A stretch of 64,000 bases of DNA. It comes from Deuterostichococcus epilithicus (lineage: Eukaryota > Chlorophyta > Trebouxiophyceae > Prasiolales > Stichococcaceae). This document shows positions 1-64,000 of this stretch, piece by piece. A program made the position numbers and the translations under genes. The notes beneath the pieces were generated by a model. It worked only from the letters and a program-made list of their open reading frames with translations, searched no databases and was not told the DNA's origin. Positions within the stretch are counted from its first letter, which is position 1, and every line of letters starts with the position of its first letter. Location of the stretch: contig JAVTLE010000011.1 of assembly GCA_033439295.1 (NCBI GenBank), positions 620,082 to 684,081 on the forward strand. The letters run 5' to 3'.

Positions 1-4
1 AGCA

Positions 5-3000
5 ATGGCGCTCGCGCGCGTTGCCTTCGTGCTGATCGACGGCCTCGGCGATGTGTCCATTCCGGAACTGGGCAATCGCACGCCTCTGGAGGCGGCACAC
101 ACGCCGCACCTAGACGCCATTGCCGGTGGGCCATGCCGCAGCTTCGGCCTGAGCGCACTCACGTTTCAGCGCCACTCAACGTTCAAATGTCAGATGTGTC
201 GCTGCGTCACTATGTGTGCACACTCCATCCTTAGCCGAGGCGCAACATTTAAATCTGTGGGCGCCACGTGCGGCAGGGCTGATGCCCCAGGGCATGTTGA
301 GCCCTGGCGCCATCGCCAGTCTGCAGCCCGCCTTTGCCATCGTGTTATACTGTGCTGCAGCGGCGGTGCGCAGCGGACTGCTGGACCCTGCTGAGTCGCC
401 GGGGCCTGCCATGGCAGAGGCAGTGCTCTGCTGTTCCACCCCCAGCTGAGTTTTCGACACCGAAACGCCCTGCAGCGGCGGGCCATAATGGGCTGCTGGA
501 CCCTGTGGAGCCGGGCCTGGCGTGCGGCTCCGACACCGCGCACCTCTCCATCCTGGGCTACGACCCCCGCAAGTGCGAGGCCCTGCCACGCTTGACCGAG
601 GGACTGAGCACCCGTCACCTGGAAAACTGCCTGTGGATGGGTGGTCGTGATGACGGTCAGGAGCTTCCGCCAAGCCTCGCGGGTCGCTGTGCACATGTCC
701 TGATGTGCTGACGCGCTGACTGCGTCGGCTGAACTGAGTTCCCTACATCCCCGGCCCTGGGTGAGGAACGGGCAGGAGCTGCATCCTGGAACCGCCGCTC
801 CTGCGCCAGCACGGCCCATGACCTGACGAGCCAGGCATCAGCGAAAACATGTTGCAGCAAACTCGCTGCAGGTACTACCGGGGCCGGGGTGCCTTCGAGA
901 GCATGGGCGCGGGGCTGGCCATGGCGCCCGGGGACATCGCCTTCAAGTCCAACTTTGCGACGCTCGATACCGGCAGCGGCCTCGTGACCTTGCGCCGCGC
1001 CGACCGGCGGTTCGAGGACCTGGGCCCGCTCCTGTGTGCCGACCTCGACGGTGCGCCTGCGCTGCGCGTCTGTTGCTCTACCTGCGGGCCTCCTGGTCTA
1101 CGTCTCTTCTTGAGACAACGTGCAAAACACATGAAATGCTTAGTTTTGATTGTGAAATGAAAACGAAGCATTGGCCTAGGGGCTGCCCAGTCCAAGCTGG
1201 ACTTGGTAGCACCTGCCTGGCCTGCCTGTGGGCACGATTGGCAGGCCGTGCCCGCCCTTCTGCTTGCCCAGCCTGCCTGTGCGGGCGGGTCTGTCTGGCC
1301 ACGCCAGGCCCACCCTGTTCCAGTTGGGGTATGTGCAGCACGCGTTGACTGCGCCGCCCAGGCCACAGCCTGGCGGCGGCTGCTGCTGCTGCTGCTGCGG
1401 TGAGACGACACTGCCTAACGCAAACATACTACACACCAGACCTGCTGCTGCTGTCATTCTTCCCGCAGCAGGCCGGCGGCGTGCACCGTAAGCGCTTCCC
1501 CGCACAGCGGCCAGGCTGCAAACCGAGGCTGCCGTTATGTGTGACCCAAGCACTCAACCACACGCTGCGCGCCGCAGGGCTGGCGCTGCCGTCCTTCCCG
1601 CAGCACGCCGTCAGCGTGCGCTACGCGACGGAGCACCGCTGCGGCGTCGTGGTGCGGGGCCCGGGCCTCAGCGACGCCATCAGCGGCACCGACCCGCTCA
1701 AGGACAACCTGCCGCTGCAGGTGCCCCGTCGTTTCAGCGGGCCGTCCTCCCGACAGCACTTTCTCAACAGCTCGTTCGAGACTCCTCAGGAGGTCGTGTG
1801 CAGTAGGGCGCGTAGCATGACGACACACTGCAAGCATTGCCACCGAACCACTCGGGGACCAACCTGCCGCTGCAGGTGCCCTTACACTTGCAGCCCCAAC
1901 ATCTGCGCCTGTGATGCTGGGACTCGACTACTTCTCAGCAATGTGTGGGTAAGGGTGCACACTTGGACGTGGAGGTCCTACTTGGAGCTGGAGACGTGCA
2001 CCAGCTCGTTGAAGGACAGGCCTGCTGCCAGGGCGCCCGGTCTACATCGCCTCGTTGAACCTAGGCATCTTCTTCGTAAACCCTGGACCTGTTACTGTCC
2101 CTACTCACAACCAGGTGGGCGACATTGTACGAGGTATTTTTTTGACTCTCCTGCAGGTGGTGCGACCGCTGGACGGCAGCCCGGAGGCGGCGCACACCGC
2201 TGACGTCGTCAACGAGCTGTCTGCGGAGTTCCAGAAGGCGCTGGCGGGCCACACCATCAACGAGCAGCGCCGGGCGGAGGGCAAAAACCCCGCCAACCTG
2301 GTGCTGCTTCGCGGCTGCGGCTCCAGGTGTGTTGCTGCCACGTGCCTCTTCGAGAGCCTTGAGGAAAAGGGTGTGCAGCTTCTGAAGCGGCGACCCCGCC
2401 AAGCTGCGGCTGCGGCATCAGGGTGGGTCTTGACTTGCTTCCGGGGATCCTGCAGGAGATAAACCACGAAAGGGAAGATGAGTGGATTCGGGGCAGGAAG
2501 CCTGCCAACCTGCTGTTCCTGCGCGGCTGCGGTGCTGAATGTGTCGAACTTGAGGTCTGATGGAGACAGAGCAGACACAACAGACAGCCGTCAACCTGGG
2601 GCTGCTGCGCGTCTGCAGCTCCAGGTGTGGCACCGTTCGGAGCCCATCTTTCAGAACCCTTTGAAGGAGGCCCTTCCTCACAGGTATTCTCCAGGAACGC
2701 ACAGATGAAATTTGATGCGGCAGCGGATTGATGCAGCCTCCTGCAATGCAAACGACGTGTGTGGTGACGGCTCTGCCACTCAGTCGCCGCTTGCACAATG
2801 GTGCCCCGCGGTCACTGCCCTTGAACCACCTGCCGGTCTTCGTGCTGACAGCCTTCTCAGCCACTAAGCCCAGATGCTGAGCTTTCTCGGCTGGAGCGCC
2901 CGCAGGATCGCGGTGCAGCCCTGGGAGGACCGCCACAGGCGTGCGCACCGGACCGTGGCCGCTGGTTGCCATGGAATCGGACACCCGAAACCACTTGCAG

Positions 3001-4978
3001 ACGCTTGCTGCTGTTTGGCCGCAGGCAGCGCCGCGGGTGCCAGGGCCGCGCGGCACGATGGTGGTGCCCACCAAGTTTGTCGTGCGGCCCTGCTTAGGAT
3101 ACACTCCCTTGACATGCCCTCCTCCGCTGGGTGCGCCTGCAGGATCGCTGTGCAGCCCTTCGAGGAGCGCCACGGGCTGCGTGGCGCGATGGTGGCGCCG
3201 ACGAAGATCATCGCCGGGCTGGGCCTGTCGCTGGGCCTGGGCCTGCTGCCCTGCCCCGGCGCCACCGGCGACTACCGGTCCGACTTCGGTGCCAAGGTTT
3301 GCGTCTGGATATGTGTAGCCTTGCAGAGGCGGATGCAAGTCAGGCTGGCCCTGGCCGGGCCTGGCACCACACACGACGACCTGCTCCCACCTTGGCGCGA
3401 GCTGTGCTCGATTGCATCGTGTGATCACACATGGCCAGGAACATGGCTGATGTCCTTGCGCATCTGGAAGGTCTGACCGGCCCCATATGCGGGTGCGATT
3501 GTCCTATGTACAGTCTGCTGGGTGGCGACACAACTGCCTGTGTGTGCCGGACAGCAGGACTCGTATGAATTTTCATGCTTGGGGAGCTGCATCGGTCACC
3601 CGGCCGGATGCTGTGACTCGCCAGACACTGGTTGGTCAGCTGGCAGGCTCAAAATCCAGCTCACCACGTTGAAGACGACCTCCATCTGCCGTCGCCGCAG
3701 GCCGCCACCGTCGCGGAGGCGCTGGCGGAGGGGCGCTGTGACTTCGGCTTCCTGCACATCAAGGCAGTGGACGACACCGGGCACGACCGCGCTGCCGCGC
3801 TCAAGGTGAGCAAGGTCAGGTCGGGATGCGGGTGAGCTTGCCGTGCGGGCTGTCGGCAGCCTGTGGAGCGCAGCATGCGAGCCGAGTCCGGGCTGCGCTG
3901 CTGCGGCTATCAGCTCCGCCACACAGCCTGCAGCGCGCCCGACGGGCCTCGCTTGCGGCGGACGTGCAAGCAGCACCGGCAGGCCAGGCGTCCTGTTCCA
4001 CCTGCAGCTTCATTGTGGCACCGCCGCAAGCAGCAGAAGCACTGCTTCCCAAGGGCAACTCATACGCCGCACCCTGAGGTCCATGTGCTGAGCTGCCGCG
4101 CAGGTAAAGTATCTTGAGGTGGTGGACGCAATGGTGGGGCAGCTGCTGCGGCGCCTTGCGGACGCCGACACCGCCGATGCCGACGCCCCCAGCCCCGCCG
4201 GTGTGCCGCCGGCGGACGGCGGTTCCGCCACCCCTGCGGTGCGGCGGCGGCGGCGGCGGCGGCTTCGGCGGCTTCGGCGGCCAATAGCGCGCCAGGCAAT
4301 GCAGCCGCAGCGGATGGCGGCGACAGCAACGGCAGCAGGCATCACGGCGGCGGCAGTGACAGCAGGGTCGGCGGTGGCGCCAGCGCGGAGGCCGGTGCAC
4401 GGTTCGCCGTGTGCGTGACGGGCGACCACTCCACTCCGGTGGTCTTCGGCGACCACTCCCACGAGCCGGTGCCCTTCGCCATCGCGCACGTCGCTGATGT
4501 GGTGAGAGTCTGACGCCCTGCTTGTTCTCCAGGGCTTTCTTGCGGACCCAAATGTCGCTTCAGTGGCAGCCAGGAGCAGGACTGAGGCTCGACAGCATCG
4601 TCCGATCCATGCACTTTTGTCTGCCACCGTGATTGAACATGATTACTTTGGCGGAGCCAGTGTCGGACGCTGCCTGTTCAATGTGGTCTCCTTCGGTGTC
4701 CCCAGGTGGGTGCGGTCGGCGGCGACGGCGGCCTACCGCGGCACCCGCTGCCGCACATAGCCCACCCAGCCCCGGACCTGCCGCCGCTGCCGCAGCTGGC
4801 CGCGGAGGCAGACGTTGTGGAGCGCTTGCAGCCGGGTGAGGAAAGTGTGGCAGTCAGCGGGGACGGGGTGCGGCGGTTTGGGGAGGCGGCGGCGGCGGTG
4901 GGCGGCCTCGGGCGGTTCCCAGGCTGCGAGGTCATGCCGCTAGTGCAGCGGTTCCTGCGGACTGCGCCTGCCTTGTAA
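5..4978 (+). CDS. apgM: archaeal-type cofactor-independent phosphoglycerate mutase
   Basis: Interconverts 3- and 2-phosphoglycerate in glycolysis without 2,3-bisphosphoglycerate. Exons I can place: 5-125, 476-572, 872-1050, 1578-1720, 2157-2326, 3143-3296, 3701-3805, 4104-4501 and 4706-4978; phases agree at every junction. Family signatures are in order: VLIDGLGD (metal-binding Asp), TPLEAAHTPHLD, GSDTAHLSILGYDP, YYRGRGAFE with PGDIAFKSNFAT, SVRYATEHRCGV, GTDPLKDNLPL, GATGDYRSDFGAK, IKAVDDTGHD, TGDHSTPVVFGDHSHEPVPF, and a C-terminal GGLGRFPG. Exon 8 carries a low-complexity Ala/Gly insert (about 4205-4400) absent from archaeal enzymes. The reading frame shifts inside its CGG run near 4240, so a tiny intron or a repeat-length error lies there. 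The start ATG is at 5, so the 5' UTR is outside the window. Many introns hold degenerate copies of neighbouring exons (listed separately). Identity is near certain; targeting is not known. Confidence 0.93.
361..446 (+). pseudogene. shadow copy of mutase exon 2
   Basis: A degenerate copy of the start of the real exon 2 (476-572) lies in the preceding intron. It begins right after a copied splice acceptor (ctgcag at 355-360, as at 470-475). It shares the CGGCGG start and the block encoding GLLDP, then drifts out of similarity. If used, it would soon reach a stop, so it looks like a non-functional or alternative exon. Confidence 0.75.
1450..1500 (+). pseudogene. short shadow copy within mutase intron 3
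   Basis: The segment around 1459-1490 (ttcttcccgcagcaggccgg and onward) resembles the interior of real exon 4 around 1592-1625 (tccttcccgcagcacgccgt and onward). The match is short, about 36 bases, so it is weaker than the other shadow copies. Confidence 0.5.
1851..1890 (+). pseudogene. shadow copy of the end of mutase exon 4
   Basis: Real exon 4 ends with aacctgccgctgcag followed by donor gtgcccc (to about 1727). The same block, including the donor-like gtgccc, recurs about 148 bases downstream inside the intron, near 1859-1880. It is a copy of an exon end together with its splice donor. Confidence 0.65.
2485..2640 (+). pseudogene. two shadow copies of the end of mutase exon 5
   Basis: Real exon 5 ends with a segment encoding NPANLVLLRGCGS (2287-2326). 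Two degenerate copies follow in the intron. One, near 2497-2545, encodes KPANLLFLRGCGA. The other, near 2585-2632, keeps aacctggggctgctgcgcg and the tctgcagctccaggtgtg donor context. Three tandem-like copies at about 200- and 100-base spacing indicate repeated local duplication. Confidence 0.75.
2898..3085 (+). pseudogene. split shadow copy of mutase exon 6
   Basis: Real exon 6 begins gatcgctgtgcagcccttcg at 3143 after acceptor cag. In the preceding intron the same start, with its acceptor, recurs at 2906 (gatcgcggtgcagccctggg). The next part of the exon (ATGGTGGCGCCGACGAAG at about 3188) recurs at about 3057 as ATGGTGGTGCCCACCAAG. In the shadow copy the two halves are pushed apart by roughly 90 unrelated bases, so an insertion followed the duplication. 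Confidence 0.8.
4230..4275 (+). repeat. CGG trinucleotide run in the mutase low-complexity insert
   Basis: Six to seven near-perfect CGG units are followed by ttcggcggcttcggcgg. Upstream and downstream family motifs are in different frames across this run, so its length or a tiny intron decides whether the mutase frame is continuous. Confidence 0.7.
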
Positions 4979-6454
4979 GGCAAGGATTTCTCAGCCGCAA
5001 CGCGGATGGCTCGTTGAGCAGCGTGCCCGGGTCGTATGTTGCCAGCAGGCACATAGGAATGTATCGTCGCGGACTGGGGGTTCAAGCGCCTGGAAACGTA
5101 TGATCTGGCAAAAGACAAAATGTGCGCATGTACTTGACACATGCGGGATTGGTGAACAAACCTCCCCTTTGGTTTGACTGTAATTTGCATCACTCCTCTG
5201 CCATGGCTGTGTGCTGCATGCGTGGGACTGATGGGAGTCAAGGTCTCTCATGAAGCCTTGTGTTCCTTGCTCATTCTATTGATGTCGGTGAATGATGATT
5301 ATGGCCATACCCTTCCAGCATCAGCCAGGTTTTGGAACGGCAGATGTAGCATGCGGTTACTTCCGTGTCCAGGTCCACCGGAATTATTTTTGCCTGGGTA
5401 AAAATAGTCGTGGCACGTGCTAAGAGTAATACACGTGATCAGGAAAGTCCACGGCTCTGTCAACTTCACCGAACGGGTAGTTCTGATATGTCCGGTGCAT
5501 AAGCGATAAGCCCCCAACGTTAGCTAGCTGGGGCTGCGTGGTAGCAGGTGTATACGACAGCTTCAAAGGAACTCTTCTTGGTTCAAATGCTTCAGTTCTT
5601 GACACCACACAGGTGCTCAGCAATTCAGAGATAGCACATGATCAGTGAGTTGCAATGACTGCACTGCCCGAGTCACCATGGTGAGGTTCACAGTCAAGGT
5701 CGCCGTAACAGTCGTCGTTCTCAGTGCATTCCTGGCCGGCAGGCGCACAGCATAGGTTGTTTGGCGAGAGCAGTTCGCCGTTGCTGCCGCAGGTGACCTA
5801 CATGCCAGGGGCGGCGGTAATAGTCGATTGGTATAGTCGATATTGATATATCAAGACCACATTTGCGTGTGACGCACCAAAATCGGCAATTGGTGCGATG
5901 CAGTCATTCTGTGAGCCGTGAACTGGCGCTACAATACGTGGACCTTGCTACTTCAATGATTAAGTGAAGCTACAGCTGGTCCGCAAGGTCAATGATCATG
6001 GTGTCGTAGTGTGATCTGCGTGCATTACGGTGGCATACTATGCAGGACGTATTGACCCTTGGTAGGGAGGGGAATAGGACGGGGCAAGAAAGGCACTGTG
6101 ATGCACGGCAGCAGCGCACCTCCTCACCGTTGATGAGCTAGCGTCTCCATGGGTAGGTGTGCATTGATCGCATTTGCGCCGCGCAAGCATACTGTTACAA
6201 GGTACATGGCGGCAGACATATGCGACACATGACCGGATGCAAATATGAGGCGCACTTCTCGAAGCATGAACGACTTCGAAGATTTATCGGCGGCTGGTAT
6301 CTCCCAGCGGCAATGTGCTACTACGGATCGCAGCCTAATCAATGCATCAAAATCGGCAGCGTGGTGTCATGTGCGAACACAGACCACTGCAGTTTGTCTC
6401 ACGACGACTCGTGAACATGCTAGGGCATTTGTAGGCGGTGACACTTCGCGCTTC
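4979..6454. other. intergenic spacer between convergent 3' ends
   Basis: The region lies between the mutase stop and the dehydrogenase stop. Its composition is visibly more AT-rich than the genes. I see no supported coding exon, tRNA or repeat. A TGTAA motif, the usual green-algal polyadenylation signal, sits at 5179-5183, about 200 bases past the mutase stop, and is a plausible 3' processing signal for it. Confidence 0.5.
5179..5183 (+). promoter_or_regulatory. candidate TGTAA polyadenylation signal of the mutase gene
   Basis: TGTAA is the common poly(A) signal in chlorophyte algae. This copy lies about 200 bases downstream of the mutase stop codon on the same strand. The assignment rests on position and motif only. 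Confidence 0.4.
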
Positions 6455-9400
6455 TTAGCCGATGATAGATCCTTGCACGTCAATCACAAATCTGTAGCGA
6501 ACATCGCTCTTCAGCATCCTCTGCATGGCCTGCAAGCAAATTTGAATGGTCCATGAGAACTTGGTTCGACTTGAATTGTGTATGATGTCAAAGAAGGTAA
6601 AGCAATGACAGGGCATTGTGAACAAGTCAAGATGTCATCCAGTTCAGGGTCTGGCGCACCTCGTTGAGGTAGGACGCAGGAATCTCCTCAATCTAGTCAA
6701 ACACAGCGTTTTGACGTCAACTTTGCCAACATTTTGTTGGCAATTGCTCCGGCAGGACACCCACTAGCAACAGCAATGACGGCAGCCTGTAACGATGTCA
6801 GCAAACGTCGGAAGCAACCGGACAAGTGTCAGCCAACTCACGTCCGAGGTGATGTTGTGCTTCCCGCAAAAATCCAGCATTTCCTGCAGAAAGCATCGGT
6901 TTGTGATGCGTTGCCTACATTGAAGGCCCATGAGACAGCGAGAGAGCGAGGTACGTTTGCTGCACCCAGTTCGCAACCTCAGTACACCTCGCCTCGATTT
7001 GCTCACCTGCGTCTCTTTAATGCCGCCGATCAGGCTGCCGCCCACCAGCTTGCGCCTACGTGGTGAAATGAGTCGCATCACTAAGCCGTGCTGGGAGAAT
7101 GCAACAGGCTACGCCTGGTCATCGTAGGAACACAGCTGCACCGGCATGGGATATGTGATTTTGATAGCATTCGAAATGAATGAACAATTGAAGAAGTGCA
7201 TCCCTTGCGTCAAATACTGGGCAGACGGGGAGCGAGTTGCTGCCGGCACTGTGCTGGCTAGTGATGCAACATAGCAGCCATCATCAGAGTCTCATCTTGC
7301 ACCGAGTGAACCACGCACCCAAAGATGAGGGCGTTGGTCGGCAGCTGCAGCGGCTCCGGCGGCACGCCGACAGTGATGAGCTTGCCGTCCAGCTTGAGCA
7401 GCGCCTGTCCAAGGCACACCAGGCAAATCTCAAATAGCATGAGCCCCAGTGACAGCCCTACACATGCTTAGAGCTGCCGCAAAACTTGTTGCGCCAGGTG
7501 CAACCCTGCTCAGGAGGCCGATCGCTGCAGCACAACGGCAAAATTGCGTGCTATCCGCCCGCCGGGGCTTGCTCACGTTGTGCAGCTTATCCACCCCAGA
7601 AAAGCTCACCAAGTAGTCGACCAGCGGGTGGTTGGCGGACACGGCGTCGATGATGCCGTCCAGGGTGTTGGCGATCTTCCCCATCTGCTCCTTGTCTTTG
7701 GACACGACGAAGTGGTCAGCACCGAGCCGGCTGGTCGCCTCCTCCCGCTTCTTCTCGCTGGTGGACAGCACCGTGACCTCCAGGCCCATGGCCTTGCCGA
7801 TCTTGACCGCCCTGTGTCATGTGTGTAAGCATCTGAATCAGCAATGGACATGATTCCGGGAAACGGAGCTTTCAACACCACAGCTGGCAACACCACCCTT
7901 CATGAGAGGCGGGCAGCACATCCGCAGGCCTGACGAGCACTCATCGAGCAGAAGGTGCACAATGCAGGGACGCCTTGCAGGAGGCTATCACGAAGCAGGA
8001 GATGCGCCCTGGGCAAGACTCACATGTGGCCCAGGCCGCCGAGGCCGATGACGCCAACCTTCATGCCGGGTTTGTCGAGGCCGTAGTGACGCAGCGGCGA
8101 GTACACCGTGATGCCAGCGCACAGCAGCGGCGCCGCGCCCGCCAGGCTGATGGTATCGGGCACGTGCAGCGCATAGTTGGCGTCGACCACCAGGTGGTTT
8201 GAGTAGCCGCCCTGCGATTTGTTCACGGGGTGTCAGCAGTGTGCCGCGGGGCATCACCAACAGCATGTTTGCGGCCTGTCTGTCGCCCAGGCCAAGGACC
8301 GTAAGATGGTCCCATCCCGTGCAGGGGCCTTCATGCAGTGCAGAACATGTTGCCACCTCAAATGGTGACCCAGCCTATGTGGTGATCGCTGCTTGACCGC
8401 TGCCAACTATTTGCTGCTTTACTGCGATACAGCTAATCAGGCGATGCATGGATTGAATATTGGCCGGTTCGAAGCCCACCTTGGTGGTGGCATCTGTGCC
8501 AGGCTCCGGGGAGTTGTAGGTGAAGGTGCAAGGGCCGTCACAGAACTGCTCAGCATCCGCCTTGCACTGCGGACAGTTGCGGCAGGAGTCCACCATGCAT
8601 CCAACGCCCGCGCGGTCGCCAACCTGCATGGTTTGGTGGACTTGACGTCATGTGACGACGGTCACGACAAAAGAGTTGGGCTGAGGGCGCCCGCGAGCTG
8701 CACGGCTGCGGAGCAATTTAACTGCGTGCAGTGCGCTCACTGGGTGTGTAGTAGTGTCTCAATGCCATAGGCATTGCTGCAGACACGAACAAAATCACGG
8801 ATTGCAGCTCACCTTGAAGTTCTTCACCTCGGCGCCAACCTCGGTGACAATGCCGGTGATCTCGTGCCCCGGCAGGCACGGAAACTTCGTGTTCTTCCAC
8901 CTGTCGAGGCAGTGCGCGGCAGGCATTGCGCGGTTCTGGCATTCGCACTGGGCAGTTCTACCAAAATCAACAATACCCGAATAAAGAGTTTGCAGGGCCA
9001 CAATGTCACCTTTCTTCACGCCCAGTCTGGGCGGTTCAAGAGCTTTTGACTTCAGGCGTGTATGGTTGCAAGAGCTGATGCAAGACTCACTCGTCGAGAA
9101 GCTGGTGCAGGTCCGAGTGGCAGATGCCGCAGTGGGCGACCTGTGTGATATGAGGGGCACTCATTGAGCATGCTCAGTCATCGAGATTCAGTGCACGCAT
9201 GCCTCTGGCTGCCACCTGCCATCAAGGCGTGGTGCAGTGACATGCAGATACCAACACGAGACACCTGTGGCACTGCCACTCATGCACACAGGCCTGCACT
9301 TGTGACGCATCACATGTTGACATACCTGGATGTGGATGTCGTTGGGGCCGGGCGTGCGGCGCGTGAAGACGTGAGGCACCAAGTGCCCCTTCTCGTCAGA

Positions 9401-10363
9401 CGCCGCCATGCCCAGGGCGCGGGAGCCCTGCTTGTGGTCCTGCGCCTGCTCCACGCCCTCAAACTCGTGCGTTGCTGACGCCTTGAAGGCGGCCACAATC
9501 TTGTCCCACGGCACCTCGTCTGCGCAGTTATGGAGGTCATGGCTGGGCCATTCAGCGCCTTAAGATCAGTGACGTCCACATAGAGGACCCTAAACTCACA
9601 TTGCAGGCCCAAGAGCTGCTGCCGCTGCGTTGGTGCAGCCAGGCGCACTTGCGCCTCCAGGTGTTTTAGTAATGACTAATTGCGTGTGTGGTGATTGACA
9701 GTGTGTTACAGTGCAAGGGTGCAGCACCAAGGTTCTGGAGCTGCAGGCTGCGCAGCATGCTGTAAACTGACCGCATTTCTCGCTACTTTCATGCTTGCAT
9801 GGTGTTGCGAGGATTGCCTGGCGGCTGCGAGCGTACCGCCGCTGCTGGTGAAAATATCCTCAGCCGCCTTGGCGTTGCCATACTTCTTTGCCAGCTCCAA
9901 TAGCTCATCCTGTGAGCAAATATTCAGCGAAGTTTGTAATACCGCACGACATTAAGATCCACGCGACAGGACAAAAGGTGTCTTGATGCAGACTGATGCA
10001 TTGGCAAAGGTACCCATTAAGTAGGGCATATTAGGTCACCATCAGGCACGGATACCGCCCCTGGCGACAACAACCCAGCAAGGACCACATGCAACACTTC
10101 TGAAGCTAGCTATGAGCGCATATCAAGCATCAGCAAGCTGCAGCCGCCGATCGTAGTCGACGCACGTATGGCTGCCGGATCATCGATGCGGCCGTGAAAA
10201 GTTCAGCAAGCGCTCGGAACTCTGAATGTGCAGGTGGATCGACACAAACAATTTTCACCTGATTCAGGCCGCCGCTTTGGTGCGTCGCCTGCGTGAACAG
10301 GGCGAAGGCGCGAGGGTCTTGCGCAATTTGGGGTTTCGTTGGCTGCGCGACCTTCAACGTCAT
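6455..10363 (-). CDS. zinc-dependent alcohol dehydrogenase, cinnamyl-alcohol-dehydrogenase group, with N-terminal extension
   Basis: Medium-chain NADP-type alcohol dehydrogenase. In order along the minus strand: catalytic-zinc motif CGICHSDLH (about 9100-9140), [10 protein letters not shown] (about 8860), structural-zinc cysteine cluster [16 protein letters not shown] (about 8570), third catalytic Cys in [16 protein letters not shown], nucleotide-binding GLGGLGHM (about 8030), [35 protein letters not shown] (about 7040), [11 protein letters not shown] (about 6870), [16 protein letters not shown] (about 6660) and [10 protein letters not shown], ending with a TAA at 6455-6457. The ATG at 10361-10363 has a good algal context. 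Three 5' exons joined in phase encode an 85-residue or so segment before the dehydrogenase fold ([38 protein letters not shown]) not found in typical plant enzymes. The physiological substrate cannot be read from sequence. Confidence 0.9.
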
Positions 10364-11424
10364 GTTGGCAGTCGCTTGTTGTGTTGTCAAGCGGAAAGAG
10401 GTTAAGAACGAGGTCGTATTGCAGAAGGTGACACTGTGGGGCTTGGGGAAGTGCAGCCGGAGACCTTTTTGGATCTTGTTATGAGGATCTCGCCCCGTGG
10501 GGAGCACTGATCAGTGGTAGAGCTGATTCAAATATAATTTAAAAGGGGGCGTTTAGGTGCACGGCATACTGCCTTGCTGGATCTGCCCCGATGTGCCTCT
10601 GACGCTGCCCCCCTGCAGCTGCCGCTTTTCGCGCACCTGGTGCTCTTCCTGTTAGCCTGACCCTCGAATCTGGTGCCCTTTTTCTGTTGTGTGCATATTG
10701 TTTGGCCGACCGCGCTTGAGTGAATCTTACCCGCTTGCGCGTTGGAGACACACTCCGTCGTTGCGAGGACACTGGGTAGAGCTGAGAGCATTTGCGGCGG
10801 TCAGCATGTCAGTCGCCTCACTCAAGGATGCAGCTCCGAGCGCGGTTGGCAGCGACCTTGCCAACCTGCGCAACTGACAACCATTCAACAACAATGCGGG
10901 TGGCTCTATCTCAAACTCGAGTAGGCCGTCTAGAACACAGCACACGCCGAGCCGCCGCCGAGGTGCTGAGAAGCACCAGCTGCCGGCTCGCTCAGTCTGC
11001 ATGGAGGCGATTGCCAGCAGTTTGAGCATCACGCGATGCGAACGGCCGCGATCATTATTGCAATCCTGATGGCAATCATGTTGGTTCCGCCAAATGTTCC
11101 GCTAGACTCGACCGCCAGATTCAATAGGACCGGTTGGGTGTCTGCTGGTCCAATGGCACCCGCTGAACACCTGGCCTGAAATGAAGTCCGCCAGAACACG
11201 ACGCAAGTGAGGAATCGTTGCCCAATCGCACGTCGGGCCTAGTAATACAAAACCAACCCCTACACGGTACCTATTCCAACACTGTACAGTCCAGACATGT
11301 CAACTTCCCCCTCCACCAACAATGGCCAGCAAATCATGAAGCCTATTATTTTCCTACATCTATTCGATGTCAACTATTCGAGTATTACATGCACTTGTCT
11401 TATAGCTTGCCCCAACCATTGCGC
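10364..11424. other. spacer between two minus-strand genes
   Basis: It lies upstream of the dehydrogenase start and downstream of the glucosyltransferase stop, so it should hold the promoter of the former and the 3' UTR of the latter. Short open frames occur (for example 10807-10877 plus) but none shows a recognisable domain or convincing splice partners. Confidence 0.45.
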
Positions 11425-14400
11425 TCATCCATCATCCACGAGCGGGCCGACGTCAGGCGGCAGCGCCTGGCTGATAGCACGGTAGATGATTGGCCGCGGC
11501 GGCGGCAGAGAAGTTGTGACCGCTGCCTCGCTCTCGCTATCGGTGATATCTTCTGGGTGCGGCTGTCCCGAGGGCTCCAGCAGCGGCGGCTGCTGCTGCT
11601 CGGCTGGCAGCACCAGCGCATCGGCCTGCGCAGCCTGCTCGCCCGCCGGCGGCATGGCGGCCGCCGCCGCCGGCGGCCCAGATGGCTTGGCCGTCTGCTG
11701 CGACACCGGCCGGCTGTGGTGCACAAAGGCCGACACCGCTGATGTCGCCGATGTGCCTGCCGCCGCTGCCGCAGCGTCGCCACCGAGCCGGCCCTGCGCG
11801 TAGGCCCGCGCCGCCGCCGCCGTGCCGCTGCCTCCATCACCTGCGGCACAGGTCACGACAGGCAGCGCTGGTTCAAGCCCATTTGATGCATCTCTCAGCC
11901 TACGCTTCCCATGTGAGACATCCACATGCTGCATAAGACATCAGCTGGCATCCGGATCAAAATCTCCCAATCCGGCAGCCAGGCCAGGCCCAAGGAGCGT
12001 CCACAGTCCGCAGTCCAAACCCCGACTGCCAGTCATGGGTAACCGATGCCCACTCTGACATCCATGTAAGGGTTCGGTGCCAAAAATCATATCTCACCCT
12101 GCACAAAGAACTCCTCCTCATCATCAGTGGTACTGTCGCCGACGTCCCCGAGCACCGCCCCTGACTGCGGGGCCATGCAGGAGGCTCGGCCGCCGTGGCT
12201 GGAGGCACGCAGCGCCCGCTGCGGCTTGAGCACCATGAGCGACCAAAGGCCACGAGAGAAGTAGGCTGTGGCCTGCACGCCTGTAGAGAGATGAGCCCAT
12301 TATGTCAGCAGAGTTTGACCGTTTTGGTTCATCACCTCCATCGTGCCCATGCGCCAGAGTGTGATTCACATCGCGCACCCTCAAGGCCAAGGAGGGTGCT
12401 ACTGCTGCTGCTGCTGCCGCAGCTTTGCAGCGGCTCAGCACCTGCGCCTGCCCAGCGGTGCCGAACCCGTGTGCTCTATTTCTGGCTTCGCCGAGCAGGA
12501 CCTGCCAGCAGCGGCGCCAGCAGAGGCGCACAGGGCGCTCCACTGGGTCACCGGCAGCGGGGAGCGCCTCGAAGTCCAATGCCGGGCTCAGAACGCAGAG
12601 GAACGGACCCTTGACGGAGGCGAACTTGGCGCCCTCCCATCCGGCGCGGCCGGGGTTGCGCAATGTCAGGTTGGTCGCGCTGGCCAGCACCTTCAGCGCC
12701 GCCGGGCGCTGCGGCGGGTCCGCAAGGTTCCACACCACCTGCGCGGCGGGGGCATGCTGCGATTTCGTGTACTGCGGCCACAGAGGCGGCCCCTGCAGCT
12801 GCGGAATCACGGTGTGGCCTGCGCGTCGCTGCGGCGCGCTGCAGCTGCGAAAGGGGCAGTGCGGGACGTGCACTGCCGCGGCACCCTGCAGCCGTCCGGG
12901 AAGGCCCAGACACCCTGCGGTTGCAGGCACCCTCCGTCTGTGGGAAGCCAAACGCGAAGGGGCACAGGCGCTGCCCGACAGCGGCGGCATACCTTTTCGC
13001 CATTGAGCGTCGCAATGGGCAGGTGCCTGTGGAACGCCTCCACACCGCGCGCCACGCCGTCCTCCTGCGCACAGTCGTTGTGTCATGCGCACAGCCGTTG
13101 CACGATCATGCGCAGCGGAGTGGGCCCTACAACCTGAAACCCGTGCAAGCCGTGCAGGCTCGTGGAAGCAGGATGCAGTTTCTGAAGGCCGTGGTTGCGA
13201 GGCTCCCCGGCCGCAGAGCACGGGGATAGGTCTGGGCTCGAACCGTCTCAACTGGCGATGTGTGCTTGGACACACTTCTGTGCAGCCTCCGTGCCAAGAC
13301 CTGGTTCAGCACGCAGCCTGGGCCCCGAGCAAAGCACCTGCTCCGGCTGGCCGACGGGTTCTGCCGCTTTCTGCTTCATCTCTGGTTGCAATGTCAAACC
13401 TCTGCATTCGAAAGTTCCCGGTGCAGAACGTTTGAGAAGTTGTCGGACCGGATGCGCACATGCTCCAGCTGGGCAGCGATCTCCGCCGCTTTCTGCTTGA
13501 CTTCAGTGCGCGCCATGAACTGTAGCGCCGCCACCAGCTTGTCCTCTGTGAGATTGTCGATGGCGATGGGCTTTGGGCCGACGCCCTTCCTGTGAAGCTC
13601 GGCACGAACACGCGTGACCGCGCAGAGGCCAGTGTACATCCAATTGTCAGTGTCGGTGTGCCAGAGCAAAGCGACATGGCTGTGCAGCAGGACAGCAGAC
13701 GCGGCAGGGGCCAGGCAGTGCACACGGGTCACCTGTAGCAGGCGGCTCCCCAGCTGACCTGCAGCCAGTCAAGCCCGTGAACTCACACCGGTTCACTGGC
13801 TGTGTACTCACGACCAGGCTATGGTCGCTCGAAATATGCGAGATGCTCTGGGGGCAGCAGCGGCAGCAGCAAAGCAGCAATCCTGCTTCCTCCTCCTGTG
13901 TCCGGCATTCCAGACTGTGCACCTGGTCGCCGAAAAAGTAGACGACGGTGGTGGGTAGCCCCGCCATGAGGCCCGCAGCGGTGGTGCCGGCGCCGCCGTG
14001 GTGCACACACCCGCCGCACCGCGGGAACAGCCAGTCATGCGGCGCCGCGTCCAGCAGCAGCACCTCCTCCGGCATCTGCCGCCCCTCGCCCAGGCCGCCC
14101 CAGCCGCTGCGGGCGACATGGCGCGAGGATCAGCGCGGAAAGCAGAAGCGGGCACACTGCCGCCCAGGCAGCAGCACCTCTCAGGGAATTGCGTTTAAAG
14201 CTAGAGCAGAAGTCAGCGGCACCTGGACAGGATGATGCGCTGCTTGGCGCGGGCGGCGGCCGCCAGGATCATCTCCGTCAGGCCCTCCGGGTTGTCCACC
14301 AGCAGGCTGCCGAAGCCGATGTAGATCGGCGGTGGTCCTGTCCGCATGCGCCGCACCAATATGTCATCAATGCTAGCTGGCAAAATTTTCCCTCTCGAAA

Positions 14401-17400
14401 CTGCTTACAATCGCGGCGCAGCCCATGCAGCAAGCAGCCAGCTCGAGTCGCACCAAGGCGCACCCTAGCATTGCGATCGGCTCTCCAAGGAAATTGCAAA
14501 CGGCATGCAGAGACAGCAGCCAGCAGAGGATCCTGTGCTCGCCTGACGCCAGAAAGTCGGCGAGCTTGGGCGGCGGCTGGTAGGAGGTGCGGCTGCCCTC
14601 GTTTAGGTTGAAGTAGCCACACACATCTATGTGGTCGCCCCAGTCCGCGGGCTTTGGCAGCACCGCCTCCGACCAGCAGTAGCCGAACGGCACCTGCGGA
14701 CCACGCTGCCGTCAGCCCCAGCCGTCGGTCTCAACCTCTCCTCCGTCCTGCCTGCTAGTCCTGCTTTCAATTTGTTGGTCAAGTCCAGCAGGATGGGGCA
14801 GGCCGACTCGGCGCCGCTGTGGGCTGGTCCACATGCAGACAGTGGCAGTCGAGCGGGGCCGGGCAAAGCCCGGATTCAGCAGCTACGACAGGCGGCGGCA
14901 GTTGCAAGGCGCTACCTTGTGGAAGTCGATGAGGTGCGACGGATTGTTGCCTGCAGCAGGGAGGGATTGTAAGAGAGTCAATGCAGGGCAGATGCTGTCG
15001 AGTGCCACCAGTCCCAGCCTCTCGCAGGAGAAATGTACAGCGAGGAGCACCACAGGTAACGACTCTCCTTTTGCAGCCTGAGGCGGCACAGCCATGCGAC
15101 CCCACACGCACTCCCCTGCTTCAGCCGCCCCGCTGGCCAGGCCAGCAAGGGGTCATGCAGGTGCTTTGGCCGTGCTTCCGCTGCAATTGACTAGTCATCA
15201 TCAATTTAATTCCACACCCTCAGCGGCGCGGATGGGCGGCAACCCCAGCTCCTTGCGGAACTGGCGCATGATGCGGCGCAGCCCTATGTACATGTAGTCC
15301 TCCACCGCCCAGTAGGACAGGTAGTTGCGCAGGCCTGCGTGGCAGCACAGGCGGCTTGCTGTTGTCGGCCTGCACATGCATGGTGGCAACTGGGCGGCTG
15401 AGTGGGAGCCTGGGAGCTGGGAGGAGTTGCATTTGGGCCACGTCTGAAGCGCGGCATGAGCGGGAGAGCCTGCCGAATCGACAGCCACTGTTGTGCTCTC
15501 GTCATGGTTGCCTTGCCATACAGCAGCGCCGTTCACTGCTGATATTGCGTCCGGCCTGCGATCACAGGTGGTCCAGGAGGCGTCCTTCGACAACTGCTGC
15601 AGGCGAGCAACACGCCGGCAGCACAGCACGGCAGGCTGCTGCGAGACGTGAGCGCCAGGCCAGTGCCTGGCAGCGGACTTAAGGGTTTAAGGACGTGCAG
15701 GGTGGCGCACCGATGAGGACGCTGGGATCGGCGTCGGTGCCCCGGAAGCGCGCCAGCGGCGAGGGGAAGGCGCGCGTGGGGCTCCAGGGCATCGTGAAGA
15801 AGATGTGGCACTGCGAAGAGGGCCAGCCGGTTGGTGCAAAGACAGGTCCAGAACGAAGAAATAGGTCCAGCTGCACAGCCGCGACACCTGCAAACCTGCA
15901 CAGATCCGCCGCAGCCTTCCCGGCAAAGGTGGTTCGGGCCTGCAGGGCAGTGCCGGTCGAGTCTGGCTCGCTGGAGTTTTTCGGACAGCAATCAGGCAGC
16001 AGGTCTGTGGGCGCCGCACCGAGATGCCCATCTTCTCTGCAACGTGAAGGTGGCCATATACCGGCGGGTTGGAGATGATTGCTTGCGCTGTGAATGGCGC
16101 TCCATTTCCTGTCACAGCATCAAGCATTGTGGCGTCACTGTCTGGTTCACTTACAGCCTCCATGAGGCCTCACACATGGCAAATACGTCTTGTCGCTTCG
16201 AGACCAGCCTGCGGCTTGTGTAATGTCAGGATTGGTACACATATCAGGCAACCTACAGGATGCAATGCAGGCCTGGAGGAGAGCCTGCATGTGAAATGGT
16301 TGCCGCGGCATGTGGCCTTTGCTGGGAAGAAGAGCGCACCCTCTGCATCGGGCTCTGTGCAGGCTTTGTAGGTCGAGTGCACGATGAGGTTGACCTGCTC
16401 AATGTTGTCGCTGGCGCTCCTTATGCTGTGCGGAATGATGCCCCGGTTCTCGACGATGAAGTCGCTCAGCACCTGCGCAGCAATAACGACGACTCCGACA
16501 CTCGTGGACTGTGGTAATGTGTTGGTGTGCAGGTCTGTCACAGTGCAAGCGCAGCCTGGTCAGCTGGAGAGAACGTGATCGCCATCTGACAGCCACAAAA
16601 CTGTGCTGCTGCACGAGTTTGCAACGGGATATGGTACCTTGAGCCGCCGCAGCTAAAGAGATCGTAAAACCCCAAAGGCTCGGCACAAGACATGCCTTCA
16701 CAGGTGGGTCTCACGGAGCAGTGGGAGCCTGCCTTGGGGTCGCCGCCAAGCGGGTAGAACTCCAGGCCGAAGCCCGTCACAAAGTCGCGGTAGACCGCAT
16801 GCGACGCCAGCCGCACCCTGTGCCCATACTCCTGTTGCAACCCACGCACACTGTTTGTTATCCGCCCCTTGTTGCGCCAAATCAGGGGGATCTAAAGCCC
16901 AGCTTCATCTGTGTGCTTCGAGGTTGACGAACTTGCATAATCCCATCAATTCGTGCTTGCATGCCGCACTTGACGCCATCCTCCGTCTGTTGCCCAGCCT
17001 CTGGATGTGTCCGCGTGCACTTGACGAGCTTTGCACCTGCAGCTTGAGGCCCAGGGCCACAAAGGGCTGCACGTCGCCGCGTGTGCCGGCAACCATGATG
17101 CAGATTGCCAGCTTTGGCACTGGCGGCCGCTCCTCCGCTTCCTGCTTCCCGCCGCCCGCCGCCGCCTCGGCATGGTGCTGCTCTGCTGCTGCAATTGCCG
17201 CCGCCTCCGCGCCAGCAGATAGATTGCGAAGGTGGGTCTCGTGCGCCGGAGCTTCCACCTGTTTCGGGAGATGTGTTCACACATCAGTCAAAAGATGATT
17301 ACAGATGCGACAGACTTAGGATCCTACAGAACTCGACCTCGGATCGCCCGCCAGCAATTTGTGCTCTGTGCCTTGCCGGCCAGGCCACATGCGCGCCAGT

Positions 17401-18442
17401 GCAACCCCGCGTTTCGCCATAGCTCCATGTCGCCCTTGTGTATATGGGCATCAGACCGCCCAACATCCCACAACAAACAAGCTTGAAGGCCATCCGAAGA
17501 TACCGGCAGCCCGAGCTCCCTCTATGAACCCTCACCTGCTCCTCTGCCAGGGAGCACAGCTCACCGCCGTCCGGCTGCCCGACTTCGGGCGGGCCCCCGC
17601 GGTTCGCATAGTCCACGTAGACACCTCCGTCGGCGGTGACGCCATGAACCTTGATATCCACGACGCTGGCGCCGGAGTCGGCGGTGGAAAGTGGGCTATC
17701 AGCGCCTCTGTGCAGTGTCAGATGCTCTATGGCCGCCTGCGCCACGCGCAAGGCGGAGATTGAGCGCAGGGTGAGCGATATTGTCGGCGACATGCTCACA
17801 CCCAAGGTGCCGCTGGGTCGCATATGCACGGGGATGCGCTCTGAACGCAACCTGTGTCGAGTCTGTACGATCACGACAGCACAGCACGAGGGGATGCACA
17901 TGCGATGGACTCATGACATCATGGCAGGCCGTGGCTGTGGCATATGTGCTGATGGACATTCTGCACAGGCACTAATATACGATGCGATGCGATGCAATGT
18001 GGTGTCGTTTCATTGCAATGCATTGCAATGCATCCCTGCTGGCTGTGCAATGCCCACCTGGTCACGCTGAATGGTTTCTGAGGCGGCCCGACTCTGCAGC
18101 TCCGAAGCATCGCTGCCCCAGCGCCACATCTTTTGGAACATATCTGCTGGCGGCGACGGCTTGGTCTGGACATGCACAACCAGGCAGGTTTCAGTTCCAG
18201 CACCACCAAGCAAGAGCTGCATCGGCGCCGCCACAACGAGACACCCCAGACAGCTTGAAACAGGCATCATACGAAACAGCAGCCAAAGTGTACGGTTTTA
18301 TATCTCTCACCGGCCTTTGATCCTCCTCGGACCGTCCAGGCGAGTTGGGAGCGCTGGCAACGGCATCAGACACACTGCCGTCCTGTGAGCTGGCCGCCGA
18401 GCTTTTGTGGCCGCGCCCAAACGGCAGCGGGAGGTGCACCAT
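11425..18442 (-). CDS. sterol 3-beta-glucosyltransferase (GT1/GT28-like)
   Basis: Transfers glucose from UDP-glucose to the 3-OH of membrane sterols. Minus-strand exons in order: N-terminal segment (18442 to about 18310, starting MVHLPLPFGRG), a low-similarity exon (about 17765-17530), LAICIMVAGTRGDVQPFVAL (about 17100), HRVRLASHAVYRDFVTGFGL with EFYPLGGDPK (about 16750), ISNPPVYGHLHVAEKMGI (about 16050), FFTMPWSPTRAFPSPLA (about 15790), NYLSYWAVEDYMYIGLRRIM (about 15290), YIGFGSLLVDNPEGL (about 14290), and the donor-binding motif PHDWLFPRCGGCVHHGGAGT with VVYFFGDQ (about 14040-13920). After the catalytic core come LEHVRIRSDNFSNVL and a long C-terminal extension to 11425, rich in Ala, Gln and acidic residues (DSTTDDEEEFF, DITDSESEAA). 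The in-frame TTG at 18511 is not taken as a start; the ATG at 18440-18442 is. Predicted cytosolic or membrane-peripheral. Confidence 0.9.
17970..18042. repeat. GCAATGCATTGC palindromic repeats in a glucosyltransferase intron
   Basis: The stretch 18000-18035 holds several overlapping attgcaatgcattgcaatg units. They are self-complementary and follow a gatgcgatgcgatg run at about 17980. This is simple intronic sequence able to form a hairpin; no function is implied. Confidence 0.6.
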
Positions 18443-19544
18443 GTCACACACAGCTTGCTTGGGCTGGCTGGTCTGCGCAGGCCGAATTACCAACTCGAGG
18501 CTCTGACCCAAGCTGGCCCCTTGAGTCGGGTCAATGTATGGTCATTCCTCATTAAATGCCGTTGTATGACGTGTGTATTGTTGTGGAGACCACGCCCTCT
18601 GTATTTCACTCACGAGACAATGCGCGGCGCTGTCAAGGCATGTCGACGCCTGCGGTTGTCAGGCATAAGGTCACTAAACAGCTTCCGACAGCTTCTTGAT
18701 GCTTGTTCCGTGCGTACTGATGCGCTGATTGTTTTAGAAGCGAGTCTCTGGAGGTAAGCTTGAACCCAGAGACAGCGGTGTGAGCTGCTCCAGGCCATCC
18801 GCCAGGAGGCATTCTGCGTAAGCTTGACCATTCTTTCAAATCCCTTTCAGGGAATTTATGCAACGGCCGCAGCCAGGCCTGATGGCCTCACGTGCTGGCA
18901 CACACGTTTCCGATCGCTGCGCTGTTACCGGCCGCAGAGTAGCACTTGCTTTCGCGGCGACGAGCTGGGCGACGAAAAGCGATCGCGGAGCCAGCGCCGC
19001 CAGCTCCTCCGAACCACACCGCATATTGCGGCAGCTGTTCAGCGCGAGGGCCTGAGGCGGCAGGAATGCGACGGCGAAGAGCAAACTGAAGCTTGTTGGG
19101 ACCTGCTCCTTCTGGTGGGCAGTTTTAGTCGTGTGAACGGGATGCCGCTGCAGCAATCAGAGCGATTGTTTCTGTCAAGGGATTGCAAGGCAGTGGCACC
19201 ACACCCGCTGTCAGCGGTCTTGCCTCGGCGACCAGCTTGAGAAGCGACTCCAGAGAGCAGCAGTGTAGCGCAAGGGCACCAACGCGTGGCGATTGAGGAA
19301 GGGCGGGCCGTTGGCTTGTTGCTGGCGGTGCGGTGGCGAAACCCTCAGCACAAGCGAGTCACTGTCTGACAGGCCGGCAGAGGACCCTGCTCAGGCTTGT
19401 CGTGCGCGTCTACGAGGGTCACCTCTACCACCTGCTTGTAAAGGCCTCAAAGCAGTCGCCTCGTGCCTGCGCCAACGGCCGCGAACGCGGCATCGAGCGA
19501 CAGCCGCAGTGGCCCAGCTGGAAGGCGTCTAGTGGCGGGCTGCC
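18443..19544. other. divergent upstream region between the glucosyltransferase and BTB genes
   Basis: About 1.1 kb separates the two predicted starts on opposite strands and should contain both promoters. Several open frames exist, for example a minus-strand one at 18836-19156 with a hydrophobic stretch, but I see no domain or splice support. An undetected 5' exon of the glucosyltransferase cannot be excluded. Confidence 0.45.
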
Positions 19545-22500
19545 ATGGCGACGGACGAGCCGGCGGCCAAACGGCAGAAGGAGGAGTCGGTCGCTGAGCA
19601 CGGCAGCGTACAGGTGGGCCATTGCATCATGTCTCCGCCGCACCTCCTGGGATGTTTGTGCAGCGATCAGTGCGTGTCTGCACCTGGCAGGCAAACGCAA
19701 GAGCGGGCTGGTCGAGTTGCGGATCCGGGCAGATACGGCGCGCATGCTGTGCCCGCGGATCAAGGCAGGGCTGCAGGCGCAGTAGCGCAGACTGCATCAG
19801 CGGATGCTGACTGTCGAGCCTGTGCAGACCACCCAGCCTGCCGAGCTGCTGCCGCATGCTGCTGCACGCAGGGTGGCATGGCGCCACCGGTGCAGAAGCC
19901 CCCGGGCGGGCGGCTGGTGCGGCTGCCGGGGCGGGACGTCAATCCGCAGCGGGCGCGCCTGTGGCAGGAGCTGGGCACCAACAGCCTGCTGTTCGATGTC
20001 ACGCTCAAGGCCTCCGACCGGGAGGTACCCTGCAACAGGTGCTGTGTGGCTTTCCGACGCCTGAAACTGTGAAGAAAGCTCTGCTGCTGCCGTTGTCGTC
20101 AGGGCCTCCACCCACAGCCGCGCGTCAGCAGCCAACGACCCGATGTGGACTTGCCATGCTCCTGCCGCCGGCCCCGACCATGCAGGCGCATATGTCGACT
20201 CTGCATTTTGACCTGGCTTGCTCCAGAGGCTGTCAGAAGGCACGAGGTTCCACCTGCTGTCCGAGGTGACAGTCGAAACCTTCTCTGAAGCGCCGCAGGT
20301 TCATCCTGGCGGAGGAGAGCGCCTTCTTTGAGGCCAAATTCCGCAGCCCTGAGTTTGCGGACTCTGACCGCTCCGTGGACCTCGCCGAGCTGGACGGTGA
20401 CACGCTGCAGGCGCGTTAATCGGAAGCCGGCCCTGCCTTCGCCTCCGTGGTTTGAGCTGCCTCCTGCAGAAACTGGACGCGCTCGCGATGACCGCCGTCA
20501 TGGCTGGGCGCCATGCCCCGCACCCGTGCGGCACGCTGCCCTGGTCTCACGTCCCATACCTGCATCCCTAGCAAACTGTGCTCAGATTCAAAGCCAGCTG
20601 CTCACGTTGTCAGCCCGAAGGCTTGTCGCCCACAGCCCCGGGTCCGGCGGCGACACCGGCTGCAGCTGCCGTGCAGGCGGTGGTGGGGTCGCTGTTCACT
20701 GCGCACCTGGCGGTCAAGCCGGGGGCCACGCGCCAGCTGCTGCACTGCGCCGACCTGCTGAACGTGCGCTCCTTGCACTGCCCCTGTGCAGTCTGCTGGT
20801 GCTCTGACGCAGCGCCTGTTCAGGCAGTGGCGTGCCTCACGGCGGTCACTCCTGCACTCCAGCACCGGCCTGCAGCCTTCAACAGTGGCAAACAGTCAGG
20901 GACCTTCACCGTTCCTGCATCGTTCCTGCGAGTGCTGCTCTGGTGCCTCCGTGCCGACCAGCCTGCCAAAGCGTGTGTCACGCTGTCTGCGCGCAGTTGC
21001 CTGTGGTGAAGGAGGCGTGCGCGGAGCTCATCCAGGAGGGTTTAAGCGAGGAGACCGTGCCGAGCGCCCTGGAGACTGCCGAGAGGTAGGTTCCTCTGGG
21101 CGGAGCTTCTGGGCGAAAGCGCATCGGCAGCTCCCATGCAGCAGCTCTCATGCTGCAGAGCTGAGTCCCTCTCCAAACCAGGCGGCCTCAAGAGAAGTTT
21201 TCAAGCGGTTGCCGGCACGCCTCCTGAGGCTGCTCAGGCTGGCACGGTCACACCTTATCACACACGCAAATTGCTGTGGCTGTGGCTGCGCGCAGGTACT
21301 CGTTGACGGCGCTGCGGGACGCGGTGCTGACCTTTGCCAAGGCCACCTTCTTCCTCATGCACCGCACCTCCCTTCGAGGTGCGCCGTCATGCGTTATGCC
21401 ACAGCGCCGTGCCATGGCTCCGCTACCTGCATGAGGTGGTTTGCCTTGACAGGGCCAACGATGTCTGGCAGACCTCAAATGCAGCGCTTGACCGCGTGTC
21501 AATCGCACACTGGATTAGACAGCACACCAGAACCGTGTTTTGTGGCCACCCCCGCAGCGCTGGAGAAGGCGACGCTGCTGGAGCTGCTCTCGGCGGACGA
21601 CCTGACCGTCTTCTCCGAGATGCAGGTGCGGTAGCCACGCCCAAGTGCCGCACCTTGCTCCTGCCGCCACTATCAGCGGCGGCTCCTGCATTGCAGCCTC
21701 TGAATGGATTTTTGAAATGCTTGTCGGATTGCAGAGCGAGCATGTTGCAAATGCTCATCTCAGGGCGCAGGCACTGTGGCATGCCTGCACCCCATTGACA
21801 CCCAGCACCCCTGCACCAGATCCTTCTATTCGCCTGTCAAATCAGTCAACGCACACCCATGACCAGACAAAGAGAAAGAGAAAGAGAAACCCGAGAAACC
21901 CGAGAAACCCGAGAAAACCGGATCAGGTGTTCCGGTCGGTGCTGGCGTGGTGCGAGGAGCAAGCGTCGCCGGAGGCGTTCCCGGGCCTGTTTGCTGCGGT
22001 GCGTCTCCACCACCTGGAGACCTTCGAGTGCCGCTCGCTGCTGGCGCACCCGCTGGTCGCCGGCGGCCCGCCGGGCGCCGCTATCGTCGAGGCGCTGCTC
22101 ACTCGACTGGAAGGCTCCACGCCGCTCTCGCGCGCGCCCCGCAGGTAGGGTCAAGGTTTTGGTAGCGTTTCGCGATGGAACGACTGCTGGACCCCCTACC
22201 CGGGCTGTGCCGTGCGCCCCCGTTGCGCCTGCGCAGCACGTCCCGGCAGCTGCTCGTTGGAGGCCTTCACCCGGCTGCATCGCCCCGTCGCTCCCGCCTG
22301 CGGGTTCTGCGCAGGCGATGGAGCGGCCTGGCTGGTGAACGCCGCTGTCATGTAGCAGCTTGCGGGTTTCGTGGCCCCGGCAACCTTTGGTGCTCGACAT
22401 CGGCGTCCTCGCTCACCCCAGCCGAGCCACACCACTCACACCAGCACTTTGGGTTGGTCTCAGAACTTCATAGTGGCAAGAGGTGTTCGCCGACCGTCCA

Positions 22501-24336
22501 TGACTTACACGCAGGGACGGGCGGCGCTTCGTGTGGGCCATCGACCCCTGGTCGCAGCACTCGCGGCAGGAGACGGTGCGGTCCGCAAAGTTCGGCCTCG
22601 CGGGCAGCGAGCGCTGCTGGTCGCTGTCCTACACCCGCGCCAAGCTGGGCTTCCACCTCACCTGCCTGGGTGAGGCGGTCTGCGTCCCTATTCCTAGATG
22701 TCGTCAGGAGGTCTGTCTCCTGACCTTGGGTGGGGAACGGATTGAAGCGTGAAAGCGCCACACCGCGGCGTCCGCGGCCTCACTCCAGTGCGATTCGTTC
22801 CCTGGATGTCTGCCTGGCGGGCGGCTGCACGAGCGGCCAGGGACGCTTTCCCCTGGCCCGCCAGACGCGGGCAGGTACCTCGCCGTGACTTCTGATCTGC
22901 CCGGGCGGCGCGTCAAGAGGGCACAACAGCCGGCGTTCCCATGTCTCTGTCACATGGTGCACTGCACGCCGTTCGTCACATGGACCTCGCACGAACCCCT
23001 CATCGTGTCACCTTGACGCCTGTCCGTGTCCTGCCGGCGCCAGAGTCGCAGGGCGACGACGAGAACGAGGACCATGTGCCGTACAGCCCCATGTCGCAGG
23101 AGGCGGCGCAGGAGGAGGTCCGCCTCTTCCCTTCTCTGCCGCTCTGCCCTGCCCTGCCCTGCTGTGTTCTGGGTGTTCAGTGTTTAGGGCCTAGTGTTTG
23201 GCCTCTCTGCCCCGGCCCCCTGCCTCAGACCTGCCCGGTTGCAGGCACCACAGCTGGCCCCTCCCTCCGGCTCAGAGGGCCCTTGGCAATTGCATGGCGC
23301 CGTGTGGTGGGCTCTCGGAGGGGCAGTTGTTCGGCAGCAACATGTGCGCCGCTGACAGGAGGCCCTTCCTGCGGGCACAGAGCCAGGCGCGCCGGCGCCC
23401 GCTGCGGCATGTGCTCTGCCCAGTCGCGTCGCCGAAGCTGCAGCTGCCGCGCAGGCGCCCGCCACGGATCCCTCCTGTCCCTGCCGCCGCAGGTGCAGCT
23501 GACGATGGTGCTGTACGACCAGCAGGACTACAACCGCGCCCGCCGGTGGCGCCTGCCCCGCGCCACCCTCTCGCCCGGGGAGTACCAGGTGAGCTGCGAT
23601 AGCTGCGCTCGCTCACGTGGCACATGCATTGAGAGCCCTGTGCAGCGACGCAACGCGCACGCTGGGTGGTGCCGCCCGCCGCGGCGACCGTACGTCGCTT
23701 GTGACATATCGCATCAGCCGCAAGCGACTGGGTCGCGCCGCCGAGGCGGCTGGGAGGACCTTGACTGCCACATGGTCCACAGTGCTTCGGGACCTTGCGC
23801 GACTTGCTGAAGCCGTGTGAGGCTGCCCCAAAGGCCGTCCGGCGAGTGGCACCCTGCAGGGCTGCGAGATGGGATCTGATGCCCTTTCCGTACCGCAGGG
23901 CTTCGACGAATTCTTCAAGGACGTGGGCGGGTGGGTGCGCAACGACCGCCTCGTCGTCGGCGTGCAGCTGCGCCTCGTCGGCAAGCCCGAGGTGCCCCCT
24001 GCTGCCTCTCGCTGTGCATCCCCGCGTCGGGACCCGCGCGACGGCCTGCCACAGACAGCTGTCACACAGCGTTCCTGCTGCGTGGGGGAACCGTGGTCGA
24101 CGGACTGGGTGCCCCAGCTGAACAGGCAGTCCAACCGTCGGCTCGCAGCGTATCGTACTGCCGTGTCGTACTTCCCAGCTCCTGTGTAGGCAGCAGGACC
24201 CTGAACCTGCGGCGTCATGCCGCAGGCGCCTCTGGACGAGGATGACGCCGCGTCGGCGCACGAGCCACACACCGGCGGCTTTGCTGGCGACCTGGCGCGG
24301 CTGACGGCCGCGAATTTGGCGGCGCACGACGAGTAG
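19545..24336 (+). CDS. BTB-BACK-MATH domain protein (candidate cullin-3 adaptor)
   Basis: Start ATG 19545 in a strong context (gccATGgcg), giving MATDEPAAKRQKEES. Exons then encode a BTB/POZ domain: LGTNSLLFDVTLKA (about 20000), FILAEESAFFEAKFRSPEF (about 20310), DLAELDGDTLQA, AVQAVVGSLFTAHLAV and RQLLHCADLLNVRSL (about 20740). BACK-like helices follow: VVKEACAELIQEGLSEE (about 21010), SLTALRDAVLTFAKATFF (about 21300), ALEKATLLELLSADDLTVFS (about 21555) and SVLAWCEEQASPEAFPGLFA (about 21940). Last is a MATH/TRAF-like fold: FVWAIDPWSQHSR with CWSLSYTRAKLGFHLTCLG (22525-22672), VQLTMVLYDQQDYNRARRW (about 23490) and GFDEFFKDVGGWVRNDRLVV (about 23900). The final exon (24225-24336) encodes a short tail to TAG at 24334. 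BTB-MATH proteins recruit substrates to CUL3 ligases; in plants MATH precedes BTB, so the order here is reversed. Exact exon edges are partly inferred. Confidence 0.8.
21868..21917 (+). repeat. purine-rich GAGAAACCC repeat before a BTB-gene exon
   Basis: Tandem gagaaa units grade into three copies of gagaaaccc just upstream of the acceptor at about 21926. A purine-rich tract in this position is unusual because algal acceptors normally follow pyrimidines. Confidence 0.65.
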
Positions 24337-25577
24337 GGAGGGCTGACGGCCACCGGGCTGCGGCACAACATGGCGATTGGTGCCGGCCATGCTGTGGCCA
24401 TGCTCTTCCAGCGACCTGCGGCAGCAGAAGTTCTGCTGCGCTCTGTAGCGCAATGACTGGCCGCACTTAAGGGGAATACACTGCCAGAACTCCCCAGCGG
24501 GTCGATGTTGAGGCCTGGCTGTGCCAGACGCGGCGACGTGCAGCAGCAGGACGCGGCAATGCGACCGCCTGTTGATTCGCGCATCCTCAGGGCGCACATT
24601 CTTGGCTCATAGGCTTTGACAGCAGTGACGGCAATGATGCTTTGTGTGCAGAATCTCGACGTGTCTAGCTGCGCGTTTGGTGATTTGTGATGTCGTAAAC
24701 CTTGCTCACTCGCAAATTGTGCATCCGTGTTCAGGACCGATGCAGCAGGAGAGCTGCGCTGTGCGCCCTGCGGCGGCAGCTCAGGCGGCTTGGTCGATTG
24801 CTTCGCCAGTGGTCAGAGTGGTGCAGCATCGTTCAATTGCGATAATTCAACTTGGTCACGTCGATACCAAAGCTGCAGTGTCCAGTACAATCTTGACGTT
24901 GTCAGGAACCTACCGCACTCCCCACACGAATGAGTCTGGCCATGACTCCCGCTTGGACGCCGGACAGCAGTGTGTTGACAATGACTACTTATCACTGAAG
25001 GGGCACAACCTTCTTCGCTGGGTTCCTGAGCGGCCAATTGAAACGCTGAGCTGGCACCTCGCATCAGATATGCATTGCACCCGGTTGCCGATCTTGCACA
25101 TTCATGTATTCTGGCGCCTGCCTGGGAGCATTGCCACATCCCTGCTGGGCAGAGCCTGGGCCCCTGCAGCCTGCGCCCCGCCAGGGCTGTCAGCGGGCGC
25201 TGCCAGGCTCGCCGCAGGTGCAGCCCTGGCTGCGGTGGCTGCAAGTTCCTGCTGCCGCGGCTGTGGCTGGTCTGCGGACCCTGACCTCCGCCGGGCCAGA
25301 GGCGGTGCGGCAACATCCGTGCTCCACCGCCTGATGGCGAAGCGCCGACCAAAGGCCTCCCGTAGCGCTGCTACTGCCGTCCTGGATCGCAGTCCGGACC
25401 GAGTGATGAGAGACCATCGAGGTGCACTCATGTGTGCTGGTTGTGCGCAGTCAACAAGAGTGTTGCTCCTTGCGCAGCGGACTTGCATGGCACCCGAGCA
25501 CTTGGCACAACAATCGGATTGCGCCAACACACGACACCGCATCAGGAGATCCCATCTTACAAACATGCCAGCGGGCA
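24337..25577. other. spacer between convergent genes
   Basis: It lies between the stop of the BTB gene and the stop of the membrane-protein gene. Long open frames occur on both strands (24644-25744 plus, 24599 downward minus), but they look like GC-rich chance frames with no recognisable domain. Confidence 0.45.
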
Positions 25578-27318
25578 TCAAGAAGCGGCAGGCTGTGGAA
25601 CTCCCGAGTTCGCGCACCATATCAGGTATGCAACGAACAGTGCCACCGGCAGCACAGCGTACGCGCCCAGCGCGCGCCACCGGCCCCAGTCGAATACATC
25701 ATACACCCAGTAATCGCGCACCGGCAGCCACACCGCCCACATGAATATGAGGTACACGGTGCCGTACAGCAGCGCCACCTACGAGCAGAACAAGTCTGAC
25801 ATCATCGGCTGTCAGTGCAAAATACGAAAATTGCGCAGTTTCTCAACGCCTGCTGACATACGAACATGGGCTGGCAGCCTCAACCTGCAGCTGCGTCCTT
25901 GGCACCCAGACCAGCGGGCAGCGTTGTCAAGGGGTGCTGGCGGCGCGCCTGGAAGTGGTACGACACGAAGGGCACCCTCGACAGCAGGACGTCCACCAGG
26001 ATCATCGCATTGTTTATGCCGTGCTTCAGGACGTTGTCGGCAGACACGTCGCCATCACCAGCCAGCGCTGCCCAGTAGAAACACTGCAGCGTCAATACTC
26101 CTCTCAGTGCCGAGCCCTCTCCATGGGGTTCAGGTGCGCATGGAGTTTGCGGTGCCGCACATAGCGTCGCACACTATGAAACGACGCTCACCGTGAGGAA
26201 CAGCGTCGAGCTGGCACTGGTTTCCACCACAAGCAGATAGAAGGCCTCCGGCCACGTCCACTGCAAGCCAAGGGTCTCAGCATGAGTTCAATCCGAAAGG
26301 GTGACTCATGTACCAAAGCCGTGCGATATGCAGAATCTTGTTAACTGGTGTGGCTCTCATGTGAGTGCTGTTAGCTGGACGAGCAGATTCAAGCCGTCAT
26401 CTCAGGCACACGTCGCTCCACCTTGCGGATGCAGGTGGCTGATGTGGCTGGCTGCGGCTGAGGGTACCTTTCATCCACCGCCGCCGCCGCCGCCTCCACA
26501 TCAGAATGCACCTGCTTCCGCCCCTTCCGGCGCACTGACATGCGCCAGACGGTGACGATGAACCCCAGAAGGCCGCTGAAGCCGTATACGCAGAATGTCC
26601 AGTCGGTGAAAAAACTGATCCATACATACCCCGGGCGCCCAAGCCCATTGCCTGCGGCAGCACACGATACCCTGTCGGGTGGGCATCCAGGCCATGACAG
26701 TGGCGTCGGCAGGAGGCTGCGATCCGCTTTTCGAATTGGTGGTTTGTAGAGGCAGCAGCATATACGGAGAAATGACTGTTTCGGAAACGCACGTGTTGTG
26801 TATCGCTCCACTAGCAGTTCTGCCGCAAAGTACAGCGCAATGAGCAGCCGGAAGCCGGCCAGGAACCACACCGGCACGAAAAAAGATGTTGTCTGCAAGA
26901 GCACCAGGCTGGAAGCCTTCAGGACTGGCCCTCTGTCGTCATGTGGGAAGACAGGCACTGCTGTAAAAGTTTGGGCTGAAGATTAACCAATGAGACAGCA
27001 CTCTGCGCTACCGCTTGCATCGGCACAGTCGCACCAAGTTGTCAGGATCGAGTGTGTCAAATGCCCAGTACTGATCAGGTCGTCGCTTCAGTCGCCTGCA
27101 ACAAATGATGTGCCAGGCATGAGACCTGTGCAGGCCCAACAGCGGATGGGCATGCCGCTAGGGCCGCAGGCAGTCTGTAAAGCAGCGCACCGGTTGCTGC
27201 AGAAGAAGAGCCTCGGAAGCGGACAGAATTTGCATAATAGGCTGTGCTCGTTGAGCAAGTAGGCTATAAGGTTTGCCAGCACTACAATTACACAAGCGAG
27301 CACCGCGGTCGCAATCAT
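25578..27318 (-). CDS. multipass membrane protein, FAR-17a/AIG1 or rolling-stone-like
   Basis: Minus-strand exons encode a chain of hydrophobic helices: LVLLQTTSFFVPVWFLAGFR followed by LLIALYFAAELLVERYTTR (about 26930-26800), YVWISFFTDWTFCVYGFSG then LLGFIVTVW (about 26630-26545), LQCFYWAALAGDG (about 26090), HGINNAMILVDVLLSRVPF (about 26020-25965) and VYLIFMWAVWLPVRDYWVY with AYAVLPVALFVAYLIW (25760-25600). The stop is TGA at 25578-25580. The FTDWTF, HG-N-MI-D-LLSR-PF and VYLIFMW pattern is typical of FAR-17a/AIG1 and rolling-stone-like proteins; some FAR-17a members hydrolyse lipid esters, but no activity is claimed here. The 5' end is uncertain. An exon ending DPDNLVRLCR could join the first helix exon through a GC donor (about 27020), and a hydrophobic segment at 27318-27240 could be the true N-terminus. 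Confidence 0.65.
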
Positions 27319-28132
27319 GTCCTAGAAACTCTCGTATACTCCCGCTGCAAGCCATGAATTCATGGTCGAACCCTTACACGTCTCCGAATACTGCTGCGTC
27401 AGGCGTTAGTGTCAAAACGACTGGGATGCACTCTGACCTCTCTATACAATCGCAGAAATGACGATTCAGTAGAGAACGTGCACTCAGCGACCAAGATTAA
27501 CGATAGTCTCGTATGCCTTATCTAAGCAGTCGACAGATTAGACTCGATTTTGCAGGCTTGGCTGGGCACAAAGGAAGCATCTAGCTTCCGGATGACTTCA
27601 GCAGTGTGCGGGCAGACACTTCTTCACTCCGAAGGTTGTGCCCACTTGCCTTCACTGCCTAACGACAATTGCTTCAGCTTGTGGCGCTTAGAGGTCTGAC
27701 TCACTCCCTGCGACGAGCTTTACACATGCATGGGCAGTGTCATCGACAGCGGGTGGTTTGGCGGCGACCCGCTTGACAATCGATCGCGCGTGTTCCAAAG
27801 CTGCACTGCAGCGGTTGAAAGACTTGGGTGGTGCACGTCGACCTTTCAAACTGAGGGTGCCACGCGAAGATGTTGACGTCACTACTCCAACGAGCAAGCG
27901 CTAGGTAGCCGGCGCACGGTGGCGACATGGACCATGAGCTTCCCTGTAAACAATGTGCCACGAACTGCGATTGCGGCTGTGCCCTCACCGATGCCATTCT
28001 TCTTCATCACTGACGATTGGGCACTGCAGGCTCCGATAAGCCTGTGGGGGCGGCCGCCTCGCAGGTGTGAGCCGCTCCAGCCCATTTTCATCTTTCTGGC
28101 ACTAGACCCTACTGAACTAAGCCGACACTGGA
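27319..28132. other. spacer between two minus-strand genes
   Basis: More AT-rich than the flanking genes. It should contain the membrane-protein promoter and the 3' end of the RRM gene. I see no supported exon or repeat. Confidence 0.45.
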
Positions 28133-31100
28133 CTACAAGTCGTCGTACACCACCAGCGCGCGGCGCGGAGGCGGGCGTAGCTCCACCTCTGCGAGCGCTT
28201 CCGGGTCAAAGGCGTCCGCCGCCGCCTGCGCCGCCAGCCGCGCCTCCCGCACCTGCGCTCCACCGAAATGAGATCTCAAATGAGATCTCAGAGGGATGAC
28301 CGCATGGTTCGATGGTGAAGGAGACTCGCAGAAGTCGCCTGCAACAGGCCGAGCGCCGTCCACAAGGAACTCTGTGCGCCTGCAGTCGATGCGAGCACTG
28401 CGATGTGGAAGCCCTCCGGCACCACCGCCACTGCCAGCAGCCCGCCCCGGCACAGCACTGGGCATTGCAAACTGCTGCCTCGTTGAGTGTGACGCAGCGT
28501 CGCCAGCAAGTTCTGCTGCAGCTGTGCGCTAAACATACATGCGTCCACGAAACGACTCAGCCGCCCTGTGCACAGCTGCTCTTGCAAGAAACATCCATCA
28601 TACGCGCTCGTACTGGTCGTACTGCTTCATGCCGTGGTACCGGCATCGGCAAAACACTGTACAGAACTGTTCCAGCACAACATGCTGCAATGTCCGCCTG
28701 GTTGCTCGTACCTTGGGGTGCTCGTACTGCTCCAGGCCCGGCACCGGCACTGGCTTTGCCATCTGCGACCCTTGCTGCGTGGCAAAGGGTTCGGCCAACT
28801 GGTGAGACTTGTGCCTCGGTTCACATGCTGCCCAGCGCAGGCGCGGACGGGGTGCTGAGCAACGAGCCACAGCACGAGATGTGTCAGCAAGCGCCAGCTC
28901 ATTGTGCGGCCGGCCACGGGCTCAGCAGCACATGCGAGAGCAGGCTGGCACGGAGGCGTCCGCAAGCGGCAGCGCGGCTGCACGCCAGGCTCATGCAGCA
29001 GCATTGCAGCGTCGCAGGCACTTCTCGAGGCGTCCTCGTGGCGTGCACCTTCCACTCGGGCAGCTGTCCGACGGCCCAGTTGACACGCAGCTGCCGGCCG
29101 CCTTCCACCTCCAGCGGCGCCAGCTTCTGCCTCTGCAGCAGCAGGCAGTATGCTGTGGGCCTTGCAGATTTTGCAGGTGTATGTGCAGAACTTCGGAAGA
29201 CGCTTTGCCGGCCGCCCGTCCACCGCCAGCGGCATCACCTGCTGCCTCTGCAGCGGCGTTGCAAATCTCCGAGTCTGAGTTGCGCCGGGGCCAAACATAG
29301 CATACGATTAGGCTGCACACACAGCCGGCAGCTCTGTGCTTGGCCGTCTCGAGGGGCTGACACAGAAGCAGCCGGGGGCATTGATGGCCGGGCACAAGGT
29401 ATTGGGTGCTGCCCGCCTGCAGCAGACAGGCAGGCGACAGGCGAACCACAGGCGAAAGCGCAGCCCACCAACAACGACTTGGCTGTTCAGGATCCAGCTA
29501 GACTGGGAATGTAGGCCCTAAACCCTGAACCCTACTCCCAGGTCACGCACCTCCATGACGGCGGCAGCGGCGTCAGGCGATGCGAATCGCACAAAGGCGT
29601 AGCATTGGGTGCCGACCACGCGGGCGTTCTCCACTGCCGCCAGCTCAGCAAACACCTGCATCCGGGATATAGGACGTTGACGCTGTGAACAGATGGGGCC
29701 TATACTGTGGTTTCCTGAGCAGGACGAGCGCATCTCAAGTGGTACATCAGGCTGGTGCTGCCGAAAAGGCTGCCATGCAAGCTGCCGGAGGTTGCGACAA
29801 TGGCGCACCAGAAAAGAGGCGATCTGCCGGCCGAGTCGTTGTCTGTATCTCTCTTGCTTTTCAGTTGGTTACAGCAGCAGAGCCACAGCTCGAGCTCGAG
29901 AGGGCATATAGAGGACGCTCGCCTCGTGGACGGCCTGCGAGTCGTAGTGCGGAGGCAGGTCGCCAACAAACAGCGTCGACTTGCGGCCGTCGTCCTCCTC
30001 CTCCCTGCACACGAAGGCATCGACCATGAATTGTGAATGGGTTGTGAGCCCGCACAGCGAGGAATCGGCTCGGTGCAATCTAAAAGTGGCCAATGACACA
30101 TAAGCTTGCTCAATGTGCAGGCTGGAGGTCCGTTCTTGCCATCACACTGGCACCGCCGCCGGCCGGATCCATGCAAATGCCTGCGCATTGCACAGCCGCA
30201 TGCACAAAGTGACGCTCGCTACTGCGCCCCAGCCTCGAGGGCGGCCGCTGGCAGCGAAGGCTCGGCAGGCCGCATGGGGGAGATGTGTTGCCGCAGCGGC
30301 AACGCACCCCGGGTCGACGCCCCGGTCGCGCTCGTGCTCGTGCGCCCAGCCACCCTGTGCCCCCCGGTCTTCCCTCGGCTCGAAACGGTTGCCGCCGCCG
30401 CCGCCGCCGCCGCCACCGCCGTCACTCCTCGGCCGTTTGGCGGTCTCGGCGTCCCGATGCGGCGCCGGCCGGTGGGAGGTCGGTCGCTTGTGCGCCGGCC
30501 GCTTCGGCGCGCCGTCTGCAGCGCCGCCGCCGCCGCCCCGGCGGTCCTGCTGCTGCCGCGCCGCCTGGTGGAGCACAGGCGACAGACTCGCATGCAAGGT
30601 GATGTCGAAAGAGACCGCAGTCGGTCGGCAAAGATGCACGGCACCAGGCTGCAGGCCGGCAGCAGGGCGCCTCAATGCATGCCGTACGAAGCTGGCTGTT
30701 GCAACGCGGAGCAGCTCAGCATGTAAATCTGCATTGCAGAAACGCCGGGAAAGCGGCAGCACCTGCTGGGCTGTGACAGCGCGCTGCCGCACGTCCTGCT
30801 GCGATGGCACGGCTGCGTCGGCCGCCCGGCCGGCGTCGCCGCTCGACCTGTCTGCCGGGCTGTCGCGCGCGTCGGAACCCCTCGCGCCGCCGGCGGGCCT
30901 GGCCGCCGGGGCGCGCTTCGGGATAGTCGGCTGCCTGGCAGCANCGCCCGGCGCGGCAGCGGCCGACGCGGCGGCCGGCCGCCGCGTGGCGGCGGAGGCC
31001 GCTGACGGAGTGCCTGAGCCGCCGCCTGACGCCGTCCGCTTTGCCGCCAACAGCTGCAGGGCCGCGTTGATGGTTTCTTTGGGCTCTCTGATGGTCAAGG

Positions 31101-31837
31101 TTTCAGACCCCATTTCAAACATGCAGACCATGTGGTCATACGGCTATTCGGTAAATTCAGGCGCAGTCGCAGTGCTGCACCCTGCAAGCATTGGGGACCC
31201 CCTCACCCGGATGGCGCGCTCTTTGGCGGTCTCGCCGGGCACCTCTGGCGCAACGGGCGCCGCAGACTTTACCTTTGCCGCAGCCGGCGTGCGGCTGGCT
31301 AGCGCTGCTGCACCGGAAGGTTTCGGGGTCACGGGTTCGCTTGAAAATGCAAAGGGGTGACGTCCAGCGTTCAACAGCGGCGGGTGATGGACGAGAGCAT
31401 CTTTCTAGAGCGCCCCGGCACAACAGCGCAGGCTTTCATGAGACTCTGCTGACTCGCACCTGCCGGCTTCTTGGCAGGCAGACCCAAGGGGAGGGCAGCT
31501 GGTGATGCCGCTGTAGGCGCTACCGCCGCTGCTGGCTGTTTGCTGGGCTGCTCTGCCTTGCCCTCCTGCTGCTGCTTCGCCTTCAGCTTTGCTTCCTGCA
31601 GCCCGGAAATGCCCAGCTGAGGCGCATCAGAGTGTGGCGCACAACACACCGTCGCAACTGGAGTCTGTGTGGAAAGCGGTCGGAAGAGGCACCGAAAGCT
31701 TGGCTATCGAAAGGTTGCGAGCCATGAAGCATCCTTGAATGAGGCACGCCACAGCCAGGTGTGCGTCGCACCTTCTTTTTGCGCAGCTCCTCATACTTGC
31801 GCTGCAGAGCCAGCTCGGCCTCCGTCTTGGGAGCCAT
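28133..31837 (-). CDS. RRM-domain RNA-binding protein
   Basis: Start ATG 31835-31837 gives MAPKTEAELALQRKYEELRK, a coiled or basic N-terminus. Next comes an Ala/Pro/Lys-rich region (about 31620-31200: KLKAKQQQEGKAEQPSKQ, AAAKVKSAAPVAPEV), a block with TIREPKETINAALQLLAAKR (about 31090), and a long disordered stretch with a run of glycines and Arg/Ser/Pro/His (30560-30300). The RRM follows: RNP2 is STLFVGDLPPHYD (about 29980), RNP1-like is QCYAFVRFASPDAAAAVME (about 29600), and the closing strand is GRQLRVNWAVGQLPEW (about 29070). Downstream exons are less certain and end with ALVVYDDL and TAG at 28133-28135. A single N interrupts the codon run at 30945. I cannot assign a specific spliceosomal or mRNA-processing role. 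Confidence 0.72.
29517..29540. repeat. short interstitial telomere-like repeat in an RRM-gene intron
   Basis: The plus strand reads ccctaaaccctgaaccctac, i.e. CCCTAAA CCCTGAA CCCTA, close to the plant and green-algal telomere unit (TTTAGGG on the other strand). It lies about 15 bases inside the intron that follows the RNP1 exon. It is too short to be a chromosome end. Confidence 0.6.
30385..30422. repeat. GCC run encoding polyglycine in the RRM protein
   Basis: Nine or so gcc triplets with one gcc-to-acc change. On the minus strand this is the GGC run that encodes about ten consecutive glycines in the RRM protein's disordered region. Such runs are length-unstable. Confidence 0.7.
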
Positions 31838-32531
31838 ATTATGGCAATGCGGGTCTCCCTAGACTGCCGTGCAGTCGTGTATGCTCCTTGCAAGAGGCGC
31901 CAGGGTGGGCCAAGGATGGGCAGGCACGAAGGCTTCCCTGGCTGCGCGTGCTAGCTTGCTACACGCCGCTCCTCCTACAGATCACTGCATGTATTTGCAT
32001 GAGAGATCTGGTCGACGCGAATGCACATATGTACGCGATGGCCGCCTCGAGAGCGGGCTGATAAATGCCGGAACCATGGTCATTCAGCATCTGCATCACA
32101 ACATTCAGGCAGTTGTGGTTTGCAAGCTGCAAGGTTCTCATCACAATGCAGATTTTAGTCAGGAGCGCTCTGTCATCATCAATAGCTGCCGCGCCCGTTC
32201 CAAGCCTACTCGAGAGTGGCATCGCAGCTTGGTTCCTCTAGCACCGGCTCAGCACTGCTTGGCCGACAACTCTCGCACCAAGCCTGGTTACATGGCTCCC
32301 TCCCCCAGACTGCCACGAGGATGCCCAACAGTCCACACTTTCGACAACAAACAAGTGTGCGCGCGTCGCCACTGAAGGCTGCGCAGCCAGATCCATATAT
32401 TTAACCATCGCAGTAACGCTCTCTTTGCAACGACCGCAGCTATTCACAAGTAGGTTGACCCAGCTGAGCAGCTCGGAAGGCCGTGCTTGGCACTCCGCCT
32501 CACGGGCACACGCAGCACCGCAGCCGCATCA
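31838..32531. other. divergent promoter region, RRM gene and UFL1
   Basis: 694 bases lie between two start codons on opposite strands. It must contain both core promoters. I see no clear TATA element that I would defend and no additional exon. Confidence 0.5.
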
Positions 32532-35500
32532 ATGGCGATGGACGAACTGTCGCTCGATGACCTGCTGGGCCAACTGGCGTCTGCGCAGCAGGAGAAGCCC
32601 AAGGTGAGATCACGGCTCACGGGATCCTTTTCTCTGGCGCGCAGCGCGCATGCCGATCCGCGCTTGGCTCGTGCGTCGGCATGTGCTGTCGCCATCTCCA
32701 TATGTGGCGGTTGTGGGGCGGGCATCAGTAGCACGGCCAGCTCATTGGCATCGCGGCTCTGCTGTGTCGAATCGAAGCAACACACGCCTACGCGTACAGT
32801 GAGAGCAGCAGCCGACCGCCACCCGCGCACGTCAGTACCTCACGCCCCAAACCCCACATGTGCCCCCGCGGGCAGGTGCGGCTATCGGAGCGCAACGTCG
32901 TGGAGCTGGTCAACAAGCTGCAGGCGGCGCAGCTGCTGGGGCCGGACCTGCTGCACTCCATCAACGGGCGCGAGTACCTGACGGTGGAGCGGCTGCGCTC
33001 GGAGGTGCAGGCCGCTGTCGAGTCCTCCGGCGGCCGCATCCCCGTGGTGCGCCGCCGGCAGCGCCTGTTGATTGGGATCCCACCTGGAACCTGCGACATC
33101 ACTTCCTCCTGTGTCTTGTCAAGGAACTGAGGTCCGAGGCGCCGTGGAGGTCGCTGGGATCCGCATCCCGGCGGTGCAAATTCGTGATTCGAACTTCCTG
33201 ACATCTTCTGTTAGTTTACTTTCAGGTTTGACTGTTAAGAGTGACTCTTTACCTGCCACACTGGCAAGAAATTGAGGCGAGGCCGATGCTTTCTACCACT
33301 TCAGGACCGTCATGTGCCTTCAAAAGTGGAGTCAAGCTGACCGCAGGTGGATCTCCCGGCACTACTGGGCGTAGACCTGGTGCACTGCGAGCGGCAGGCA
33401 GGCGCGGCGGTCGCAGGCTCCGGCGGCGCGCTGCAGCTGGTGCAGGGGGAGCTGGTGGCGACCAGCTACTTCGATGCCCTCGCCGCTGAGGTCGCCGACT
33501 CGTTACAGGCACGCAGGGCGAAATGGGGAATTGGGTGTGCGGATATTGGTCCATGTGTTGCATGAGAAGGCCATTGCCCACCAGGGAGGGAGGGTGCCGT
33601 GCGCCTCAGAAGCTTTGATGGCACTTGGCGACATTGAGACGGCACCTGCCGCCACGAATGCCGGCTGCTGCCGTTCCCTGGCAAAGGGGTTGTGCCAGAA
33701 CACCATCCTGAGCACCATGTTGCCAGAGAGCTCCTGGGCAATCAGTTTTGTATGCCGGCATGACAGCGCGGGCACAAACGTCGCCGCGGACCTGCTGCTG
33801 TCTCGGAGGTGCCCCTGGCGTGTTTCACATGCAATCCTGCAGGAGGCGGGCGCGCCGCAGACGGGCGACACCGCGCTGCGCGGCCCCGCTGCTATGGAAA
33901 TGATCGTTGCGTCATACCCCTTCGTGCAGGAGGCGGGCGCGCTGCAGGTGGGCGACATCGCGCAGCGCACCCGGCTGGGCGTGGACCTGCTGCGCCCGGT
34001 GCTGCAGCAGCGGCTGGGCTCCGTCATCCCCGGCCGCCTGGAGGGCGGCCTGCTGTACACCGACGCCCACATCGCCCGCATCCGGGTGCGCACATCGGCA
34101 GGCAGCCGCCGCGACGCCCTGGGTCACGTGGATGCACGGGCAGCCTCTCGAGCAATGTGCCAGAGTGGGCCTTTGTGGACACCGAGGAGCCGAAACACGT
34201 GTGACTTTGGGGTCACGGCATGCCCGGCCATGCAGCGCCAACCTCCTCCTCCCTCCCTGTACCAGAGTGGCACAGCTGGACGGGAAGTGAAGGAGAGAGT
34301 CAATGCGCAGGCACGCCTGTGCCTGGCGCGGCGCGCGGCACCCTGGCGCCGCTCAGCACGCCCAGCCAGGCTAAAACCCTTCCCTTGCCGAGTCGACCAA
34401 CCTTTTGAATGTCGAGACGTTTGAACCTCAAATTTTGTGCAGGCGAGGGTGCGTGGCGCGGTGCGTGGCGCCCTGACGCCGCTGAGCGTCCCCAACCTCG
34501 CCAAGACCCTGCGCCTGGACGCGGGCGGCGGCGGCGCGGGGCCCTCCCTGGGCTCCATCATCGAGGAGCTGGCGGCGGCAGGGGAGATAAGCGGGGCCCT
34601 GCGCGGGGGCGGCAGCACCTGGGTCCCTGCCGTGCATGCGCGGGCGCAGCAGGCGTCGGTGCTGGCGTTCTTCAGGTGTGCATGGTCAAGGTCATCGTTT
34701 TGAACACACCCCTGCAAGCCCTCCGTTGCAGGCTGACGATGGGCTCTGCACTGTGACGGGCTGCACACTGCGAGTGATGCCGGAGACTCCCGCGCCAACC
34801 GCGAGCGAGTCTGCAAGTCTGGCGTCGACTAGGCTCCTTGAAAGTTGGAGCTGATGCTGGTGCTTCGGCCAGCAGCTGCAACAAGCTCATTCGGCAGCAG
34901 TGGGCTGCTGACACACGAGATCCTGCTCGGCGAATGTCCCCCGTCGCATTGCCCGTCAATGCTCCTATCGACGCGACGCAATGTCCGGCAGCAACCAAGT
35001 TTATGGTGTTGCCGCCCGCGCCACGGGCAACATTGGCGTCGCCAACCCGCAGGCCCATCTGAACAGTGTCCATACTACTTCCCAGTCATACATATGCCCA
35101 CCTGCGCCGCAGCCAAAACAGAGTCATGGAGTACGCCGCCGTGAGCCGCATGGGCATCAGCGACCCGCGGGGCCACCTCCAGGCGGCGTTCCCAGACGGC
35201 ATCGCGCTGCATAGCTGCTTCGTCGGTGGCGAGCTGGCGGCGCAGGTGGATGTCGCAGCGGAGGAGGCACTGGCGGCCGGCTCCTGGTGAGGATGTCAAC
35301 AATGTGGACAGGAGTGGCACTTGCGGCCGGCTCCTGGTGAGGCGCTGCATGGGTAAGGAACAGCTTGTGAAGGGATGCCGCTGCTGCGCCGCTGATGCGC
35401 GAGGCCAGAGATGGCAATGTGGCTTTGGACTGTGCTAGCAGAGTGCCCATAGGGATAGGAGTGCAGCGAAAGCGGGTGGGGCTGCTGAGAGGCTGAAAGC

Positions 35501-38500
35501 TTGCGAATGTATCGCTGCAGCAGCACCTCTCGACCTTTCCCGGGTTGCTGCCTTTGCTGCAGGGTGGACGTGCAGCCGCTGCTGCCGGGCGCGCTGTCCG
35601 CCGAGGATGCAGCGGAGCTGCTGCAGCAGTGTTCCTCGGTGCGGCGCGCCTTTCCTGCAAACACGGGCACCGGCACTGGCGGCGGCGGCGGCGGCGGCGG
35701 GAGCTCTTCGACACAAACTACAACCGAGGCGTCCACTTTCGTCAGCGGCACCTGCGCCGCCAGCGGGCGGCTGGTGGCTGAGCTGGCGGAGCGGCTCAGG
35801 GGCGTCGCCAGGGTGGCGGCCGAGGAGCAGCAGCGGCAGCGCAAGGCGGCCGCTGGCGGCGGCGGCGCTGCTCCCCCAACTGCGCGAGGTGTGCCGATAC
35901 ACCTTGCACCCCCTCTGCGAAGGCAACTGTCATGCACCTTGTGCGGGCTGTCGACACAGAGATTTCTGTGGCTATGGAATTCCGTCAACATCGCCGGCAG
36001 AGATTGACCACACAGCTGAAGCTGACAGCAGTCGCAGCTCGGCCACCCTCATTCTGTGGCGTGTGGCTCCTTTCATTCCAGCCCCAACTGGCTCGCGCTT
36101 TCCGTTTGTGGTTGGAGTCCGACACTGAACCCTCGTCATATCTTCACTGCCGCAGGCGCTGGCAAGAAGGGTGCAGTGCCCGCGGCCGCCGCGCCGGCGC
36201 CGCCACCCGCCGGCTCGGACAGCGACGACGACTGGGGGCGCGGCGGCAGGGGCGGCAAGGGCAAGGGCGGGAANGGGGGCAAGGGCGGAAAGAAGGGNGG
36301 CGGCAAGGCGGCAACGGCGACCAGTCAGAAGGCAGCGCCAAGCAGCGGCGGCGGCGGCAAGGGTGGCAAGGGAGCTGCAGCTGCCCTTCCTGACAACGTC
36401 ACGAGCAAAGCGCTCAGCATCAGCGCCATTGCGGCAAAGATCCTGGAGTGGCAGCCTGGGATGGAGGAGTCAGGTGTGCAGCAGTGTTGCGACCTCAGGC
36501 ACAGCGGGGTTTCTCATTTTCTCTGTGCACTCAAATACTTGCATCCAGCATGCCTGCTCATTCGTTCACCGTCGGCAGGGGAAGCGGGAGTCTGCCGCTT
36601 TAAACAGACTGGCAGTGCTAGCGCCGAATCAAAAACCCATCGCATTTTTGCCCTACATCGCCTGTTCTCGAAGCTGGCGCGGGAGCTGGCCTTGCAGCTG
36701 CGGCCAGAGATCGTCGCGGAGTTCCTGAAGCCCATCGTTCCTTGTACCAAAACCAAAAACGCATTATATGTGTGCACAGAGCGGCTGGCACGCGAGCTGG
36801 CGGAGCGGCTGCGGCCGGGCGCGCTGGCGGAGTTTCAAGCGACGCTGACCGCGGTGTTTGCGGCGGGCGCCGAGGCTCGGCGGCGGGCGCGTGATGCCGC
36901 CGGCGTGGCGTTGCGGNNGGCCGCAACGCGCTTGGAGCTGCTGGCGCACGGCGCCGAGGTGGGCGGCGCAGCACGGGAAGGGGCAGCGCCTGGGGGAAGG
37001 GGGCGTGGACAAGGGGAAGGCCGCTGCTGTGTCACGGGCCCAAAGGAGGGCCCGGCAACAGGCTAGGACTAGGTGCCAGGGGGGGTGTAATGCTGACTCT
37101 GAAGCTTGTTGGTTCAGCGACAAAGCGAGGCTATGGCCAAGTGCTAGCGACAGAATGCTTGCTTCTATAGCTTGCTGATTTCTCTGAAATGCACACGGCT
37201 GCAGGCGGCTGCGGGCGATGACGTGGAGCTGGCGGCAGTGCTGCAGCGCCACCTGCTGCGCGGCGCCGGCGCCGAGGCCGTTGACGCGCTGCTGCGCTTC
37301 CATGTGAGCCTCCTTCCTTCCTCGTGTGCTTCCCAGCACTGGCTCTGCTTGCTGGGTACGTTCTGGCGCTGCAGCAGTAGAGTGCATCAGGATCTGCCTG
37401 CATCATACTGCGAGACACAATCATGCCAGCACAACATGCCCGCGACTTGCCAGCTTTTCCTGAGGCCAGCTTTCCCACCTAGTATGGGGTCAAAAGCGAC
37501 ACCAGCTCAGCATTTGATATATCAATCGTGCAGGAGACGGACCTGCAGCGGGACGTGGAAGCAGCTTCCGACGCCGTGGCGCCGCAGCCACTGGCGCCTG
37601 CGGAGCGATCTGCGCTGGTGCGGCGGCTGCCGCCGGACGTGGGCCCGGCGGCGTCGGCGGCGGTTGCCGCCCTGGGCGGCACCAGCGCGGAGGTGGTCAC
37701 CGGTTCGGACACTCAACAGATAGCGCACGCCGCCCTGTGCTCCTGCCATCGGCAATGCATCTGTGACAGCTGCACTGATGCGGGAGAAGGGGAGCCAGCA
37801 GACGGCTGTCGTGGACAATGCCGTGCAGTCCCACCAGCAGACTGCCGCGCCCTGTCGCCGCAGGAGCTGCTGGCGGCGGTGGAGGCGGCGGCGGAGGCCG
37901 GCGGCGCACGAATCAAACGGCTGGACAAAAAGGGCGAGAGGCGTGAGGTGGCGGCGCACGTCAAGTCGCTGGAGGCAGCGCTGGCTGCAGAGGCGTCGCC
38001 GGCGGCAGCGCTGTCGCTGGCCGTGCCCTTGCTGGCCGCCAGGGTGTGTTGCTCGGTTCATTTCCTGCCTTCTGCCCTGAAGAGCGCCATGAAGGACAAT
38101 TGGACCCCCCAATGGCATGCCGCACCGCTGGCCCTGCTCTGCAGCCCATTGCTTCAAACGACGCCATCATCATCACGTCTGTTTGATATGCCTGTTGCAT
38201 ATTGCGACTGCACTGCTGCACAACACTGCAGGTGTGGGGCAAGGCTGTCAGCCTCCCTGGCCGCGCCCTGTCCCCCGCGCTGGAGCGCCTCAAGGCTGCC
38301 GGCATGCCCGACACAGACCATGCGGCGCTGGCCGATTTCCATGCAAAAGTGGTGGCTTCGCTAACCAGCGGCGGCACCGGTGATGGCTCCGAGGAGATTG
38401 ACGAGGAGCTGGCGGGGGCGCTGTCAGGTCTCAAGCGCCTGGCGGGCGTTGGCAGCTGCGACGGCATCAGCAGAGGTGAAGGCAGAGCGGCGAGCGGCGG

Positions 38501-38591
38501 CGAAGGCGAGGTAGAGACAGCTGCTGGCGGCGAGGGCGTTGTTGGCCGTAGCACTGATGCAGAGGTCACTGCGGGCAGCACGCGACATTGA
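32532..38591 (+). CDS. UFL1: UFL1, E3 UFM1-protein ligase 1
   Basis: Acts with UBA5, UFC1 and the DDRGK1 adaptor at the ER membrane to attach UFM1 to ribosomal and other targets. Start ATG 32532 (MAMDELSLDDLLGQL). Exons: 32532-32603, 32876-33043 (RLSERNVVELVNKL, INGREYLTVERLRSEV), 33347-33508 (VDLPALLGVDLVHCE, SYFDALAAEVADSLQ), 33930-34085 (GALQVGDIAQRTRLGVDLLR, GSVIPGRLEGGLLYTDAHIA), 34443-34675 (LTPLSVPNLAKTLRL, GSIIEELAAAGEIS), 35122-35288 (EYAAVSRMGISDP, SCFVGGELAAQVD) and 35563 onward (VDVQPLLPGALSAEDAAELL). All follow the winged-helix series of animal and plant UFL1. A Gly/Lys-rich disordered segment with ambiguous bases (36170-36390) precedes C-terminal helical exons (about 36777, 37205, 37535, 37863 and 38232 to the TGA at 38589-38591). 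The exon ending SLQ appears to use a GC donor at 33509. Introns contain shadow exon copies, listed separately. Confidence 0.92.
33838..33885 (+). pseudogene. shadow copy of UFL1 exon 4 start
   Basis: Bases from 33838 (caggaggcgggcgcgccgca) repeat the acceptor and start of real exon 4 at 33927 (caggaggcgggcgcgctgca). The following ggcgacaccgcgctgcgc matches ggcgacatcgcgcagcgc. The copy stops matching after about 45 bases, so only an acceptor plus exon start was duplicated. Confidence 0.85.
34305..34385 (+). pseudogene. shadow copy of UFL1 exon 5 start
   Basis: The stretch gcaggcacgcctgtgcctgg continuing to ccaggctaaaacccttccc matches the real exon start at 34439-34515 over about 75 bases. The real exon reads LTPLSVPNLAKTL; the copy would read LAPLSTPSQAKTL. 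It includes the acceptor and retains protein-level similarity, so it could once have been an alternative exon. Confidence 0.8.
35308..35342 (+). pseudogene. shadow copy of UFL1 exon 6 end with its donor
   Basis: The exon end gcactggcggccggctcctg and donor gtgagg (35268-35293) recur 50 bases downstream as gcacttgcggccggctcctg gtgagg. The donor copy is intact, giving a possible alternative 5' splice site. Confidence 0.85.
36170..36390 (+). repeat. glycine/lysine-rich low-complexity segment of UFL1 with ambiguous bases
   Basis: Repeated ggcaagggcgg units encode GGKGKGG-type sequence. N bases at 36274 and 36298 show the assembler or base caller struggled here. UFL1 proteins normally have a charged disordered stretch at this place, so the position fits. 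Confidence 0.7.
36655..36735 (+). pseudogene. shadow or alternative copy of a UFL1 C-terminal exon
   Basis: KLARELALQLRPEIVAEF (from about 36670) is followed 120 bases later by RLARELAERLRPGALAEF (from about 36783). Both are open. Which is spliced in cannot be told from sequence; one may be an alternative exon rather than a relic. Confidence 0.75.
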
Positions 38592-38799
38592 CAGCATGGC
38601 AATAAGCAAACCGACTCTGAAGAACTGGTTTAATGTTGCAGCAGCTCCTGCAGAGTTAGTCTTTTTCTTGCAGTGCGACCCGATTCAAAGCCGTAAGAAA
38701 TGACACGTCTTTGCAATGGCCATCGTCGCTGGTCAGCAAGCAATCACCGCGCAAGGCAGACCCATTGCAGTTTGAATATGCCACAAACTTACCTAACCT
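38592..38799. other. short spacer between UFL1 stop and the duplicated tail
   Basis: The UFL1 3' UTR is expected here. Nothing else is recognised. Confidence 0.4.
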
Positions 38800-39870
38800 C
38801 AACTCGCCAGGTTTTCCTGAATACAAGCCATGTGGCCCATGTAGTATAGGGTCAAAAGAAACAACAGCTCAGACTCTAGCCGCAGGACATGGATCTGCGC
38901 CGGGATGGCGAGGCGGTGTGCGACGCCGCAGCGCCGCACCTGCTGGCGCCGGCGGAGCTATTGGCGCTGGTGGGGCGGCTGTTGCCAGACGTGAGCCCGG
39001 CGGCGGCAGCGGCGGTTGTCGCCCTGGGCGGCGTCAGCGCAGAGGTGGTGATCATGGCGGGAAAAGATCGATGCCGCGTGAAATGCATGCCTCCCTGTGC
39101 CCCGCCATTTGCTCCGTGCACAGCAGCGGTCGCTGCAACCGATGCAAATGAAGCCATCCTGCAGAAGCCTGTCGTACGAATTGCCACGCAGATCCACGAG
39201 CAGATTGCCGCTCTTGTCGCTGCAGGTGCTAGCGGCCGTGGAGGAGGCGGCGGAAGTCCATGGCGCCCGCCTCAGGCGGCTGGGAAAAGCAGGGGCGAGG
39301 GGCGAGAGGTGGCCGCAGACATCAGATCGCTGGAGGCGGCACTCGTTGCAGAGGCGTTGTCAGCGGCGGCACTCGTTGCAGAGGTGTCCTCAGCGGCGGC
39401 ACTGTCGGTGGTCGTTTTCTTGCTAGCTGCCGAGCTGAGTAGCTGCATCCCTTACCTTTATGGCACCGGGAAGGGCGCCGTAAAAAATCACTCATCCCAA
39501 TGTCTTAGAGAAGAGGAAGGTAACGCTGCAAAGGACGCCAGAGCAGCTTCATTCTGTTTCTTGTGCCTGTTGCCCAACGCCGTGGGGCAACGCCGTGAGG
39601 CTACCTGGTCCTGCCCTCTCACCGACCCTTGAGTGCCTCAAGGCTGCTGGCATCCCTGGGCAACGCCATGCGGCGCTGGCGGACGTTCATTGCAAGGCGG
39701 TGGCTTCCCTTACTGGCGGCGGCGGCGGCTCTCAGCAAAGAGAGGAGGACCTCGCAGTAGCGCTGTGAGGGCTCGAGCGCCTGGCCACTGGGGCGGCGAC
39801 GACCCCGGCGGAGAGGACAGCAGAGTGGTGAAAGGTGGCGACGGCGAGGGGGGAAGGCTCCTGGGGGAGA
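38800..39870 (+). pseudogene. tandem duplicated, decayed copy of the last three UFL1 exons
   Basis: About 1.07 kb repeats 37440-38440. The copied intron end reads agtatagggtcaaaagaaac (parent agtatggggtcaaaagcgac). Copy exon A from 38889 encodes MDLRRDGEAVCDAAAPHLLA then LPDVSPAAAAAVVALGG (parent DLQRDVEAASDAVAPQPLA). Copy exon B (39227-39432) encodes VLAAVEEAAEVHGARLRRLG, then continues in another frame as REVAADIRSLEAAL, so it carries a frameshift near 39285. Copy exon C encodes TLECLKAAGIPG and KAVASLTGGGGG, with an in-frame TGA at 39765 where the parent has TCA. The copy also contains a 36-base internal repeat (39340-39410). No upstream UFL1 exons accompany it, so it is most likely a pseudogene fragment, though transcription by read-through is possible. 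Confidence 0.85.
39336..39412 (+). repeat. imperfect 36-base tandem repeat in the UFL1 tail copy
   Basis: The unit gcggcactcgttgcagaggc with ttgtcagcg is present about two and a half times (39337, 39373, 39405). It has no counterpart in the parent exon, so it expanded after the duplication. Confidence 0.7.
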
Positions 39871-40184
39871 CGGGGCTGTCGGCGGTGCCACAGAGGCAGA
39901 CCTTCGGCGACGCTGACAAACAAGCAACGATGCGCAAGGCAGCAGTGGACAACTGCTTCAATTCATTACTGCAGCTGTTGCAACGTTGCTTTTGTTGCAG
40001 TGTGTGAAGACAACGTCGCAAGCAATGATTGTTCGTCACCAAGCTGACACCGTGCAAAGTCGCCACAAATATCTTCACAAGGCATGCAGGAGCTACCTAG
40101 AAGGAGGTATCGGGCATCCATTGTCTGTCCTGGAGGTCGCCGATCATGCAATCTGTTGTAGAGAATTGCAAAGTTGTTGTTGTG

Positions 40185-40345
40185 GTGGTGTTGGCCCGTC
40201 GGAGGCCCGTCGTTGCCCTTCAATTTCCATTGTTGCCGTCGTTCCCATTGTTGCCATTGTTGTTGTTGCCGTTGCCGTTGCCGTCGTTCCCATTGTTCCC
40301 ATTGTTGCCACTGTTGCTATTGCCATTGTCGGGCTGCACGGCGTT
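40185..40345. repeat. imperfect gttgcc/attgtt repeat encoding an Asn-Gly tail
   Basis: Reiterated ccattgttgccgtcgttccc type units. On the minus strand from 40345 to 40223 they read NGN, NNG and NGND repeats, the C-terminal tail of the predicted secreted protein; the part below 40220 is past the stop. Confidence 0.65.
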
Positions 40346-43163
40346 GTTGCTAGCTGCAGTTGGCTGCGCCGCCAGGTTCGAGGAGGCAGGAGTCGGCGAG
40401 ACAATTGGCGCGGCGGTGGGGGATGAAGTGGGTGCCGACGCTGAGCCGGGGCTGTTGGCCGCGGAGCCAGCAGCAGCAGCGCCGCCGCCGCCGCCTCCAC
40501 CGCCGCCGCCGCCACTGCCTGCAGCAGCTGAGCCGGCAGCGCCGCCGCCGCTGCCTCTGCCGCCACCGCCGGATGCAGCAGCTACAGATAAAAATAAACA
40601 ATTTTAAAAAATAAAACAAATTTACCAGTGTGACACATCAACCGCTCGACCTTGCTCCATCATTTGCGACGTCTCAGATATTTTGTGCCAGTCTGAAAAT
40701 TTTCTGAATTCTGAAGGTTCTGAAAATGATCACCAGGCCTCCGAGCTACTACACTTACTGTGCTGTTTCCACAAGCAACTCTGCCCCACACAAGGCGTAC
40801 CAGACGCAGTTGACCCTCCGCGGCCGGCGGCAGCAGCTGCAGGAACGCCACAAGCCATCTGAACCATCAGTGCAGAAAAATTGGCAGAATTGGGCCTGCC
40901 GCAGGAAGCAAGCAGCGCAGTTTATGTCTGCAGCAGCAGGAAGAACAGAAGCAACTCCCGTCCAGCTCATGCGAAGAGCAGGAACCCACCAGCAGCAGCC
41001 GAGCCTCCCGCAGCTGCGGCCGCTGCTGCGGCTCCTCCAGCGGCACTCGCAGCGCTGGCGGCAGCGCCACCGGCGCTGGACGCCGCAGCAGCAGCAGCAG
41101 CGCCATTTCCAGCTGCTGCGGCGGCAGCAGCAGACCCGGCAGCCGAGGCCGCTGAAGCAGCAGCTGAACCCGCCGCAGCAGCCGCAGCTGCAAAACATAA
41201 CCACAAAGCCTTTGGCGTGGCAGAGAGGCAGAATGCTCTTGCTCTTGGCACAAAGCAAAAGTCAGAAAGCACCTGCTCATGGCACAAAACACAATGAGAA
41301 TGCACAGCAAGTGGGCATCCTAGAACACACGCACCGGCAGCGCCCGGCCCGTTGCCAGCAGCGGCAGCAGCAGCCTGTAAACACAGCCGCTATGTCATAC
41401 GAACCAGGTTTGAAAAGGGCATGCTGACAGAACACTGTGCGATGAGCAAACAGCACGCACGGTTGAGCCTCCGGAAGCAGCCGCTGCGGCTGCTGCAGAC
41501 GACGCGCTGGCAGCAGCAGAAGCAGCGGCTCGCCCGGCGGCAGCGCTAGCAGCTGCGGCGCTCGCGCCGCAGGGACTGCGTGCACACCACGAATTGTATG
41601 TGCTTCAGATACAACCTGCGTCAAGCAAGATACCATGCCGCCGACTGCAAACGCAACAAGCAGTACGCTTCCATGCTAATTCAAATGGAAAGGTATCTGC
41701 TGCGGAAGCAGCAGCTGCAGCGGCCCCGGACGCCAGGGACGCAGTCGTTGCTGCGGCAGCTGCCGCGCCTGCGATCAAGGGAAGCCCCAACTCGTGTCAA
41801 ATCAGGCGAGAAATCGAGCAGTCATTGGGCGGCGACTCGAGCACTCGACACTGACTCCAGCATCATGCAGCACGTCAAACGCAGAAAAATTTCGTTTCGC
41901 ATTATACTTCCTCTGACTGCAGCGACCAGACTTGCGTGCCTGCAGCACCGCCTCCTGCAGCTGCAGAGGCAGCTGCGGCAGCTCTGTCGATAGCGGCACT
42001 GGCAGCGGCAGCGGCGGCGGCTCCATTGCCTGTCGACCACAAAGGCAATGCGTTTCAGATATCTGATATTGGACCTCCTTCAGTTCTAAGAACCTGGCCA
42101 TGACATCATGTGCTGTTAAACCTCCAAGCTCCATCTCGTATAGTACGGTTGCCAGCACACCAGAGGATGCGGCAGCGGCGGCAGCAGAGGCGCCGCTGGC
42201 GGCGGCAGAGGCGGCAGAAGCGGCGCCGGACGCTCCACTTGCAGCAGCAGCGGCCGCTGCGGCAGAGCCTCCGCCTCCAGCAGCAGCCGCGGCAGCGGCT
42301 GCGCTGCCACCGCCAGCAGCAGACGCGGCCGCAGCAGCACTTGAGCCCGCAGCAGAAGCTGCGGAGGATGCTGCAGCGGCTGCCGACGCGCCGTCAGAGC
42401 AGCCTGCGCACCATCGCAAGCAAGAACGTGTCATATAACCCTGGCACGTCCGAGAATTTGCTGGAAAGCCATGTGCGTGTCGCTCAGGACCGACTCGACA
42501 TCATTGGCGCATGCACTTGCACCTACAGAGCCTGCGGCGGCGACCGCTGCGGCGGCTGCCCTCTTTGCAGATGCAGCGGCCGCAGCAGCTGCTGTGTTGC
42601 GCTGACGGCGAGCCCGGCTAGCTGCTGCAGCGGCCGCCGCGGCCTGCTTCAGGCCCCGGCCGTTTGGCTCAAAGGTCTCCAGCTCGTGCGCATCTGCAAC
42701 ATCAGTCCGATACCCTCAGTCCTTTCCCAACGATAGCGAGTCTTGAAAACGCAGCCAGCTGGCATGCAACCCTTAGAATTCAACCAAGGTGACCAAGGAG
42801 CTCACAAGGCCAGCCGGTGTCCGGCGAAAATGGGGAGCAATGTACGGTGCAACGTGCATGCAGCAGGATGATAACAAACATTCAGGTTGTGCAAATCCCG
42901 GCCGCTGGCGGCAAATGGGTCGCTCTGCACCGCTATGCTTGCCCAACAACCATCGCTACCATAACACAGGGGGCCCGATGACCGTGCACGACAGAAATTT
43001 CGCTGCGAATATATCGGCGGCTGCGTGAGACTCGTTCGGTTGAAATCGAGGCTTCAATGACCGGCGGGATGGATTTCGCACCGGCCTGATGCGCCAGTGC
43101 GGCGTCGGAAAGCGCAGCCGCCGCCAGCAGTGCCAATAGACACGCAGCAGTCGGGCCCTTCAT
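40220..43163 (-). CDS. predicted secreted Ala/Gly/Ser-rich (spidroin-like) repeat protein
   Basis: Start ATG 43161-43163 opens a textbook signal peptide, MKGPTAACLLALLAAAALSD followed by AALA-HQ. Exon 1 (43082-43163) joins in phase to 42523-42693 (AHELETFEPNGRGLKQ, then polyalanine with Arg/Lys), 42161-42403 (blocks such as SAAAAAAAAGGGGSAAAA), 41949-42029 and 41697-41768 (donor unclear, AT rather than GT), a further Ala/Ser block at 41461-41552 whose phase does not fit, 40990-41187 (GSAAASAASAAGSAAAAAAA), and a last exon 40220-40581. That exon has a good acceptor (tttatttttatctgtag) and encodes a polyglycine run, a Ser/Pro/Thr stretch and an Asn/Gly tail ending GNNGN and TGA at 40220-40222. 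Composition recalls silk-like structural proteins or a cell-wall glycoprotein. I know of no named family; function is unknown. The order is inferred without transcript data. Confidence 0.55.
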
Positions 43164-43516
43164 CTTCGCCACCCGCCTCCGTCGTCGGTGTCTGTTGAGT
43201 GGTTCGATTATAATTGTGTTCCTTTTCTTGCTGTTTGCAGCGCCGACAATTGTGTTTAGCACTCTCAAAGACACTCCTATGCCCTTTGAAGTTTGCTGGG
43301 TCCAAGAGCCAGCATCACCTGAGCCCTAACGAATTAGTAAGGAGATGTGACATGAAGCAGAAGCCACAGCAGTGGGACTGCCTGAGTGACGAGAAGTGGC
43401 AGCAGGCAGGAGGCGTTGCTGCTTTGGATTCGAGACCCCTACGAGAACAGTCTTTGGTCCACGTTACTCTGAACTTCAGGGTTGTTCAGGCAGGTTCGGT
43501 GCTCGACTTGCTTTGC
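43164..43516. other. spacer between the secreted-protein start and the next stop
   Basis: 353 bases, upstream of the secreted-protein gene on the minus strand and downstream of the Tudor/zinc gene. Presumed promoter and 3' UTR. No other feature is seen. Confidence 0.45.
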
Positions 43517-46500
43517 TCATGCGCCACCGGCGATGCGCAGCCAGATGTACAGCTGGCCGCCGGGCGTGATGAGGCACCGATGGGCGGTCGTGTCCGCATG
43601 CACTCGCCACGGCAGCACGATCGTGACGGTGCGGGACTTGCCCGCCGCCGCCGCCGGCAGCTCCGCTGCGGGCATGCCGGCCAAGCCGCCGCCGCCGCCG
43701 CCGCCGCCGCCGGCAACTTCTGCTGCTGGACCAGCCGCGCCAGCCGCTGCGACCACTGCATTGCAGCTCAGCCTGGTCTCTAGCTCCGGGCAGCAACGAC
43801 GCAGCGGCTGCTGCATGACCGGCGATGGTCCGCCTGCGGCCGGCACCGCAGCGGCGTCGCGGGAGCCGGCGGCTATGGCGGCGCCAAGTTCCAGCGTGGG
43901 AGGAATGATCTTGGTTGCGCGGGCAGCGTTCAGAATGCCCATCATCCGCGCGCCGCTGCTGGTTTCGGGCTGGTGCGTGTGCTCAGCGGCATGGTCGGCC
44001 GCGGCGCGTCCGGGCTCCTGGACCGCATCGGAGGTGGCCGATACCCGCAGGCCGCTGCTGCCGACGCTGCCACCGCTGCCGGCACCGCCACTGCCGCCGC
44101 CGTGCAGCCCAGGCGGGTCGAGGGCAGCCGGCGAGCACCCAGGAGCGGGCGAGGCCTGGGTGGTGCCACCGAAAAAGAAGGCCGAGCTGCCGTTCAAGCT
44201 GCGTCGCAGGCTGTGAGGCCGCTGCGGGGCCCCCGCAGGCTGCAGTGGCAGCGGCGACGGCTCGCGGCGCGGTGCCGGGGTGAGGAAGGCAGCCGCCGGC
44301 GCCTGCGAGGGTGCATGCAGGGCGCAAGCTTGCTCAGCAGGCCATGCCGCACTTCGTCATACAAGAATGAGCACACATGCACATGGGCATGCCAAAGTTC
44401 GCACACAGGCGGTAAGAGCTTGCAATGGTGATGCAAGCCTCGTCAGGGAAGCGGTGACAGGTTGGTCGAGTGAGCAGCCCTGACGGGCAGCTGTTTGTGT
44501 AGTGCCATGCAGGTGGCCTCCTTGGTCACCGTCCGCAACATGCAGCGCAGACAGGGCAACACTGGTCGTGCTGACGCACCTGCTCGGTGATGCTGACGTG
44601 GTGCGGCCCGGCCTTGACATCGACGCTGCTCAGGCTGAAGCTGGGCGACAGCCAGGCGTACACCTCTGCAGCGTGCACCGCCCCTTCCGCATCCATTGTG
44701 CCAAAAACCTGGTGGTCAGAACAGATCCATTCGTAAGCCCTCGTATTAGACCCTCGTCCACCCAGGCGCAAGCATCTTGGCGGCATGCACCCGCCCCTCG
44801 GCGTCCAGTGCTCCAAGCACCGTGCCGGAACGGGACAGGCATCTGCCTGTCAGTATGTTAACAGGTGGTTTTCCGCTTGCGACCCAGAGGTGGAAACCTC
44901 TGATAAAACATGCACCTGGGAAGCGCCCTGGGAAGGCAGCAAAGATGGCATCAGCAGGCACCTGCCAGCAAGAGGGGTTGCTGCAACGAATGCAGCTGCA
45001 TTGTCAAAAGGTCGCATGTGGGACGTGCTACATCGGGTGTCGTGCCTTGCAGCTGGCACCTTCCAGCCACTTGGCAGGAGGGGGCAGGTGGTGCAAAGCT
45101 GCGTGCAGCACCTGGTAACCAGGTCCGTCGGCAATTGGGATGCGGGACAGGGCGCCCTGCGGCGGCTCTTCCGGCGCCAGCTGTGATGGTCGCGGCCGCC
45201 GGCCTGAGCACAAGACAGCGTGCTAGCACATGGCTACAGTGTGTGCGCTCACAGTCTGTCTGCGACGCCTTTTGCAGGATGCTTTCGCACTTGGAGGAGG
45301 AGCCGCGTGTGCAGCACGCACCGTGCATAATGCCCCAATAATGCATGTCTCAATGCAGGTCGAGGACTCGTCATCATGGCGAGAAGCTCGACTGAGGAGG
45401 CGCACCTCTGGAGCGGGGGCGCTTGCACGAGGCCACGGGCAGGTCACCGCCCAGCAGCGTGGGTCGCTGCCTTGGCGCCCGCTGCTGCGGCATGGCCGTG
45501 TCCGCCTGCTGTGGCGCTGCCGTCACTGGTGGCGGGCTCGACGTGCGGCAGGGCACCAGCGGGCTGCCGATGATGGCGGCATCTGCCAGGTTGTGCAAGC
45601 CGATCTGCAGGCAAGGAATCACGGGGATTGAGTGTGACTATTCGCTGGGCAGCGCACGCCCAGCGCTGAGCCATGCAGGCAAATGGCACTTTGCTACAAC
45701 CTGCTGCCAATCCGGACAGCATACGCCAATTGGTGCAAGCAAGGCCTAGCCCGCCAAACCGACTGAAATCTGCTCTGAAAGCAGCAACCAAGATGTGACT
45801 CTGTACTGGGCTCATCAACTGAGCTGCGGCAGTTTCAGCTGCTGTGTGTGCGTGATGCTGATCGGGTGCTCACCATGGACCGCAGAACGCGGCGGCTCGT
45901 TGTGTTGCTATCGTCGGCCTTGTCGCGGGTCCCGTCCCCAGAGGCGCTCTGCAGCCATTCAAACATCAGGGTCCCTCGCTGTGCACCCATTCGTAAGTCC
46001 TAGTGTTGAGCTCTCAAAGCGACGGATGCCAGCAGCGCCCTCTTCTTTGCAGACTGTTGGTGCTGATCGTCAGGGCACGACAAGCAGGGTTCTGCCGTAT
46101 TTGCGGGTGACGATCTATCATCGCTGTCATAGTTTTGCTCTCTTGAGAGCAGACGCGCCCGCTGGGGCTGAGCAGGGCCAGGCTCCGCGTCTGCAGCCTG
46201 CTCCGCGAATGCCTGGCCAGGCATGGTGCCTGGCATCTCCGCCGCTGTGCTGCCCTGCCAGGGGCATCTCGGACTCGACCACCGCACAAAAGAGCTGCTC
46301 TGCAAGCTACTCCTGCGCAGGCCACCTCAGGACCCATGCAATTGATCAGGTTGTTCCAGCCTGTCGACTGCTGCATGGCCAATGCAATCATTCCGGAACG
46401 TTGCCGACGTGGCAAAGAACATTGGGATGCATATGCTCAGACCTTGGCCAGCGCGCCGGCGCCGCTGCCGCCCTTGCGACGGCCGGTGCTGGCGCGGCAG

Positions 46501-48202
46501 GCGTCGCACTGCTTGTAGCCTTCCGTGAAGGCCGTCGCCGGCTTGCTGCTGCGGCAGCGCTTGCAGTGCTGTTCCGCCTGCTCGGCCGCCTCCAGCGCCT
46601 CCTGTGAAGCACATCGGATCACATGTGAGCCCCGTTCCGACTCATCTGGAGCCTTTGTTCGCACAAAGCCGTGATGTCAGCTGTTGCCATATTGCAGCAG
46701 CCTTGCGACCCTTGGACGCAATTCTGCTGTGTGGAAAGGCAGCGTGTCAGCTCATGTCAGGCCTTGCGCTTGCATGCATGATCATAGGCATGTTTGCATC
46801 TGCCGCCGTTGCATTGAAGTCGACGGCTTGCGATGTGGACCACGGATGCACCTCGTCAGGTGTCTGAGCCTGAGCAGCGCGCGAGCGCTGGCTGTCGTCT
46901 GGCTGCTGTGAGCCCTGCCCACTGGCCGCCGCGGCCTGCAGCGGCTTCATTGACTGGGCATGATGAGTGCTGAGGGACGAAGAGATAGTCCTCAAGCAAC
47001 CACATCACGGCTGCGCCAGGCCTCCGACTGTACAACATACAACACTGATGCATGCAAACCTGGTAGCATGTGGTCACTGGCACTGCTGGCAAAGGCAGGC
47101 ACAAACGAGACGGTCAACAGCGCGGTTGCCAGCGATGCCCATCAGGTAGTATGCAAGAGAGCCGCACCAAACCCACGTCCGCACCTCCTGCAGGCTGTGA
47201 CACGCGCCACTGGCGGGCTCCAATGGCGCTGCAGTGCTGGCCGCCCGGTCGCCGCGTGGCTCGCTCGTAGGTGCAGAGGAGTATTGGCCGCCGCGCGGCT
47301 GCTTGCTGCTACCAGACATCTTCGGGTCCTGCTTGTCCAATGTCACCTGCAGGACGTAAGCAATCGCATGATTTGGATGATGAACTGCTGAGGCTGAAGC
47401 AAAATGCTTTTTTCCAAAGTGAGCCGTCTCACTGCAGAGCACTTCCATGCAGACCCCTGTTTCCATCTCATACTGCTGGAAGGGTGCCGAAACTGTTTCG
47501 TTTGGAAGAGATGCCGCCTGTGAATGCAGGTGTGCTCACGTTTCGACTGGGCGTGGCAGCGGCGGTGACAGCAGACGGAGTCAGGCACCAGGTCTCGCGC
47601 CGCAGGTCCAGGCGCTCGAATGTGCCGTCTTCATACTGGATCGTGTGCAGGCGCTGCAGGAGGAGAGGAAACCTCAGCGTCAGCGAGGTGGCAAAATCAT
47701 ATCGGATGCCCCGCCACTGAGGGGCAGCCTATCTGCTGCTCAATCGGAGGCGTGTTGCAAGCCTGGCTGCTGGCTGCCGCGACGCTGGTTTGAAAACGAA
47801 TTTCCTGTGCAGTTGCTAGGCTCCATTCGGACACAAAAGGACCAAGTATTCGGCAATAACACGCTGTCCATTGCCTAGCCAGGCCGGCAGGCCAGCTTTA
47901 GCTGGCGGAAGTCTGTCCAGCAACAGGTGGGGTGACGCAACACAGAGTAGGTGCTGGAGCCTGCACTTGCGTGCGATTGCAGAAGGGGAATAAGCTCTGA
48001 CCTTGCGGGCCGCCCAGTCCGCCACCTCGCCGCAGCAGAAGCCTGGAGATGCCTGGCCGGCCTTCCGCAGGACAGTCACCCTCCGGCCCTGAAGCTCGCC
48101 GCCTCGCAGCGCGGCTCCCGAAACACAGCCGCCCAAAAGAGCTGCGGGGTAGTCTGAAGGTGCACAGCCGGCCTTGCGCTTGCGACCAGACCCGCTGCCC
48201 AT
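43517..48202 (-). CDS. Tudor-like and zinc-ribbon putative nuclear protein
   Basis: Start ATG 48200-48202 (MGSGSGRKRKAGCAPSDYPA) with a basic, possibly nuclear-localising N-terminus. GRRVTVLRKAG and EVADWAARKVR (about 48110-48000) join to LHTIQYEDGTFERLDLRRET (about 47660-47600), a DG-x-E-x-LDL pattern seen in plant Tudor/PWWP-type chromatin proteins. A disordered segment follows (SGSSKQPRGGQYSSAPTSEP, about 47330). Next is a zinc-ribbon-like cysteine pattern HCKRCRSSKPATAFTEGYK then QCDACRAS (about 46560-46470). Further exons encode AEPGPAQPQRARLLSREQNY (about 46190), a low-complexity segment (about 45600-45380), GALSRIPIADGPGYQVLH (about 45150), FGTMDAEGAVHAAEVYAWLS (about 44700) and a last exon from about 44203 with a polyglycine run, ending YIWLRIAGGA at TGA 43517-43519. 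The order is inferred from successive open blocks. Molecular role is unknown; a chromatin or RNA role is only a guess. Confidence 0.55.
44757..44812 (-). pseudogene. shadow copy of a Tudor/zinc gene exon
   Basis: On the minus strand LDAEGRVHAAKMLAPGW (about 44808-44757) precedes the real-looking MDAEGAVHAAEVYAWL (about 44700-44650) by roughly 110 bases. The DNA match spans about 50 bases. This repeats the shadow-exon pattern of the mutase and UFL1 genes. Confidence 0.7.
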
Positions 48203-48457
48203 TCTGCTTGCCTTCGGGCTTTGCGGAGCCCACACTGACGAGGCTGCTGCGACCGTGGTTTATTCGACAGGCGGTATCTCTCACAATCGCGATTGATGAG
48301 GCGCTGTAGTTGCGCTGCCCGTCAGCAACGCGATGCAGCTTTGCGTTCGGCAGCTCTGCTGCAGTTTTGTAGAACCTTTGAACTCGACAGGGTTCATGGG
48401 TGATTACGTGGGGAAGCATCTGCAGGACTAGAGGCGGATGCCGTCGCTGATTTGCCT

Positions 48458-50504
48458 TCACCCGATCATCTCATCCTGCAAACGCGACTTCTCGGCATCC
48501 AATCGAGGTTCATCTGCCGCAGCTGCCAGTTGTTCTGTTCTGTGAAACGCTGTCACAGCCGCCAGCATGCCAATCGCCGCGGTCTCCACCCGCAGCCGCA
48601 GCGGCCCCAGGCCGACAGGAACAGCACCTGCCGCCACCAAGCTGTCCACTTCCGCGGGTGTGAAGTCGCCCTCGGGCCCCACTATCAGCAGCGCCAGATC
48701 GCCGTCCCTGGGGCATGAGGAAGGTGATAAGCGTCATCACTCGCAGCGGATGAAAGTCCATGGAAGAATGGCAGCGATGCCCCCGGTATGCACCTGCAGT
48801 CACCCACCTGATTTGGGACAGCGCAGCCACCGCCGCAAGGTCAGCAAGCAGCTCCGGGGCGCCGGCGACAGCGACCAGCGCAAGACGGGCGGCGCTCACT
48901 TGGCCCAAAAAGTCCGCCAGTGACGTCTGCGGCTGCAGCTGCAGGTTGTGCGCCCTGTACGCAAAGGTGCGTCTCAAGACCAGTGCCTACACGCCACAAA
49001 CACTTATCTAAACGGCTGCTTTAATTTCAAGACAGAATTTCATTGGTTTAAGCATCACAGTGCTCGCAAGGCGGCTCACCGGAGCGACTGCTTGGTGGCA
49101 GCGATGGCCACCCGCTCCCAGCGCGCCTGCCGTCCGTGCGGAGAGTCCTCCTTGTTCTTCGATGGCCTCGCGTCCATTTTCCAGCCGGCTGCAGACATGC
49201 ACATCGACATGCCAACTCACATCGTGCACACCAACCACAGTCGGCGCTCCTCAAGCTTGGCTCTCAACCCGTCCATGTGCAGATGCACAGATGCACTTGC
49301 AGATGCGGCCCACACGCTGCGCCCCCCTTGACAGCTGATCAGGAGCTGCTCGAGCTGCTGCATGGGATGCAGCCTTGCATGCACCAGGCACCTTGACGTC
49401 ATCATGAGAGGCCTGCCATCCGAAGAGCCACATCAAATTCAGCGCTGCTGACCCTAGAGTCGGACCTCCTGCACCATTGCGTGCTGATCGTGCACCAGTC
49501 GTTACGCATCTTAATACTGTGAGAGCTCCTACAGAAGCCTGACCTCCAGCGCCATGGACGCGATCCGAGACCAGCGGCCGCATCGAGTGCGCCCCGAGTT
49601 CAGTGGCCTTTTCCACCAGCCAGTCCGCACGGCCGCCCTTCAGCATGCCAAAGCCCGCCGCAAGTTCCCACCTCGGCCCTTGCCATGCCTCCTGCACTGG
49701 CGGGGCACTGGCGGAGTCGGAACTGGTGCTGGGCCCAGTGCAGCGTGGTACATGACCCTCTGTGCTGAGTGCTGTTTGCGTTGGCGACCATTGCTTGAGC
49801 TGCGCAACCCAGTGCCCTGTGTCTGTTTTACAAGTGAGTCCTAGCACGTCCTGCTGCTTGAACACACAACCGCACAGATTTGGCACAGCGCACAGCGCGA
49901 AGCGCACTGCATCAGGCACGCTATGCGTCACCTGTCGCACGGCGGCAGCAGCCTCGACGGTCACCGCCTTCTTGCCGAGTGCCGCGACGCGCGCCGGCAG
50001 CAGGCCGCCGCGGCCATCGCACAGCTCTAGCTCGTCGCCCTCCGTCAGGCGCAGCGCCTTGGCGACGTGCTTGCTTTCCTCCGGGTCAAGGTCTATCAGC
50101 TGACCGGGGGCCTCCGGCAGCGGCGACTGCACGTAGAACCGGGGCGGCCGGGCCGCAGCCTCCGCCTGCATGGACAAGCCAGCGTTGACACACGCGAATA
50201 CCTTCACACTGTGCAGTTTTTGCACGAGCACCTGGGTGCAGTTGTTATTTGCAACGTGCTGGCAGGCAAATACACATGCATACATGAAGACACATGACAA
50301 CCGCCGCAGCTGAGCCGCGCGAGGTGAGTGGATGCAGCAACAACCCGCCTGAGCGTTGGAAATCGACGCCTTTACAGTGCTGCAATACCGAGTCGTGCGA
50401 TCAGATGCTATTTGGCGTCTCAGGAGGCGCAGGCTCGGCGACGGAGCAGATAGAAAAATATTGGCGCGGCCCAAAGAGCGCAGCAACGTCCGCGGCGTGA
50501 TCAT
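48458..50504 (-). CDS. rsmE: RsmE-type 16S rRNA (uracil-N3) methyltransferase, organelle-targeted
   Basis: RsmE methylates N3 of U1498 in bacterial-type 16S rRNA using S-adenosylmethionine. Start ATG 50502-50504 opens an Arg/Ser/Leu-rich, acid-free N-terminus (MITPRTLLRSLGRANIFLS), a typical plastid or mitochondrial transit peptide. After an intron come RPPRFYVQSPLPEAPGQLID and ESKHVAKALRLTEGDELELC (about 50150-50010: the N-terminal PUA-like domain), MLKGGRADWLVEKATELGAH with RPLVSDR (about 49650-49560: SPOUT core), the RWERVAIAATKQS-type segment (about 49120-49080), and MGPEGDFTPAEVDSLVAAGA with LGPLRLRVETAAIGMLAAV (48680-48540: the SAM-binding knot, GPEGDF being diagnostic). Stop at 48458-48460. 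It most likely modifies the plastid or mitochondrial small-subunit rRNA. Confidence 0.9.
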
Positions 50505-50804
50505 ACAGATGTTTTTAGAAGATCATGACTGTCTGGTCCGTGTCGAACTCAAGTTGCGCCTCTGCAGCAGCTGAGAACGACTGGATGCAGCATCATGGGT
50601 GTAGGAAGCACTACTTGCCACATCAGCAAGGGCGGTAGAAAGGCGCAATTCTGCACAGCGCTGTCCATTGTCCCGCTGCGCCGCTCGGCCGCTCCTCGCT
50701 TCGAAATTCAACAAGCTGAGTTGCAACCAATCACTGGGTCATCAGCAGTGAGCTCATCCTGATTCGAGCCTGTGAGCCGTCTGAAACCCATACTGCAAGC
50801 TGCC
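50505..50804. other. divergent promoter region between the RsmE and plastid-protein genes
   Basis: Exactly 300 bases between two opposed start codons. It must hold both promoters, and both products are predicted to enter an organelle, so co-expression is plausible. No specific motif is claimed. Confidence 0.5.
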
Positions 50805-51764
50805 ATGGCGTGCAGCCTGGCGTCGTGCACGCTGCCAGGCGCGGCGTGCAGCACCTCGGAGCGTATCACATCCGGTTGCAGAGCCTCTTGCGGCCCTGCA
50901 GCCGCTCTGCAGCCTCTCAGACAGCAGCAGCCTGGCAGGTGGCGTGTCTCGGCCGCCGCCTCGACGCTGACGGCAGTGGCGCGGACACGCAGCCTGCAGC
51001 AGCAGCCAGCGCGGCGACGAACCTCCCTGAGATCCCGGCTACTGCTGGGCGTCGTGGCGACCTTGCCAGACCCCACCATCCCAGAGACTGAGAAGGAGCG
51101 GTCGCCGCTCGACTATCCACAGGTGACTTGACGCTGTAGCAAGCACTCCGTCCAGCTAGCTTACCTCAGAGTGGTCAAATCAGTCAGTCAACAACATGAG
51201 CTAGCACGGCGATGGCATGCCTTCCGGTGATGCTCGACATCAGCGTGCGGGACCTCCAGTGCATCTGGTCTGTGTCTGCTCTATGTGCTCGACAGCTTGA
51301 ATCGGCATCCCCCAAACCACTCCAAAGATCACTTCAAACATCGTAGCTAAACAAGTCGTACAGATTGTGGCTGGGCAGGACGCGATGTCCGGCAGTCTGT
51401 TCCCAATCTAGTTGCAGCGCAAAGGTCAGTGCTGTGACTGGTGCTGTTTTCGATGCATGTCTACCCGGGACAGTCTCCACTTCATGAGGTAATCACCGGT
51501 GACATGCCTTCCTCCAACCTGTTCCTGATTAACACGCCATTGTGTCACACGCAGGAGTGGATCACGCCGCAGCCCAGCCGGCGGCCGGACATCTTCCCAG
51601 AGTTTGAGAAGCAGGCGACGCCAATGCCAAAGCCGATGCCGGGCGACCCGGAGCTGCCGGACGAGGACGAGGAGGATGAGAAGAAGAAAGATCCGGAGAA
51701 GGACCCAGACAAGGACCCCGACAAGGACCCCGAGAAGCCAGCGCCAGACACGCCGGACGAGTGA
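50805..51764 (+). CDS. small plastid-targeted protein with an acidic Lys/Asp/Pro tail
   Basis: Two exons, 50805-51122 and 51555-51764, join in phase 0 to give 175 residues. ATG 50805 has a strong context (gccATGgcg). Residues 1-75 or so are rich in Ala, Ser, Arg and Gln with few acids (MACSLASCTLPGAACSTSER), as in chloroplast transit peptides, followed by a hydrophobic RSRLLLGVVATLP. The mature part has SPLDYPQ-EWITPQPSRRPDI, then FPEFEKQATPMPKPMPGDPE, and a tail of repeated DPDKDPDKDPEK units ending DTPDE. This matches my recollection of a conserved but unnamed plant chloroplast protein type. No catalytic motif is visible. Confidence 0.75.
51685..51745 (+). repeat. 12-base gacaaggacccc repeat in the plastid-protein tail
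   Basis: The unit gacaaggacccc (DKDP) occurs in tandem with small changes (gagaaggacccagacaagga and onward), encoding the DPEKDPDKDPDKDPEK tail. Confidence 0.75.
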
Positions 51765-52290
51765 TATGGGGGAGCGCAGGGCGTGTTGAGCGGGCGGCGC
51801 GGCAGTGGATGCATGCAGCATCCGACACACTTGGCGCCGCAGTCGCATCCACATCATTTTTGGACCTGTCAGCAATCTGGTCGCGGTCTGCACATGCCAG
51901 CCATGGCGCACTGAATGTCGTGGTCATCCAATCGCCTGTGAAGCATCGCAGCTTCAATATTGCCTACTAGTGGGTTCCTTCACCTTCACCTATGGTAGAT
52001 GTGCATAGGGCTGTTTGGGAGGCCGCGTGCCTTGAATGTGGAAACGCCGAGTTTCGCATATGGTATACACCTAACTGACACACCTGCCACGAGACTGTGC
52101 TAATCAGCACACTCGCTAGTGCACTTGCGCAGGCATGAAACCTGTTGGCCCATGTCAAAACTCCTAGCTGAACGACTCAAAGCTTCAATATACAACTGGT
52201 CTCTCACTGGACAACACAGCTCGGATCTCAAAAATAAGAGCCGCAAGAGCAGCCTCCACAAACTTCCTGACGAGCAAGCTGCGGGAAAAT
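51765..52290. other. spacer between convergent genes
   Basis: 526 bases between the plastid-protein stop and the CS-protein stop. Presumed 3' UTRs. I see no other supported feature. Confidence 0.45.
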
Positions 52291-53585
52291 TCACAGAATG
52301 ACTCTGTCCCAGCTGACGGCCGCCAGAGCCTTGACTAGGGTCACCACGATCGTACGATCCTTTCCAGAGCCCTCTGCTGGCGATGACAACCAACCGTCAG
52401 TGTAAGTGGGCATGCAGAAAGGACAATGGACAGCTTTCCATGCTGCAGACCGTGCAGGCTGTGCCACACAAGCTCTCAGACATGTGAGAACAAAGTGGAG
52501 TTCAAATAACCCAAAGTGATTGTGCGTCGCTTACCAAACTGCCAGCTGCACTCCTCGGCATGCACTGGCCGATTTAGGCGGCCATCAATGATGCATTCGC
52601 CTTTCACGCTGCGCAAACACATGCGCACAAAGCATAACGTGAGCTGAAGTTCGGATATGGACGACAACAGCTGCTTTGAAAGCATAGAAGAGTGATGCAG
52701 AGACGATGCAACGGAAACCTGTGAGATGAGGTGGTTGCAACCAACCTGAGCGCCAGATATGTTGGCTCAAACTTGACGCGCACATCCTTGGCGCTCTCCA
52801 CATCGCTGGCGATTTCCAAGACAACGTCTGTCTCGTCCTCCGACCAGCACCACCGATCGTCCGACCCTGCGCGGCGTGCACAGCGTTCAGACAGCTCGCA
52901 GCGGAGAGTGCCTATCGCGAGGCGGCAGCTGTATCACTGCGAAGGGCCCACATTGTTGAGTCAGCAGCGTCGTTGCGCTGCGGTACCGAGGAGCTGCAGC
53001 GAGTGAAGCGTGCCCCTCTGCGCACTCTGCTGAAGTCTAGCAGCGTCGTTGCACTGCAGCACCGAGCAGCCTCATCGAAAGGAGTGTGCACCTCTGCGCA
53101 CTCTGGCGCTGGCGTGCAGCGTGCTGACGCCGCGCACCGCAGCGGGTTCCAGCTCCTGCTGCGCGGCTCCCGTGTCTGCGGCGCCACCTAGCTGCGCTGC
53201 CTTGGGGGGGCCGCGTGCAGGTGCGCCGGCAGCCGCCGCGCCGTCGGCCTCAGGTGGCGCGGCGGCGGTGCCGCTTGCGTCTGTGGCATGCGGTGGCGCC
53301 TGCCATCTGCTGTCTGCGCTGGTGTCCGCCTCATCATCTTGCTCTGCGGCCTGCGGCGACAAAGCTGTTTGTGCAAGCGACTTAGCGGGAACTCCTGCAC
53401 AGAGACCCTCCGCCAAGCGATGCAAACGGCATTTTTGCTGCACGCGCCGCACAGCGTTTGTATCACGTCTTGCTCACCTTCGTCTGCTGTCGGTGTCTCC
53501 GCAGATAGATGCCTGCGCCTACTGCTGTCACTCCGACGGCTGCTGCAAACAGAAGCCGCTTGTCCACGCCGTTCAGGCGCTCCAT
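52291..53585 (-). CDS. membrane-anchored CS-domain (p23/NudC-like) protein
   Basis: Exon 1 (53478-53585, ATG 53583-53585) encodes MERLNGVDKRLLFAAAVGVT then AVGAGIYLRRHRQQTK, one transmembrane helix followed by basic residues, so the rest probably faces the cytosol. Exon 2 (from about 53360 down to about 53093) is Ala/Pro/acidic linker (AAEQDDEADTSADSRWQAP). The exon starting near 52866 encodes DDRWCWSEDETDVVLEIAS and VESAKDVRVKFEPTYLALRL, the first strands of a CS fold. SVKGECIIDGRLNRPVHAEE with CSWQFG follows (about 52610-52535). The last exon encodes KDRTIVVTLVKALAAVSWDR and ends VIL and TGA at 52291-52293. CS domains bind HSP90-type chaperones or assist folding; a membrane-tethered co-chaperone is the natural reading, but the partner is unknown. 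Confidence 0.75.
52963..53107. repeat. 76-base tandem duplication over a splice donor of the CS gene
   Basis: Two copies, 52963-53038 and 53039-53107, both beginning agcagcgtcgttgc and ending near cctctgcgcactctg. On the minus strand the copy nearer the exon carries the donor (gcgcagag|gtgcac), while the other has gcgcagag|gggcac and so has lost the GT. It is the same kind of exon-junction duplication as elsewhere in this window. Confidence 0.85.
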
Positions 53586-54070
53586 CGCCTTGTGCGTTGA
53601 CCAAACAGTCCGGAACTTCCGAATCCGAATCGAGCAACTTTCGATGTGATGCAAAGGGTAGCGCAGAAGGGTTCTCTCCGCTTGTATGCGTGACGGTTGC
53701 CGCAAACTGCAAATGAAGTCGAGGCAAGCTTCTTCGCAGGCCAACACCTGCAGTGCACATGTCAGCGACCCCTCAACTCTGCCATTTTGCTGCTTTCTGC
53801 GTTGAGGCCACAATGCGCTGTGCTGGCAGTAATTCTACATTGTTTGTTTGAACATCAGCACGAGCGAGCAGTACCAGCGACTTTCTGCGCACGATTTACA
53901 GTTGCTAGAATCGAAATTTTCAGGTGCAGGCAGTGCGAACGCCAGCCAGGCTGCCACTGCCCCACCTAGACGTCAATAGAAGATCTTCTTTTTCCGTATC
54001 AAGATATCGGTGAGGGACGTTGCAGCCGTAAAACATACATTAGCGGCGCCCGGCCGGGGCGGCAGCGCGG
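53586..54070. other. divergent promoter region, CS-protein gene and RPB4
   Basis: 485 bases between opposed start codons. AT-richer towards the RPB4 side (around 53990-54040). No motif is claimed. Confidence 0.5.
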
Positions 54071-55179
54071 ATGGCCAGCCACCATGACACGCACTCAGAC
54101 GAAGAGGAGGAAGAGGAAGACGCCCGGGAACTGAAGCTGGGCAAAGGTCTCGGTCCGATGCTGCGCAGCATGCGTGCTCTGCCGTCCCAAGTCGTGTGCA
54201 TGTGCGCTTGCCGCTGCAACTCGAGCCGCTGCCGTGACTCAGCTTGGGGTGTGCAGGGCCTCACTGACTACCTCGTCCTCTGCAGTGTTTGACCAGGCGG
54301 AGGTGCTGACCAACTCGGAGGTAAATGTGCTGCTGAAGCAGTACGTGGACCTAAAGCGCTCTAAGGACGCCAACTTTCAGCTGAACCCGATGCTGAAGCT
54401 CGCAATGGAGTATGCGAACCGCTTCAGCACCACCAAAAACAGCGAGGTCGCCCAGTCCATCCGCAAGTGAGTCGTTCGCTCTGCGCTGCCGGCATTGCGC
54501 CCTGATTGCTGAGCAACAGCGCCTGCAATTGCTGAAGCCGGCTGCGCCTGGAGCCTGCTGTGGCTGTTGACATGCTGCACAGTGACTTCACCGCGCATCG
54601 GGCCCTGCACGGACAACTGTCTTGGCGGGCGCCAAGTCGGAACAGCGAGTCCCATGCTGCGCAGCCTGCTGGTGGATCGTCAGCTGAGCAACTTTGAAAT
54701 GGGTGCGGTCGCCAACCTGTGCCCGGAAAAGGCTGACGAGGTCAAGCACCTGGTGCCCAGCATCTTCACGTCAGTGAGGCTCCTTCAAGCACCTGTCAGC
54801 ACCTGTCGGAGAGTCAGTCAGGAAGAGCGAGGGAAACCTCATCAACGTGCATCCCCAGTGCTGTCCTGAGGCTGTGAGGTTCAGGTTGCCGAGGGCCAAT
54901 TGTGCATACGTTGTCTGTGCCGCCTGCCGTTCTGAAGTTTGGGCGAATTTGTCGAGCAAACGGGGGACCAACTGAGCCTGTTTCCCGTGCAGGAGCACAT
55001 GTCGGAGGACGACGTCCAGCAGATGCTCGACGTGCGCTCCGCTCCCTTCGCATTGTGGCCTATCCTGAAACACGCCGCTGCTGCCGTTCAGTCCATCCAT
55101 CTGCATTTGCATGGAACATGTGCTGACGTTGCCGTTCATGACAATGCAGGACATGGCCAACTTCAGGGCTCATGAATAA
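54071..55179 (+). CDS. RPB4: RNA polymerase II subunit RPB4
   Basis: RPB4 pairs with RPB7 as the stalk of RNA polymerase II and acts in initiation and mRNA handling. Five exons fit in phase: 54071-54146, 54286-54466, 54665-54773, 54993-55031 and 55150-55179, giving 144 residues, the usual size. The N-terminus is acidic (MASHHDTHSDEEEEEEDARE). The core has AEVLTNSEVNVLLKQY, LKLAMEYANRFSTTKNSEVA, LLVDRQLSNFEMGAVANLCP and EKADEVKHLVPSIF. The C-terminus is EHMSEDDVQQMLDDMANFRA then HE and TAA at 55177. The FE-x-G-x-x-x-NLCPE block and the terminal DDVQ-LDD helix are family hallmarks. Confidence 0.93.
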
Positions 55180-55523
55180 AAGGCACACCTGCCGGCAAAT
55201 CTTGCTCCATGTTTGCATATTTTTGGAACGACCAGCCCATTCGGAACTGGGCGCTAGTGCAGCACCCAGGAGTCGTTTCCTAGTTGATGGCACCGCAGGG
55301 ATCCGTTTGAAATTCGCAGCCCTCTGAAAGTATCCAACGAAATCCCATGACGCTATGCCTGACACTGCTGGAGCCACAAGACAAGATCATTGATCTGCCA
55401 AACTGCTGCCACTCGAATTGGTGCTGCTGCCTCCTGCTCTACCCATACTTGTACAGAGTTTGCTGGGTCCAGCACTCGGTACCAGCTTGCAGCCGCAACC
55501 GACTGCCAGGACGCTGTACTGCG
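55180..55523. other. spacer between convergent RPB4 and UBE2E genes
   Basis: 344 bases of presumed 3' UTR from both sides. No other feature is recognised. Confidence 0.45.
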
Positions 55524-56558
<1,035 letters not shown>

Positions 56559-57599
56559 CGCTCCTAGCCTTCAAGGGCTCTCAATGCGTGTTTGCTCAGC
56601 TCCTGCCAGTCAATGCGTAGCTGAAGAGGCCGGAAGAAGGCTGGGATGGCAACCCAAGGCTGCCGGTTTGCTATCGGCTTGCTGGCAACAGGGTGCAGCT
56701 GGGGCGTCGAGTGCGGCTCGACACAAAGCAATCAAGTGTTTTGATAGCAGGTCGGGCAAGCTGTGAGGATGTGAGCGTGAAGTGCACTTGAACAGAGCTG
56801 TTCAAACAGCATGTTTACGCCCCTTGCCGTTTTCCCCGTCGGACTCCATGTGTCCCCTGTTCCAAGAAAACGAAGAGCTGCTTCGCAGCAGCTTGATGTG
56901 CCTGTCAATTGGACCAATCAGGCTTGTAACGGACGCAAGAAGCGTTCAAATACTTGCAGGAAGCGGCGGATGCCCCTTGCGCGTTTGGCTTATCATCCAG
57001 CACACCAACATCCCGAGCGACGTGAATGTCAGATCGGCTGGGACGATCTTAGGGGTCTCGAAGCTCTTTCCTGGTTCATCTGACGAAGGCTTCCAAACAA
57101 TACAGCTTGCGGTCGTTCGGTGGTCTCCCTGTGCGCTGTGCGTGCCGGATGACACACAAAACCGGCATCATGGACGCACAGCAGTAGGCAGATGGCACGT
57201 GAGGGAGTTGAGATAGCAGTGTCTATCAGCAGCTGCGATGCGGAAACCACATGGCACCATGACGTCCCTGCAGTCGGTGTCCCCTGCGGCAACGTGCGCC
57301 TCATGCTCTCTTCTGCATTTCCCACGAACCCGCCATTCCGGACCACTTGCGACCGCCATCAGTGATATTCTACACGAATACCTGGTCTTATAATTCCTGT
57401 AACCTTGTGCATGCCGCTTATTTCGGTGTGAACCTTCGGCTGCTTCTGCTCGCATACCGCGCACGGTGGACGGCATTCGGGTGGCGGCCACGTCGCACAC
57501 CGTGCGGTTGCGCGATGTGAACACAATGCAAAATCACCAGGCTTAGCAGTTTGTAGCGGGATTGGACTAGTTTGATACTGCAACAGTGCTGGCCGCAGC
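56559..57599. other. divergent upstream region, UBE2E and VPS50 genes
   Basis: About 1.04 kb between opposed starts. Open frames such as 56782-57216 plus lack recognisable domains. Both promoters should lie here; nothing else is supported. Confidence 0.45.
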
Positions 57600-60500
57600 A
57601 TGGAGCCGCTGGACGCCGAGGCGCGGCAGGCGGTGCTGCGGGCGCTGCCGCCGGCCTACTACGAGGCGGCCTTCGACCCGGTGCGCCACGAGCTGGGCCA
57701 GCTGCGAGGCGGCTTCCACCCGGACCGCCTGGATGAGGTCATCGAGACGCGCACCTCCATGCTGGAGGTGCGACAAGCGGTCTCTTGCTGGGGCCTGCCA
57801 CGGTCCGGCTGGCGGCCCCCCAATATGCACCTGCGCCTCCTTCGCTGGCTTGCTGCCGGTCTCCGTGCTGCGGTCGAGCTGCGGTCCTGTGCGGACATGC
57901 GGTTCGCCAAATTCGGTCGGTACGAGGAGGTGCACAGCTGATGTTCACAGTTTCAAAACAGACCAGCGGAGCTTGCAGGTCTGCTGCGTGGCGCAGGTGA
58001 TGAGCGAGATGCTGGCGGCGCATGTGCTGGCGCATTACGACAAATTCCTGGAGGGCGTCAACACCGTGTCCACCTTTGAGAAGGAGCTCCAGGCGCGCAC
58101 AGCCACGCACACATACGAAGTCGTTGCGGCAATGGAATGTGGATGGCATGTTGACTTGCAGATGGTTGCCCTACTGCTGGACGATGGGTCGATGAGGGCC
58201 AGGGCGGTGTGGACAGGATGCGACAGGAGTGCGGTGGGCGAGCATTAGGCACGCCAGGCAGGCATGCCCTGGAGGCCGGCGGCCCGCGTCGAGCTGCTTC
58301 GAGTGCACACAGCCTGCTGCAGAGATGACGAGTGAGTGTTCTGCCCGTTCCGCAGCGAGCGGTGGGGCTGGTCAAGCATGCACGGCGGGAGCTGCGGGTG
58401 GAGCTGGCCACTGTGGACGCCGGGAACCGCATTATAGCGGGGTCCGCTGCCAAGGGACGCCTGCTTGCGACGCTGGACATGCTGGCTGCGCTGGCCTCCG
58501 CGCGCGACCTGCACGTCGAGCTCAGGCAAGGGTGGCTGGATGACGGTGGGCAGGCTGGTGGCGCTGGCCTCAGTGCGAGATGACCTGCCCAGCACGCCTC
58601 AATGGGCAGGTCTTGTATCTGCTAACGATGCTCAAAGGGTTCGCGCGGGACGCAGTCTGGTGATGCGCGTTGCCCCTACAGCGCTTTCTGCTGGCTCCAC
58701 GATCTGCCACACCCATCACAGACACGGCTGCCGCTGCCGCTGCATCCTCGAGATCAGGAAGTCTCTAATTGGCTTGTCGTACTGTGACAGACTCGGCAGC
58801 GTCGTGGCTCCCCTGCTTGCAGGGGCGCCAGCTTCGGGCGCGCCATCTCGTTGTGCGCTCACGCCTGGAAAACTGTTGAGGTGCTGCCGAGGGCCAACGC
58901 CACAGCATCGGCGCTGGAGACTGTGCGGCGACAGTACGAGGCCACAGCAGAGGCTCTGGAGGGTGCCCTGACGGCAGTCTGCACCAGCTTCCAGCCAGAC
59001 GCATATGTGAACGTGAGCTGTTGTAGGCGCCGGATTCTTTGTTGCAGGCACATGGCCGCGGCCGGGTGTCACTGCTGCACGTGCACATGCGAAACATGCT
59101 AAGGATCGCAGAGGAACAATGTTCGTGAGGGTGCTGCAATACCCGAGCAGACTGCACTTGGTGGCGGGCTGCATACCCATCGTCCCTGCAAAAGCCGGTG
59201 TCAAATTGGTTCCTTCCAGCAGTTGTTCTCCTGCCGCACAGGTGTTGGAGGGGTACATGTTCCTTGGGACGCTGCCCACCCTGGGCGGTGAGGTCAGCGC
59301 CTGCTTCGGCAATGTGGTGAGCGCCAGCACCCTGGCAGCTGTGCAAGGCGTCCTGAACAGCAGGCCCGGCGCCGCGCCCGACGGCATCGCCAGCATGCAC
59401 GAGGCGGTGCGGCTGCTGCCACCGGGCCTCTTCAAGGCCGCGCTTTCTCGGGTAGGCACACATGGGACGAGCGTCAGCGCGCACTCCTCTGCATGTGCTG
59501 GCTCCCCAGCTTGCCAGCAGCTGTGTGCTGCCCCGTTTGGCCTGCAGATTGTGAGCCCCGCTGACCCCGTTCATAAGCATTGCACCAGGTGCTCGCGGCA
59601 GTGTTTGATGTGCTGGTGAACCACCTGCGCATTGCGCGTTGGCATGAGGATGCCATCAGCCGCCACCAGGCAGACCTGACTCGTCTGCAGGTGACCGCAT
59701 TGTATCGGACAAGCCGCCTTCCTATGATATGGGCAAACTTGGCTTGCGTACCCAGCATGGCATCCGCTGACTTGAGGCGTCCTTTCGGTCAGAATGGCAA
59801 GAAGTGGATCTTCATCGCAGGCAGAATGCTGCCGCTTCGAGGGCAGCATACCCGCTAATGAAACAGGTGGCAACAGCACGGCGTCATCGGCAGCCGACTG
59901 TGATGCGGCGGCTGCTGCAACGACCCCCCTATCACAGCTGGCCGCTGTTGTTAGCGCGCAAGAAAAGCCTCTGCCGAACTATCAGGCCTTCAATTTGCCT
60001 GAGGAGCAGCCAGCGGCATCTCAAGCAGCTATTACGGCGGGCAAGCGACGAACTGACAGTGAGCATGGGCTTCCTTTGCGTCCAACGCTTCGAAGGGCGG
60101 GCGGCGGAAAGGCTGTGTCTGCAAGCCGCAGGCAGTCTCAACAGGAGCTGGAGGTGAGGTTCGGTGGACTGTGCAGCATGCACGCACCACCAGCCTCATG
60201 CACTTGCAATTGTGCGGGTCGTATAGGTCTGATATGGTCAGGGCGTCAACTAGACAACTGCCCATTTGGTCGGATCGGCAGTCGCGGCAGCGCCACCGCA
60301 GCCTAAGCTGTTTGCCTGTGCCGTCCCGCATTGCCTGAGGGAAGTATGCCTTCGCAAGCTCTCGTGTACGCTGCTGCCACAGGCCGCGGCGGCGGCAGTA
60401 TCCGAGGAGATGGCCTGGGGCGACGCGCTGCTGTCGCTGCATGGCGGGCTGCAGGCGGGGCGGCGCTTCATCTGGGAGGAGGCTTCCAGGAAGATCGGCA

Positions 60501-63500
60501 TCCTGGCGCTGTCCCCGGCGGCTACACGCCCAGAGCACCTCGTTCAGGTGAAATGTAACGGAGTGCAGCTTTGGTTGGGACTCGTCATGTGAGCAGAAAC
60601 TTGCGAGATTAGGCCTCGTTCCTAGGAGCAGCTCTGTGCTGCGACGGTGCGCAAGGTGCCAGGCAAACGTGTCATCGACTGTCATCAGCAGGCAGTCGAG
60701 CGAGCTTTCATGCATGCTGGACCTCGTAGCCGACTCCCCAGGGTTCATGATGCAGCAGCCAGAAGTTGTCAAATCATTCCCTTCACCTCACTGGAGTGAC
60801 TGTGGCTGAGCAGGTGCTGGGCTGGGTGTCAGAGGCCCTCGCACTCGGCGAGGCTTTCAGCGGCGACGACTCGCGACAGCTGCGGGCCGCCATGTCCGCT
60901 GCGGCGGCGGGCGCGTTTGGCGGCTTCCATGCGGCGCTGCTGGGCAGCCTGCAGGCGGCGCTGACGCGCGAGTCCTGGCGCCGCGCCGACACCGAGGCGG
61001 CAGGTGAGCTGATGCTGAATCTGGATAGAGCGCGAATGTGCAGCTCTCTTGCAGTCGGCTTGCACTGGTGCATTACTCCTGATGTTCAGGATCTAGGGCA
61101 GAGCGCTTCCAGGGTATGGGACGTTCAGATGTCTGACATTGTTCGCAGCTACAAAGGTGCTGAGGGTCTCGCTCTGCACAACCTTGTCAAGCGCCTCGCT
61201 ACTGCCGCAGGCCTACCGAACCTCGAGGCAGTACTGCGGCCGCCGCGCGCCCAGTCCGCTTCTGGCGGCCTGACCGCCTTCGAGGAGGCGGCGGCACGCG
61301 GCAACCCTTGGCGGCAGAAGCCATGGGCGGTCGTTGCTGCCGCTGGCCCCCCGGTGCCGGTAGACGGGCACCTCGTGGCAGCAATGCAGCACAAGAATTC
61401 GCAGCAGCAGGTGACCGCGGCAGCCGCCACGCCTTCCAGCTCCGTAAACGGTGGCGGCAGGATCGTGGCGGAGTGGGGCGCTGCGGAGCGCCCGCGCGCT
61501 TCAGTGGATCTGATGAGGAAGAGCAATTATGCGAAGCCGCCTGGCGAAGCTCAGACCGCCATGTTTGAGCCGCCCCGGGACAGTGCCACTGCAGCACACC
61601 CGGCAGCGTCAAAGGCCGCGGTGCCGGCAGCAGCTGCAATGCTGACTGCGACGTCCGCGCAGCTGATGCTGAGGCTGCGGGACTACTGCGAGCTGCTGAG
61701 GTGCGTGTCTTAGTTCCTATTCATCAGAGCTTCGTCATCTGCCCAGAAAGAGCCGTATCTCTCGAAACAACGGCAGCCCGTGCCACGTCTTGCGGCTGTC
61801 GCACAGGATGCATGCCATGTGACGAATGCCATGATGCTTGCCATGTGACCACTGCCACTCAATACAGCTTGCATCCCGCAGGGTGCTGCAGCCGGCACCG
61901 TACGTGTATGACGGCCTGTGCGAGCTGTTCGAGCTGTTCCTGTTGCACGTGTTTGCCACCTTCTCTGGCGTCCGCCTCGCGGAGCTCATCAGCGACCGCC
62001 CGCTCGCCAGGGTGCGCTTCATTTCAGCCCCAAGGTCAGATGATGCAGTTACTGTCGCAGGCGCCAGTCGCCGGCCTGCGTCTCGCATGTGTGCACGCTA
62101 CTGCCTGTGCTCTCACAACTGGCAGCTGGCGGTGAGGTGCACTGCAGCATGTTTGGCCTGACAGCGTGCGGCATGGCGGACACCTGGAGGGAATCACAGC
62201 CGGCTGACTCCTCTGAACTTGTTCCCGCTGCCCTCAGGGATCGGCAGAGGACGCTGTCCCGCAGCGGCTGCGCCACGTGCTGACGCGCATCTGCAGCAGC
62301 ACGCGCCTGGAGCCGCTCGTCAGGGCCGCCTACCTGCCGTCGGGCGGCATGTTCTCCACGTGGCAGACCTCCGACGTGCCAGCGGCGCCGCGGGCGCTGG
62401 CCCCTGCGGCGTCGGCCGGCAGCATGGAGGCGGCCCTGCAGCGCATGAGGTCCGAGGTTCCGGGCCTCAAGGGCTTTGGCGGCACGGGCTCCTTCACGAT
62501 CTCGGGGATGGCGGGCGGCTCGGCAGCCGCCGTGGAACGCTCCAGCAAGAGCGCGGGATACGTTTCGGCAGCGGCCGCCGAGGCGCCTAGCCGCAAGGCC
62601 GCCGTGGTGCCAGGTGCCGGTTCTGCTTCCGCTGCTGCAGGTGCTCGAAGATGGAGCCGCCTGTGGTTGCCCTCCTGCAGGCCTGGCTGTGACATTTGGC
62701 CTCATCAATGGTCGATTGCCCGTCTGCATGCTGGATCGCTTCACAGGCATGATCAGAATGCTCTGGCCCTCCAGCAAGCCTGCAGTGGTCGAGCAGCGCA
62801 GGCATGCACAATGTCGTGGGGACTGCCCCCTGAGCTGCGCAGGCGCCTGGGGGCTGGCGGAGCGTGCGGTGGCTGCGGATGCGCTGGCGACGATAGCAGC
62901 GCAGCTGCGCTGCGCCAGGGTGGTCCTGCCGCGCCTGCTGCCGGCAGCGGACCCTCAGTCGATCGACAGGTTCTTCTCCCGCACTGTCGACGCATCAGGT
63001 ACAAGCGGACCAGTCGTCGTGGCAGCATCAGTCGTTGCACGCGCTGAAGCCATTAAATTCACGGACTCACTGCTGCCCATTCAGCAAGCGCTATGGGCGC
63101 GTGCCACTCGGATTCTGCCAGCGTGTCTCAGATGCAGCGCCTTGCTTGCTGCAAGCGATTGAGGGGGACGATCCAGGCTCTCTGCAACGCTTATCGCATG
63201 GCAATGTGCCGCAGAGGATGTGCAGGACGCAGTGATGCGCGGGGCCGCTCGGGCCGCGCTTCACGTGGCCGACCTGGCTGACGACGTCGCCTCGACGAAC
63301 TACAATCTGCGAGAGGTTGTGGGGCCAGCGCCTGGCTGCAGTGCATCTTGCTCGCACCAGCATGGCCCCGCCGGCAGTACACGGTTCAAGATGATGCCGG
63401 GCGACCCTTCGTGACGCCCATGCTTCTTGTCGGACGGGCAGCCAAAGAGCGCCTTTTGTTTGTGGTGCAAATAGGTGCCGGAGGGTACAGCAGCATGGGT

Positions 63501-64000
63501 GGCTGATGCCGCGAATGAGCTTGGCGCTCTTAGCGCACGCGTCTCCGCCGCTGGACCCGCCCTGTCGCCGGCTGCAGCCCCTCGGGTGTGACTGCATTCT
63601 GCTCATACGAAGGGGACCTCAATCTCGGCAATCTGGCACGCATGATGGTGGTAAGGTTTCGCAAGCATGCTTGCGTGCAGCTGACTGCGGATGCCTTGAC
63701 TGGAAGTTCGCAGCAGCATCATCTCATCAGGTGTGTTGCCTGCGTGTGTCTTGACGACGGTCAATCTAATGCCAACGAAAGACCTGTCGTACCTGCAGAT
63801 CTGGCGCCATGCGTCGGCGTATCTGGCAGAGACCGTGCTGGCGGGCCTCGTCAAAGGGCGCAGTAAATGCACAGCGGCTGGGCGCGGCGCCATGGCGGCG
63901 GACCTGACAGAGCTGGCGGCAGCAGCGGCGTCGGCGGCGCTCAAAGACGTGGCGGTGGCGGCGGCGCTGCACGCGCACCTGCGGCTGGTGGACGCCTGGA
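57600..64000 (+). CDS. VPS50: VPS50/syndetin, EARP complex subunit (3' end outside window)
   Basis: VPS50 replaces VPS54 in the GARP-related EARP tether that recycles endosomal cargo. ATG 57600 gives MEPLDAEARQAVLRALPPAY. Exons in order encode FDPVRHELGQLRGGFHPDRL (57670), MSEMLAAHVLAHYDKFLEGV (58001) with STFEKELQ, VGLVKHARRELRVELATVDA and LLATLDMLAALASARDLHVE (58356-58530), SALETVRRQYEATAEALEGA (about 58910), VLEGYMFLGTLPTLGGEVSA (59242), PPGLFKAALSR and VLAAVFDVLVNHLRIARWHE (59590), EEMAWGDALLSLHGGLQAGR (60400), VLGWVSEALALGEAFSGDDS (60812), AQLMLRLRDYCELLR (61660), YVYDGLCELFELFLLHVFAT (61900), RLEPLVRAAYLPSGG (62308), DPQSIDRFFSRTVDA (62950), ARAALHVADLADDVASTNYN (63247) and AYLAETVLAGLVKGRSKCTA then ALKDVAVAAALHAHLRLVDA (63820 to the window end). 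The match runs in family order. The C-terminal 80 or so residues are missing from the window. Confidence 0.85.
58548..58600 (+). pseudogene. shadow copy of a VPS50 exon end
   Basis: Real exon segment ctgcgctggcctccgcgcgc (MLAALASARDLHV, about 58479-58520) is echoed about 70 bases downstream as gtggcgctggcctcagtgcg (RLVALASVRDDL, about 58553-58590). It is short and imperfect but placed just like the other shadow exons. Confidence 0.6.

Follow-up and report, generated by a model that had tools for sequence, protein, structure and literature searches.

Exon-edge copies in the introns of an algal genome, probably left by short tandem duplications across splice junctions

Introduction

In tandem whole-exon duplication, as in mutually exclusive exons, exon sequence is found repeated in an intron. 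Duplications can also be internal to genes. Internal gene duplication (Gao and Lynch 2009, as cited in PMC4974935 and PMC3443670) is reported to be widespread among eukaryotes, introns being included in some cases. Neointrons of Daphnia are described as having internal direct repeats that come from staggered breaks, lengthen the introns and fade with age (PMC4202315). Break repair is reported to yield small tandem duplications that are direct, adjacent and tens of bases long (PMC8355091, which cites Vaughn and Bennetzen 2014). Chlamydomonas and its volvocine relatives are described as having long introns for their genome size, with no known selective advantage and a driving mechanism that is probably of ancient origin (PMC8226300).

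Here we describe short copies of exon edges, which we call shadows, lying in the introns next to the exons that they resemble. They occur in the UFL1 gene of a 64,000-nt window (the whole stretch of DNA that was analysed) and across a larger sample of the same genome. In a literature search that worked at the level of titles and the starts of abstracts, with subscription papers mostly outside its reach, we did not find such exon-edge copies in introns described.

Results

Shadows in the UFL1 gene

UFL1 was studied with a curated model of 13 exons. Its identity was given by matches to Pfam E3_UFM1_ligase (PF09743), exon by exon, and its best homologue, P0001, showed 69% identity with 94% of the query covered. 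The start of exon 6 was set at 35113 from the P0001 alignment, in which identity was 72%; the first sequence reading, with this start at 35122, had given an ORF of 860 aa. The gene and its copies are the following.

32532..38591, plus strand: UFL1 (E3 UFM1-protein ligase 1) gene, 13 exons, Pfam PF09743, homologue P0001
32532-32603, 32876-33046, 33347-33508, 33930-34085, 34443-34675, plus strand: UFL1 exons 1-5
35113-35286, 35563-35888, 36156-36473, 36780-36958, plus strand: UFL1 exons 6-9
37205-37303, 37534-37695, 37864-38043, 38232-38591, plus strand: UFL1 exons 10-13
33835..33891, plus strand: shadow of the exon 4 start with acceptor, TCCTGCAG, then a 49 nt exon copy
34304..34390, plus strand: shadow of the exon 5 start with acceptor, period about 130, aligning to 34436-34521
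35302..35342, plus strand: shadow of the exon 6 end with donor, period 50, partner 35250-35292
36673..36731, plus strand: partial shadow of the exon 9 start, period 111, extended alignment to 36784-36840
38802..39900, plus strand: UFL1 tail (exons 11-13 and their introns) in a decayed tandem copy, period about 1,355

When the junctions were compared with 2,000 control introns per site, 4/24 had a shadow that beat all 2,000 (p = 0.0005 each), and the four sites at which a preliminary description had placed shadow exons were thereby all upheld. At exon 4, the shadow core (33843-33891) was identical to the exon start at 41/49 positions, and the whole shadow (33835-33891) has a period of 87 to its partner at 33922-33977; the intron flank further out was non-homologous in a controlled test (p 0.95). 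The core at exon 5 (34319-34380) matched the exon start at 48/62 positions. At exon 6, 20/21 positions of the core (35316-35336) were identical to the exon end and were followed by an intact GTGAGG donor; this pair, at junction 35287, is nearly head to tail, 9 nt separating the copies. The core at exon 9 (36673-36705) matched the exon start at 27/33 positions. This copy is partial and holds the first part of exon 9 only, so the repeated exon reported earlier at 36655 did not stand as such. The P0001 alignment showed no insertion at the UFL1 shadow sites, and among the matches listed for a query of 32532-38600 against its own genome, only the gene itself and the tail copy were found.

The 1 kb tail duplication of the preliminary description proved real and pairs 37445-38563 with 38802-39900. 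Inside the copy, the exon 12 match changes reading frame, and an in-frame stop lies within the exon 13 copy. Per substitution, indels were about 2.5 to 3 times commoner in its introns than in its exons. Homology of the intron arms was found in 4/5 by local alignment and in only 2/5 by the anchored test. Exon identity is lower here than in the shadows, yet most intron arms align locally.

Frequency, orientation and locality of shadows

The survey sample covered 224 kb out of the 46.8 Mb genome. Gene models other than that of UFL1 were predicted by a hidden Markov gene finder for which UFL1 served as the seed; this program mistook shadows for exons in UFL1 and SHMT. From 377 predicted introns, 356 were used (at least 60 nt, both exons present), and their 712 edges gave 685 tested junctions once exon pieces below 25 nt were dropped. 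A junction was scored as having a shadow when its match to its own intron exceeded those to 200 control introns. Such shadows were found at 36/685 junctions versus 3.4 expected, or about one exon edge in twenty, and the widespread excess of exon-intron self-matches proposed earlier is thus borne out across the sample. Later lists contain 32 of the 36, four with a score below 28 being left out. At score 40, reversed introns gave no match and real introns 16, and an annotation-light scan detected 46 pairs, with none in three shuffles. In the window, 10 self-matches with a score of at least 50 lay less than 2 kb apart and none lay farther. Two window shadows outside UFL1 serve as examples.

1841..1881, plus strand: shadow of an exon end with donor, GTGCCC identical, in intron 1721-2156, above 200/200 controls, 35 nt core at 86%
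29206..29257, minus strand: shadow of the exon start 29092-29142, in intron 29153-29546, 52 nt at 85%

Inverted copies were found at 1/341 and 1/344 junctions (1.7 expected each; 2/685 versus 3.4 in total), and copies in the closest introns of the gene that do not adjoin the junction at 3/250 and 6/253 (about 1.25 expected each; 9/503 versus 2.5 in total), a small excess. The low numbers of both indicate that the copying is direct and mainly local. Same orientation and an adjacent intron, which are traits of internal tandem duplication, were found in the shadows, with 36/685 direct. Shadows clustered by gene, two genes having them at 7/31 and 5/22 junctions (permutation p = 0.0002). Introns bearing a shadow were longer (median 355 versus 256.5 nt, p 0.002), the added copy itself lengthening the intron, and about 4.8% of the sampled intron bases lay in the span from a junction to the farthest of its shadows.

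Anchoring and divergence of the copies

Match ends lay at most 12 nt from the junction in 22/32 listed shadows, and in 16 of these 22 anchored copies the spacer to their own real exon edge measured 49-91 nt. Neither a lack of excess nor match ends unrelated to splice sites, the two outcomes that the preliminary description had named as speaking against it, was seen in the 224 kb sample. Its proposal that duplications centre on splice junctions held for the match ends, which are tied to splice sites; for the duplication process itself it is no more than possible, as random tandem duplications yield the same anchoring (see below).

The splice dinucleotide (GT or AG) was kept in 15/25 shadows, 8/12 at donors and 7/13 at acceptors, and lost in 10/25; a neutral-decay simulation predicts that 0.61-0.77 are kept. 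Mismatch rates by codon position were 0.111, 0.137 and 0.231, a pattern of neutral change on a single branch, to which the real exon adds change at third positions. Three stops were met in the shadow alignments, and a net frameshift in 8/42. Changed codons were nonsynonymous in 134 cases and synonymous in 84; this synonymous share, 0.39, is higher than the 0.21 given by random mutation, in keeping with constraint on the real exon alone. The period was a multiple of three in 4/22, with no bias. Most copies were 5-25% diverged, partial and sometimes two per intron. At exon-internal shadow ends, AG/GT was not clearly above background (8/11 versus 0.48; 5/13 versus 0.42), and at the 32 junctions examined no match ran across an exon-exon junction with more than 5 nt in each of the two exons.

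Young pairs and intron flanks

The clearest young case is a pair in the SHMT array, at about 498,200-498,660 of G000:C1, in which 52/53 exon bases and 29/33 intron bases match ungapped (94% identity), 31 nt of the 117-nt period being unmatched ungapped (flank p 0.014). The acceptor of its shadow is intact, and a TGA in frame follows directly on the copied 53 nt. In the C1 sample, at 9780-9912, the copies are 1 nt apart and the intron flank gave p 0.004. The window holds a further pair.

52959..53105, minus strand: tandem pair straddling an acceptor, period 75-76, 3-4 nt between the copies, homologous intron arm (flank p 0.005)

A head-to-tail arrangement was seen at these last two places, and the other spacers were mostly unalignable. 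Intron flanks were similar in 5/22 by the anchored comparison, 4/28 by the unanchored one and 2/5 extra pairs (p 0.05). The flank controls for these extra pairs, for SHMT, for the C1 sample pair and for the realigned copies below came from every intron, that under test among them, which biases their p values upward. Most older shadows, UFL1's included, were without a recognisable copied intron flank. Adjacent copies obtained by lenient realignment failed the flank controls at UFL1 33838 (p 0.95), the older SHMT copy (0.07) and L018 (0.72); this realignment had no control, and the same scoring aligned a stretch of another window gene end to end (158/262). In double arrays, the intron arms of the two shadows were alike in 4/7, and the arm of the real junction resembled that of a shadow in only 2/14 pairs, both from one array (anchored p at most 0.015).

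Among pairs with a period of at least 50, two were noncoding only and 36 had exon sequence, three shadow-to-shadow pairs being set aside. The youngest copies comprised five to eight junction pairs versus two noncoding ones (rough Poisson p 0.003-0.05), a small count that varies with the identity and length cut-offs.

Simulations of duplication and decay

In the simulations, tandem duplications were placed at random and left to decay, the shadow evolving neutrally and the exon under constraint. They reproduced both anchoring and identity, and a gap of 0 was found in 0.44 versus 0.42 observed, the figure being that of the best-fitting of 12 settings. With equal indel rates, similar intron flanks are expected in 0.69, and 4/19 were observed; contiguous tandem duplication of this kind was rejected, as it fits the exon side and fails on flanks and ratio. 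With indel-rich introns, the simulation matched both the flank loss and the scarcity of intron-only pairs (2/10 settings). For this, introns must gain indels five to eight times as fast as exon-derived DNA, against the 2.5-3 measured, and match length is overpredicted (about 62 versus 41.5 nt). Beyond an age of about 0.1 substitutions per site, such indel-rich models give the ratios seen among the copies; for simulated young copies, the expected junction/noncoding ratio is near 1.

Several other processes were tried and rejected. Randomly placed staggered breaks with filler (copy-filler-copy) gave a junction/intron-only ratio of 0.2-0.7 versus 8.7 observed. Exon-only tandem duplication whose distal part turned into splice signals predicts a match between spacer and distal exon, and none was found in 22/22 tests. 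Reading the shadows as mini-exons failed on their exon-internal edges, where splice motifs were not clearly above background, and inverted template switching failed on the lack of any excess of inverted copies. Dispersed repeats were set aside, as a query with the L015 gene gave 22 matches including itself, none inside a spacer.

Discussion

The shadows are probably the decayed fossils of ordinary short direct (tandem) duplications that straddled a single splice junction. This reading has direct support in the excess, the direct orientation, the locality, the anchoring, the splice dinucleotides, the neutral divergence and the few young pairs with flank. A tandem duplication, mostly with a period of 50-350 bp, would span one splice junction, after which exon edge and splice site would be present once more within the intron. 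With the original junction still spliced and the mRNA normal, such a duplication would be near neutral and could persist. The intronic copy, which is probably not spliced in, would then decay neutrally and the real exon be held by selection, so that the exon half of the pair would outlast the intron half and the surviving match would seem to start exactly at the junction. Indeed, in a duplication that leaves the exon intact, the intronic exon copy necessarily begins at the junction. Arrays could arise from repeated events at one junction. Older shadows without matching intron flanks presumably share this origin, and a break-repair or replication event may have been the source of the duplications.

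Since the simulation fits flanks and ratio only with fast intron indels, genuine targeting of duplication to splice junctions or to the ends of exons has to be weighed, and we regard it as possible but rather unlikely. Transcription, splicing or exon-positioned nucleosomes could make the edges fragile, and short segments of exon edge, together with their splice site, would land about 50-90 nt inside the intron, in many cases lacking the intron body. Such targeting would suit the 36 exon-containing against 2 noncoding-only local pairs, the intron arms that are mostly non-homologous whereas a true long duplication keeps 4/5 (local alignment), the spacers of 49-91 nt in 16/22 with 0/22 matching the distal exon, the clustering by gene, and the young pairs, five to eight at junctions and two noncoding where near equality is expected. 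However, which young pairs are counted is a cut-off matter, indel-rich decay gives the ratios for copies beyond about 0.1 substitutions per site, and the best young pairs (SHMT, C1 sample 9780-9912 and window 52959-53105) are tandem-like with intron flank. We are somewhat sceptical, too, of the wider idea that exon edges are duplication hot spots, where transcription- or splicing-coupled breakage recopies junctions in certain genes and builds a measurable share of introns from neighbouring exons.

It is very improbable that selection maintains the shadows as poison exons or decoy splice sites with a function in tuning splicing. The kept dinucleotides (15/25) and the young SHMT shadow, with its intact acceptor and in-frame TGA, agree with this idea, but the divergence is neutral-like with stops and frameshifts, the periods do not preserve the frame, dinucleotides are lost in about the neutral-decay share, and exon-internal AG/GT is not clearly above background. 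An artefact of assembly (interleaved haplotypes), of gene prediction or of GC-rich codon composition seems still less credible. The window has 5 N bases in 64,000 nt and the survey used a single gene finder seeded on one gene, but same-genome control introns, reversed introns and shuffles in the annotation-light scan all fell far below the real counts (3.4 expected versus 36, 0 versus 16 and 0 versus 46), the UFL1 shadows hold with a homologue-supported model, and the copies, being partial, in some introns twofold and for the most part 5-25% diverged, do not look like haplotypes. We give the least credence to copies from spliced mRNA (cDNA patches) or to mobile introner-like elements. Copy bounds close to junctions suit both, but 0/32 examined junctions showed exon-exon crossing, and intronic splice dinucleotides are kept in copies; the same element at many loci, the trait of introners, was not found with the UFL1 and L015 gene queries, UFL1 having no other genomic match listed besides its tail copy.

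Junction-straddling duplication would be a countable route to longer algal introns, and the shadows point to a possible mode of intron growth. The pairs are also self-dating, the exon side timing the event and the intron side recording intron decay, and shadows mislead gene prediction.

Compared with mutually exclusive exons, the algal copy is part of an exon only and diverges as noncoding sequence; instead of complete exons with the frame kept and synonymous divergence, partial copies with 134 nonsynonymous versus 84 synonymous changes were found. Shadows resemble internal gene duplication (Gao and Lynch 2009, as cited in PMC4974935 and PMC3443670) in being short duplications within genes, but they are decayed partial exon edges inside existing introns and not intact exons or new introns. 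With the AGGT model of intron gain by tandem duplication, as presented in PMC4974935, PMC3443670 and PMC2891723, they share redundant splice sites and a coding sequence restored by splicing. However, shadows make no new intron and adjoin their own junction, whereas that model requires the far intron end; it would put a copy of the downstream exon's beginning where the intron opens, or of the upstream exon's end where it closes, and 16/22 anchored copies lay 49-91 nt from their own edge instead. Direct repeats inside introns are common to shadows and Daphnia neointrons, but the exon-intron repeats described in Daphnia are 4-12 bp long and at opposite ends of young introns, whereas the algal copies measure about 20-90 nt and lie near the same junction (PMC4202315). 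Finally, the break-repair duplications described in PMC8355091 would be a sufficient source for algal shadows; that report covers new events at induced breaks, whereas the shadows concern splice junctions.

UFL1 and the copies of its exon edges

UFL1 is a gene of 13 exons, and Pfam PF09743 matches on these exons were obtained by profile search. In a protein search, the assembled protein (860 amino acids) matched green algal UFL1 proteins (best match, 69% identity over 94%), those named including Trebouxia, Micractinium, Myrmecia and Parachlorella, which suggests a trebouxiophyte-like green alga. The exon edges are backed by homologue alignment, except for nine extra nucleotides at exon 6. In this homologue-supported model, intron 3 has an apparent GC donor (TTACAG/gcacgc, window 33505-33515), and N bases are present in the coding sequence at about 36260-36300 (a glycine-lysine rich stretch) and about 36910-36920 (exon 9).

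The preliminary description had proposed a shadow-exon pattern at four UFL1 sites (copies at window 33838, 34305 and 35308 and a repeated exon at 36655) and a 1 kb duplication of the gene's tail. Both were borne out. When the curated model was used, a copy of the exon edge, hereafter a shadow, scored above all 2,000 control introns in the adjacent intron of 4 of 24 junctions, the same four sites. The tail duplication spans exons 11-13 with their introns, its reading frame being gone. Within its dead exon 12 copy lies a 30-bp minisatellite of 2.3 copies (window 39335-39403).

Frequency and anatomy of the shadows in the sampled genome

A total of 224 kb of the 46.8-Mb, 21-contig genome was read, consisting of the window, 100 kb of contig C1 (the C1 sample) and six 10-kb stretches. 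Gene prediction with a finder trained from UFL1 as its seed yielded 53 genes with 428 exons and 377 introns; on UFL1 itself, 20 of 26 exon edges were exact by our count. We observed that 36 of 685 testable junctions (14/341 donors and 22/344 acceptors) match their own intron above all 200 control introns, when 3.4 were expected. At scores of at least 40, there were 16 junction matches versus none with the reversed intron. An annotation-light scan for local direct duplications with a copy-to-copy distance (period) of 30-400 detected 46 pairs, whereas three shuffled versions gave none.

Shadows are in direct orientation, inverted matches being at chance level (1/341 and 1/344), and lie chiefly in the adjacent intron, with a small excess in the nearest non-adjacent intron of the same gene (3/250 and 6/253, about 1.25 expected each). 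Of the 32 listed junction matches, 22 started no more than 12 nt from the junction, and GT or AG was retained in 15 of the 25 shadows within 6 nt of it. Several single introns contain two copies. Periods showed no excess of multiples of three (4/22). Mismatches per site between shadow and exon at codon positions 1, 2 and 3 were 0.111 (60/542), 0.137 (74/542) and 0.231 (126/546). This is the pattern predicted for a neutrally drifting shadow paired with a real exon in which most changes are at third positions.

The 32 matches scoring at least 28 are spread over 14 of 50 genes, leaving 36 shadow-free, and are clustered by gene (permutation p 0.0002; weighted by intron length, p 0.0003). Four shadow-bearing genes could be named: besides UFL1, these are SelO, a protein kinase and serine hydroxymethyltransferase (SHMT), all three from Pfam matches. 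Clustering is strong in the kinase gene (stretch L015, 868-9123; 7/31 junctions) and the SelO gene (C1 sample 25484-32261; 5/22). An intron of the kinase gene also carries a dispersed repeat of 39-63 nt (L015:7428-7490, G000:C3:307428-307490); when L015 was searched against the genome, 12 of the 22 matches listed fell on this repeat, spread over several contigs and both strands.

Possible origins: ordinary tandem duplications or targeted exon edges

Shadows could be fossils of ordinary tandem duplications straddling a junction, or duplication could be truly targeted to exon edges. A tandem duplication sparing the exon would add exon sequence to the intron only when it spans the junction, in which case the exon portion of the copy would begin there. 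Since purifying selection would hold the real exon, the exon half of the pair would diverge only slightly more than half as fast as the intron half. Random tandem duplications were simulated under 12 settings; in the one that fitted best, matches started exactly at the junction in 0.44 of cases (observed 0.42), with a median identity of 0.82 (observed 0.84). Therefore, of the tendency for short duplications to centre on splice junctions suggested earlier for the whole genome, the excess of self-matches and their starts near junctions stand in the sample, but centring by itself is, on this model, no sign of a special process.

The plain tandem model falls short elsewhere. Intron flanks of the shadow and real junction were recognisably alike in only 5/22 cases when compared from the junction outward (anchored) and 4/28 unanchored, while the UFL1 tail duplication, with more diverged exons, retains its intron arms in 4/5 by local alignment and 2/5 anchored. 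At the same score, 26 junction matches were found versus 3 intron-only, when equal decay predicts 1.4 to 1; the annotation-light scan, at periods of at least 50, gave 36 exon-containing versus 2 noncoding pairs, 3 shadow-to-shadow pairs having been removed. No distal exon match was found in the spacer between shadow and exon (0/22). In double arrays, the arms of the two shadows were alike in 4/7 (anchored p <=0.01), but the real junction's arm resembled a shadow arm in only 2/14 pairs; this comparison left out two arrays with shadows not reaching the junction. Tandem duplications confined to noncoding sequence have short periods (32-59) and are mostly young, unlike most exon-edge copies, whose periods are roughly 80-350.

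Noncoding-only tandem duplications
C1 sample 33362-33423
C1 sample 37996-38026
C1 sample 62743-62778
L016:5342-5377 (another sampled stretch)

The clearest shadow (C1 sample 98228-98430) was found in SHMT by looking among the gene finder's exon calls.

SHMT gene
G000:C1:496944-499951 (L014), minus strand, shadows at acceptor (one young, one older) and donor

The young pair (period 117) is gap-free, with 52/53 exon and 29/33 intron bases identical. The young shadow retains an intact acceptor and a pyrimidine-rich tract, and an in-frame TGA lies just 3' of it, so occasional use of this acceptor would yield a truncated product. Copies 1 nt apart at C1 sample 9780-9912 and 3 nt apart at window 52959-53105 have homologous intron flanks (p 0.004 and 0.005). 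By lenient realignment, UFL1 33838, the older SHMT copy and a copy in stretch L018 seem adjacent or nearly so, but flank controls gave this no support (p 0.95, 0.07 and 0.72). The freshest examples thus look, from their sequence, like tandem duplications spanning a junction, and it is by extension from them that we infer the same origin for older shadows.

Introns rich in indels could reconcile a tandem origin with the lost flanks, if the number of indels per substitution is five to eight times higher in native intron sequence than in sequence derived from exons. Such a model placed flank similarity at 0.15-0.26 (observed 0.21) and the ratio of junction to intron matches at 5-16 (observed 8.7), but overpredicted match length (about 62 vs 41.5 nt). 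In the UFL1 tail duplication, introns had 0.21-0.52 indels per substitution and exons 0.08-0.18; this difference of about 2.5- to 3-fold is below what the model needs. Ascertainment also enters, some shadows having been called exons by the gene finder.

As for targeting, among copies below about 0.1 substitutions per site, 0.7-0.95 junction pairs would be expected for each noncoding pair if placement were random, whereas five to eight junction pairs versus two noncoding were counted, depending on the cut-off (rough Poisson probability 0.003-0.05). This excess is suggestive, not proof, of exon edges being duplication hot spots. Very young copies are scarce (2/26 matches at >=92% identity). Young repeats may have been reversed or collapsed in assembly, the gene finder may have called young shadows exons, or there may have been a past burst.

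Relation to known systems

In the parts of the literature covered by our search, we found no description of introns that so frequently contain decayed copies of the exon edges bordering them. The same sources, as far as consulted, establish internal gene duplication and intron gain by tandem duplication (PMC4974935, PMC3443670, PMC2891723), the lengthening of Daphnia introns by direct repeats (PMC4202315) and break-repair origins for short tandem duplications (PMC8355091).
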